Below are positions 1 to 64,000 of a stretch of 64,000 nt of DNA, one piece after another (position 1 is the first letter of the stretch; the number at the start of each line of letters is the position of its first letter). This DNA is from Cymodocea nodosa (lineage: Eukaryota; Streptophyta; Magnoliopsida; Alismatales; Cymodoceaceae): assembly GCA_036874045.1 (NCBI GenBank), contig CM072336.1, positions 25,061,501 through 25,125,500 of the forward strand, in the 5' to 3' direction. The translations under genes and the position numbers were made by a program. The notes below the pieces were generated by a model that was not told the DNA's origin, made no database searches, and saw only the letters and a list, made by a program, of their open reading frames with translations.

Positions 1-1784
1 AGAGCCTCATTTTTATATGCATAAACATGAGAAATGGGGGTTTATGTAATCAAAAAATGGAGGGAAATGAGAGAAAGGAGATCAAGGGAAACTATTTTGC
101 CCCATATGTAAACCCTATACAATAAAGATTTTCCAATCACCCCCCCCACTCGTTAACAATTAAACATCATAAGAAAACCCTTCCTCAAACAATCAACCTT
201 CTCCCAATCGTCACCTCACAAAGGGAAAATTCTTCCTCGACCAACCACATTCCTCCCCTTGCAAAGCTCTCTCTCTCTCTTGATCATGTCCTAATAGAGA
301 GCCATGCAAAGACCCCTTGAGTCTCTCCATTGTAAAGCTCAGTCAATCATGTTCCTCCCCTAATTACAAAGCTTTGTTGATCATGTTCCAACAAGAAGCC
401 ATGCAAAGCTCCCTTGACTAGATCCTCATCATGAAGCTCTATCAATCATGTTTCTTCCCAATTGCGAAGCTTCAAGAAAACCTTGATTTGAAGCTCCCTC
501 AACTGTGTTCCTACCTTATTGCAAGCAATCATCTCTTCTACAACCTTTGTGAGTTCATTTCTTCCATTGACTAACAAATCATTAGGTGAGCACTCATTTC
601 TTTTTCTATCACATGAACACCCAATTTTTATTACTTCATGATTGTGTTTATTGTCCAATTTTAATTTATGTTATATTAAATATCCTCTTTGCAATGCTAA
701 TCTCGATGTGACGTAAGGATTGTATTTACCCATGTTATGCATGTTTTGTTTGAGTTTGTTGGTGTCTAAATTAATATCAAAGATGCTTTGTGAGAAATCT
801 AGTAAAAGAGGCTCCTATTGTAGGATTTTGGGAGGATATAATTGTACAAAGTTTCACTTTCATAGATAGAGAGGTTATTTCCTAAAATTGAACCAATGAC
901 TTATTGGTTACAATGTAGCAATGTTACCATTGCCTCAAGACTCACCCTATCAATTTAGAGAGGATCCAATAATACATGGTTCTACAAATGGACAAGATGC
1001 TAAGTCAAATCCATAACCTTAGAGTCATAATGGACCAACCTTACAATTGAAATTATTAGAATCATCTCTACAATCAAGTAAATTTGGATATGTCGCCAAT
1101 TTACTCAATTGAAGTAAATTTTTTATCATGTACTAATAATCATCTAATCTTAAAATCTATATGGTTACTTCAACCTTCCTATTTATTTATAAGTATATGT
1201 AAAATCATCTCTAGGAATGTTTTCTACAAGCACCTTTAGGAAAAGTGGCCTCTATTGATATATACCATGTAATATTCTAAATTTTTCTAAGGAAGGAACT
1301 ACCTAGGCACTAAGGTGCCCAACCACACTGTCTTGGCCTCAAAAAAGCCTGATCCTACCAATTTCCATTATAGATGATCTTAGCCATTCTATTCTCAACA
1401 AGTTTGTTTTGGAAAACATTGTCATTAATCTTAGCTTCTCCATGCAATGACTTGTTGCTTGGAACATTCCTTTGCTATCCTTATTTTCATCAAATCTTAT
1501 ATTATCATTTGGACGTTATTAATTTTCCATTCACTGCAGCACTTTTTTAAAACCAATTATTAGCACTTCTATTTATGGGATAGTTGCCATGACTTGAGTT
1601 AGAATTTTCTAATTATTAGTGAAACTATTTTAAGCACTACTATAATATTATAAAACTTACATAAAGCATGCAATGTGAAATTGTTTTAAGTACTAATGTA
1701 AAAATAAAGTTGCAACGTGAGATTTTTTTTCCTTTTCGATAGAAATACCCTCTTTCAATGCTTACATTATAACATACTTTTAAT
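1..1784. other. Gene-free AT-rich stretch
   Basis: I see no supportable gene. Positions about 190-560 hold degenerate repeats built on 'catgcaaagctc' and 'atcatgttcctccc', spaced roughly 60-70 bases. The G-run 'gggggtttatgtaatc' near 36 resembles the ends of Harbinger-type elements seen elsewhere in the window (for example near 56,360), so it may be the left end of an old element, but I could not pair it with certainty. Confidence 0.4.
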
Positions 1785-2981
1785 TTGAATTTTTTATTGC
1801 AAAAACATCTGAAACATAGATCATGCAAAGGGAAGACTTGTATGATTTACGATGATTTGTACATTATATTTAAAAGTAAAATGGCTACTGGAGGTAATAG
1901 TGTAATATTTACAGATGTATATTTCACACAAGACATAAAACCTCTAGAATCCATGAAGAACTTTAATGCGTTCAATAGTCAGGTTCCTTCATCGTTTGAT
2001 TGTGAATGACCTGAAGGCTTTTCTAACCCTAACCAACCCTGGACTAAATGACAATCGTAAGGCAAAGAAAAGATATCAACCTCATGTAAAGTCCTTCCAA
2101 TCAATAACAAAGACAATGAAAGAAATAAGTGATCATTTTTTTAAGTCTTTTAGAAGATAAAGAAATATATTCAAGATATGATTGTCAAAAAGAAAGAGAA
2201 TGATGGCTTGACCCAATACTTGCACTTCTAGATCTTACCGATAATGAGATTTTTTGAACATGCAGTTGTTAGAAAATGAGTAAAAGAAAAATGTATTTTT
2301 AGCTCATCCAACAAACATGCAAGTGAAATGGTTAAGGTTTAAGCGTTTAGGTTAAGGTTTAGTTTGAAGAACATGTAAAACATTCAATTATGTTATATTT
2401 TTAATTTAGATATGATGTGTTCAGATATGGATTGTTTGTGTTATGTTATGTTCGTAATTTGGATATTATGTTATGTTAACTTCATTTGAACTTTGTTTAT
2501 GTTGTGTTAAAGTTGTGACTTGTTTAGATATGTATTATTTGAATAATATTTTATATGTTAAAATTGTGGCTTGTTTGGATATGATATTTTCTATGTTGGT
2601 TATTATAGTAACTTTATATATTAGTTGTTAACTTTTTCAAAGTTATATTAGTTGCTTATTAGATATGATGTTACATCTTTCTTTTATGAAATTTTAATGT
2701 TTTCTATAATTTATTTTTAAAAAATTAATTTTAAAATAATCTACTTCAAATATAATATTTTAAAAAAAATTCATCTAATTTATTAATTAATCTCTAAAGA
2801 AAAATATTATAATTTTAATTTCCTGTGACTACACAAACACCTTAATTTCACTTCTTGTCGTTTTCTTATGATATATAAATATTAGTGTATTTCCTGTTAT
2901 ATCCTATCATCACTATTTTTTATTATTTCCACAATCTTTTATTATTTTCTTTCCCAACAAAAAAGGTACACAAACAAGGCC
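1785..2981 (+). mobile_element. PIF/Harbinger remnant with ORF1 fragments and right terminus
   Basis: On the plus strand, fragments of a Myb/SANT-like ORF1 protein can be read. 'YDDLYIIF' lies near 1,848 and 'FNAFNSQVPSSFD' near 1,960-2,000. The characteristic C-terminal signature PTNMQVKWLRF lies at about 2,305-2,340; it matches LPAKMRCGWLKF at the end of ORF1 in the element at 19.6-28.5 kb. About 640 bases of AT-rich sequence follow and end in 'ggtacacaaacaaggcc' (2,965-2,981), whose reverse complement is a Harbinger/Tourist-like terminus. No transposase was recognised upstream, so this is a degraded or ORF1-only copy. The left boundary is not defined. Confidence 0.55.
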
Positions 2982-3359
2982 AAAGGAAAAGTTAGTCAAT
3001 TTTTCATCCTTCAAAAACAATGGGAAATCCCTTTAAGAATGATTCCATTGCTAAGAACACTATCATTGTTGTCGAGAACGTTGTCACAACTACTGTTCAA
3101 TTATTTCTTTGGTGATTATTGTCTTGTTTCATGCTTCTCCTCTTTCTTTGGTCAAGAAAATTGTTGCAAACTTTTTTCAATCTGTGTTGTCTCTTCCATT
3201 CACTAAAGAAATCTCCCTCTTCTTCTACCCAAGTGAAGAAATAGAAACTTCCCTCCTGTTTTATTGGATTGCATTTTGGTTTGCTAGGCAAAAGGTTGTG
3301 CGCCTTTTTCATGGCTTCTGATTTGGGGATGTGGGTTTTTAGTTGTAGCAAAAGCTATC

Positions 3360-3880
3360 ACAGTGGATTGGAGTCCACGCAATTTTCAACAACTATTGTA
3401 GCATTCCGCTCCTCATGTAGCATTACAAGCAGCTCTTAGAATTAGTTGAATAGTAAATTCTATTTCTTTGTTCAAAGGCTTACTAGGAAACTCCTTCAAT
3501 AATTCATCATGATAATCTTAGACTATAGGAATGCTTTTTATAACTTTCCTTGTGTGTCCCTGACCATAACATTGGTTAAGTGTACAATGCATCATCTTTT
3601 TTGTATTGACTTTGAAGCCTTAAAAATTAAAACTAAAAATCTTTTTCTTAGTTTCGGAGCCCTTGAATTATGGTACAACATTGTCTATTCTTTGTCAAAT
3701 ATATTATTTTCTTAGTATAGTCAATCATTACACCTTGTTGGGATAATCAATCCATTTCAAGTATTATATTAGTCTAGAATCTCCATAACAATTAAGTATA
3801 CTTCATAAGACTTGTCATTCAGGGAAAGCTTGACATCATTTAAATATATTGAAGATAATGTTCATCTTTCAAAATACATT
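3360..3880 (-). mobile_element. Ty3/gypsy fossil fragment (protease to RT start)
   Basis: On the minus strand the translation gives short stretches typical of Ty3/gypsy retropepsin and the start of reverse transcriptase, such as 'NDKSYEVYLIVMEIL' followed by a motif ending 'GVMIDYTKK', then 'KEIEFTIQLI'. It is a small, old, broken piece with no LTRs. Its upstream limit in the element coincides with the left end of the Harbinger copy at 3.9 kb. Confidence 0.45.
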
Positions 3881-3918
3881 TAAATACTTCATGACATCAT
3901 TTAGCTAAAAAGATAATA

Positions 3919-6240
3919 AAAGTTTATTTGTGTACTTGAAATTTAATCTGACGAAATTTAAATTCTAACAGAATTAAATTTTACTTAACAAGTGAAGCTG
4001 ACATAGATCATAAATATTTTATCTAGTAGAACAACTAAATCATTGGATTGACTTATTATATCTTTAAGGAATCAAACATCAACAACTTATCATTCCCATT
4101 CACTAAAAAGATAGTCAAATTCTATATCACAATTGCAAGCAACCAAAATATTTTGTGACAATTCATATTTATTGTTCCTAAACTGTGCATTCTCCTTTTC
4201 ATAAATTATAATTTTAATATGTGTATCATCAATAACACCTATACAATCTTATTTACACCAAAAATAAATATAATTAATATTTAAATGAATAACATCAAAT
4301 AAGTCTATCTAAAATAAACAGTGAAATGTTTATTTGAAGTATGGATAAATCTTTAAGTCATTTTGAATTTGAGTGTGTCAAATCATGTTTAATTAAAAGC
4401 ACATTAACTATTTTTAATATAGCATTGATCATTTCATTAAAATATGTATTGATAGTCCATTGTGAATGATAAAAATGCTCTCTAATTACCTTATATCTCT
4501 AATTTTGTCCAAATGTCACGAAAAAATTGCAAATTTCTATTACAATCATATTTCTACTATCTAATATTATTTTTGTATTTCTTAATAAATTACAAAATTG
4601 TGAGAAAACATATTGACTCATTCAATAAATTTGTATATAATTATATACTTAATATGATAATGAAAGATCTAGTAATCTTTGTATATATTCTATTCTTTCC
4701 TTATTATATATACAAACAACAGATATTTCAATTCCACTTACAACAATTCTACATAGGAATTGTCATGTTGTTATTATCAACTTTGTTTTTTTGTCTTTGT
4801 TTTGCCTCTTGTTAATAATTAACATAGAAGACTTCATAATTTTCTATTCATGCATCTGTATATATAGAGAATATGAGCATATGAATAATAAAACATATAA
4901 AATTAATTAAGTCTATTTATACCACATAACACATAATACATAAAGAATGAAACATAACACATGCAACTATAAAGGAAAAAAACATATCAAATTAATTAAG
5001 TTTGTTCATACCACAACTACTATAAAGAAAAAAAAACATATCAAATTAAAATTATCTATTATAACACAAAAAAAAAAAAATTAACAAAGTTCATATGATA
5101 AACACTCTAATGCAAAAAAAAATAACACATCATTTCAAGTTAAACTTCAGCCTTATTTGGTAGACGCCTAAATTGATTCTTCTTTAATTCAATCTCTAAT
5201 AACTACATTGTCTTATACTTCTCTTCTTCTATAAGATTTGAAAGTGAAAGTAAAATTATCATTGCATCATCTTTTTCATGCTCTTTTCTTTCTAAATAAG
5301 TCATCTTCTTTTCTATGTAAGTCATTTTCTTCTCTATGTAAGTCATGTTCTTCTCTTGAACTTCTATCAACTATTTTATGAAAGCCAACTTTTGCTCTTT
5401 CACATTTACCATATTTTCTTACACCAAAGTCATCTTCTTTTGTAGTTGTGTCATATATTCTGTAAAAGTTATTTTCTTCATATTTTCTTCCATGTCCTTA
5501 TTACAATAATTCATAAGTAATACATCAACATCCTTCATTGTAGTCGCCAAAGTTGTGATTCAGTATATGAACGTAGATGTTTTCCTCTTTTCAATTGATA
5601 TCTTTGAACTTTCTCTTGATGAATGTGGTAAATTAGAATCGATGTCCATTATTTCTTGAGTGTTGTCTACAATGTAAACATCTACATCCTGTGTTTAGTA
5701 CAACCTCCACATCATCATGTTGTTTAACCATATTCTCAGTAGTCATACTACCTTTAAATATTAGTTGCAATTACTCAAATATCAAACATGATTTTTCTTT
5801 ACAATTTTCACACTCTAGATGTACCTATAGAAAAAACACAAATTAATCAAAATAAAAAAGGATAAAGATTATAATATCTTTCAAGTTAAAAGCAAACTAA
5901 CATTAATGAATTCTTTCCATATCTCATCATATAATCTTGTATAAAATTCCAACTCCATCCACTCTAATTGACAATTTTTAAATAATTGCAATACATTTGT
6001 CATCAAGTCTTTATGCGATTTTATACATTCTTCTTTGTGATATTTGTGTCTATTCTAATATTATATTTTTCAATTACTTCACCTTAAGTATTACCTTTTA
6101 TTTTTCCATCATGAGTTTTTTTGTTTCTTTCGTTTAATACTTCTGTTAATATATCTAAAAAATATGCATCTACTTCAACATTCCAAATAATATAACTTCT
6201 ACCTCCTCTAGTCATATTTTACACAAAGACAATTTCAACA
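3919..6240 (-). mobile_element. PIF/Harbinger family-2 copy F, degraded
   Basis: The left terminus 'gtttatttgtgtacttgaaattt' (about 3,923) matches the left terminus of copy E at 20,330. On the minus strand the transposase region lies at about 4.04-4.83 kb. It includes a diverged catalytic block CIGVIDDTHIK at about 4,213-4,250, where E reads CIGAIDGTHIK. ORF1 remnants follow at about 5.14-6.21 kb and line up with the ORF1 of E (for example the block at 5,150-5,230 against 21,940-22,020). Frames are broken throughout. The right terminal repeat seen in E was not found, so the copy is probably truncated near 6.2 kb. Confidence 0.75.
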
Positions 6241-6544
6241 ACTACATTTAATTATAAGTTGTTGTCATAACAAATAAATAAAACATATACAATAACAACA
6301 TTCATTATCAGTTTAATCAATTTAACCTAGTTCACACCAGTTTAATGTTAAAAATGGTTTTTAGAAAAGAAAAACCAGTTGCTTCTAATTTTAATTCAAT
6401 CTGGTTCGACTAGGTTTGGTTTAAAAAATAGTGATTCAAGGTGATGAATCACAAGAGAATAAAACGAATATTTAATATAACATGAAAACATAGAACTGAG
6501 CATTCAAAAAAATTATAATTTATTCAAAATATCAAATCAACTAC

Positions 6545-7150
6545 AATGTATACCAAATGAAAGCTAGAGGCCTATGTACTCCTAAGTTGGATGCATTTTT
6601 CCAGCCATCCTATAAGTATCAAACACCCACTAGTTTATGCCAAAGCAAAGAGGATTTTTAGTAATATGAACAATGAATATGTTGTATGAATGTCCACGAT
6701 GAAGGAAAATTGTGAACAAAACTGAAAGGAGGAGAATTTTTGGTGTGCATGCAAGTGAACAAAAAAATTGTTCATGAGATAGCTTTATCACATACATGTC
6801 ACATGACATTGTTTATATTCCCTCAAGATAATATACTAGTTTATGTACTTATGTAGGTGGATGATATTATAGTTACTAATTTTTATGCAACATTAATTCA
6901 GCATGTTATAAATGTTTTAAGCAATTGATTGGCACAAATTGTAAACGTCCCATATCAGGACAACAACAACATTGTTTGTGACAAGTGTGTACTTCTAGAT
7001 ATTATCACGTGCTTTAGAAGTTATTTATGATGCAAAGCTCCTGCAATTTAATTTTGATCAATGTCAATCGGTCAACATCATTATGGATTTGGTAGAGCAT
7101 CGTATTTCTTAAAAAGATATGCTTTAGTTAGTGCTCACAATGTCTGGTAA
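6545..7150 (+). mobile_element. Ty1/copia fossil fragment (reverse transcriptase)
   Basis: A plus-strand piece of copia reverse transcriptase is recognisable by the active-site block VDDIIVTNFYATLIQHVIN at about 6,855-6,912, the copia YVDDI region. Flanking codons are weakly copia-like. It has no LTRs, is broken, and is an old fragment. Confidence 0.55.
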
Positions 7151-7459
7151 CTTTATGGTCCTTTGACTAATATTATGCTATTTAGATTCCCTTCAAACAT
7201 AAATTAGTATCGATTAGTATATAGACTATGACTGTGAAGAACCCATCTCATTCTATCATTTCAAAGGTAGTAAACACATATTTATAGTGATTATCTGCAT
7301 AAACTACGATTATGATGCACCTGAACCTTGCTTGGACTACCATTTCACTACCAATTGAAAACATAAACAAACAGTGATTATTGTAAAAACTATGATTATG
7401 AAGCGCCTACCTTATACTACTATTTCACCAGCACTTGAAAGAAATAAATTGACAGTACT

Positions 7460-7822
7460 TATTGTATAAACTATGATTATGAAGTAAGGAACAAGGGAAT
7501 CGAACAAGGGATTCATACCAATTGATAGATTTAGGGTTTTACCAAATAGGAAGTCTTAAGGAATGGCGAGCATTAGAAGAGACTTTGGAAGCAATTGCTC
7601 TGGCAGGGAGGGACTTTGGCAACGACGATTGGCAAGTGCTTATTGTATAAACTATGATTATGAAGTAAGGAACAACGGAATCAAACAAGGGGATTCATAC
7701 CAATTGATAGATTTAGAGTTTTAACAAACAGGAAGTCTTAAGGAATGGCAAGCATTAGAAGAGACTTTGGAAGCAATTGCTCTGGCAGGGAGGGACTTTG
7801 GCAACGACGATTGGCAAGTGCT
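7460..7822. repeat. 181-bp direct tandem duplication
   Basis: Two nearly identical units, 7,460-7,640 and 7,641-7,822, start with 'tattgtataaactatgatt' and end with 'ttggcaagtgct'. They differ by a few substitutions and a one-base indel. Shorter, more diverged copies of the 'aaactatgattatgaag' part occur at about 7,300 and 7,390, so the array grew from a shorter motif. High identity between the two full units suggests a recent duplication. Confidence 0.9.
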
Positions 7823-7929
7823 GGAGGAGTCACGAGGACTGGAGGAGTTGAGTGGATTGGCGAGCACTAAATTAGACAATGTTAAATAATATCTTCTAAT
7901 GCTCATCAGTCCTCACGACTCCCTGTGAT

Positions 7930-10900
7930 ATTAAATACATTTTAATTTAAATATTATAATACTAAATAATTATAATGTTAAACAATATCAAACAATTCTT
8001 CCATCTTATATTATCATCATCATATCTTTGCACACCTTATCTCTCATGTTAATTGTATATCACCAATAATATTTAACCCTTTCAACTCATTTTACAGGTC
8101 TTTAAGTAAATCTTCTTTATCATTAACATAATCAGATAGATGATATTTTACACTTTAATATAGACAAATATATTCTAATCGATTCAGATATCCAATATAA
8201 ACTAAGTAAAACTTACTTGTATAAAAAAAAATATTAGTATAGTGACATCTTTATAACTTAAAAATAAAAAACACATTTACTTGGTGGAAACCTAAAAATC
8301 ATTAGATCTAGTAACTGTGTCTTGGAGAACATGAGCATCAACATTTGATCCTTCCCAATCAGCTAAAATATATGTAAATTTCATATCGAAATTACATATT
8401 ATCATTACATTTTGAGACAATTCACCTTTTCTATTTCTAAATCTTGTTATTACTTGTTCATAAATAGTTATTTTAATGTGTATCATCAATAACTTAAATG
8501 CAATCCTGTGAACATACCATTTTATTTTGATATTGATTAAAATAATATTTAAGATAAAAAAACTAAAAGTAATAATATACCTTAAAATATAATTACACAT
8601 TTGAATCATTTTGAATTCAACTTGGTGTTTCAAAATTTACAAAATGAAGGTCTTGTAAGAAACACAATTTAGTCATAATATAGCATTAAAACTTCATTAA
8701 AATATTTACTAATTATCCAACTTTGTCGACTAAATCGCTCTGTAATTACTTCATACCTTTGATTTTACTTAATTATCACAAAAAACATGGTAAACTACTC
8801 TTCTACACCGATATTGTTGATATCTGTAAGAACTTCCCTCCTCAATAAATCACAAAAACCCCTAAAAACACTTTAGATCATTCTATAAATCTTTAAACAA
8901 TTGTAAGCTTGTTATAGTAAAGAAAAATCTAGTAATCTTCATATATATTCTACTCATTTACTATAAATATGACTTGTACTTAAAAACAAAGTTAAAGTAC
9001 TTACAATCCTTACTAAAATATTTCAAAAAGCAAATAGACGTTAAGAATTTTGTTTTGATGATATATATTTTATTAAAGTCTATAAATAAGTCTAAATAAG
9101 TCTAAGTATAACAGTCACATAGACATTAACGAATTTTGAAAAGTCATATAGTTATAAGTTAACGTTTCTATTTAGTTAAAAAGTTATGTTAAAAACTTAT
9201 ATAGTTAAGTTATCTACACTTGTGTTTTTAATATTTTCACGTGTTTTTCATGTACATTCGATAATAAAAATCGAAGAATTAAATAACTATTCAAGTTTTT
9301 ATACAAATAGATAGATAACTGTTCAAGTTTTATAAAATGACTAATAAACAAATAAATTTTCTTGTTCAGTCACATATTTTGCAGATGCAAGAACTCAAAG
9401 AGTTACAGATAAGTATACGACTAAAGCAGTGACTTAAAAAGATATTCTACAAATCTTCAAGAATATAAAGTTTCAATGGATTTACAATATAAAATCGTGA
9501 AAATTCAAAATAAGAAATGCACATAGTGAAAATTCAAAAAGTCAATGGAGATCGTGGATAATTTAAATTTAGTACATAAGATTATAAATTATAGATTAAG
9601 TAAATGAACATGCTGAATGTAAAGTCATAGTTTAACTACTATAAATAGAATACAAGTTGCATTACGATCTTCTCAATCTCAAACACTAAGTCTAAATATT
9701 CAAATTCAGAAAAATTCTCCAACATCAGAAGAAGTTCGAAATTACAAGCAATTTCAGAAAAAGAGCTACAATGCAAGAAAATTAAAAATTCAACAATTGA
9801 AAAAGAAAAGATACAGAAGCTAAGCAAAAAGAAGGAAAAGAAACTACATGCATAAAGATCAGGTTTTATACAATTTGAAATTAACTTAGAATAAGGATTT
9901 TATTTTCTCTTTAAATTGTATATCAAGCTTTATTATATCAGAACTGACAAAAAGAGAATTGAACTGAAAAGAAATTGTAAATCCTTTTTTAAAATCTATA
10001 AATATTAGAATTTTATTTACAATTATTTTATATTCTTGTTTTATCCGTTGATAATTTTAATTACTAAATACACAATTCATCCGCTCTCTTATGATACAAC
10101 AAACCTAAAAACATCTTTGCCTTCTTCTAACCTATTCTTCCTCTTCTTCAAATAACATCAATATCTCATTTACTAATTTGAGAAATTTCTCTTCAAAAGT
10201 CATCATCACCTACAAAATAATATAGAGCAAAAGAAGATATCAACTTTAAGTTCAAACATATTAAAAGGTTCTCTAGAAATAAACATACTACATGAAATCA
10301 TTCCACAATTAATAGAATATAACAAAATATGGTAAACATACGACAATATCATTCCACATTTCAAATCCAAACAAAAAGTACATGACATCAAACATCTAAT
10401 ACAAAAAGAAAATATTTAAACCATCTTTAGTCCTTCATCTTTTCTAACTGAAACTTTAACCATACTAGTCGCATTTCTTACGGAATTAACAAAAATATTT
10501 TACTGAAATCTTTCTTTTAAAATAATTCAATAGCTTTAAATCGATCAATCACAAATACATCTTTAATCTCAAATATTGTTGTAATAGCTTCATCTAAAGA
10601 AGACTTAGACTTCTTTTTCTATATGAACATTTCTCTTTGTATCTCAATCATCTTTCTCATTTGTTCATTACGTACTTCACCATTAACATTATCTTTTTTA
10701 CACATAGTAAGAAAAACTTGTGATGCATCTTTCAAACATTCTACTATCATTTGATGAAATTCTACATGAAGACATGCTTGTTTCTCTTTTTTCCTCCACT
10801 CCAATGGGACTTGTGCCTACAAAAAGACACAATATAAATTAAAAAAATTATATTACATAAACTAACATAATTAAATTATCTAAGTAGAATATCAAACTTT

Positions 10901-13233
10901 AATGAACTCCTTCCATATTTCTTCATCTATGTCAATATACTCTTGTACGAAATGTCATCCCCATCCACTCTAATTTACAATTTTGGAGTAGTTACAATAC
11001 ATTTATCTCTATGTTTTTAGGTGAATTTTCATATTCTTTTTTGTAAGACATGCATTTCTTCTATTATTGTATTTTAGAACTACTTCATCCTAAGTGCTCC
11101 TTTTTATCTTTCCATCTTATGTTTTTTTATTTTTTTCATTTAACATTTCTAACAAAATATCTAAAAAGAATACATCTGCAACAACATTCTAAGTCATATA
11201 ACTTCATCTTCCATTATCCTTTCCTTTATCAAGAGTAACCATTTTCTACATGAGAATAAATATTAATAAAGGATAACAAAAAATATTTTTATGTAAATAC
11301 ATACATAAAGCTAGCAAGCACACAATAAATCATTTATAATCATTTCTACATGATAAACCAATACAATTTTCATATATAAACAAATCAATCATTCACAATA
11401 TTAACAAAAGTCATTCACAGATACAATTAGTCATGACATAACACATTCTAAATTGGTTATTTTCAACTAATGATAAATAATCTACAAATATAAACATAGT
11501 CATCAATAATTATGTATAGAAAATAGAAATAAAGTCATGAAATTAAAACAATAATAACAACAACAATAACAATCTAAACCATAATCTTACTACATAGAAT
11601 CACCCATAAAACAAAATGATAATATTTAAAAATATATCCATAAAGATCATGATATGATGTAGTGGCAATATAGCAACCACACATGGATGAAAATTAATGC
11701 ACCAAAACATGTAGACATATATACTAATGGGCTATAAAGATTTAGCTTCTCCTGAACTAGTTAAACATTCTACATTGCCATCTAAATTGTGTTTACTTAA
11801 ACATTGAAAAAAAAAATTACACTTTCTTCAACATCAACATAGGCTTCATTTCTTCTTGCATTGATGTGATTTACTGCTACAATCGAAACAAAGCTAGATT
11901 TTCTTTTTCATCTTTAGTAACTCTTTTTTAGTCCAAGTATTGACTTTTTGGTAATATATTGATACTGAAATATTGATGAAACTTTTGCATATATACAATA
12001 AATTGATAGAAAAGTATATAGAAGTGGACTTCCCAAGGATGTTTATATCCAAGAACTCCCATTCATCTTAAGATTACAAAACAAGAGAACCACAACCATT
12101 AAAACTAGAGTTCTCATCAAGCTATTAGTTCTTTAAAACTAATCAAATTTCTAACAGTGGCATAAAAATATGCCTTTTTTACAAAGTAAAACTAAGAGAA
12201 AGACAAACAAAAGCACTAAGGTCTACATAAGCCATACATAAACCACATACACACATACTAAAAAGTTAACCATCATAACATGCATATTCTAATAGACAAG
12301 GGAAAGTTCATCATTTATAAAACACACATTCTCAAGGTATCATGAATTTCTCATATTTGAAATGCCTTGAGAAAATGACAAAGGAAATATCTTATCATGA
12401 AAAGAACAGAAATGTGGTATCCCATTTGCCCATAACCTTTTCCCTTTTATTAGTTCAATAGCAAGGGGAGGTCTCATTTTTGTTTCTTCTCTTTCTTACA
12501 AGGATCAATCTACGCAAAAACAAAGAGAGGAAGAATCGCAAGAATGAAACTCACACATGGAAAGGTGGGTCTCCATTATTTGCAAGTTTCCAGCAGACAC
12601 AAAACAAAAAAGGCGTAGGTCCTCCTCTATTCATAGTTATCCAATAAACATGAAAAAAAAATGAGTAGAAGAGGGCAAAAGTAGCAGGTGCACCTAGCCA
12701 CCTAGTGGCTTATCACCAAGCATGGACAATGTGAGCTTGGGGGGCAACAATTTAATGAGTAGGCATGATAATGGTGGGCGAAACTTTGGTGTGATTCTAT
12801 GAGTCCATGGAAGCACCGCATAGTCAACACGAGAAGCTTGCACGTGAGTAGCATTGAGCATCATTACAAAAATCACATCTATGTCAATCACAGCAAGTGA
12901 AAGTTGCAAGCTCGCAATAGTGGAAGAAGTCAAACCAATGCAAGTAGTGGGCGCAATGGGCATAGCAAGTAGAGGTTGCCAAAAGAAGCACAACAACGAA
13001 AGCAATGGGTGGAAGTCGTGGCTTGAAGTGAAGCTACGTCGATCAAAACGATCGCGTCTAAAAGAGGTCTTATGGGCATAGAGGGTGGAAAAGTATCAAG
13101 TGAAATTTTCAAATGGGAGGAGATCAAAAAGGCATTAGCAGTAAAAGAAATTTTAGATTTTTATACGTCGGTAAAATCTGACTTTCCTTTCAACAATTTT
13201 CCTTTCTGTTAACTGAATTCCATTAGACACTAA
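7930..13233 (-). mobile_element. PIF/Harbinger family-1 copy A, degraded
   Basis: Minus-strand order is ORF1 (about 11.24-10.43 kb) then transposase (about 10.2-8.05 kb). The Myb/SANT ORF1 includes the coiled, charged stretch at 10,804-10,619. The transposase is split by an LTR insertion at about 9.05-10.1 kb. The transposase C-terminus (8,050-8,220) aligns with 15,080-15,430 of copy B. The right terminus at about 13,195-13,233 ('gaattccattagacactaa') matches the right termini at 28,520 and 30,180. The left terminus is not recognisable. All frames are interrupted. The GC-richer block 12,660-13,090 sits just inside the right end and codes for nothing I recognise. Confidence 0.75.
9051..10101 (+). 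mobile_element. LTR-like insertion (probable solo LTR, Ty1/copia SIRE-like)
   Basis: About 1.05 kb interrupts transposase-homologous sequence of copy A: homology to copies B and C stops near 9,040 and resumes at 'ttgccttcttct' near 10,117. The insert begins TGTTTTGATGATAT and ends ATACAACA. It has a TATA-like 'actataaataga' at about 9,638 and a near-terminal 'cacaattcatccgctctctta', which resembles the 'aattcacccccc' close to the 3' end of SIRE-type LTRs. No internal coding region. No clear target-site duplication, so it is old and its borders are approximate. Confidence 0.5.
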
Positions 13234-13412
13234 TCCCTCTTTAGTGCACATCAAAAAGTTCAAACGAAAAGGAAATGGAAAGTTTAAAAAGAAAGGAAAT
13301 GAAATGTTAGAATTCACGTAAAAGTTTAATGTACCTATCAAAAAATTCAAAAAGTTAAAATTCCCATAGAGATTTAGTACACGATAGAATGTTTAAAAAT
13401 TGAAAAAATAAT

Positions 13413-14800
13413 GAAATAAATTATAAAATACTACCTAAAATTGTGTAATTGATACATTAATTTGTAATTTAATATTTAAAAATAAAAATAATATTAATTT
13501 ATTCCATGTTCAAATATAATTATGTACATTAAATGTAAAAATAGTGTACATTAGAAAATATAGTGATTCAATATAAACATGACACTCATCAAAATGCAAA
13601 AGGTCTATAAAAGATAAGCATACTTTTAACATTAAAAATTACATCTTAATTTTTTTTTGTAATTTTATTATTATTATTAATTCTTGAATATATATATTTC
13701 TAATATTATTCTCTTTTTCTTAAATTTTTTTATATAATTATATTTATTTTATTTTATGCATATTTATATCTTAAAAAAAATTATTTAAAGATGTTATATC
13801 ATTATTGTATTTTTTACTATTATTATTTTAATATATATGTATGTATATTTACTTAACTTGGCCAAACCAAGAATGTATAAAATATGCAAAAAAATAAAAT
13901 ATTTATTAATATATTATTATTATTTACATATTTATTTATTGAAGAACGATTGAATCGTAAATATATTGGTTCAATCGATAGATTATAAATTATTAATATC
14001 GAAAATGATTGAATCGATGATATGTTGGTTTCACTGATGATTTATGTTTTTTTTTAATCGATTGAATAGATGACTCAATAAATTTGTATTTTTTTATGAT
14101 GTTTTTGAATTGATTGAATCAATTTCATTTCAATTCAATAGATATTTTAAATATATATATATTATTTTATATATATCTTAAATTAATTGAAACTATCACT
14201 TGATTCAATCGATATTTAATTAGTTGAATCGATGGCTCAATAAGTTAATATTTTTTTATGATATTTTTGAATTGGTTGAATCGATTTTATTTCAATTCAA
14301 CTAATACTTTAAATATATATATATTGTTTTATATATATCTTGAATTGATTGAAAATATATATATATTAAATCGATATTTTTGAAACTATCACTTGATTAA
14401 ATCGATATTTAATTGGTTGAATCAATGGCTCAATAAATTGATATTTTTTTATGATTGAATCGATCATGTTTCGATTCAACTAATATTTTAAATATATATT
14501 ATATTTCAAGTATTTAATTTAATTGAATTACTTAATTTAATATATATATTTTTGTTATATTATATTATATTATTATTATTTTGCTATTACATATAAACTA
14601 AATTACCATTTTAAACATTAATATAATAATAATAATTTATAATCTATGATTTGAACCAATATATTTAGGATATGAACCGAAATAAATTATAAAATACTAC
14701 CTAAAATTGTGTAATAGATACGTCAATCTATCTGTAATTTCATATTTAAAAATGAAAATATTATTAATGAATTTAAAAAGTACATATGTTCAAATTATTA
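13413..14800. repeat. AT-rich repeat block flanked by a direct duplication
   Basis: A segment of about 115 bases beginning 'aataaattataaaatacta' occurs at about 13,415 and again at 14,681. Between them lies very AT-rich DNA. At 14,071, 14,233 and 14,426 a degenerate unit restarts ('tgactcaataaa', 'tggctcaataag', 'tggctcaataaa'), giving spacings of 162 and 193 bases; the longer unit has an extra internal piece. Each unit carries several ATCGAT-type palindromes in the context 'ttgaatcgat'. No coding potential. Confidence 0.75.
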
Positions 14801-14989
14801 CAACATAAATTTAAAAAATAGTCTAAAGGTACAAAGCATTCAAAGTATTACAACATGTAAACAATAATCTAATGAAACAAAGCATTCTACTTATTATAAC
14901 ATCAATATAATAAATAATCCAAAGGTATAATATAAATAGACGTAAATAATCCTTCCATCCTAAATTGTCATCATCATATCCTCACATAT

Positions 14990-16296
14990 CTTATTAGTTA
15001 CCTGTTTTCATTGTTCTTGACTCATTCCAACTTATGAATGTCCATCCATATGTAATTCTCCTGTTGATTATATATCATCAGTAATATTTAATTCTTCTAA
15101 CTCATCTTACAAATCTTCAATTAAATCTTCTTTATCAGTCATTCAAATAAAATTATGAAGTAAAAAACATACGATCACAATCTACACTTGTGTATCATAT
15201 AAATATAACATCTAACTTCGTAAGATTGAAAAATAATATTTCACAACTCTAAATGTACACTCAATAACTATTCTTAGTTATGAATGACTCTAGTTAAAGT
15301 TTTATACAGCATTATTAGGAAGTCTGTCATTAACATAATCAGATAAGTAATAGTGTACACCACGAAATGGGTAAATATACTCTGATTGATTGGAATATTC
15401 AATATCTACCAAGTAAAACTTACCTATATAAGAATAAAAATTAATATGATAATGTATTTATTACTTGAAAATCAATAAGTCCAGTAATTGCATCTTAAAG
15501 GATACGAACATTAGCTGCTGATCCTTCCCAACCAACTAAAATATTTGTAAATTTCATATCAAAATTACATGTCATCACATTAAGACAATTCACCTTTCCT
15601 ATTTCTAAATCTAATTGTTTGTTGTCTAAAAATAGTTATTTTAATATAAATACCATCAACTTCAATGCAATTCTGTACACATTAAACATCATTTAATCTT
15701 ATTTTAAATAACATAAAAAAAAGAAAGGATATTACAAAAGTGAATACGTACCTTAAAATAAAAATAGACATTTGCATCATTTGCAATTTGACTTAATGTT
15801 GAGGATGAAGGTTTTGCTATAAACACATAATTTAAATGTAATATAACATTTAATACTTCATTAAAGCACTTGCTAACACTCTAACTTGAATGACTAAATC
15901 GCTCAACTATTATTCCATATCTTTGATTTTGACAAAGAACATAACAAATTTCTCTTCTACACTGATGTTGTTGGTATCAGCAATAACTCCTTCATTCCTT
16001 ATTAAACCACAAAAACTTTTAAACACACTTTGACTCATTCTATAAATCTTTCAACAATTGTAACCTTAATAAGGTTGGGAAGAATCTAATAATCTCTTGA
16101 TGTAATCTGTACCTTCTTTACTATATATACGACTTATGTTATTGTAAAGTAACGGTGACATATTTGCCATTTTCCTTAAAATTGTCCATGATGTAAATAG
16201 ATATAGTTGCCTTCTTCTATCTACTTCTTCATCTACTAGGAATGAAATTGCATTATCAACTATAGTAATAAACATGACACTAGGAATCATCCTCAC
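14990..16296 (-). pseudogene. HARBI1-like transposase of copy B, broken
   Basis: From 16,296 on the minus strand the N-terminal part reads through 'LYNNISRIYSKEGTDYIKRL' and into the segment 'MSQSVFKSFC..RNEGVIADTNNISVEEKFVMF', typical of the region ahead of the DDE domain in plant Harbinger transposases. The first catalytic aspartate block is diverged (IEVDGIYIK near 15,645, where E reads IGAIDGTHIK). A later block 'DYVNDRLPNNAV' (15,310-15,350) and the C-terminal helix region (15,080-15,250) are present. Several stops and frameshifts occur, so the product cannot be functional. Confidence 0.8.
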
Positions 16297-16569
16297 CTAC
16301 AAGGTAACAAGAATATTAAGAATTTATCATTCAACGTTTCAATATATAAAAGGCATTAAATGTTTCAAAATATAACCATTTTACATTTCATAACGATAAG
16401 TCATTTCACATTTCAATAAATAATACATATTTTGCATTTCAACCATATATGACCTTTCACAAAAATATTTCGTCTGCAAAAGATTTTATTTAAAAAATAT
16501 TACATTCACAAAAACACTTCAAAAGTGCAACAAGTTCTGAATTGGGAAAAAAGTGAATTCATGCACAAA

Positions 16570-18000
16570 AAGATTTCATCCATTGGAACCACATGCTCAC
16601 TTCCTAAACTTCAACCATCTATAACGCATTTCTACTGGTAAACTTAAAAATAATTTCCAAATTTTAGCTTTTGGAATAGCTTCATATTGCTTATCTGTAA
16701 AAAAACCTTCAATCTAAAGTAACACTACAACAACATGATGTAAATAATTTTCAATCTTTTCTTTAATATTGACCAAGATGTTTTGTACTTCAAGCAATTT
16801 TTTTTGTACATCAACCAAATCTTTAAATTGTTCATTCTGTGTAACTTAATTTTGTTGTTCTATTTCATACATATGCATAATGATTTTTTATGTATCTTTA
16901 AATGATTCTGCTATAATTTGATAAGACACTACATGAGATCTTGTTTATTTCTTCCTCTTCTCAATTAACACCTTTGAACTTCCTCCTAATGGAAGTAAAT
17001 CAAAATCAATATCCATTGTTTCCTGAGTGTTATCTATAATGCTGAATTCCACATCCTGTGTTTGATACGACCTCCACATCATCATTTTATCTAATCATAT
17101 TCCCAGTAACCATACTACCTTCAAATATTTATTGCAATTGCTCAAATATCAAGCATGATTTTCTTTTGCATCTTTTACACTCTGCATATGCCTATAAAAA
17201 AAACAATATAGTCAAAATGAAAAAAAATAAAGATTATAATATCTTTCAAGTCATAAGCAAGTTAACCTACACAAACTTCTTTCATATCTCATCATCAATG
17301 TCAATGTAATCCTAGATGAAATTCCAATCTAATCTACTCTGATTAGCAATTTTGGAATAATTTCGATACATTTGTAATCAAGTTTTTAAACGACTTTCTA
17401 CATTCTTTCTTGTGATAACTATGTTTCTTTTAGTAATGTATTTTTCGATTACTTATCCTAAGTGCTACATCATCATTTTATTTAGTCATATTTCCAGTAA
17501 CCATACTGACTTCAAATATTTGTTGCAATTGCTCAAATATCAAGCATGATTTTCTTTTGCAACTTTCACACTCTGCATGTACCTATAAAAAAAATAATGT
17601 AGTCAAAATGAAAAAAGATAAAGATTATAATATCTTTCAAGTCATAAGCAAGCTAACCTACACAAACTTCTTTCATATCTCATCGTCAATGTCAATGTAG
17701 CCCTAGGTGAAATTTCAATCTCATCACTCTAGTTAGCAATTTTGGAATAATTTCGATACATTTGTCATCAAGTTTTTAAGCGACTTTCTACATTCTTTCT
17801 TGTGATACCTGTGCTTCTTCTAGTAATGTATTTTTCAATTACTTCATCCTAAATGCTACCTTTTATTTTTCTATCATGAGTTTTTTTATTTCCTTCATGT
17901 AATACTTTTGCTAAAATATTTAAAAAATATACATCTACTTCAACATTCCAACTAATGTAACTTCTACCTCCAATTGTCCTTCCCTTATCAAGAGTATTCA
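16570..18000 (-). pseudogene. Myb/SANT-like ORF1 of copy B, broken
   Basis: Collinear with the intact ORF1 of copy C (27,086-26,061). The Myb/SANT domain part lies at about 18,000-17,650, the second-exon part with 'IFEQLQQIF'-like and charged coiled segments at about 17,170-16,600. A tandem duplication of 391 bases repeats the end of exon 1, the intron and the start of exon 2. Multiple frame breaks. Confidence 0.75.
17076..17858. repeat. 391-bp tandem duplication inside ORF1 of copy B
   Basis: Unit 1 is 17,076-17,466 and unit 2 17,467-17,858. Both begin 'acatcatcattttat' and both include the 'cttcaaatatttrttgcaat' exon-2 start and the exon-1 end of the Myb/SANT gene. They differ at scattered bases, so the duplication is not very recent. 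It doubles the intron with its splice borders. Confidence 0.9.
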
Positions 18001-19235
18001 TATTCTACACAAACATAATTTCAACAAATAAAATAAAACATATAGAATAATAACACAACAATAAAAACATTCATATGCATTTGCTAAAACCATTACATTC
18101 ACAATTTAAAAAAATTAACATAATCCATTTTTAAAAAGCAAACATCAAAAGGAAAATGTACTCGAAAACCATTGAATCAAAAGGATTGCCATTAAGACTG
18201 ACAAACATCAATGGTAGAATAATTTTCTCAAAAAAAAAAGATAAAAAATCCAATAGAATATGAAAATGATGTAACCAAGCATAGGACTATTTTTCCTTTT
18301 AAAAAAATAGGTTATCACATATAGAGTAACATTCAACAAAAATAAAAGATATGGTAATTTGAACAATTCTATAAAGTACCCTTTGGTTATCAAGAGGATC
18401 TTCCTTCTACGTTTCGAACAAATCTTACATGAGTTGAGATCCAAGTTAGATGCTTTTTATAATCAGGTGGGTCTATATATAAATCAAGAATTGCCAATTT
18501 TGAAATAGCATACAAATTTGTATGATAATTAGATCAATAACTAACATATGCTCTTATTCCAAAGGTGCATTCATCTACATGCTTGATGTTCGAGTGCTTT
18601 GTAGATCATTATTATAGTAACTTGTTTTTTTCAATAAGTATTATTTATTTTTGTAGCTTGTACTTGAAGTCTTTTCTTCTCCAATATATGAAATATCTAA
18701 TAAACTTTTGATATAGTAAGTTAATTTTAATTTATTGTAAAAAATGACACAACTTTTACAAATTATACAAAACAAGAAAAATAAACAAACAAAAATATAA
18801 ATTAACAATCAATTATATCTACAAACAAGTACACCTCAAGTTTAAATGTCACCGACAAATTAAAATACAAAGGAAAAGAATTGTTCTTGGCTGTGCCCAT
18901 GGAATAGTAGTTCTTACGTTATTACCTCAAACAACGAAGAGTATTCACATGAATAGTTTTGTAATTTTGAAAACATTGACAAGAAAAATGTAAACAGCAT
19001 TACTTAAACCAAAAGATCATAATGTCACTTCTTATAATGATAATATATCCAATGAAAAGGAACAAAAGTGATACGAAAGCAACGACAACGACAAAAGGGA
19101 GGGAGTATACCTTTTAAGGTTTTTAAGTTAAGGAACCTGACAACAACAATGAAAGCAACCACAATGGAAGTCAAGGGAGTCGTAGAATCAAGAGCCTTCG
19201 CACAATCAGTAGTCAACTTTTTAGAACAGAGAAGC

Positions 19236-19365
19236 TTCGAAAGATGATGACGAAAGCAATAACAACAAAAGCAACGACGATGGAAGCAACGATGACAAAA
19301 GCAACGATGATGGAAGCAATGACGACGAAAGCAATGACTAAAGCAACGATAGAGAAAATGGTAAT
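19236..19365. repeat. Minisatellite in GC-richer end of copy B
   Basis: Short units of the type 'aaagcaacgatgatggaag' (about 15-18 bases, often paired into about 33) repeat across the stretch. They create low-complexity reading frames on both strands, which I do not regard as genes. It lies in the block just inside the right end of copy B, the same place where the other large copies carry GC-rich or tandemly repeated DNA. Confidence 0.75.
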
Positions 19366-20999
19366 GATGGAAGTGAACCACAGAAGTTCAGAAAAGGGGC
19401 CGATGCACGATTCGGAAGGAGAGGACTTAGAAAGACGTTGGCAAAAATGAAAAGTTCATCTTAAATATAGACAGAATTTTTATAAATTCATTTCCACTAT
19501 TTCCCATGTACGCTAACAGCATACAAACGAAAAGTTAAAACTTTCCTTTCCATCAATTCCAATGTGCACTACCACCCCTTAGGGCTTGTTAATGCACACC
19601 AAAAAGTTCAAACGGAAAGGAAATAAAATATCCAAAATGTCAAAATTTCCGTAATAATTTAGTACACCTACCAAAAAATTCAGAAAGTTAGAATTCACAT
19701 GAAGGTTTAGTGCACACGAAAATGTTTAGAAATTAAAAAAGTAATGAAATAAATTGTAAACACTACCTAAAATTGTGTAATTGATATATTAATTTGAAAT
19801 TTCAATTAAACAAATATTATTATTATTATTATTATAATGTAAGTATTTAATTAAATTAAATTACATATTTTAATTAATTTTTTAGTCAAAAGATACAAAG
19901 TATTCAAAGTATTACAACATGAATGCAAAGAATAATCCAAAGATACAAAACATTCTACTTATTACAACATCAATATAATAAATAATCCAAAGGTATAATA
20001 TAAATAGACATAAATAGTCCTTCCATCCCACAATGTCATCATATCCTCATGCATCTTATCAACTACTTCTTTTCGTTGTTCTTAACTCGTTCCAACTTAT
20101 AAATGTCTATCCATATGTACTTCTCCTGTTGGTTGTATATCATCAATAATATTTAATTCTTCTAACTCATCTTACAAATCTTCTAAGTAAATCTTCTTTA
20201 TCAGTCATTCGAATGAATTTATGAAGTAAAAAACATATGATCACAATTTTCACTTGTATTTCATATAGATATGGCATCAACCTCGTAAGATTGAAAAATG
20301 ATGTTTCACAACTCCAAATATACACTTAAGGTCTTTTTGTACACTTGAAATTTGAATTCCACAAAATTTGAATTCTACAGAATTTGATGGAAAGAATTCA
20401 AAATCTAGGTGTTTGTGCACGTTCAGGAAATTGAATTCCAAGTGTTTGTGTACATAACATAATTTGAGGGAATTGAATAGAACTGATTTTTAATAAAATT
20501 AAGTATTGACTTAAAATAATTAATGAAAATGTAATTAATTTATTTATGAATTGTTAACATTAATAAATGAACATATTATTAAAATAAATATTTATATATC
20601 ATTTATTAATCAATTAAATATATCATTATATAAAATAAATCAAAAATTACAGAAATTGATAACTTTCCCGTGATATTACATATTTAAAACAACAAAAGGA
20701 TAATTATAAATTTTATATTCCTCATAATGATCAAAAAAAGGCATATTACAAAAAATCTACTCATTATGATGTTTGTATTTTCATTCACGACCATCCCACA
20801 TTGCATACATAATATTTTCACGAAATTTATCTGCAATTTCTTTTCTTTGCTATTGCGTGTTGTTCCCAATAATGTTAAGTATTTCATATTATCTTTCTAT
20901 ATTTGCAGAGTCTTCAACTTGTATATCACGTTCATCTTCTTATACTTAATATTCAAGATCTTGACATAAGTCTGTTTTATTTGCTTTACGAATGAAGTT

Positions 21000-21680
21000 G
21001 CAACTTCCCACCCACTAAGAACATAAGTAAATTCCATATCAAAATTACATGCAGCCAATACGTTTTGTAACAATTCACCTTTTCTGTTCCTAAATCGGGC
21101 ATTCTCTTTTCCATAAATTGTGACTTTAATATGTGTACCATCAATAGCACCTATACAATCTTACCCATACCAAAAACAAATTTAATTAATATATAAACGA
21201 ATAACATGAAATATCAAAATAGAAATAAAGATTGAAGTGTGTACCTTGAAATATGGATAAATATTAACATCATTCTGAATTCGATTGTGTGTAGCAACTT
21301 CATGTTTAGCTAGAAGTATATTACCTATTTTTAATATAGCATTTATTATTTCATTGAAATATGTACTGACAGTCCATACTAAGCGATGAAAACGCTCTCT
21401 GGTTACTCCATACCTTTAATTTTGTCCAACTGTTACTAAAAAAATAGCAAGTTTCTCCTCTACGCTCATATTTCTACGCTCAAAATTGTGAAAAAACATG
21501 TTGACTCATTCGATAAATTTTCCTGCAGTTGTATGCTTAATATGGTGATAATGGATCTAACAATCTTTGTACATATTGTGCTCCTTCCGTACTGTATATA
21601 CCAGTGGTGGATGTTTGAATCCCATTTATAGTAATTTCGCATAGAAATTGTCATGTTCCCAATATAACTTTTCTTTTTTT
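21000..21680 (-). pseudogene. HARBI1-like transposase fragment of copy E
   Basis: The minus strand encodes 'YVQRLLDPLSPY', 'NCRKIYRMSQHVFSQF' (about 21,580-21,480) and the conserved catalytic block DCIGAIDGTHIKV (about 21,127-21,165). The rest of the DDE domain, expected toward 20.4 kb, is missing or unrecognisable, so the gene is truncated as well as interrupted. Family 2 therefore probably depended on another copy for movement at the end of its life. Confidence 0.7.
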
Positions 21681-21924
21681 CTTCCTTCGTTCTTTGTTTT
21701 CATTAATAATGGACATAGATGTCTTCATAAATTCCAGTCCCTTCATCTGTACCTATCATACCAATTATGATTTAATAAAGAAAACATAATAATAGCATAC
21801 AATGCAAAACAATGTATACATCAACAAAATGTTTAGACCATGTTACGTAATATTAAAGATAACACAAGTTCAATAAATTCAAACATGTTCAACAAAATTT
21901 AAATTTTTAAATGAAAAAAACACA

Positions 21925-23011
21925 TCATTCCAAATTAAACTTCAACCATGAAGTTCTCATGTTCGGTGGTAGACGCCTAAATTGATTCTTCTTTGATTCT
22001 ATCTTCAATAATTGCATTGCCTTGTATTTTTCTTCTTCTGTAAGATCTGTAAGTGAAAGTAAAATAGTGAGAACATCATCTTCTTCACGATCTTTTTTCT
22101 CTAACAATTTCATCTTCCTCTCCATGTATGTTAATTTCCTTTCTTCAATACGTGTAAATGCCATCTTTTCCTTTTAGATCGATATCATGTTCTCTTGTAG
22201 TTGTATGACACGCTCTGAGTATGCCATTTTCCTCGAATTTTCTTCCATATCCTCACTAAAATAATCCATAAGTGATACACCAACATTGTTCATTGTAGTT
22301 GCCATAAGTTGTTGTGATTCAACATGTGGACATGGATGTTTTCCTTTCCTGCATGAGTCTACATCATTCAAACTAAGAAGAGTTTGAGTAGAAAAATGAT
22401 CTTGAGTTTCAACCTCAAATTCCATAGTATTTTGTGTAAGAGGTACATTATCAAGGTCATTTGTATCTTCATTCAAGTTCACAACTACTTAGATTTGTTG
22501 TACTCATTTTAGTTGAGCTTGTTGCAAGATTTCCTTCAAATATTACTTGAAGTTGGGCATATATAGGACATGATTTATCCTTGTACTGTGCATGGATGAA
22601 CCTATTAGGAAAAAAAATATTAGTACAAATTATAAGATAAACAAATGTTAAATTTAAATTTGAAAAAATTCAACTAACCATAACAAATTCATCCCAAACT
22701 TCTTTTGCGATATCAGTATGTCCATGAATATAATTTCATCCCCAACCACTTTGTGCACCAATCTTTCTATAAATCTTGTACATTTGTCGCCATGTTTTCA
22801 TTCGACTATCAATATTTTTCTTTTGGATGTTACCTCCTGTTTCTTTATTGTAATCATAAATTACCTTCAACCAAGTATCAACTCGTATCTTTCCATCAGG
22901 AGTTTTACCATTACCCTCTTTAATAGCATCGTACACCTTTCTTAATATCATCTCATCCGCTTGAACACTCCAACTAAAATAAGATCTTCCACATCCTTTC
23001 TTGTTTTCCAT
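21925..23011 (-). pseudogene. Myb/SANT-like ORF1 of copy E, nearly intact
   Basis: Exon 1 starts at 23,011 (MENKKGCGRSYFSW...) and carries the Myb/SANT-like domain with 'SRMKTWRQMYKIYRKIGAQS'. One in-frame TGA follows 'GWG' near 22,736, where copy C has Trp, and the frame then continues 'NYIHGHTDIAKEVWDEFVM' to a GT donor. Exon 2 includes 'PIYAQLQVIFEG', an acidic serine/threonine-rich middle (22,482-22,174) and the C-terminal block 'LPPNMRTSWLKF' ending at 21,925. A few stops separate the pieces. The likely role was DNA binding and nuclear import of the transposase, as known for Harbinger Myb-like proteins. Confidence 0.8.
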
Positions 23012-23328
23012 TTCCTAAGAATACATATATGAACAAAATATAAAATGCACCACAACATAATATAAAGATGGACATTACCATAAACATTAGATTCACAATA
23101 TACACCTATCAATTCAATTTTGGGAATCATTATTTGTTGCTAGTGAATCATAAAATAGTCTTGTCTCTCAGTGAATGCTAGTTGCAACATTGCAGTTTCA
23201 AAGTTTGAAGACTGATGCAAACTGATGTCAGAAATAACATCTGCAGCTTTGATATTCCAAGAATTTACATAATCAATATATACAAAAATAAATGATGTTT
23301 GCACAATCTATACTAAACCATAAAAAAT

Positions 23329-23700
23329 GATGTTTTCACAATCTATACTGAACCATAATTTATTTCCATAATCAAATAAATGACGTTTACATACTGAACC
23401 ATAATTAAACAATCTATATTGAACCATAATAAATGATGTTTGCACAATCTATACTGAACCATAATTTATTTCCATAATCAAAAATAAATGATGTTTACAT
23501 ACTGAACCATAATTAAACAATCTATACTTAACCATAATAAATGATGTTTGCACAATCTATACTGAACCATAATTTATTTCCATAATCAAATAAATGATGT
23601 TTACATACTGAACCATAATTAAACAATCTATACTGAACCATAATAAATGATGTTTGCACAATCTATACTGAACCATAATTTATTTCCATAATCAAAAATA
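23329..23700. repeat. 106-108-bp tandem array in copy E
   Basis: Units start at about 23,329, 23,435, 23,543 and 23,649 with 'gatgtttgcacaatctata' or a close variant; the last is partial. Each unit contains several copies of 'ctgaaccataat'. An extra start at 23,294 has only a short piece. The array lies between ORF1 and the GC-rich block, in the presumed leader/promoter side of the element. Confidence 0.9.
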
Positions 23701-24243
23701 AATGAATACCACTGGACATTACCATAAACACAAACTGGACATTACCATAAACACAAATTCACAATATACACAATCTATATACACAAAATACCACTGGATT
23801 ACATGTTAATTTACAAATCATATTTCTTGCTGCACATCCAAAATTGACGAAGCTAGCATTCGAATGTGAAAGTATTCTAACGGAATGTACCTGTTCAACC
23901 AGCGTCGAGCATCGCGATGCACTGCACAAACACGGGAGGACTACGATGATGCGATGACGAACGACTCACGAACGACAAGACGACACGATCGAAGCTTAGT
24001 GCCGCAGAATGTTCAACGAGACAAGTGTTCAAGGAAGACAGAAAGGGCGAAAATCAACACCTTAGACCAGGGAAAGCATCTAACGGGGCGACGGTGAGTG
24101 CCAACAATCGAAGAGCATGAGATACAGATGGCGATAGAAGCAAGCGCAAGTCAAGGCAAGGGCTTCTACGTTCGTTCAGGAAAAACAGAGACTTTCGATA
24201 CTCGAAAGTGTCGGAGCCGAGCGCGCAAGTCGATTGCAGCGCA

Positions 24244-24489
24244 GGCGATGGTGCAAGCGAGTGCCACGACGAGCGCGCAAGTCGAGCGATCGAGCGTCGA
24301 TGCCAACGAGCGTGCGGGGGAATCAACGAGGGGCCGAGTGTGCAAGTCGAGTACAACGCAGGTGAAGGCAATGGTGCAAGCGAGTGCCACGACGAGCGTG
24401 CAAGTCAAGGAGTCGAGCGTCGGTGCTGACGACCGTGAGGGGGAATCGACGAGGGGCTGACGAGCAGGAGGGTGCAAGATCGCGAGGGG
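24244..24489. repeat. 123-bp direct duplication in GC-rich end of copy E
   Basis: Units 24,244-24,366 and 24,367-24,489 share 'atggtgcaagcgagtgccac' and 'gaggggctga'-like ends. The surrounding 23,890-24,490 block is strikingly GC- and CpG-rich for this window. It produces overlapping open frames of 70-125 codons on both strands (arginine/serine/alanine-rich), which look like composition artefacts and not like genes. Confidence 0.85.
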
Positions 24490-26060
24490 CTGACTGTCAG
24501 AAAATGAATTCCGACCTTTTAGGTTGGGAAAATGAATTCCCAACCTTTACATATGCAAATTCCAAAATGCACAAACACCTCATGACTCGAAATCTGACGG
24601 AAAATATTTTCAATTCCGTCAGATTCCGAGTGCACAAACCCCCATTAATGACTATTCTTAATTGTGAATGCCTATAGTTAAAGTTTTCTACAGCATTATT
24701 AGAAAGTCTATCATTAACATAATCAAATAAGTGATAGTAAACACCTTAAAATGGACAAATATACTCTGATCAATTAGGATATCCAACATCTACCAGGTAA
24801 AACTTACCTATATAAGAATAGAAATTAATATGATAATGTACTTATTACTTGAAAATATACTAATTGCATTTGCCTAGAGGAACTTAGAAATCAATAAGTC
24901 TAGTAATTGCATCTTGAAGGATATAAGCATTAACTATATTAAACATATGTAAATCAATAGGTCTAATAACCAGCTAAATTTTATGTAAATCTCATATCAA
25001 AATTACACGTTGTCATCACATTTTAAGACAATTCACCTTTCTTATTTTTAAATCTAACTGTTTCTTATCTAAAAATAGTTGTTTTGATATGAGTACCATC
25101 AATAGCTCCAATGTAATTCTATACACATTAAACATCATTTAATCTTATTTTAAATAACGTAAAAAAATATATGGACGTTACAAAAGTGAATAAATACCTT
25201 AAAATAAAGATAAACATTTACATCATCTATAATTCGACTTGATATTGAAGATGAAGGTCTTGCTATAAACACATGATGTAGACGTATTATAGCATTTAAT
25301 ACTTCATTAAAGTATTTGCTAAGACTCCAACTTGAACTAAATCACTCAACTGTTACTCCACACCTTTGATTTTACCCTACTATGACAAGGAACATGACAA
25401 ATTTCTCCTTTACACTAATGTTGTTGGTATCAACAATAACTCCTTCATTTCTCATTAAAGTACAAAAATTTTTAAACACACTTTGACTCATTATGTAAAT
25501 CTTCCAACAATTGTAAGTTTGATGAGATTGAGAAGGATCTAGTAATCTCTTAATATAATCTGCACTTTCTTTACTATATATACGACTTGTGTTATTGTAC
25601 AATAATGTGACGTACTTGCCATTTTTGCTAAAATTATCTATGACGTAAATAGACGTAGTCACCTTCTTCTATCTACTTCTTCATCCAGTAAGAATGAAAT
25701 TGTATTATCAACGGTAATAGTAAACATGTCACTGGGGTTCATCCTCACAAGATAACAAGAATATTACAAATTTATCATTTCACATTTCAATATATAAAAG
25801 ACATTCCACATTTCTAAGAAAATAAAAGACATTGGACATTTCAATATAAAAAGCATTTTACATTTCATAACGATAAGTCATTTCACATTTCAATATATAA
25901 TATCCATTTTACATTTCATCCATATATGACCTTCCACAAAAAGATTTCATCCATAAAAGATTACATTCACAAAAACACTTCATAAACCCAAGAAGTTCAA
26001 GATTGAAAAGAAAGAGAATTCATGCACAAAACAAATATTCCATCCATTGTAACCACATGC

Positions 26061-27086
26061 TCACTTCCTAAACTTCAACCAACCACAACGCATTTTTGCT
26101 GGTAAACTTAAGAACATTTTACAAAATTCTGGCTTTTGGAATAGCTCCATAGCTTCATATTGTTCATCTGTAGAAAGACCTTCAATTTGAAGTAACACTG
26201 CAACAGCATGATCTAAATAATTTTCAGTCTTTTCTTTAATATCGACCAACCTACTTTGTACCTCAACCAATTGTTTTTGTACATCAACCAACTCTTTAAA
26301 TTGTTCATTCCATGTAACTTGACTTTGTTGATATATTTCACACATATGCATAATGACTTTTGATGTATCTTTAAACGAATTTGCTATGACTTGATGGGAC
26401 ACTACATGAGATCTTGCTCGTTTCTTCCTCTTCTCAATTGCCACCATTGAACTTCCACCTGATGGAGGTAAATCAGAATCAATGTCTATTGTTTCCTGAG
26501 TGGTAGTTAAAGTGTTCAATTCCACGTCTTGTGTGTTTGATACAACCTCTACCTCATTACCTTGTTTAACCATATTCCCAGTGGTCATACTACCTTCAAA
26601 TATTTGTTGCAATTGCTCAAATATCAAGCATGATTTGCCTTTGTAGCCTTCACACTTTGGATGTACCTATAAAAAAAATTGTAGTCAAAATAAAAAAAGA
26701 TAAAGATTATAATATTTTTCAAGTCATTTTTGCAAACTAACATTAACAAACTCCTTCCAAATCTCATCATCAATTTCAGTATAGCCCTGGATGAAATTCC
26801 AACCCCATCCACTCTGGTTGGCAATTTTGAAGTAATTCCAATACATTTGTCGCCAAGTTTTTAAACGACTTTTTACATTCTTCTTTGTGATACCTGTATT
26901 TCTTCTAGTATTATATTTTTCAATTACTTCATCCCAAGTGCTACCTTTGATTTTTTCATCATGAGTTTTCTTATTTCTTTCATTTACTACTTCTGCTAAA
27001 ATATCTAAGAAATATGCATCTACTTCAGCATTCCAACTAATGTAACTTCTACATCCACCCGTCCTTCCCCTATCAGGAGTACTCAT
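26061..27086 (-). CDS. Harbinger ORF1: Myb/SANT-like DNA-binding protein (copy C), intact
   Basis: Two exons on the minus strand. Exon 1 is 27,086-26,742 (115 codons, ATG start), exon 2 is 26,666-26,061 with the stop; the 75-base intron has GT...AG borders and keeps the frame. The 316-residue product has an N-terminal Myb/SANT-like domain (about residues 12-110; conserved SYISWNAEVD, SRLKTWRQMY, SGWGWNF and WKEFV), a 'CEGYKGKSCLIFEQLQQIF' segment, an acidic Ser/Thr-rich stretch, a basic cluster 'EKRKKRAR' that could serve as nuclear signal, a coiled-coil-like Glu/Lys/Gln-rich region (about residues 215-260), and the C-terminal block 'LPAKMRCGWLKF'. In PIF/Harbinger elements this protein binds near the ends and brings the transposase to the nucleus; that role is inferred from the family. 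It is the only uninterrupted transposon gene in the window. Confidence 0.85.
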
Positions 27087-27910
27087 TTTCTACACAAGCA
27101 TGGTTTCAACAACTAAAATAAATCATATGAAATAACAACACAATAATAAAAATATTCATAGTCATTTGTAAAAACCATTACATTCACATTTACTAAAATT
27201 AATAAAGGATAACAAAAAATATTTTCATGCAAATACATAAACAAAAAGTCACAATCTCCTATTGTACATGACAACCATTACTTGATCAACTGTTAGAAAT
27301 TACCTAACCTACAAGTAATCTAATTACGTTCCATATAAAGATGTACTTATTTTATCCATCTAAATCATTTTGAAGAAGCATATGTATCAGTTATATATTT
27401 ATGTATGTAGATACTCTTGTGATCTGTAGATCTTTATGATCTACTTTTTATGAATGAAATGGGTTTACTCTTGTCAAACAAAAATCATACCCTAATAGTG
27501 AAATAGCTATGGTATTGACACTTTAACAGTGATTGTGATTTTTACATTTATACACAAATGTAATGTATTCTTCCTCTAAAATAAAATACAAATATTAATA
27601 ATTTTTCCTACCTAGAATCATTTTAATTGAAAATGATGTTACTCTAACAAACTTCTACATATATCATACTAGATTTTGTTTTATACAATCACAACCAAAG
27701 AGCTACCATTTGAAGTAATTTTTATTTTAAGATCCCAATCACTTATAAAATATTGTACTACTGTCCAACATATAAAGGGAACAAGGTGTAATTCCTGCAA
27801 AAGGTAAAGTTAACTAAACAAAAGCATAATATAATCAATCATTCAAAAGTTAATACCAAGATTCGAATGTTAACAAAAATCACGAATACTATTATTCTTC
27901 ACCAATTATA

Positions 27911-28420
27911 TTACCTGCTTGTCGCAAGATCGAGGGAAACAATGGAAACACGATCACCTGAGGCTTGTGGGAGCGGGCAAAAGTCACAACAGTCGGGTAG
28001 AAGAGCTAGCGACACACAAGAGCCATATTGCACAATGGAATGAAGAGCTGAAGGGAGGATGTTGCGACAGCAGCGACCTTCAGGCGATAGTGGCAACTTT
28101 CGAGCGACACAACAACAGCAATAGATGTTCTTCAGCTTAACAGGTCGAGGTGGAGGCATCAAGCTTGGGGGGAGGTCAATTTTCAGAGTCTTTTGGAAGG
28201 GGGGAGGTCAAAAACGAAAGCGATTCGAGCCTTCGAGTGACAGCAATGACCTTCAAGCGACAACGATAGCTTTCAGGTGATGCGACAGCAGCAACGAATG
28301 TTCTTCAACTTTGCAGGTCAAGGTAAGGGCATTAGGCTCAAGGGGAGGTCGATTTTCGAAGTCTTTCAAAAGGGAGGAGGTCGAAAATCGAAAGCGATAA
28401 AGGTAATTTTAGGTATTTAT
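27911..28420. other. GC-rich block at ORF1-side end of copy C
   Basis: GC-rich DNA with two diverged direct repeats: 'caggtcgaggtggaggcatc' near 28,140 and 'caggtcaaggtaagggcatt' near 28,314. Each is followed by a 'ggggaggtc..ttttc' segment and by 'gtcgaaaa'-type sequence, with 'cttcaagcgacaacgatag'-like pieces between. Open frames of 70-84 codons on both strands show no family resemblance. Since it lies upstream of ORF1 on the minus strand, it may be the promoter and 5' untranslated region of the transposon gene. Confidence 0.5.
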
Positions 28421-28541
28421 ATGTCGGTAAAATTCAACTTTCCTTTTCCTTCAAGTATTGTGCATACTAACAGCATTCTAACAGAATTCAACAATTTTCC
28501 TTTCCGTCAGCTGAATTCTGTCAAACACTAACCCCCCCTTA

Positions 28542-30197
28542 ATGTTTATAAGGTATGAATCTCAAATCCTAATGGGTCTGTAGTCTAACAAATGCATAAA
28601 GATGTAGATAACTATGACTAGAAATTGTCATAAAAAAACTACAACAAATAGAAGATAAACCTATTGATAAATATCACTACAGCAAGAGATAGAGTTTTCT
28701 ACTACAACATGAAATAAATCTAAGATATTATGTTTTGTTGCACAAAGAAATCACATCATCAAAATTGGGGAAGCCATCTTGATTTAAACCAACCATTCTA
28801 TATAATATTCTTAAGAAATAAGGCATTCAAACTAGATGTAATAATTGAATTAATTAAAGATAATAATATTTGTAACTTCTAGTAAATGTAAATTAGCAAC
28901 ACAATAAAAAAAATAGGGCATACTCTCATTTTCAATCTAGCTAAAAAATAAAATAAAAAGTGAAGCACATGTCAATGTTTGCGAACATTAGATGAGGAAT
29001 GTTCACCATCTTTCCTGAAAGACAAACTTCATCATATCCTTTTGCTTCTATTCTTCTTTAAAATGAAGGATTGCTTTTCTTCTATTTTCCTTGGCCAAAA
29101 CGCCTATTAAATTTTTTATCTTTACTATTTGACAAATAAGTGAAAATCAAAAGGGAAACCAATCTTCTAAGAGAATGATATGAGCGAAACCAAATGCTTT
29201 GAAGCAGTAAGCAAAAAGGGAAAGTAAAACAAGAATCCGCCCACCAACCTTCAACACTTGAAATCATCATACAAAGGATTAATACAATCTAGCCCCAATT
29301 CATCACACAAAATAATAATACACTCAAAATGGACAATAAAATATGGTGGTTGACAATCAAAACAATGGTACAAAAAAAAAAATAGTTGCAAGAGGAGATT
29401 TATGTACCAACTACAAGCAATGAGCTTCGAGCTTGAGCAACGAGCAACGGTAGAAGAGTAGTAGAAGAGCAACATAGATTTTATTGGAAGTGGAGCAATA
29501 GAGATTAGGAAACGTCACGTGGAACAGTAGAGCAGTGAAGCAAAAGTGGAGACGATGTTGCAAGCACCAATCTTGCTGGAACAATTCTTCAAGCATCAAA
29601 AGAGCAATGGTAAATCGAGCACACAGGAAGAAGTTGGGATGATAGCACAACAAAGAGAGATCTTGTTGGAAGTGAAGTAGTAGAGATCAAGAGGCGTTGC
29701 GTGGAATAGTGGAGCAACAAAGCGAAAATGGAGACAACATTGCGAGCACCAATATTATTGGAAGGGTTCTTCGAGCACCAAAAGAGCAACGACAAGCTAA
29801 GCACGTAGGAAGAAGTCAAGATGACAGCATGGCAAAGAGAGATCTTGCTAGAAGTGGAGTAGTAGATATCAAGAGACGTCATGTGGAACAATGGAGCAAC
29901 AAAGCAAAAGTGGAGATGACATTGCAAGCATTGATCTTGCTGGAAGGGTTCTTAAGCAATGAAAGAGCAACGACAAGTCAAGCACGTAGGAAGTCAAGAT
30001 GAGAGCACAACGAAGAAGTCGAAATCATATGGGGGGAAGGTTAGAAACAAAGGGGCGGTAAAGGAAAATTTTCCTTTTTATATGGTGGTAATTTGCCTTT
30101 TCCTTTCCTTCAGGAAGTATGTACACTAACACCTACTTGACGGAATTCAACAATTTTCCTTTTAATTGATTGAATTCCATTAGGCACTAACCCCCCC
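28542..30197 (-). mobile_element. PIF/Harbinger family-1 end fragment D
   Basis: The right terminus 'gaattccattaggcactaac' followed by a C-run (about 30,172-30,197), with the subterminal 'caacaattttcctttt' block before it, matches the right ends of copies A and C. Inside it lies the 182-bp triplicated block. No transposase or ORF1 is present and no left terminus was found after the target duplication of C at 28,541. This is either a truncated copy or an internally deleted non-autonomous one. Confidence 0.6.
29487..30032. repeat. 182-bp tandem triplication in fragment D
   Basis: Units begin at 29,487, 29,669 and 29,851 with 'gaagtgga(a/g)' and contain 'caaagcraaartggagayga' and 'cttgctggaa(g/c)' in the same order. 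The spacing is exactly 182 bases twice. The third unit is slightly shorter at its end. Because 182 is not a multiple of three, open frames in the array change phase from unit to unit, which argues against coding. Confidence 0.9.
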
Positions 30198-30199
30198 TA

Positions 30200-31583
30200 G
30201 GTAGCATTTCTCTTTCATTTATTTAACAAGAGTTTCTAATATTAAGGAGAATTCACCTTCATGATCAGATGATGCTCTAAACAAATGATTAGTTATTAGG
30301 AAAGTCATTGGAAAAGTACAAAATGAAAACAAAGAATGATACTTCTTTTCACAAATCAACAATTCACTCATTCTTAATATTGTTATTGGGTTAATGCTTT
30401 GGTGAGTTGACGAAATAAACAAGTCTCTTTAAGTAATGGTCAAATGACACTTCAATTTCTTAATACAACTTAAGGTGACTTCCTTGATTATGTCCACTTT
30501 TCTTGTAAATGTAGCATTAAGTTTAGAATCTTAGGAGACAAAACTATTCAATGTGCCTTGGATGCTTATGGTTGTGAGAGATAACTCCACATTAAAGGCT
30601 TGATGCAACCACACTTGACAAAAGGGTAAGACAAAGTTATACTAGCAGAGGTGCAATGGTGAATAAGATGATATTAGATGTTTTTGAAGCCATAGAAAAA
30701 GGAAATGGAAAAACTCCTAAACATAAAGATAACATAGAAACATCAACGAGTTGTCACAATCCCATTGATCTACTTGACTCCTTCAATAAAATGTCAACCT
30801 TGCCAATCATCACCTCTTGACAATGTCATCATGTAGAAGCTTCCTTTCCAATACCACACCCAACCCCAAGCTTCATGCTCTCATAAAGTTGTCCTCCATT
30901 CCTCACATTTAGGACTTCCTCTATCAACATTATCTTTTGTAATACTCTAACTCTCCCATCATCATTTATGGATATTACGTAACCCCCCCCCTTTTTTACC
31001 GTTGCCATCTCCCATCAGTTTTTTATTCCTTTTTTTACTTTGGTAGTATGATACTACTAATTTGTTCCCTTTAATTGGTTTTATTGAGAAAAATGAAAGA
31101 TGATTACACCAATTGAAAAATATCCTTTTGATAGATAAAAGGTAGAAGGTGGTGTTTTAAACCATGAAACTAAATACATTTTCATGACTAGATTCAAATG
31201 ATAATTTGTTATGTTCACATTGCATTTGACAATCCATTCCCTTTATTTTATACCTAGGAAAATGCCAAAATTCAATTTCAACATTTACAAGGTGCACAAA
31301 TGCCTTGAAAACGTCTTAGAAGAATTCCAACATTTTCCTTTACAACATTTTCAAGGTGTTTGTAGTAAGGATGTGATTATGTTCTGCAACAAATTTTTCA
31401 ATACTCTAAGCTTCATTGTCCCTCTTCAAAACATACAATCCCTCCCTATGTACTATCTTTGAAACTCTTCTCTCCCTTGCAGCAAACAAACTTCCTTAAA
31501 TCATTTCTCCACTTATGTTCAATTTTCTAGACCAACCTCTTCTTATAGAAAAAATTTTGATTCTTGCATAAGCATTGTAGAAC
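30200..31583. other. No gene recognised
   Basis: AT-rich DNA without a supportable ORF. It could hold 3' untranslated sequence or further 3' exons of the minus-strand gene that starts at 32,153, but I could not identify any with both a splice acceptor and convincing coding sequence. Confidence 0.35.
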
Positions 31584-32153
31584 TCATGTTTTATTGTTTG
31601 AGGCAAACTCCATTCTAATGAGTGGATAGCAAAACATTTCAAAAGGGCACTCTTTTCTAGTATTTTCATCTTTCAGTTCATTGTCATGAATAACACCATG
31701 CAATTCACTTCCAATATAACGATCACTATCTTCATTCATTGGTTCAACATTATCATACAGATCAAAATCACTGCAAGGCATGGACTCCTACATGCATGCA
31801 AACAAGAAAAACAGATTTTTTGAACTAAACCACTGAGCACTAAAAATCTGTTGAATCGATCATATCATTGGCAAAGAAAGAACAAAAATGCAAAATTATT
31901 TCGACAGCAACTTATCTTCATCCTTATCACAAATGGTCAATTGTATGAAAAATTTTACCTGAGATTTACAGCGAATGGGAAGCTTTCCTGAAGCCACTGA
32001 ACCATTATCCGACCAACATTCTAATGAATCACCACCACCCACATTGGAGGTTCTCTTCGCGCTATCGGCCTCATCTTCGTGCGGTGATGCTGGCTCTCCT
32101 TCGAAAGCATCAGCTTTTTGTGATGCCACCGATTCATGAGTTGAGGAACTCAT
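31584..32153 (-). CDS. Unrecognised plant gene, at least two exons
   Basis: Exon 1 runs from ATG at 32,153 to 31,959 (65 codons), ending with CAG before a GT donor ('cagGTAAAA'). Exon 2 starts at 31,787 after 'tgtAG' and stays in frame (ESMPCSDFDLYDN...) to a stop at 31,584. The joined product is about 133 residues, acidic and hydrophilic, serine-rich at the start (MSSSTHESVASQKADAFEG), with no signal peptide, membrane segment or known domain. An in-frame stop lies upstream of the ATG with no other ATG between, which supports this start. The last residues of exon 2 look less gene-like, so a donor inside exon 2 and more exons toward 30.2 kb are possible. It is divergent from the zinc-finger gene at 33,767. 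Function unknown. Confidence 0.55.
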
Positions 32154-33766
32154 CTCCGAAAAGGACCTACGAAGCTGTGAAGAGGTGTCGAGGGTTCTTT
32201 CGTTGAGGACGATCTCTCGCTATTCTTTGTCGTCCACCTACTCGGACATCTACCGCCTCAAAGGAAAGAACTGCGACAACCTAAGCACGCCCGTCACTAC
32301 GGAGGAACGACGACGACCATCTACTCGCGCCTGCCGTCGCAAGGGATGAGAGGGACCTTCCGTTCCACCGCCACGAAGGAACACCCGCTCGCATCTGTCG
32401 CTGGCGTTCCACTCCCTCCGATGGGTTTAGGGTTTCCGCTCGCAACAAAATGCCACTGTATCACGTATTTTAAAGTGAACATCTGACGTACATCCGTGGA
32501 CCGTGTTTAGAGTAAATGTGGTCCGTTGGATGTTACCTGTTGTTAAAAGATATGTCCGCTGCAACACTTATTGTTATTGTTATTGATATTGATATTAATA
32601 AATTCACGAAAATGTTGTTACTTGGTTAATAATATTATAAATATTTATATTATTATGGGTTAAATATTGTTATAGGTATTTATAGTAACTTTACTTTTTA
32701 GATGTCCTTGATGAATGATTGAGATTAAATTTCTTCTACTATTAAAGAAAATTTAGAGGAAGTAGTAACAATTTCTTATTGTAGAAATTACTAAAGTTTT
32801 GTACATATTAAAATGTACCAGAAGATATTCATCTATAGATTCAGAAACATCCAGTAGGAATTCATAGGAGCAGATACAAGAGAACAAATGTTTAATTCAT
32901 ATCAACAATAAAAATTACAATTGAAATAGACATATGCATCTTTTTCTAAACATTTGTTTTAGATGTAATCTTTATAATTAATAAATTTTAAGTTGAAATA
33001 TGTAATTTATAGAATAAATATCTTCAATATTTTTAACCGTAAATACCTATAATAACACTGAATTTTAATTAGTTAATAAAAAAATAAAACCGTAAGTATC
33101 ATAAATACTTATTTTATAAATTAGATACATCGATTTAAAATATGTTAATAATAAAAATTACATTTGTAATAAACATTTAACTTTTTCTGTAAATAATTAT
33201 TTCCAATGTAATATTCACTGTACGTTTGTTTTAAAAAAAAGAATTTAACCTTAAATCTATCACTTATTTTAAGTTAAACTTTTACTTAATATCAAAATTA
33301 ATTCTCGTTGCGAATAGCTTATAAGTAAATAAAATATAAAAAATCACATATCAGAAGATTTGTTAAAATAAAGTCGTCTTACGTGAATGGGTTGTTTGCG
33401 AAGGAAGATTTTACGTAAAAGAAATAAAATCTAGTTGATTTATTATTCACTTTTAATTGATTTTAGGTTGAATTTAAATTAACTTATCTAAATTAAAAGA
33501 TAAGAATTTATGAACACCTATTAAACATTAAATTAACATTATTTTTTAAATAAAATGGTTGACCATTGACAATTTGTTCGTTATTTCAAAAGATATTTTT
33601 AAAGGTTAAAAAAGAAAAGACGACAGAAACCCTAACGTCTGTCGTTCCTCTTTTCTTTTATTTACGGTGTTTTCGATTTCTTTGCTCGTTTCGGTCGCGT
33701 GGTCACCGATCCCGCCCTTCCAATCATCCGCCGGGATCCGGAAGTCGTCGATTGCCTGCTCTCTTG
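32154..33766. promoter_or_regulatory. Divergent intergenic promoter region
   Basis: This 1.6-kb gap separates two genes that point away from each other. Both edges are GC- and CpG-rich (32,160-32,460 and 33,640-33,766), as expected for 5' untranslated regions, with a long AT-rich middle. 'aaccctaacgtctg' at about 33,630 and 'agggtttccgctcgc' at about 32,428 resemble the AAACCCTA (telo-box-like) motif common at housekeeping gene starts in plants. No TATA box stands out from the AT-rich background. Confidence 0.5.
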
Positions 33767-36700
33767 ATGGTTGCCGCCACCTCTCCCTCTGTTGGCGACG
33801 GAAACGGCGGGGGTACGGTGAACAGCAGCCCGGCGTCGTCCGGAAGGAGCATTACAGCGCAGCATCCTCACCTCCCCGGGCCTCCCAAGCAGAGCCTCCG
33901 CGGGCTTAACAAGCCCAAGTGCATCAAGTGCGGCAACATCGCTCGCGCCAGGTGCGTAGTATGTCTTCCATTTGATTGTGTTTTCGTTTCTTTTCGTTTC
34001 TCTGGAGTGGAAATGTGTGTTGTGAATGATGAATCTTCGATGGTGATGTGTCCGGGGAATTGTCATGGTCATAGTGTCTCTTCACTCTTATGATTGGATG
34101 GTTTTGGTGAATGAGTGATTGTGCTGAATAGAATGGTTTTCTGACAATTGAGGATTTTTTTTTTCCTTTTTTGTGGTAAAGGTGTCCTAGTTTCTCAAGT
34201 TGTCTGGTACTTGACAGTTGAGTTCAACTTCAGGAAATAGTTAATTTTCATGTTTGCTTCAGCAAGAACAACATACGTTTTCGATATTTAAAATTTGATA
34301 CCCTTTCAGAATTCTAGTCTTCCAGCCTACAAAAATCAAAAATCGATTTGTTTTTTTGAAAGAATTCTGCGATAAAAATACTTGGATAAAAATAATTCAT
34401 TACAAAGAAATGACTATCGGTAAGGCATTCCAAATAAAAGTAGTAAAGATGTCCCAAGAAGGGATCAAGGCCGAACTAACGACAAACAACCAAGAAAAAC
34501 AAAACAGAAATTGACACCCCCAAGCTATACAGATGTGTCCCTTCAGACATTGAATTTTTGTAACTGCTTCATTCTTGCAATACCATTCAACCACTTGCTT
34601 TAGAGTTTTGTTCTTTGAGTGTTTCATCTCCTGAAGATATTCCTTGAAAGATTCTTTATTATACTCCTTCCATTGGTTCCACCAAATTGCAAGGAGCAAT
34701 TCTTCTCAACGTTTTCTTAACTATGATACACTAGTAATTGGGTTACTTGTATCATATTAATAACATATATATGGAACACTCTGACATATTAATTTGCTAT
34801 ATTAGTTTTGACTTGAGCCATCATTTCTTATTATTAAGACCTATATCAATATTTTTTTAGTTGCAAATTGCAATTAAATATCTAATTGGTATTTATGTGA
34901 AGAATCATGAATATCTTTTACCATTAGTATTTGATGCATGTATGCTGTATCAGCTTATTAGTTATTAATATACCATTAACAGTGTTTTAGATTCATTATT
35001 TGTTTTTGTTATTAATTATCAATACCTTAGTCCCACAATGTTGATTCAAACATACGAATCTTTTCCCTTATTTTGTTTCTATCCATTAATTATATAATTC
35101 TAATTCTTTCACTATTTCAAACCAAGTAATTTTTGGTCTTCCTCATCTCTTTCAAGTTCATCTACATTAATTAATTCTTCTTTTCTTGCAGACACTTCTA
35201 TAGGTCTTTTATCCATATGATCAAATCATCTAAGATTATTTTTTCTCAACTTATGGTTATATGGCACAATCCTACTCTATTCCAAATGAAATTACCACTT
35301 ATCTAGGTCTTCCACAACATCATGAAAACACACATGGTGCACCACCTCAGTTCATTGTTGTAGTTCTTCAGAATCTAACTTATAACTAAAGCTTTATCCA
35401 TTTAAATTTGGAACTCTATTTAAGTTATATATCATAAGTTTTGACAACTTTGATTGTCGTACCACCTCTTTTCCTCAATCCTCTAGCCATAAAATGTTTC
35501 CCGTGGTCAATCAAATACAATCTAAGTGTTGCAAAACCATTGTCCAACTACTTTTGCAGTTGTTCCTTGAATTCTCAAAAGTGGCATTCAACAGGGCATG
35601 TTGGGGATGCCATTCGACATTATACCTGTTCTATGAGAAATTCTGCTTCTCTTTGGTTTTTTGGTCAACACATTCTGCTGCATCCCCTTTTCATGATACG
35701 ATCTTTTCACCAAAGACTCTAGTTCAATCTTGCCATTCTTATTCTGAATATCATCTGAGTGTTGATTATCATGTCTGTTCATTAAACATGGGCTAATATA
35801 GTTATCAATTATTTGGATCCTTCCAAACTTTACCACAAAGTTTGGAAGTATGTTTTCTTACTATATTGACCTTCTTATATAAGATTTTTATTTTTCTAAC
35901 TTTGCTTTTGTAGATGCCCATTCCAGTCTTGCAAAGGTTGCTGCGTAAAATCTGAAAATCCTTGTTATATTCATGGTACGAATAATCATATTATTTGTAA
36001 CTTCGTTTGTAGTGTAAAGAGTAACTCAATGACTGAATGGCTACATATTATTTGTTGTGTGATTATATCTTTTCCAACCATAAATATCTTTCTAATTTTC
36101 TTAATTTGGTTTCTGTCGTAATCATGTAATTCATTTTTTCTTATTTTGGTGGTTACAACTGCAGTTCTAAAACAACAGAGTATCTTGCCGGATAAGGCAC
36201 CACCCCCTCTTACTATTTCAGAACAACCGTCCACTGTAAATTCTTCAATGGGGTAAGTTCTTATTATTGATTCCTACGGTATCAAGAAATTAAGTTGCTG
36301 TAGAGCTGCTCATTATTTTGTGGCCTAATCTCAGAGCTGCTCTGAGGCTTTCTTCACTCAGACAACTTTCAAATAACTTTGCTAACTCTCTACGGTCAAA
36401 GAAGCCTTTATCCCGCAAGGTATAAGCTCAATTACTTCACACTAAAATGTTCATGCACTTCTTCTAGAAACTAACGTTGTTAACCGATGCTTTATATTTA
36501 CAAAGGATGCTATCAATATAAACAAGTGGAGATTTGCCACATTAGGAGAGTGTGTCAACAGAGATATTGAAAGTGAGAATGAAGCATTTGATAGGTACAT
36601 CCAAAACGTCAGCTTGCTGGAGGAAATAATGACTATGGATGAGAGGACCGTAGATCTTACGCCTGTGATGCAACAATCAAGTAAAGATGGATTCGATAAA

Positions 36701-37159
36701 ACAGTATCTTCAGTAAAAGCAAGATTACTATCCAACACCGAGACAACTCAAAGCATCAGAAACAACATTCGGGACATTGTGGATCATGGCTTGAAAATGT
36801 TACAGAAACCTGATTTTGAAGATTGTGATGATGCTGATATATCCTATTCTGCTGATCTTTGCATTCATATGGAGCCAAAAACTAGAAAAAGGGTAATTGA
36901 ATTGCGGACTGAAAGAACAGCTGCAGTCAATGACCTGCTCAACAAGTTGAGTAAAGCACGAAGTGACGATGACATAAAATCCTGTTTAGAGATGAAACTT
37001 CAGCTATTTAATCAGGATGTAAACAAGGGTCATCATCGCATTGGCCATCTTACAGACACCACACTAGGGATGCCTTCCTTACTACGACAAAAATTGTGCA
37101 TGGAGATCCAGATTGATCAAGACACACTAAGAGGTTCTGATGGATTAATCAAACTGTGA
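33767..37159 (+). CDS. Plant protein with SHI/LRP1-type cysteine cluster, five exons
   Basis: Exons 33,767-33,951, 35,914-35,975, 36,165-36,252, 36,335-36,419 and 36,506-37,159 all have GT-AG borders. They join in frame to 357 residues. Residues 1-50 are Gly/Ser/Pro-rich and probably disordered. Residues about 54-86 form a cluster CIKCGNIARARC, PFQSC, KGCC, then C and H, with spacing C-x2-C-x7-C-x4-C-x2-C-C-x6-C-x2-H. This equals the RING-like zinc finger of SHI/STY/LRP1 regulators, but the remainder does not resemble that family: a basic linker (about 118-140), then a largely helical region (141-357) with 'NINKWRFATLGECVNRD' and many charged residues. The ATG at 33,767 is preferred over an upstream in-frame one at 33,566, whose extra residues look untranslated. 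Intron 1 (1.96 kb) holds LINE remnants. A nuclear role is plausible but inferred. Confidence 0.85.
34400..34700 (-). mobile_element. Possible L1-type LINE 3' fragment in intron 1
   Basis: A minus-strand frame of 99 codons begins MLLAIWWNQWKEYNKESF and continues with 'KTLKQVVEWYCKNEAV'. The WW-x-W-KE-x-N pattern resembles the C-terminal tail of plant L1 ORF2 (IWxxWKERNxRxF), and the end (34,400-34,450) could be its 3' untranslated region. It is short and the match is partial. Confidence 0.4.
35157..35300 (-). mobile_element. LINE (RTE-like) ORF2 C-terminal fragment in intron 1
   Basis: The minus-strand translation contains 'HKLRKNNLR.FDHMDKRPIE', matching the well-known tail of plant LINE reverse transcriptase proteins (RWFGHVxRRPxEAPVR). 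The same segment is found in intron 2 of epsilon-COP at 60,345-60,475. It is only a remnant. Confidence 0.6.
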
Positions 37160-38506
37160 ATTTGGACATTGAATCATGGTGTTGCCTATCAATCATTCGT
37201 GACGTTATTCGTGCTACCATATAACAAGTCATGTTTCAATCATTCATTATGTCTCGCCCTTAATTGCTGCAGTTAATTTGGAAGCGCGTTTCCTGTCTTT
37301 ATATGATTTTTTATTTTTGATATTATTGATCGGATTTACATCTAGGATTTTTTTTTTCTCTTAAGGATTTTATAAGATGAAATATTGATTCCGCAAAGCT
37401 GCCAGCCTTGAATCCCTAACGTTTTTCAAGTGTTTGATGTTTGCGTTACTGGTTTTCTATCTATTCTGAAAGTATTACTTGTTCCTAGGAGAGCTAAATG
37501 CCTTTTTATGTGTTGTATCTATCTGTATTATTCCACTAATACAACAGACTTTGTTTCTGTCATTTCTTCTTTCAGTTCCTCTTATAATCGTGCTCTAAAT
37601 TAGGTGTATCCTTTCAGACTTTGTATCATCCATAATTTTTCTTCTTATCATTATACGTACCAAATCTATAATATCTGTTTGTGTTTCAAGAGTATAGATT
37701 CTTATAATTTTAGTGCTTTAGACCAACTTATTTACATCACTCCATTAAGGTTTGAAAATTTTTACTCATTTTTATTTATATTTGAACACCGACGTAAAAC
37801 TCTTAAAACTATGGCACTTTGAAATCCAAAGTTCAATGTAAAATGTTCTTTAGAGGGTTACAAATTATTTTTAAGAAATTTTAAAAAGTATTATTATAGA
37901 TCATATAAGCACAATAAAGGGGAAAAATAATAATAAATTATTGAACCCACATGTGAAAATTATTCGTACAAATTAAAGTTTAGGTCAAGGAAAAGGGGAC
38001 TACCCAATGATGAAATTAGAAGTCTCGGAATGAAGAATGAATGTGGACGTTTATTTTCATGCAAGCTAATATTTTGGAATATAAAATCCTGTCAAAAAAG
38101 CTGATCTGTTTGCGGTTGGGTGATGCTTCTGATCATAAATAAAAAAGACCCCCTCGGCTTTATATGCCTTTCAGACACATTAAAACGGTCTCTTATTTTT
38201 TTCAAGAAACCATTGGATTGCTTTTGAGGGGCACAACCACATATATCTAAATTCACATTGAAAGCTTCCCACACAAAGAGGGTGTTAACCAACATTTTAT
38301 ATTAAGGAAGAAATGGGGGTATTATTCATCAAGGCTAGTAGCTTTGCCGAATCAAAGTAGAATCATTGGCTGACTGTAGTGCAACTAAAGTAGCCAGAAA
38401 AAGGTGAAGCAATCATTGCCAAAATCACAACCACTTTGCAAAATAAATTACAAAAGTTGCCAGAAAAATAAAAACTCCCACATTCTTCATTGTATCAACA
38501 ACAATT
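37160..38506. other. Intergenic region between convergent genes
   Basis: Two genes converge here, so both 3' untranslated regions and terminators should lie in it. AT-rich sequence with AATAAA-like signals on both strands. A minus-strand frame at 38,295-38,092 (67 codons) has no recognisable family and probably lies in the 3' untranslated region of the VMA21-like gene or beyond. Confidence 0.5.
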
Positions 38507-38733
38507 TCACTCCTCTTTTACCCGTGTTGGAGCATTATCACTGCTTGAGGTGGCAGACGACTGATTGACGCTTGCTCTCGCCTTAGCTAGGAACGCTGGA
38601 TCGGGTTGGGGCTCAGAAGTCGATGGCTCCTTCATGGCCATTACGATGTAGAATATTATCACCACGTTCACGGCTATGACTGCGATAAATCCACTCAATA
38701 GGGTGTGGGTAGAAGATGACAATTGACTTGAAC
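38507..38733 (-). CDS. VMA21-like V-ATPase assembly protein, last coding exon
   Basis: The exon begins after an AG acceptor (38,734-38,735) in the middle of a glycine codon and reads SSQLSSSTHTLLSGFIAVIAV, then a hydrophobic run 'NVVIIFYIVMAMKEP', then a hydrophilic tail ending TRVKEE and a stop at 38,507. The layout matches the second half of plant VMA21-like proteins: the second transmembrane helix (about 20 residues) followed by MAMKEP and a short cytosolic tail. VMA21 helps assemble the V0 sector of the vacuolar proton pump in the endoplasmic reticulum. The exon coding for the N-terminus and first helix was not found upstream (38.74-58 kb). That stretch is largely transposon, so either the first intron is very long or the gene has been cut off from its start. 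Confidence 0.75.
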
Positions 38734-39818
38734 CTGTTGAGAGGATGGATATGTTTCTTTATCATGGGGTGAACTGACAATAACATTTTGTGGGAACCCA
38801 AAAAGAATCCTGAATGGCTTTAAAAAATTTAAATGCAAATAAACAAAGCCACTCAAATGTTTCAGCATAACAGAAATACCGAGGACGCAGAATAATCAGA
38901 AATCATCACCTGGGCTTCAGAGCTAGTTGTTTAGTTCTATGATCGTAAATGAGACAACATCAAGAAAAGATACAAAACAGTTCAACATCTGAAAAAAGTT
39001 TATAGGTGACTTGAATGAATGCTCATTCGGTAGAAGGCATTTACAGCAAAAAAAATTACATTGCTAATATGTTAGTGACTCTTGGAACAAAAAATATATA
39101 AACATGAAACCAGAAAAAAACTGTAATGCAGAAGCCAATCCGTTCAACAATGAATTTTGGGAAACCAGACACTTGTGAATGCACTGTAAAATCTCATTCC
39201 ATGTTATCTTTTATATGGGCAGTGGTCATTGCACATACTACATGAAGAAGAACTCACTGGACTATTTGCCAATCTATAGCCAGCTGTTGCATAAACATCT
39301 TGTTCTCAAAAACCAAAAGAAAACAGCTTCAAGGTAAGGGAGACCGAATTAAGGTTATTTTGTCAATGTGGTTGACAAGAAACACTGATCCTTTCAATAT
39401 CATTTCTTTCTATATTTGAGCTTCTGACAAGCAAACAATAAATGAAAAAGAAGATAATTCTGTAATGCATGGCAAGTACGTAACGGGGTACATTAGAAAT
39501 TTTGTTTCATTCCTAACAGACTTTGTTGACTGTGTTTTAATAAGGAAATACAATGATAAAATTCTAAAAAGACTACTGATAATTAAATTTCAATTCCAGA
39601 AAAAAACTTGAGTTACTCCATGTTTTTTAATTTGCTAGCTAAAAAATTTTGATTGGCTGTCTTATAAAATTTTCAAGGCTCATGGTTAAGTAATAATATA
39701 TATACCTTATCCATGTATTAGCAAAGTAGTATATGCATTTAAAGAAAAGCATTATCCTTTTTGTTTAGAGTTGCAATCTTCTTGTAACTAGACATATCAA
39801 ATAGATTGTGTTGAGTAA
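38734..39818. other. Upstream/intron sequence of the VMA21-like gene
   Basis: Unique-looking AT-rich DNA of lower repeat content. It most likely is intron of the VMA21-like gene. I searched the minus strand for a block resembling the conserved first-exon ending (LYGFN..LFPG) and saw none. Confidence 0.4.
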
Positions 39819-40861
39819 TGTATTTTGATGACGAATATTTGATTAGATTTTATATACATTTAAATTTTATATAATTAGTATTAATTTAGAATTAATTTTG
39901 TTAACTATCCTTTTTACTGTTTAGAATACTTAATTTTGATATCCAAACAGTAACAGTTCAGTTATAAGTATTTTAAATATATCTGGAAATCAGAGAGTTG
40001 ATGAGATTTTTGGATTTATTAGTATAGAAGTAGTAAGTTTTTCGAATAGTTAATAACAGTCTTCAGGAAGTTAATGTTTTACTTTTTTATGATTGTAGCA
40101 AAATTAAATCAACGACATATTAGTTTAACATGATTTTATAATGTTTAACGTGATATGTTTTAAATTATATACTTATGTATCATATGTTGTGTACGTAAGT
40201 AACTTGTTGAATTAGAAACATTACTTTAGAGTTCATATTCAAGTTATATTCTATAACTCATTGAATTAGTATAATGCACGTGTTGAATTTTAATTTATAA
40301 ATATTATTGAATATCACGTAAGTTGTACATATTTAACTTATTAATTTAACATAACAATAGTATACGTTAAGTTGTGGTAACATGTTAGATTAGCATTAAA
40401 AGATCAAAAATTAGAAAAAGATAGTTTCAAACAATACTTTTGTATTATAGGCAAAAACGTGGGAAAATACTATTTGAAATATTCAACAGATTTATTAGAT
40501 TTGACATGTTTTTAACCTATCTTCTAGGGATATTGTTGAGATTTCTTTTCTAGAAAAATATGACTAGGATCGTGATCTCAAAAAGAAAAAAATTTAAATG
40601 AGATGTTCAAGAAGAATGTGGTTGAAGCAGGAAGTTAAAAAGAAAATTTCAAAAGACACATCCAGGTTGGTTCTTCAGGTGCAATATTGAAGATATGAAA
40701 ATATCCTGAACGATATAAATACATAATACCATATAGAAGAGAGAAGAGAGGATATAATTGAGAGTAACTCAGAGCATTCAGTGAATACACGAAAAGATTC
40801 AAGAAGCATGTAAAGCTCAAGTTCGTTCAAAAATAGATTAAGGAAGAGTGTTATAAATGAT
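39819..40861 (+). mobile_element. LTR-like fragment, SIRE-related, truncated
   Basis: Begins TGTATTTTGATGACGAATAT, resembling the start of the LTR at 9,051 (TGTTTTGATGATATATAT). A TATA-like 'cgatataaatac' occurs near 40,710, followed by 'ctcagagcattcagtg', as expected for the promoter part of an LTR. Copia-coding sequence of the neighbouring minus-strand fossil starts at its right edge. The LTR end is not seen, so the copy is incomplete. Confidence 0.4.
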
Positions 40862-43800
40862 GTCATTAAGCACAAGTTGACGAACATAGTGACAATTCAC
40901 TTCAATGTATTTAGTTCTTTGTGAAAAACTTCATTGCTAACATGTAGATCACTACTTGATTGTTACAATGCATTGATATAGAAGTAGAAGTTTTGATACC
41001 CAACTCGGCCAAGAGATTCTTTATCCATACGACCTTGTTAGGGATAATGTTCTTATTCATTAATATATTTATATTTTAATGAGTGACAAAATGATTTTTA
41101 CGTAAATATGTAAAATGATGAATTTTATAAATAGTATCAAGTTCATAAGTTTAAGTATAATCGTAAATTTATCTGATTTATAACTCTGGTTTAAAACTCT
41201 AAAATTTATCTAAGTATATAATTTTACGAAAACTCATAAAATTACAATGATAAATTTATAGACAGTCGTAAAGTTATGAAGTTACTTTTATAAGCTATAA
41301 ATCTTAACCTCATAAAGTTATGACGTTAACGTCATGAATCTTCATAAACTTATGATATATAAAATCTGCAAAGTTATCTCTTAAGAGATTCATAAAGTCA
41401 TAAATCTAGTATAGACAGTTTATAAAAGATAATGAATTATATTTTACAAGTGTCAACTTATAAGAGTCTATAAAGTTAAGAAGATAAATTTACAAATGTT
41501 CATAATATTCTGCTATACATAAGCTCGTAAAGTTATAGGCATAACTTTACAAAGGGTTGTAATGTTAACACTTTTATGATTTTATTTAACTATTATATTT
41601 TTATATTTAATTAAAATTTTGTAGTAATATTTATTTTGTAGATGACACGTGGCACACATGTACTTATACATGTTCTACCATATTCCTAAAGACTTAGTCA
41701 AATATTTATAGATGGCAATCAAAGATCAATTTAACAAAGTCAATATTAAAGATCATGGTTCGAAAAAAATCTTAAACTAAATGAGTTCATTGAGTTACAA
41801 TTAAGTTCACGAGGTAGATCCATTGAGTTATAATTAAGTCTACGAAGTAAATCCGTTGAGTTTCGCTAACTCCATGAACTAGTTATTTCTCGATGATCAT
41901 GCAGTGAGTGGTTGCAAAAAATCTAAAAGAGAGAACGTGTTACAGGATCATGTGTAAACAGTTAGATTTTCTCAATGTAATATAAATTGAGTAAAATCAA
42001 TGTTTGGAAGTGAGTTCCCTTTCGACGAAAATTCTAGAGAGAAAATTCTTGAAAGACTTGAAGATACTTGGAAAACAAAAGCTGAAAGTCATTCGAAGGA
42101 ACTCCGCGCCAACAAAACTATTATCTGAAGATTTAAGTGTTATCATGTCTACAAGAGAAAAGTTTTATTATATTTATGCTTTCATGATTAATTCCTCTAT
42201 GCATTACATTATTAATTAAAAAAGAGAACCTATCTACAAGGAGTGTTGTAAAAGAAATTCTGAAAGGTGTTCTTTCAAAAAAGTTTCAAGTAACTTTACG
42301 GAAGCACGTAAAGTTATACAGATAACTATACAAAAATTGGTATAGTTAGCATGGTAACTGTACGAGAGTTCATACAGTTAGAAAGAGAACTTGATGAAAG
42401 ATTGATGTCTTGTCAAGTAAATTTTGCTTTGAGTAAAGCTGTAATACACAAAGTTTTGAGTGAACTAAAAACTCTTGAGGATAGTAAATTCTTAAGTAGG
42501 AACTCAAGAAGTAGATGTACTTTGGTTGAGAGGAACCACTATAAATTGTTTTAATCTCTGTTTTATTTCTGCATTACCTAGATTTAAAAAGAGACCAAAA
42601 ATACTATGAAATTTGCAGTATACTTAATTCACCCCCCCTTCTTAAGTATAAACCTTTCTTAACAGACTTCTTTAGTTGTGTTAGACATCCCACGATATTC
42701 TAATTCAACACTTGAAGCGAAGACTACATTTTACTTTTTACTTCTCCATGTAACAAGATTTACTCCAAGAAAGGTGTAATATGCATCTGTAGATTTTCTA
42801 TTGGCCTTGTCTCCTGCATAGTTAGCATATGAATATGCTACAATATTAAGATATTGGTGATTGGAGTAGATCAATCCTTTTCTTGAGTAATTCTTGATAT
42901 AAGCAAGTGCTTGTAAGGTAGTTTGCCAATGTACTACCATTGGTTCTTGCATAAATTGACTCAACAGTCTAACAACAAAGGCAATATCAAGCCTCGTCAA
43001 GGTAAGATAAATAAGTTTTCCCACCAATTAACAATATCATTTAATATCTTCAAATAACTCAAAGTTCTTATCCTAAAAAAGAAGATTAGGCTTTATAGGT
43101 ATTTACGGAAGTTTACAACCAAACATGTCTGTTTCCTTTATTAGATTGATTGCATACTTCCTTTGTCATTAAGCAACTTTGTTGTGAGCATAAGTAAACT
43201 CAATGCCTAAGAAATACTTTGGTTTGCCCATATCTCTAAGAATGAAAACTTGGCCAAGAAAAGCTTTAGTAGATGCCATGTCTTCTATATCATCTCCAAT
43301 CAATAAAATGTCATCAATATATATAGCTAGAATAGTAATGTTGGCAAAGCATCATCTAATGAAGATGGAACTATCTACAATGCACTTTTTTAACCCATGG
43401 GCAAGTATGACAAAATTGAGTTTGACAAACCACACAGTAAGCTCTATTTCAACCCATAAATGGCTTTACGTAGCCAACAAACTATATTCTTCCCATAAGC
43501 AGCAAACCTTGAAGGTTGCTCAATAAAAATTTCTTCTTAGAGATCACCATAGAGAAAGCATTCTAAACATCTAGTTGAAAGAGAGGTCAAGACCTGTTTA
43601 CAACAAGAGAAAGGATGACATGAATAGAACTCAATCGAGCAACAGAAGAGAAAGTGGCATCATAATCAACACCTTGTGTTTATGTAAAGCCACAAGCAAC
43701 CAAGCAAGCCTTGTAACGCTTAATGGAACTATCTAACTTATACTTGATAGTGTATACTCATCAACAACCAACAATAGGGGCATTAAATGGCCAAAAGTTC

Positions 43801-46610
43801 CCATGTTCCTTTAACTCATAGAGTCTACATTTCAACATCTATAGTATTCTTCTAATGTAGAAGATTAAGTGTCTCCTTAAAATGTCTTGGAATCAATTTA
43901 GAAATAATGGCAAGGAAAAAAGGGTCATGGGAAACAAAATTAGAAATGAGATGAGCAATATAGGTGCGAGTACCTTTGCAATGAGCGATAGGAAGGTCGA
44001 AGGTGGCTTGATCTGCATCCAAAGGAGGAGACTATGGTGTCATGATAGTGGGAGGATGATGATGCCACTGATGATAAACCTATAAGGGAGGGGGTGAATT
44101 TGGCTATTGTGGATACACATCCAAAGGAGTATAGGGCATCAAAGGAGAAACACCAACCAAAATGGGAATTAAGGTTGATGGATTGGATGAATTAGTAGTA
44201 GAGAAGTATGGAACCTCCTCCAAGAAAATGGCATCAACGAACATAATATATCAATGAGGAGGGTGACAATACTAATATCTCTTTTAATAACATGGGTAAC
44301 CAACAAAGACACACTTAATAGATCAAGGGGTCAACTTATCAAAACCTAAAGAAAGATTTTTAACAAAGGCGATATACCTAAAAACTTTGGGAGGAAGAGG
44401 GAATAACTCCTTCTTTGGTAAAAGACGCCAAAGAAGAGTGGTTCCCACTAATAGAGAAGAGAACATAAAATTAATTAAGAAGGTAGCAATAGAGACAAAA
44501 TTAGACCAAAGGTATTTGGGCACATTCATATCAACGAGAAGAGAACGAGCAACATTTAAAAGATGGCGATGTTTGCATTCGATGACTTAATTCTATTGAG
44601 ATGTATGAGTGCAAGTAGTTTGATGTAAAATTCCTCAATCAACATAAAATGAAGCAACAACACTTTAAGTAAACTCCAATGCATTATTAGTGTGAAAAAT
44701 TTTAAGGGTAATGTCAAATTGAGTTTAAATTTCATTGAAAAATCTTTGAATGACATCAATAACAAACTGACAATATTCCAACAAGTACAACCAAGACACT
44801 ATTGAAAAAGCATCAACAAACACCACATAATAGCGAAAACCTGAAATCAACTCAACTAAAGCAAGTCCCCAAATATCACAATGAATAACATTAAAGGACT
44901 TGAAAGTTGATGCTAACTCACGACTATGATAAGTAGCACGAAAGTGTTTACCTAAGATACAAGACTAACACTAAAAGAGACCAACAAACAACCACAGCAT
45001 AGCTTCTGAGGAGATAGGTGCCCAAGACGACAATGTCAAATAAGAGAGGATACACCAAATGTGCAAACAGCAGTTAAGCTTTGAGGAATATCATGACGAA
45101 CTAGGGTGTAGGCACCATGTCCACTTTCATAGCCTAAGCCATTTTATCTCCCTGTCTGTAGATCCTAGAAAATGTAATGAAAAGGAAAGAAGATGACTGA
45201 GTAGTGAAATTGTTTGGTAATTTTATTGATAGAAAGTAAATTAACTGTAAAATCAAGTACATAAAGCACACGATTTAGGGATAGGTGTTAATTGATGAGA
45301 GTAATGCTTTCTTTGGAAACAAAGCAACTACAATCATCAGTTAAGGTGATAGAGTAGATACTAGGGAGTTTAGTTAAACAGCTAAACAAGGAAGAATAGA
45401 CTACAATGTAGTTAAATGCACCTAAATCAATAATCCAAGTATAATTTTGAGAAAATGCAAGTAAAATAGAGTTACCAACTTCAAGAACATGGTTGTTCAT
45501 AGCCTCACTAGCCTGTTGGGCATACAATATCATCAACACATCGACATCAGCTTGCATCATCTAAACAAGTTGAGAATCATTGCGATTTGCAAAAGGTGTT
45601 AGATGTGGTGGGGTGGTAACAACGTCAGCAATTGTCGGGATGGTAGGCAAACGTCCAAGCATATCCTAGCATTTCTCTAACAAGTGATTCTTTCATCCAC
45701 AGTGAATACATAGGGCACGTGAGGCCCCACATCCTCCTATCCTACCTTTGCCACGTTGAAAGGATCTACCACAATGGCTTGATGTAACTGCTAAGGTAAA
45801 TACTTCTGAAGGATTGTCCACCGCAAAGGTTAAGGAATTGGCAGCAACTCATAGAACCTTGTTGAATGTGGCTTGGAGTGTAGGAAGAACATCAGCAACA
45901 AGGATCTATCAATTGTGTGGCAATGTCAGGTGTCATGGGTTGATACACATTAAGTCCATTGAGCAGACCCCTAAGTCAGGTTTAGTAAGCATGAATAGTA
46001 TTGTTACCCTGTTTATTAGCAAACAAGGATTCATAAACCTCATAAACTCGGGATATGTTTTGTTCATTCCCATAAGTATCTCTTAAGGTGTCCCATATGT
46101 AGTGAGTTGGACGAAGTTTGGAGAAGCTTCTTGCTATGTTGTCTTCAACATTGTTGAACAACTAGGAGACCATGATAGCATCTAAGGCTCTCCAAGCAAC
46201 GTACTCAATTGATTTTACATCTAAGGGATGTTGATATAGGTGTTTTTCCTTCATTTGTGAAATGGCGAATTCTTTAAAGGCAAGGGCCCAATGATGATAG
46301 CTAACCTCATTGAGTTTTATGTCGGTAACCACTAACTTTCTAGAGAAAAAACTAAGGTGGAATCAACCATGTGTTGTTTATTTTTTTTTAAGATTGGTTA
46401 AATTTATAGTGAACCAAGGATGAATGGACTAGAATGAAGGGAAGAACTCTCATCTACAGAGGTGGGTCACAAGAGGAGAGTAGTTGGCGTAGTCAAAAAC
46501 TAAGGAACAAGACAAAACAACAATCAACTCTATTGCAAACAAAGGAGCAAGACAAAGCAGTCTCCTTGCCACAAATCACTAGCAGAACTAAGGTAGGTCG
46601 GTAATAATAG
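40862..46610 (-). mobile_element. Ty1/copia fossil, broken, carrying a nested solo LTR
   Basis: The minus-strand order from right to left is a leader segment (about 46,505-46,610), gag (about 46.4-45.7 kb, including a CCHC knuckle region near 45,690), protease (45,560-45,288), integrase and reverse transcriptase (45.2-43.0 kb) and RNase H (43,027-42,665, continuing at 41,035-40,862 past the nested LTR). Recognisable blocks include 'TLTRLDIAFVVRLLSQFMQE' and 'STDAYYTFLGVNLVTWRSKK'. The copy is heavily broken (many breaks) and its own LTRs were not identified. Its age must exceed that of the nested LTR. Confidence 0.8.
41036..42664 (+). mobile_element. Solo LTR (Ty1/copia, SIRE/Maximus-like), 1,629 bp
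   Basis: Starts TGTTAGGGATAATG and ends CCTTTCTTAACA, so it has TG...CA ends with TGTTA/TAACA inverted termini. It sits between two adjacent parts of the copia RNase H region. Flanking 5-base sequences are gacct (41,031-41,035) and gactt (42,665-42,669), a target duplication with one difference. Near its end it carries 'aattcaccccccc', a hallmark close to the 3' end of SIRE-type LTRs. No internal coding region or second LTR, hence a solo LTR from recombination. The interior 41.1-41.6 kb has many 'cataaagttat' direct and inverted repeats. Confidence 0.85.
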
Positions 46611-49600
46611 TTGAATCAAAGTGGAAAATTGGTTTAACTAATACTTAAAATAAAAAATAAATATATGAGCAGTCAAACCAAAATAATATCGATTCAACTT
46701 ATCTAAAAATAAAAAAATAATACATTTATAATAAAACATCATCGATTCAATATAAATATAGTAATAGTTGAATCTGAGACACCATCGATTCAATTGTTTA
46801 ATAAAACATAAATATATGTACTTAATCTATGTAGAACTGAAATAACATCGATTTGATCAATATCTTTTTTATATATAAAAAAAATTAAAAATCAAAATTT
46901 AACTTACTCAACCAAAAATCTTTTAATTTAGCTAATTCAAACAAAATAATATTTTTTTCAACTCAACCAAAATATTATTCATTTGGCCAATTTAAGTAAA
47001 TATGCATACTTATATATAATAATAATCTTAATAAAAATAAAAGTAATAATCCGATGAAGCCAAGAGAAATCTCATTTTCCAACATTTGAAAAAAATTTGA
47101 AAGTTTTGTTCGAAATAATTATAATTTTCTTTTTATTTAATTTTTTTTAGTAACATAACTTCGAACATTGGAGGATTGATGGGCCACCCACAAGTTGACC
47201 CATGAGCAGCCCAATCCTAGCTCATATGTGTTGGACCTACAGGTCAAGTCGAGCTAGTCTAAAAAAAAAAAAATTTTTTTGGGCCAGCTCGTAACCCATA
47301 TGAATTTAAATTTTTGTATACCAGGTTGTCCTATGAAATTTCATACACTTAGATGTTTTGCAAAATTGCTCTTAGGAATCATTGGATGCCAAGTATGATA
47401 ACAAGTTCCTACAATTCTGAATCCTACATTATAAAAATCAGAGAGAAGATGATAAAAAGAACCATCAAACGTAATTTGCCTACCACAACACACAAAGGCA
47501 GAGAGAAAAAAGGATAAGATAGAGAATCAGGGGAAGCTTGCTATTATGCAATCTAACTGGAAATGCTAGAAATTAATCATGGAAAAATTACAAAGGAAGA
47601 AAAATAAATCATGAGAGAAATATCAAGAACAAGGGCACATACCAGGGAATATTTTATGGTTAAATCCATATAATATCAGAATTGGAGTCATCCACATAAA
47701 CATTGATGCAAGCAGAAATTTATGTATCACTTTTGACATATTTTCCTGTAAACTGCAGGCAGATGCATATACATGTTAAAAATGGCCTTTACCTTTTTAT
47801 CAGTAACATAAAAAATAATAAACAAAAATGGTATCATATGGTAAGTAGCAGAACATAGAGAAGACAGTAGAACAAGCATGAACTGCTCTTCATCTGTTTG
47901 TTTGTTTGTTTTAAGAAGGCAAGGTAATTATTGAAGTTTTAGTTAAAAGGAATTGGCTTATAATCTAATCCTTCTAAAAAACACACAACTTCTACATTAT
48001 GCTAAGATAATGTCTATTTGACGCAAAAGACATAATTTACTTAGCAGCTAACAATAAAACACACTATTTTGGCATTTCAGGCAGTTTTTGCATTTTAAAA
48101 TTTCCAAGTCATAAAATACTCAAAAATCAAACTGCATGAACTATCACAAGCAAGAAGTGAATGAAGATGGGGTAGTGATGAACATCCCATCGGTGCATAG
48201 ATAGATACTATTGCTAAATCATTATTATTTCCTCAAAGACAATATTATAGAAGAGAAATTATGCCATTATTCTTTGAAAATATTCCATATTTCAAAGATC
48301 ATTTCCCACCAAGACTAGCAAATGGAATACCATGACAAACATTAATTACCATCACCAACCAATCACTATCTGCACCAAACAATGAACATAGATGAATGCC
48401 TCTTGAATTAGCCATCATAATCTTGACACCTTACAAAGTCTTAATATTAAATAATGCAACCTACTAATAACACTCAAGTTAAAAGAATACTAAGGAAAAA
48501 ATCAACATTTAGAACATCCAAGGAATACAAACCACCAAAATAATGCATACCGATGATGGCAAACATTGAGTCAACACCAAGACAAGAGATGAAGATCAAT
48601 AGCAATGAAAATCCCCCCCCAACCTAGGAAGCACCAATACGACTGAAGGATTCTAATATAACACAATTTATATTTGGGGATTCAATGATTTTCTAAAATT
48701 AAAGATGCAGCTTTGCTTAGATATGACATTAAATAAATAATAGATTTAAATATGAATATTTAAATATTTAAAATAACAATGTCAAATGACATAAAATAGA
48801 CATACAAACTATACATGATATGATGTATAACAACGAAACATGCATAAAATATCAAAATAGTTATCTCATATTATTTTGGTAAGGTGTAACTAAAAAATAT
48901 AACCAATCAAATCCATGCGGTGTTACCAACAAGTTTGATGTACTCAAGTAAAATTTGAATTGTTTTGTGCTAAAAACCTAGAGAAACCTAGTTATGTCAT
49001 ATTTGGCATGTGTTAGGTCCAGGTGTGTTAAGAGCAATTTGTGCTTCCAAAACAACATCATAACAAAAAATGCAACAGCTCATCCAGTTAACATCACTAA
49101 CAGACAACACCACAATCACCTAAAATCCTAACTATCCATCCATACCATCGATGATTAGGATAAATCCATCTAGTAACCATGTGTGTGTGCACTCAAGAAC
49201 AATGCAACAAAAGCAGCTTCAGAGGTAAACTCCAGAGGTAAGAATTATGAAGTTCTACATATAAAATGATGCAGCTCTAGATAAGTGCTTTTGACTAAAT
49301 TTATAATGTTCGTATCTAATACATTTATGATTATTACTAAATTTATTTATGATTATTATTTAAAATAATTGATCGGATTTTTACATATATGATTACTATG
49401 AAAAAGATTTATAATACTGTTTAAAATTAATACAATGATTTTGAATATCTATAATGTTTGTATCTGAACATTAATCAATTGCTTATTTAAATTTGTATTT
49501 GAGGAACCTTTCTACTATAAAAAAATAACACCTTGGAAAAGTAAATTAATAAGGGAAAAACTTTTCAAACTGAAGCAAAGGGATGCCTTCTCCAGAATTA

Positions 49601-50224
49601 TGATTCAAATGCAACTTTTCACCATAAAGAAGCATGCGGAACATGGTAAAAAGGTTTTCACACTAATCTTGAAGCTGAATTACGTGATAAGTGCTATGAC
49701 TTCCCAAATTTTCTCAAAGGAAAATAAGTAATATATTTGAAGCCATCCAATAGAGAAATTGGGGACATCCAAACATCAGAAAATACTAGCTGAAATGATT
49801 TACATTAGTACATGTTAGTAACAAATGATGAGATTTTGCCATTGCACAATCTTCACATTTATCACCACAGCCAAGTCTATTAGTCTTTATGGAAAAACCA
49901 AACAACACTCTTACAACTGACTTATTATGAGTGTCCTAACTAAGCATGTCAATCCAAAAACTTGGTTGGAGCAAAGCAAGCTTCAGTAGATGACAGCCCC
50001 GAACCTTCAGCAATACAATTCCACAATAGACCATCTCTAGACTTGAACATTAAGCATCATTTCAAGTAGGCAAAAATGTAATTTGTCCCAAGAACCTTAA
50101 CTAAGATATCAACATGTTTGCAAATCTACTGCGTAATAACAAAAAGATATCAAAGAATAGAAACTAGGTAAAAACATCCAGTAATAGTTCTGATGTTTAA
50201 TGACTTTTGCTACATCATGATTTA
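46611..50224. other. No gene recognised; AT-rich intergenic or intronic DNA
   Basis: Very AT-rich with poly-A/T runs. At 46,620-46,900 there are repeated 'catcgattcaa' motifs, similar in flavour to the ATCGAT-rich block at 14 kb. No ORF of family resemblance. If the VMA21-like gene is whole, this region would belong to its first intron. Confidence 0.35.
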
Positions 50225-52480
50225 TGGATATGACATGACCATCAGACAATATTGTGAAAGGATTGTAAAACATAAATTTTTGATAATTAAATTGTTAATC
50301 AAAACATAACAAAAAACATTTTAGAATTCGATCATGATAACAAAGTACTACATTAACCAAATTGTTAATCAAAATATAATACAAAACATTTTTGACTTTG
50401 ATCACAATTATAAAGTACCACATTCACTAAAATGTTAATCAAAACATAATACAAAACACATGTTAACTCCCTCCAACAAAATGTCTTAATCAAAACACAT
50501 TTTAAAGCACAACTGAGCATCTACCAAATATCATGACTTATATAAACCTCATAATTCATTTTCAGTCATACTATCCTAGCATTGTTGGGCTGTATCCTCA
50601 CATATAACTCTCTTGCAGCTTGTTTTTCAAACTTCATAAGTGCAAAAATCCATAATTGTGTCATTTCTTCAGTACCATCAGTATACAGCAAATCCAAGCA
50701 TTTTTCTATTGAAGATTCATCCTTCGTTGCTTGAAAAGTATCATTTTGTTCAAAGAGTTAATCTCCGCTGTGACAGTTTCTATTTTCCTCTTCTTCTTTC
50801 CAGACCCTTTATTGTATCGTGTGGAGGCATTGCTATTAAAAGGGAGGACTTCAAAGCTGGTAGGATTTGCATTGTTATCCTGTTCAATATCAGGTCCTTT
50901 GAATAGGTCTAAGAGAAAGAAGTGCATCAAACCCTGGAATGTAACAAAACTCTGTATTTGCTATGGTACCTTCAAACAACATAGCTAACTTATTTGCAAA
51001 TTTTATGTATCGATAACAAAATCTCTCACAATTCAGTTCACGTTGCTTATTTGATGCTCATGTCTTAATTTTCATGAGATTACTAAAAATGCATCTATTA
51101 TCAATTTTTGGGCATAGGTTTAGTTAGTATATCAACTCCAAATTAGCTACAAATTTCATCTACTTCTATCATCAAATGTGCATCTAAAAATATTTATTCC
51201 ATCAAATATGTCAAATAAACAATGCATTTCTTGCCCTCCATTCCAAAGGATGAAGATGCTTGGAAACCAAACTCTAGGAAGTGGATTTCTCTCTTTGTAA
51301 TCCTATTACTGCCATTTGACTCTAGATAAATAGCAAACCATTTTCTCAAAGTGGAAAATTATTTCAGATAAGATAACATGGAGCACAATATAAAATCAAA
51401 TAAACATAAAAATTGACTAAGTTGAACAACTTTGATTCACCTAATGATGTGTCAAAGAAGTAGGGCACAAGTGAGCACAAACAGTGCAGAGGACACAATT
51501 TGGCAAAGGATGCAGTGACCTAAAGAACACAATGGTGTGAGGATGCGAACCGTACAAAGGACGCAACCGATGGAATGGGCACGACAGTGCAACAACAAAG
51601 ATGCACTAGGAGCAGAGGGTTCATTCATAACAATGCATGGCAGTAGGAGTGGAGGGTTTTAGGGTGAGGATGTGAGCGAGGGATAAGGCAATTTTCCATA
51701 GTTATACAAGAGAGAGGCTAGAAATTTCTTTTATTAAAGTAGAGTTAAATTAAATTAAAATAAAGCATCTTTGCTCCTATTGCATCTTCATTGTTGCACC
51801 ATCACATCCTTTAAGTTGTTCATAGTTCACACCCATTGTGCAATTCGCATCATCGCACTATCAGGTCCTTTAAGTCATTACATCTTTTGCTAGATTGCAT
51901 TGTCTACATCATCACACTTGCTTGCACCTTATTTTTCTAACATATCCTTGGGTGAATCAAAGTTGTTCGACTCAATTTGTTTTTATGTTTGTTTGATTTT
52001 ATATTATACTCCATGTTATATTATCTGAAACAATTTTCCACTTTGAGAAAAGGGTCTGGTGTTTATCTAAAATTGAATGCCAGTGATAGGAGTACAAAGA
52101 GAGAAATCATCATCCCAGAACTTGATTTCCAAGCATCCTCTTCCTTTCATGCATAGATGTGGAGGGTGAGAAATGTGTTGTTTATTTAACATGCTTGATG
52201 AAATAAGTATCTATAAATGCATATTTGATGGTAGAAGTAGATAGAATATGGAGTAGATATACTAACTAAACCTATGCTCAAAAATTGATGGCAAACGCAT
52301 TTTTAGCAATCCCATGAAAATTAAGGCATAAGCATCAAATAAGCAATTTCATTAATGTAGTACTTTATAATCATGATTGAAGTCAAAAATGTATTGTATT
52401 ATATTTTGATTAACAATTTAATTGTCAAAAATTTATGCTCTAGAATCTTTTCACAATATAGTCTAATGGTATAAAAATTA
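50225..52480. repeat. Large imperfect inverted repeat (foldback)
   Basis: The left arm 51,045-51,610 and right arm 51,770-52,355 are reverse complements over most of their length. For example, 'gaagatgcttggaaacca' near 51,250 pairs with 'tttccaagcatcctcttcc' near 52,128, and 'gattcacctaatgatg' near 51,440 with 'cttgggtgaatcaaagt' near 51,949. Pairing resumes further out: 52,356-52,480 pairs with 50,225-50,360. On the left an extra 640-690 bases (to 51,045) are inserted, including an expanded 70-base unit starting at 50,291, 50,361 and 50,431. The centre lies near 51,690. Confidence 0.85.
50560..50930 (-). pseudogene. ORF1-like (Myb/SANT-associated) transposon remnant
   Basis: On the minus strand a frame from 50,930 (MMHFFLLDLF...) contains a basic cluster 'GSGKKKRKIE'. 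After a frame change near 50,740 it continues 'ATKDESSIEKCLDLLYTD', then 'LWIFALMKFEKQAARELYV' and a stop near 50,570. This order, basic cluster then 'SSIEKCLDLL' then 'LxxFALxxFxxxxxRE', resembles the second half of plant Myb/SANT-like transposon proteins. It lies in the part of the left arm that has no partner in the right arm. Confidence 0.5.
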
Positions 52481-53615
52481 ACACGATGAAAAAAACAAAT
52501 CAATTGATAGTTGGCCTTTATTTCTGATTTTAAGTGTGGCTTCACACTAAGTATTGTAACATGGACATTCAACTCAAAATCAACTAATTATGGTAGAGAG
52601 GTTTTTTACATTAATTTATATTTTGTTTTAAATTTAATTCGTGTAAGACTATTATATCACTTCCCCTCATTTTTAGTATTCTTTGGGTCCTATAAGTATT
52701 TTTTAATTGAGTGGTGTGTATTTGTCCATTAAGATCTTTTGATTCTGATCAAAGAAATCAACTTCCATTTTATGACAGACTTAGCTACGTAGAAATTTGG
52801 TACAGTTATCAAAGACACCAAAAAAGATAATTAAGATAAGCTTGAGTAATAAAAAATACACATTCAATAATAATCAAAATAATTTTCAAGCTATTTAAGG
52901 AAATAAAAACACATTATACTGCCCATTTTAAGTATTAGAATACTATAAAAATCTATTATACTACCAGAGAAAATATATGAATATCACTTTGACCATTTTG
53001 ATTTTTGATATGTGTTGCAAAGTTTAACACATTGGTTCCAATATCATGTTCAAATGTGAACATCCAATTGAAAATTAGTTATCCATGAAAGAAGAAATTT
53101 AAATTTATTCTATGTGAGATTATTCTATCAAGAATATTACTTTATTTTTTAATTTAAGTCCAGGATATCAGGTGTCTGCACATGTATAAAAAGTAGCGAA
53201 GCTTGGAGGACCCTGAAACAAACTTATATGCATGTATTTTAAATATTTTAAAGTTTAAAACATTTTCAATAACTAATTAAAAATTATTCTTTGACAATAA
53301 TGGTATTAAGTTTAGCTACAAATTGAATATACTAAATTTTTAAGAACCCTCATAACACCATTCTTCATTATCATATATTCCTCTAATTTCAAAATGAACT
53401 TTAAATTAATTTTAATCATATATTAGTGTACGTAGCTTTGAATAATAATATATTAGAAGTGGATCATTAAATCAAGTTTGGTCACAAAGACATGACATTC
53501 CGTAAACCATTTCAAGGAAAAATAGGCTTTTGTATTGTGCTTTCAGATGCCACTTGGTCTTAATTAATTCTGCCCCACTAGTACATGTTTCCTTTTATGT
53601 CTAACCTTTAATAAG
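52481..53615. other. No gene recognised
   Basis: AT-rich DNA without recognisable coding sequence, terminal repeats or tandem arrays. 'tattgtgaa'-type and poly-A-rich stretches only. Confidence 0.35.
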
Positions 53616-54157
53616 AGCAAGACAGAGCGGTCTCCTCGCCACGGATCACTGGAAGAACTGAGGTAGGTCGGCGGACTTCGTCGAGGAGGCAAACGTGGCG
53701 ACCGAACCGGAAGAGACGGAGCGGAAGGTCACCACTTCGTCGCCGTGCAGCGCCGACCAGACGGGCAGACGCGTCGACCAACTTGGGCGTCGACTAGCCC
53801 AGTGCTGCTGACGGAGGCGGCACTCTACAACCTTAATGGGGGTCCAGCGGCGACCCTCTAAACGTCAGTGAGAGGTCGTCGCCGAAGTTTGCAGGGGCGG
53901 GCGCAGTGGTGGAGCTAAGACCGTCCGTAAGCACCGATGAACAGCGGAGGAAAACAAATGGACGAGCGGCAGTGGGAACGACGGTGGTGTAAAAGGAAAA
54001 CCTAGCCCTTTGCGTAGGCTCTGATATAGAACTTGTTTGGGGAGAGAGAAAAGATGCACTTTCAATCTTAAGGTATTTATACAAGAGTACATATATGGAT
54101 CTCTTAGGATCCGATTAACCATATATCTAAGAATATAAATATAATTTAACTCTAACA
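53616..54157 (-). mobile_element. Short LTR with primer-binding site and leader (Ty1/copia or TRIM type)
   Basis: On the minus strand, 54,157-54,034 reads TGTTAGAGTTAAATTATATT ... CCCCAAACA, a 124-base LTR with TG/CA ends and a TATA-like 'tataaatacc' near 54,080. Directly after it 'tctatatcagagcc' (about 54,028-54,015) resembles the initiator-methionine tRNA binding site (TATCAGAGC). A GC-rich leader follows to 53,616. Its last 60 bases ('gaggtaggtcgg' region) also occur in the copia fossil at 46,541-46,600, so both belong to related elements. No coding part or second LTR follows here: a broken fossil. Confidence 0.65.
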
Positions 54158-54639
54158 ATTTTGACTTCTCATGTAAATAGATATTTAATATTAATGATGG
54201 TATATTATATTAAAAGATGATATTTTAGATATATTAAAAACTATGAACTTATTCACATTCGTAAACAACAACAGTAATGTGACTTTATAGATGAATTTAG
54301 AAATTTATATATTTGAATGTAATTATGTGCAAGTGTAAAGATATTTATGTCATAACAAGTTATAATCTAATTGTAATTTCAATTCATAAATAAAATAATT
54401 TATTTTAATTTTATAACTTGTGTTTGAATATGTTAATGAATGATGACTTTATGTTAATGTATTATCATATTGATGTATTTATAAATGAAATAATTTATTC
54501 TTTTTATGTTTATTTGTTTAAATGTTGTGATTTAATAGTATTTATATTTAATTGAATATATTTTTATTAAAAAAATACGTAAAAAATAAAAATGTTTATT
54601 ATTATTAAATTAACTATTATTATATTTATTATTTATGAT

Positions 54640-57600
54640 CATTAAATAATAATAATAATTAATGATGTAGATTTGTAATTGATGCAGAGTTGTTATAACT
54701 CATGTAGAATTACATATTCGTAACTCATGTAGAATTGTAATTGATAAATAGTCTCCAATCTGTTAGCAAGAGAGAGAATTGTAAGTCACATTTACAATTG
54801 TAACTCATGTAGAATTGTAATTGTAAGTCACATTTACAATCTTCACCTTGACTTGAGACAACTAATGCAACCAAACCTCTTAGGGTTTCAAATATTATTA
54901 TAGACATTAAGCAAGTCCAAACAATATAAGAACTTGCCTTTAGTCACAACTTTGGTAAGCATAATGGTTGAATCTTCTTCAATCTCAAATTTCAACACTT
55001 TAATTCTTTGTTTAGCTATGATAAAGTGATATCTAACATTTATGTATTTTGTTCAATCATGATAAACATGGTATTTTGCTAAACAAATAGTACTTAGATT
55101 GTCACAAAAGATGTTCACTAGATTTTAGGGCTTAAGGGTTTGAAATTAAACAATGGGTCTTTTCCAAAGGGTTCGGTTCATGTGCTATGTGATTCCATTA
55201 TGTTGGGGTGTTTCCTTGATTGTGTAATATCTCTTAATTCCATGATCTTTACAAAAGGAATTAAAATCATTTGAGCAAAATTTCAACCCATTGTCTATGC
55301 AAGGACTCTTCAATTTTTGCTCTATTTGATTCTCCACAAGGGTTATCCATTCTTTGAAGTACTTAAATGCTGCATCAAAAAAATCTAGGTCATTCTTGAA
55401 TAATCATCAATTATGGATAAGAAATACCTAGCTCCTCTAAGGGTGGGTTCTCGTAAACATGTACATAATTCAAAATTTGTGAGGAGGAGTGGACAACCTT
55501 GTTGAACTGGACACATTTTTGTTTCCCATGTACATAGTGTTCACATAAACCTAAACCTGTGAACTTGTGTTTTCTAAAGAAACCTTGCTTGCACAATCTC
55601 TTAAAATCTTATCCATTTAAATGAGTAAGCCTCATGTGCCAAAGTTGATGATTTTCAAATGAAGAAGCAATGACTATCAAAGTACTAATAGTTGACCTTT
55701 GTAAAATATACAAAGATCCCTTCTTTTCTCCCTTTATTACAACACTTGCTTCTTTAGAAACTTGCAAAACTCCACCTCCATCTAAAAACTAAAACCCTTA
55801 TCATCAAGAATCATTAATGAAATTAGGTTCTTACCTAATTTAGGGACATGATGGACATTTGAGAGAGTTCTGATGGTGCCATCATATATCCTTATTTGGA
55901 TTGTCCCAATTCCAACAATCTCACAAATGTCATCATTTACCATTGAGACATTTTCATCGTCATATGCTTCATAGGAATTGAACCATTCCTTTCTAGAGTA
56001 TATATGATGAGATACCCCAGAATCAATAATCCAACATTCAATTTGATAGCTCATGGATGAAATAGTGAGAGCCAAATCAACTTCAAATACAAAATCATTT
56101 TGAGCAACTAAGGCAACTTGGGCCTTGGACTTCTTCTTTGGATAATTAAATTTCTAATGGCCTAATTCTTTACAATAATTACAAATATCCTTTGGATTAT
56201 ACAATTTTCCTTTGCCTTTTGACTTCTTATCTTTCTACTCCCCTTTATTGAATCTTCTACAATTTTTGTTTTGAGAAATAGCAATCAAACTAGATGCACG
56301 TGAATCAAATCCACCATTTAAAGCTATTTGCCATAATTATCCATAGTGAAGGTTAGGTAAGAGGGGTTTGTGTGATCAATAAATAATGGGAAATGAGGGA
56401 AAAGAAAATGATGGGAAATGTTTTGTCATTGTTTCCTGTGTCTGTACTAATAGAAACAATGAGAGATGATTTCCTATCATTTTCTTTCGTATTAAAGAAA
56501 ATGTTTTCTATCGTTTTCTACCTCACCTATTCATAAATAATGAGAAATGATACAAACTTATAATATAATAAATAATGTATAATTATAATAAATTAAAATA
56601 TAATAATAGATAACATATTATAATTATAATATATTAAAATATATAATAACATTAACGTGATATCAAGAAGTATGATTATAAATGTATGTTAATGTATTAT
56701 TATAATAATTAAAATAAATAATAACATATTATAATTATAATATATTAAAATTAAAAAATGTTAAAGAATGATACTAGATCATAATACATTAAAATATAAT
56801 AACATTATTGTTATAAGAATAAATAATACATTAACATATTTAGCAACTTAATAATATGTTAAAAAAGTAATCTTAATTCTAACACAACTTAATAACATTA
56901 AATAATAGATTAACATATTATTTCTAAAAAAAATTAGATTATAATGAACAATGTTGTTTATGTTAATTACAAATATATTATTTCACATGTTATATCTATA
57001 TTTAATGAAATGTTAATATATACTATAATATCTAAAATATTACTTTTCAAATATAATATTTTTAAATTTATTATTAATTTTTTCAAAAATTATTAAATTT
57101 TTAATTTTCTATCATTTTTATTAAGCCAATAGTAATTTTTGTCAATTTATTATTTAATATTTTAAAAATTATTAAATAATACATTTCCTATTATTTCCCA
57201 TAACTACACAAATATCTCATTTTTCATTTTCCAATCATTTTCTTTAGTGTACAAAAGACTTTATATTTTCTGTCATATCATGTTATTTCTATTTCCTTTT
57301 ATTTTTATCATTTTATGTCATTTCATTTATCAACGAGAAATGTGCACTGACTTTAAACCTAACATCTTCAAATGAAATTGTATATTTGCCAATGGTAAAA
57401 GACTGATCAAAATTATCACAAGAGTGCAATAATGAGACCAATTGAATCAAGGTTGCATCCTCATCTTATATTCTCACATCAATATTCTTAAGTTCTATTA
57501 AGATAGTATTTAACTTATCTAAATGAAGCTTAAGAGACGTATCTTTCTTTATTTTAAGAGAAAACAATTGTTGTTTTAAAAATAACTTGTTTGTCGAAGA

Positions 57601-58299
57601 TTTAATCATATAAAAGATTTCTAACTTCAACCATGGTTTACCAATAGTTTCTACAACTTTAATAATGACCTCATGTGCAAGGCAAAGCAAGATCATGGAG
57701 TAAACTTTTTCCTCTTGTACAGCAAGGTCAATTACATCAACATCCTTCACTATTGTCTTCAATGATGATATCCAGTTTCTTTGTTGTTTCAACAAGATAT
57801 ACATCTTGATTTGTCAAATGTTAAAACTATTTTTGTCGTTAAACTTCTCTACTTGAATATTATGAGAATACGTTACTTCTTAAATAAAATGAACTTCACT
57901 TTGATACCACTTATTAAGAACAATTAGATCACAAGAATTAGAATGAAAAAAGAGAAGAATAAAAAAAAAATACGACGAAGATACAAAAAGATTTTAAGTT
58001 GCAACAGTTATTTCCAAGTACTCAAAAGAAAGAAATATAAAATCAAGACTTTCTTTCATTTTGTTTGAAATTACCGACTATAAGGTAATTTATAGACTAA
58101 TTTCTAGTGGTACATTTTACAGAACATTAACTGGTATTAAACCAGAAATTAGTGCCTAATGAACACCGCTACAAAATAGCACCAAATAAGGACGCTATCA
58201 GTATAGATCATTGAAACTGTGCACAAAAAATGTTTAACTGATGTAGAGTTGCCAATCAGCTAACAAAGAGAGAGAGACATCAAGTCACATTTATATACA
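54640..58299 (-). mobile_element. Ty1/copia fossil with two traceable LTRs, incomplete and broken
   Basis: Right to left on the minus strand: the 5' LTR about 58,299-57,905, beginning 'tgtatataaatgtgacttga'; a primer-binding site 'tggtatca' near 57,890; gag (57,804-57,466, with LKLESLY-like and 'LKLHLDKLNTILIELKNIDV' blocks); protease (56,075-55,782); integrase (about 55,600-55,150, GLCEHYVHGKQ); a short RNase H tail (about 55.1-54.9 kb); the junction 'caaggtgaagat' and a 3' LTR starting at 54,838, 'tgtaaatgtgacttacaa'. The two LTR starts share 'aaatgtgactt', 'ctctctct' and 'gattgg', but are strongly diverged, so the copy is old. The 3' LTR has small internal tandem repeats. Many breaks; not functional. 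Confidence 0.75.
56355..57350. mobile_element. AT-rich non-coding insertion in the copia fossil, MITE-like
   Basis: About 1 kb of extremely AT-rich DNA separates two gag-pol parts of the fossil. The left edge 'ggggtttgtgtgatcaataa' and the reverse complement of the right edge 'agtcagtgcacatttct' share GT-GTGYAC-like sequence, similar to Harbinger ends elsewhere. Interior pieces ('cccataactacacaaatatc' near 57,200) resemble the right part of the element ending at 2,981 ('cctgtgactacacaaacacc'). No coding sequence, so it would be a non-autonomous Harbinger-related element if confirmed. Flanking 'ggttag' and 'cctaac' are inverted, not a direct duplication, so the borders are uncertain. Confidence 0.45.
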
Positions 58300-58751
58300 T
58301 CAAATTTTCTCTCTGCATGGTCTTAGTATTTCTCCTCTGGTGTTCTTCTCACAATATGAAGGGGAGGTATGCACGAGGTGGTGTTCTTCTTCTCCTTCGT
58401 TGTTTTTTCTAGGCACAACACGAATCGAATTTTCTCAAAGGACGTCGATCGAGGAGAGAATAACGATTATGTGAATAAAACGTATCGATGGTGTTGTGAT
58501 CGTAATATAGAATAAAAAATATATTGAATTGATGGCTGTTCGTTATCAATATTCTTATTTATTAATTTATTATAAAAATATATTTATTTTAAATAAAATT
58601 TGAATTGATGTATTTAAATAACATCATTAATTTTCCCGTTTTTATTAGCGTCGCCAGCAGGGCCGCGATTTCACCTCCACCGCCGCAGCTTCCCTACTTC
58701 CCCGTCTTCTCCCGGAGCGCATTCGCCCCTTCCTCTCCCACGTCGGCATCG
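58300..58751 (+). promoter_or_regulatory. Promoter and 5' untranslated region of epsilon-COP
   Basis: Between the LTR at 58,299 and the ATG. AT-rich from 58,500 to 58,640 with TATA-like 'ttattataaaaata' near 58,570, then an abrupt change to GC-rich DNA at about 58,650 with C/T-rich 'cctccaccgccgcagcttcc', typical of a plant 5' untranslated region. The fossil LTR ends only about 450 bases upstream of the start codon. Confidence 0.55.
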
Positions 58752-61700
58752 ATGGCGGCTCCTGACCTTCTCTTTGGCCTTAGGAACAACTTCTACCTGG
58801 GGGCTTACCAGGCGGCCATCAACAACAGCGACATCCCCAACCTCTCACCCGAGGATGCCGTCGAACGCGACTGCCTTGTCTTCCGCTCCTACATCGCCCT
58901 CGGTTCCTACCAGGTCCGGCCCTCGCGGAATCCTAGAATTCTTATCTTTCTTGCTTCGCTCTCCTTTTTGCCTCGTCTGAATTCGATCTGGTCGCTGGGC
59001 AGCTTGTGATAAACGAGATTGACTCCTCCGCCCCCACGGCGCTCCAGGCCGTCAAGTTGCTCGCCATGTACCTTGCCTCCCCCGAGAACAAGGTTGGTTT
59101 TCTGTGTATCTCTGTTTGAAATTGTAGATCTGGATTGTGCGTGTGGGAATATTAGCTTTTTCCGGTTGTGGTGGTACGAGATTGTGTGATCCCGAGTGTT
59201 TGGATGGTCAGTCTGTGCGAATCGATTCGTCTGGGTCTGGATGGAACGTTGTGTTGGTTCTGTGAAGTGCATGCAATGTGTCTCATCTAAATTGCTTAGA
59301 TCTGCGCGTACTTTTTTGGGATTTAGATGTCTTTTATCTGAAACCTTTTTTTTGGCGAGGTTCATCTCATATACCTTGTTTGGCAGTTGCTCTAGAAGAT
59401 TTATGAGCAGCCTTTATGTATTTGATTTCATATTGTAGTGCTTTCTGGAAGATGATAGATTGACCTTCTGCTGTTAGTTTATTTTTCCCATTTTTATAGT
59501 TTTCTCCATGCAATCGAATTAAAGCTGTTAAAATTAAGCAGTTAAACATTCCAAATACATTCCTGCTGGTATATTAGTTCTTCATACCATATTCTGTTAC
59601 CTACTTAGAATGTGTTAGCAAGTGAAGGATATGGCTTATGCTCTTAATGTCTTATGGACAGTAACTGGGTGCACTAAGGGTTCTAGTGACACCCTGTACC
59701 TGGTCCTTCCTTCCGTACCCACTATTCTGTGCCCACATTGGACAGGATATGATACCAATACCAGAATGAGATATGGTTGGACATGTATCCTAGGCATATC
59801 CAGGCTCAAACAGGACCTAAAAGTATCACATATATTAGTTTATTTTATCTGTATTAATTATCTTGTGTATATATTTAAAAAAATTCATGCTTACTTCCCA
59901 CACACAGCTTATTGACTCTATTTCAGATGTTTTATTACTTATATTCTTGTTAACCATTTTGTTTTCTTGCACATGTATATGCCATATAATTGAAAAGAGA
60001 GCCATATAATTGCAAAGATTCAAGTATCTGTACTTGTGTTGTTATCAATACTTGTATCTGGGTCCATGTCTAGGTATTGCCAGTTCTAGATATACATCTT
60101 CCTCTAAAATATGAGAGTTTTTCTTTGGGGCTTGGATTAGTTTTCCAAGAATCAATCATGTTGAAGACATTGAAAGTGAAATACTATTGTTTTTCAGATA
60201 CCACTACAACAAGGTTTCAACTCATAATTTTACTACTTGAGGTTGACCTCATGAATCCATTTCTTTCTTATATTTCTATATATGGTCAAATTTTTGATAA
60301 ATTATATAAATTTAAATATTTTCTCAATTTTTAAAAATTCCTTCTGCATTAATTAATTCTTCTATCTTAAGTAATGCATTCTTTGTCCTCTTAATGATAT
60401 GACCAAACCACCTAAGTTAATTTTCTCTTATCTTATATTCAATTGGTGCAATTCCTACTCTATTCCTAATAAAATATTTTTTAGCTTTCAATTTTAATTT
60501 TAATGCTTTAGTTTTATTGTTATTCAGATATCTAAGAAAATTTTATTTATATACAACACCATGATAATATGTTGTTTGTAGCTTTTGATGGACTAGTTTT
60601 GGTTGTATACTCTGAAAAAAATAGTTGAATGTTAAGATTGTGTGCAACAATTTAGGAAGACACCCTTCTAAGCAATATGCATCATCATGAAAAAAGAAAA
60701 GTTAGTTTTTCATCCAAAATTGTCAGTTTAATTGTTTTTAATGACATCCATTTCTTTATCATTTTTTTATATTGATGATTGGTGTTTTACTTATTCTTGT
60801 CATGTATTTTTTTGTTTAATTTAATTAAATTACTTACCAGTAAAGAAAAACTTTTTATAGGAGGAGATTTAAATGGGCATGTTGGAAAAAAGAATGAAGG
60901 ATATAAGAGGAACCATGACTATTTTGTGTATGGTAATAGAGATGTGCAAGGATTTATATTAGTTTTTAGATATGTAGGAAACTCAATCTTAGGTTTTATT
61001 TTAGCTTGCGAGCTTTTAATAGCAAACACATGCTTTAAGAAGAGAAAGAGAAAGTACATTTAAATGTGGACTAAATGAGAATTTTTTTTCCTTACTAGAA
61101 AAATAGATAATAAAATATGCAAGGATTGTAAGATTATACTTGGTGCCAATTTAAATATCTAAGGGTTTTTTGTTCAATATGCTCATAAAAATATTTTTTT
61201 GTCAATACCTTCCTTATATGGAATATTTTTTCAATACTCTTTGTAATGATTCAAAGTTTTCTTAGATCCCTTTGAATTGAATTTGATTAGAATTGTGTTA
61301 TGTGTTATTGTTAATTGTTATTGAAATGATCTTACCACCCTTAATAGTTTTTTTTTGCTACAATGTGTTTTCATAAAAATGAACCATTGGAGGATGATGT
61401 AAAGTTGTTCCTACCACCCCACCATTATTGTCCCTAATACTTGTACTAGATATTATTTTGGATTTATCTTCCATACATTGGAATTCAAAATCCTATTCGA
61501 TAAGCCTATCAACATTTGTCAAATTTGTTAGAATGTTGAACCTTGGAGCATTCAAGTCTAGCTTCAAGTTTCTTGTATTGACTATCGAGACCATTAGGTC
61601 CTCTTTTGGAGAGTGATACTGCCATCAACACATGCTTCACATTTCACACTTATAATTGTGGCCTTGAAATCATTGATGGAGGTTGGGTTCAAATAAGCCA

Positions 61701-63843
61701 ATGCATGGGCCTTCAATATCACTCTCATTCAACCTAGCAATGCAAGTAAGGAGAATGTGGCCTTTGCCAGCAAGCCCTCCATTGTTATGGATGCCTTTGA
61801 CAAAAACCTATGGTCTTGGGGATGTTTGTTGTTCTACATCCATTGCCATTGTTGATTGTTGCTCCATTTCCCCCTCTCTCTTAGTGGATGATTAAAAGGA
61901 AAATGGCATTTGGGAAGAGAGAAGGGGGTATAAATTATAGGGGTGGGAGGAGGAGGGGCATTCTTACAACAATGAATGATGATGAGGGCATGTGTGTTTC
62001 ATATTCCACCACAATAGTTGAGTGTTGGTTTTTGATGTGGAGTTGATCATGGTTGTTGGATAGGGAAGACCTAAGGGGAAACAGTAGATGAACAATGGTG
62101 GACAGTGATTGAGACTATAATATTTTGATGGTGTATGATCTCGTTGAGATCTTCCTTGGACTTCTTTTTGTTCCTTGTCTTTGCCACCATTTCCTCTTCT
62201 CTTTTTTTGTTGTCTTCTCCTCTTTCTTATGTTAACTCCTTTTCTTGGTGATGGGTTTACAATACAAGCAACATGGGGGGGAGGTGATCACAGTTGAGGA
62301 GAGAGAATGGGTATAGCATGTAAAAGAATAGGACAAAGTGAAAAGATGAGAGGAAGAAAGGAATGATGGTGATGGTATTGAAGTTTAATTTTAAAAGAGT
62401 AGAGAAGAGAAAGGGGAGAGAAATAGAAAGAAAAGAATAGAGAGAGTTTTTTTTAAAATATTGTGTCAAAAAGGTTAGTGCAAGAAGTTAAAAAAGATAA
62501 AAGTCAAAAGAGGAAAACAAAAGAAAAAATGACAATACATCAATTGTAATCTCCAGGTTTCTTCTACTTGTGTTTCTCATGAATCTCAGCATTGAAGTAG
62601 TGCTGTTTCATTCATATTGTGTTTGTTCTTTACTAGATAGGTTTTGACAATGAGTGGTATTGTTTCGTTAATGTTATTGGATGATTAGATGGTAGTAAAC
62701 TCATGTTTTCAACTTTACCGAGTCTAATGATGCCAACAATCTGAGTTTGTAGTGTTTGTGCCTACCTATTTTATGGTCTAAGACTGTTGTTCATGCTTGC
62801 ATATTTTTGCTACTTGTCTGTTGTTGCTATTACTACTATGGCAACTATAATAGTAGCTATCTATTTCTGTGTCTACTGCAGTTGTCCATGCTTATTTTTG
62901 TTGTTAAAGTTTGTTGCAACTTGAGTATCTTAAATGTTACGGCTGGCAGGAGTGTTAGAGTATATGAATAAATGAATTCTTGTATAGAAGTTAGGATTAG
63001 GATTAGTTAGAGTTTCTTGTTGAGTTAGTTTCATATTGCTTGTTATGTGATATTCTCTTTCTTGTAGACTCTTTATATAGAAGTATTGTTTTAACTAATG
63101 AATTAGTTAACTCTTCTACCATTTTTTGTCTTTAAAAGGTATAAATAGAAAGAAATGATTTGTGTGACCAATCCTATAAGATATGGTTGAGTTTCAAGAC
63201 ATTGGCTGTTTTTCTTATTAGATATACTTGTGTTTGAATGATTGTTTCACATATTGAGGTAGTTTGTTCAATGCTGCTTGTTGAATCATGTTTTTTTTTT
63301 TCCAACTTTTTTTCCAGTAAAATGAACTTTTCAAACAAAAATTTAAAGCTAATTCTTGTAGTAGTTGTTTTCCATTTTTCAAGAAATGGTCATATGGTAC
63401 AAATACTTCATTAAACACATCAATCTGCAACCATCTGTGACCTTTTGTTATTTGTAATTCAAAATGTAGTCTTAGGAATTCATCTGAATTGCTTAGAGGT
63501 GAAATTTTTTCTATACTATACTTTCCGAAGTTGATCTATGGACCATCAATTCAAATTAGCAGTCCTCCATTGAGCTACAATATTATGTAGATGTAAATTT
63601 CATACATGAACTCATTTCTTAAACTTATGATCTGAAGTAATATGTTCATGTAAAGTTACTTGAAGTTGATAAGTGGTTCCTTTGTTTGTAGGAAGCTACC
63701 CTTGGTAGCCTCCGAGAATGGTTAGGTGATGCAGCTATAGGAAATAATCCTATTCTAAGGCTAATTTCTGGAATCATTTTCATGCATGAGTTGGACTATA
63801 ATGAGGCTCTAAAGAATACCCATTCTGGTGGAACCATGGAGCT
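58752..63843 (+). CDS. Coatomer subunit epsilon (epsilon-COP), first three coding exons, partial
   Basis: Exon 1, 58,752-58,913 (54 codons, MAAPDLLFGLRNNFYLGAYQ...); exon 2, 59,003-59,092 (30 codons, LVINEIDSSAPTALQAVKLL...); exon 3, 63,692-63,843 (ATLGSLREWLGDAAIGNNPI... to GGTMEL). All borders are GT-AG and the frame is kept; exon 3 ends in phase 2 at the donor GTAAGT. The 134 residues seen correspond to the N-terminal half of a family of about 290 residues and form TPR-like helix pairs. Epsilon-COP stabilises alpha-COP in the COPI coat, which carries retrograde traffic from Golgi to endoplasmic reticulum. GC-rich third positions in exons 1-2 contrast with the AT-rich surroundings. Intron 2 is 4.6 kb and contains LINE pieces. 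The gene continues past the window edge. Confidence 0.95.
60345..60475 (-). mobile_element. LINE (RTE-like) ORF2 C-terminal fragment in epsilon-COP intron 2
   Basis: The minus-strand translation gives 'GIAPIEYKIRENXLRWFGHI' in pieces, followed by 'IKRTKNALLKIEELINAE', the same domain tail as at 35,157-35,300. No poly(A) or target duplication was assigned. Confidence 0.6.
60840..61075 (+). mobile_element. LINE endonuclease fragment in epsilon-COP intron 2
   Basis: The plus-strand frame contains 'KLFIGGDLNGHVGKKNEGYK', then 'YGNRDVQGFILVF' and 'ELLIANTCFKKRKRKYI'. These are hallmark blocks of the apurinic-type endonuclease of plant LINEs (GDLNGHVG, YGxRNxxG, LxVANTxFxK). Only the middle of the domain survives. 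It is oriented opposite to the fragment at 60,345-60,475, so the two are separate pieces or were rearranged. Confidence 0.75.
61330..62530. other. Repetitive intron sequence, no gene
   Basis: Within epsilon-COP intron 2. 61,430-61,900 has short open frames on both strands without family resemblance. 62,270-62,500 is purine-rich (G/A repeats such as 'agagaagagaaaggggagag'). The higher GC compared with the flanks suggests an old transposon piece, which I could not classify. Confidence 0.35.
62954..63120 (+). mobile_element. Possible short solo LTR in epsilon-COP intron 2
   Basis: Begins TGTTAGAGTATATGAATAAA, similar to the 124-base LTR at 54,157 (TGTTAGAGTTAAATTATATT). It contains 'ctctttatatagaag' (TATA-like) about 115 bases in, and 'gaattagttaac' near the end. 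The CA end and target duplication are not clear. Confidence 0.3.
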
Positions 63844-64000
63844 GTAAGTATCATTCTGATATGTATTGATAGTTTATTTATTAAATATAGAATTGGTTAA
63901 ACTTCATAATTTATCTAACAACAAAAATCAATCAAATGCTTTAATTTCACTATATGGGGTAAAACTTAAAAATTTATTTACTGACAGCTAAATGATCTTC

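Follow-up and report, generated by a model that had tools for sequence, protein, structure and literature searches.

Successive TTA insertions as the probable origin of a head-to-tail PIF/Harbinger cluster in Cymodocea nodosa

Introduction

How do several transposons of one family come to stand head to tail with their ends touching, by separate insertions or by duplication of a single unit? A stretch of 64,000 nucleotides of Cymodocea nodosa (GenBank assembly GCA_036874045.1, contig CM072336.1, positions 25,061,501 to 25,125,500; here called the window) raises this question. A preliminary description read it as an array of Harbinger copies A, B and C with an end fragment D, and offered two origins: insertion at TTA or TAA in or at the ends of related elements, or tandem duplication of a unit. 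Self-insertion of long elements has been raised as a hypothesis, as far as the accessible text of that source goes (PMC10288884). Here, the array is examined through its junctions, the divergence of its copies and the letters of its target sites.

Results

The cluster and its members

Self-comparison of the AT-rich window placed the PIF/Harbinger copies A, B, C and E and the right-end piece D in one common orientation at about 7930–30197, and a further Harbinger piece, F, in the same orientation outside that interval, at about 3925–6310. The array itself is real, and the shared orientation and relatedness of A, B, C and D, as first described, are confirmed by self-comparison and alignments. 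C is not a single uninterrupted copy; it is split by E, a nested element of a second subfamily with both ends present, which the preliminary description missed. The features are as follows.

3925..6310, minus strand: F, left part of another Harbinger copy (BLAST and 200-base bins)
7930..13240, minus strand: A, Harbinger copy with right terminus ...CACTAATCCCTCT at 13228–13240 (start as in the preliminary description)
13241..13243, no strand: TTA, read as doubly used, as right-hand target triplet of A and as positions 8–10 of the left terminal repeat of B (junction register)
13241..19578, minus strand: B, Harbinger copy whose left terminus is short of its outermost 7 nt (self-comparison, terminus register)
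19579..19581, no strand: single TTA between the right end of B (CACCCC) and the left end of C (GGGCTTG) (junction letters)
19582..28538, minus strand: C, Harbinger copy with both termini, GGGCTTGTTAATG and GGGGGGGTTAGTG, split by E (Myb gene open, transposase broken)
20329..24644, minus strand: E, Harbinger copy with both ends, from another subfamily, lying inside C in the same orientation (TTA at 20326–20328 and 24645–24647)
26061..27089, minus strand: Myb/SANT-like (ORF1-type) gene of C in two open stretches, 121 and 201 aa (PF12776, open frame)
28539..28541, no strand: TTA at the right end of C (junction letters)
28542..30197, minus strand: D, right-end piece of another Harbinger copy with terminus GGGGGGGTTAGTG (TAG flank; left part not contiguous, possibly F)

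Other repeats accompany the cluster. Between F and A, the sequence at 6840–7230 resembles, when read by eye, a Copia-type reverse transcriptase, with a YVDDIIVTN-like motif that we take to be of that type. To the left of the lost left end of A, 7454–7822 is a tandem duplication with 181-base spacing and 96% identity, apparently much younger than the surrounding elements. Inverted repeats lie within 50238–52470 (51043–51617 against 51769–52346, 75%; 50238–50364 against 52344–52470, 86%) and gave no match to the Harbinger copies in the self-comparison.

Coding content and terminal features

The coding content is of PIF/Harbinger type, a Myb/SANT-like gene together with traces of an IS5-like DDE transposase (DDE_Tnp_4). 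Both genes are on the minus strand, with the Myb gene upstream of the transposase. The Myb/SANT-like family PF12776 was found above cut-off in C (45.6 bits, E=1.4e-11, 26724–27089) and in E (30.0 bits), while a profile search of C 26061–26666 returned no family above cut-off. Matches to DDE_Tnp_4 lay below the family cut-off of 24.8 bits, both in a fragment of A (E=5.4e-4, 20.1 bits) and in a fragment of E (E=0.0062, 16.6 bits), and three pieces of C, whose stretches are broken, gave no DDE_Tnp_4 match in the profile search. Throughout the copies, the transposase stretches are interrupted by stops or frame breaks.

The Myb gene of C (26061–27089) is wholly open, while the C transposase (24700–25670) is broken by stops and frame breaks; the Myb half is either younger, through recombination, or kept by selection. 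Ten stretches in viral contigs fit a pattern as relatives of the C Myb protein, and none was confirmed.

A 3-bp target duplication of TTA/TAA is seen for E, which has TTA on both sides and an empty site in B, and for C, which has TTA on both sides. A and B offer one outer side each, and the only flank of D is TAG. The terminal motif G(N)5GTT, given as the TIR motif of Medicago elements in the accessible text on them (PMC2213677), is exact in three of the seven termini (C left, GGGCTTGTT; C right and D right, GGGGGGGTT). Both termini of E and the right termini of A and B depart from it at one or more positions, and B left is incomplete. Within each of B, C and E, local alignment of the left end with the right end yielded short matches only, so the ends were compared in register instead.

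Junctions between the copies

The right terminus of A at 13228–13240 is CACTAATCCCTCT, after which TTA (13241–13243) leads directly into GTGCACATCAAAAAGTTC. The register comes from the left end of C, GGGCTTG-TTA-ATGCACACCAAAAAGTTC (GGGCTTG-TTA-ATG): the bases after A, TTAGTGCAC, correspond to the C left terminus from the 8th position on, and GTGCACATCAAAAAGTTC aligns from the 8th base of C. B therefore lacks its outermost 7 nt, A ends exactly at the terminal TTA of B, and the two copies do not simply abut. Of the abutment earlier placed at about 13,233, what stands is that A ends next to B sequence; the end of A is at 13240, and B is short of its outer 7 nt. Read inward, the 13-nt end of A is AGAGGGATTAGTG, equal in length and register to the C right and D right ends and three transitions apart from GGGGGGGTTAGTG. 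BLAST and reading found no left terminus of A, whose homology to B and C begins at 8042 in the self-comparison. A pattern search of 1–8100 for the lost 7-nt stub of B, with G or A at fixed positions, gave one weak candidate, at 7197, which we do not credit.

The junction letters uphold the earlier observation that TTA alone (19579–19581) separates B from C: B ends CACCCC at 19578, and the GGGCTTG of C follows the triplet. C ends CCCCCCC at 28538, again before TTA, which thus stands on both sides of C. E lies within C at CACTTAATG, between two TTA copies. When the C flanks of E are joined, the resulting CACTTAATGACTATTC aligns with CACTCAATAACTATTC of B, gap-free at the insertion point; a gap of a single base lies some 50 bases to the left of that point.

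B also carries an internal tandem duplication of 391 bp and an extra 1.27 kb (1266-base offset) between duplications of ~90 bp (13413–13498 and 14679–14768, 88%). The extra sequence, 13413–14768, contains repeats of about 160 bp and a 46-nt inverted pair (13954–13999 and 14626–14671), and its ~90-bp flanking duplication greatly exceeds the length of an ordinary target duplication. Gap-repair filler and the fusion of two copies are possible origins of this extra sequence.

As judged from these letters, A probably landed inside the tip of B, entering the TTA at positions 8–10 of the terminal repeat. The outer stub of B would have been lost later, together with the left end of A, and either B or C would have entered the TTA duplication of the other. 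Several points stand against reading the junctions as successive TTA insertions: the left end of A and the 7-nt stub of B were not found, the left end of B is rearranged, and D is flanked by TAG, not TTA.

Divergence of the copies

B and C are 84.8% identical in the transposase part, 84.6% in the Myb part, 85.2% in the Myb C-part and 84.0% in the left noncoding part. In the transposase part, identity is 73.3% for A–B and 72.3% for A–C, and E has 61.5–63.0% to A, B and C and 74.8% to F. Differences there are thus about 15% for B–C, 27–28% for A against B and C, and 37–39% for E against A, B and C. The uniform divergence of the B and C bodies, equal in coding and noncoding parts (84–85%), would also be expected of an old duplication of a dead unit.

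Beyond the Myb gene, in the last 1.3–1.5 kb, B (18119–19578) and C (27203–28538) have no significant similarity (shuffle z 1.4). Their best alignment, located at both termini, scored 51 against a shuffled maximum of 53. Among the 15 pairs of 3′ parts, C–D ranked top (z 10.0, last 180 bases), followed by C–A (z 9.0, some 125 bases close to the end; the A sequence compared stopped 9 bases before the actual end of A), B–D (z 5.5, reaching both termini), B–E (z 3.7, away from the ends) and A–E (z 2.9); in the remaining ten, z did not exceed 2.0. Copies of a tandemly repeated unit would be as similar in their 3′ parts as elsewhere, so the lack of significant similarity between B and C argues against duplication. 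In a tandem array, copies are homologous over the whole unit and share the same junctions, and A, B and C depart from this.

The promoter-side kilobase, from Myb start to right terminus (27203–28400, 18119–19400, 11260–13100, 23015–24500 and 28542–30000), has little or no similarity in most copy pairs, in contrast to the similar bodies. Local tandem repeats within it measure about 182 bp (three copies, 29471–30016) and about 107 bp (23303–23705).

Read in the frame of C, the Myb gene has no stop in 322 codons of C and 14 in 307 codons of B (8/112 and 6/195), which is also gapped; the Myb N-part has 8/117 in A and 5/103 in F. Had both genes decayed equally since a single moment, a split of 14:0 would have p 1.2e-4, stops being taken as independent. 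Relative rates indicate equal decay of the B and C transposase parts (specific changes 54 vs 60 with A as outgroup, 33 vs 44 with E) and of the Myb C-part (18 vs 19, outgroup F). For the Myb N-part, the counts tilt towards B (26:22, 28:18 and 28:16 with outgroups A, F and E) but fall short of significance. Since the transposase rates of B and C are no different, an age difference between them is argued from the Myb stops only. The contrast between Myb and transposase is not secure: Fisher p is 0.04 when E serves as the outgroup and 0.49 when A does. By codon position, B–C Myb changes number 15, 16 and 23 in the N-part, a modest third-position excess, and 35, 28 and 27 in the C-part, with none; polarised counts were too small to use. 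The comparison of divergence among A, B and C suggested at the outset favours separate insertion without proving it: the B and C 3′ parts lack significant similarity and their Myb stops stand at 14 to 0, but the equal decay of the B and C transposases points the opposite way.

Pieces F and D

F was matched by BLAST to E at 4093–4860 (73%) and to C at 5582–6206 (80%). It is nearer E in seven 200-base bins from 4125 to 5524 (57–80% to E, 45–64% to C) and nearer C in four bins from 5525 on (67–84% to C, 52–62% to E), the first bin being undecided (49% and 50%). Its left, transposase side is E-like and its right, Myb side C-like; F is evidently a recombinant element. The switch falls within 5525–5725, with the BLAST boundary at 5582–5586, at about the homologous Myb position in E and C. 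No right terminus of F was found. D, in turn, shows a terminal match between 28394–28539 and 30055–30198 (72%) and ends CCCCCCC at 30197, followed by TAG. The left part that D lacks may be F, in which case A, B and C would have inserted into F/D.

Target letters and the docking idea

The 9-bp target consensus of PIF is CWCTTAGWG; a search of open-licence literature for these letters found no paper. The E site, CACTTAATG, agrees with this consensus at 8/9, a score equalled or surpassed by 25 of the 4258 TTA sites that the window has on its two strands, and the site to the right of B before C, CCCTTAATG, agrees at 7/9, reached by 241 of 4258. These two sites, of E and C, are the only ones readable on both sides, that of C only if C entered after B; if B instead entered the left duplication of C, the left half of CCCTTAATG is not readable. 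The A site shows its right half only, GTG, which fits the consensus. A 9-bp insertion preference is described for maize PIF and mPing (PMC2836001) and appears also in a second source (PMC6327408), each as far as its accessible text goes.

The junctions suggest that the element tips resemble the favourite landing site of the family. The outermost GGG would resemble the GWG half of the target, and an element starting GGG and ending CCC, placed in CWCTTAGWG, would create the flanks CWCTTAGGG and CCCTTAGWG, each 8/9. Each terminal repeat would hold a further TTAGTG half-site, where the TIR motif G(N)5GTT runs on into A(G)TG. With regenerated flank sites and this half-site, termini could serve as reusable docking sites. 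We nonetheless consider it doubtful that docking at related termini is a real preference of the family. Equally tentative is the broader proposal that head-to-tail arrays arise from termini that mimic their own target, with later copies docking there and then recombining, as F would have done as a chimera of E and C.

B has 511 TTA/TAA sites and C has 303. For two of the three traceable insertions to fall at terminal sites, the rough p is about 2e-4. This estimate is post hoc, the array having been selected because its ends touch. The 4/511 terminal sites of B were used for all three events, though E lies in C and the B right repeat, GGGGTGGTAGTG, is now without TTA.

Origin of the array

We read the locus as a local group of plant PIF/Harbinger transposons, now decayed, that, to go by its junctions, arose through successive TTA insertions, several of them in or beside earlier copies, with a probability of roughly 0.75. 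The junctions bear most of the weight for separate insertion, which the divergence favours and does not prove. Tandem duplication of a single Harbinger unit to give A, B and C, which then decayed for a long time, would account for the common orientation and for the uniform 84–85% identity of B and C across transposase, Myb and left noncoding parts with equal transposase rates, and the internal tandem duplications show that local duplication occurs in the region. Against it stand the lack of significant similarity between the 3′ parts of B and C, their Myb stops of 14 and 0, and the distance of 27–28% between A and each of them in the transposase part. The junctions are unlike as well, one shared TTA between complete tips at B/C and a position inside a terminus at A/B, and an exact cut at element plus TTA would not be normal for a duplication. 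The second of the two origins first offered is thus poorly supported, and we hold it to be improbable. An assembly artefact, named as a concern in the preliminary description, is hardly credible. The stretch is repeat-rich, but collapse or false repetition would give near identity, whereas the copies are 15% or more apart, and the E empty site and the TTA triplets are coherent; as the transposase parts differ by 15% up to 39%, an assembly error repeating one unit is unlikely.

The first of those origins, in which TTA triplets at or within the ends of related elements serve as targets, agrees with the A/B and B/C junction letters; E in C shows TTA insertion into a related element but not at its end. 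Neighbouring independent insertions with no preference, through ordinary TTA targeting and a small deletion at the left tip of B, overlap with successive insertion as we read it and differ from it solely on the preference and the A site; we put this account a little below even odds. TTA/TAA sites are dense, three events are few, and ordinary nested Harbinger insertions are described in the accessible text on Medicago (PMC2213677). Two of the three traceable insertions nevertheless fall within 10 bp of a terminus, and a random deletion would have had to end exactly at the TTA of B and the last base of A. Compatible with successive insertion is also the possibility, to our minds somewhat unlikely, that F and D are halves of one older element that served as the target for A, B and C. 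F has a left part without a right end and D the reverse, their orientation is the same, and both the right half of F and the terminus of D are C-like. Set against this are the lack of similarity between 6310–7930 and D (z 0.2), the other repeats in 6310–7930 and the flanks, TAG for D and, by eye and not pinned down, ATA or TAA at the left of F.

Discussion

Successive insertion makes this locus a clear, unusually tidy, but ordinary example of known nested DNA transposon insertion. Jiang and Wessler reportedly described, in 2001, nested MITEs of maize and rice whose nesting revealed insertion preference. Here too preference is read from elements nested in each other, but the elements are long and coding, and two of three insertions are at termini. 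In Medicago truncatula, nested and composite PIF/Harbinger elements include MtPH-M-2-IIa and others, and in MtPH-M-2-IIa an older Harbinger copy was the later target of a related one. The Medicago elements further share with ours G(N)5GTT TIRs, TTA/TAA duplications and, in one subfamily, internal tandem repeats; abutment over one TTA or insertion inside a related terminal repeat is not described in the accessible part of that work (PMC2213677). The cluster resembles maize PIF and rice mPing/Ping/Pong in the 3-bp TTA duplication, a Myb-type ORF1 beside a putative transposase and, possibly, an insertion preference reaching 9 bp, but those families are active, whereas here the transposase stretches are broken (PMC2836001, PMC6327408, as far as accessible).

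In the accessible open-licence literature, we found no description of coding Harbinger copies that share one TTA or are docked in a related terminus, nor of insertion at TIR position 8. If docking at termini were general, clustered and composite Harbinger/Tourist copies would be explained without duplication, and the sites where large hybrid elements originate would become predictable.
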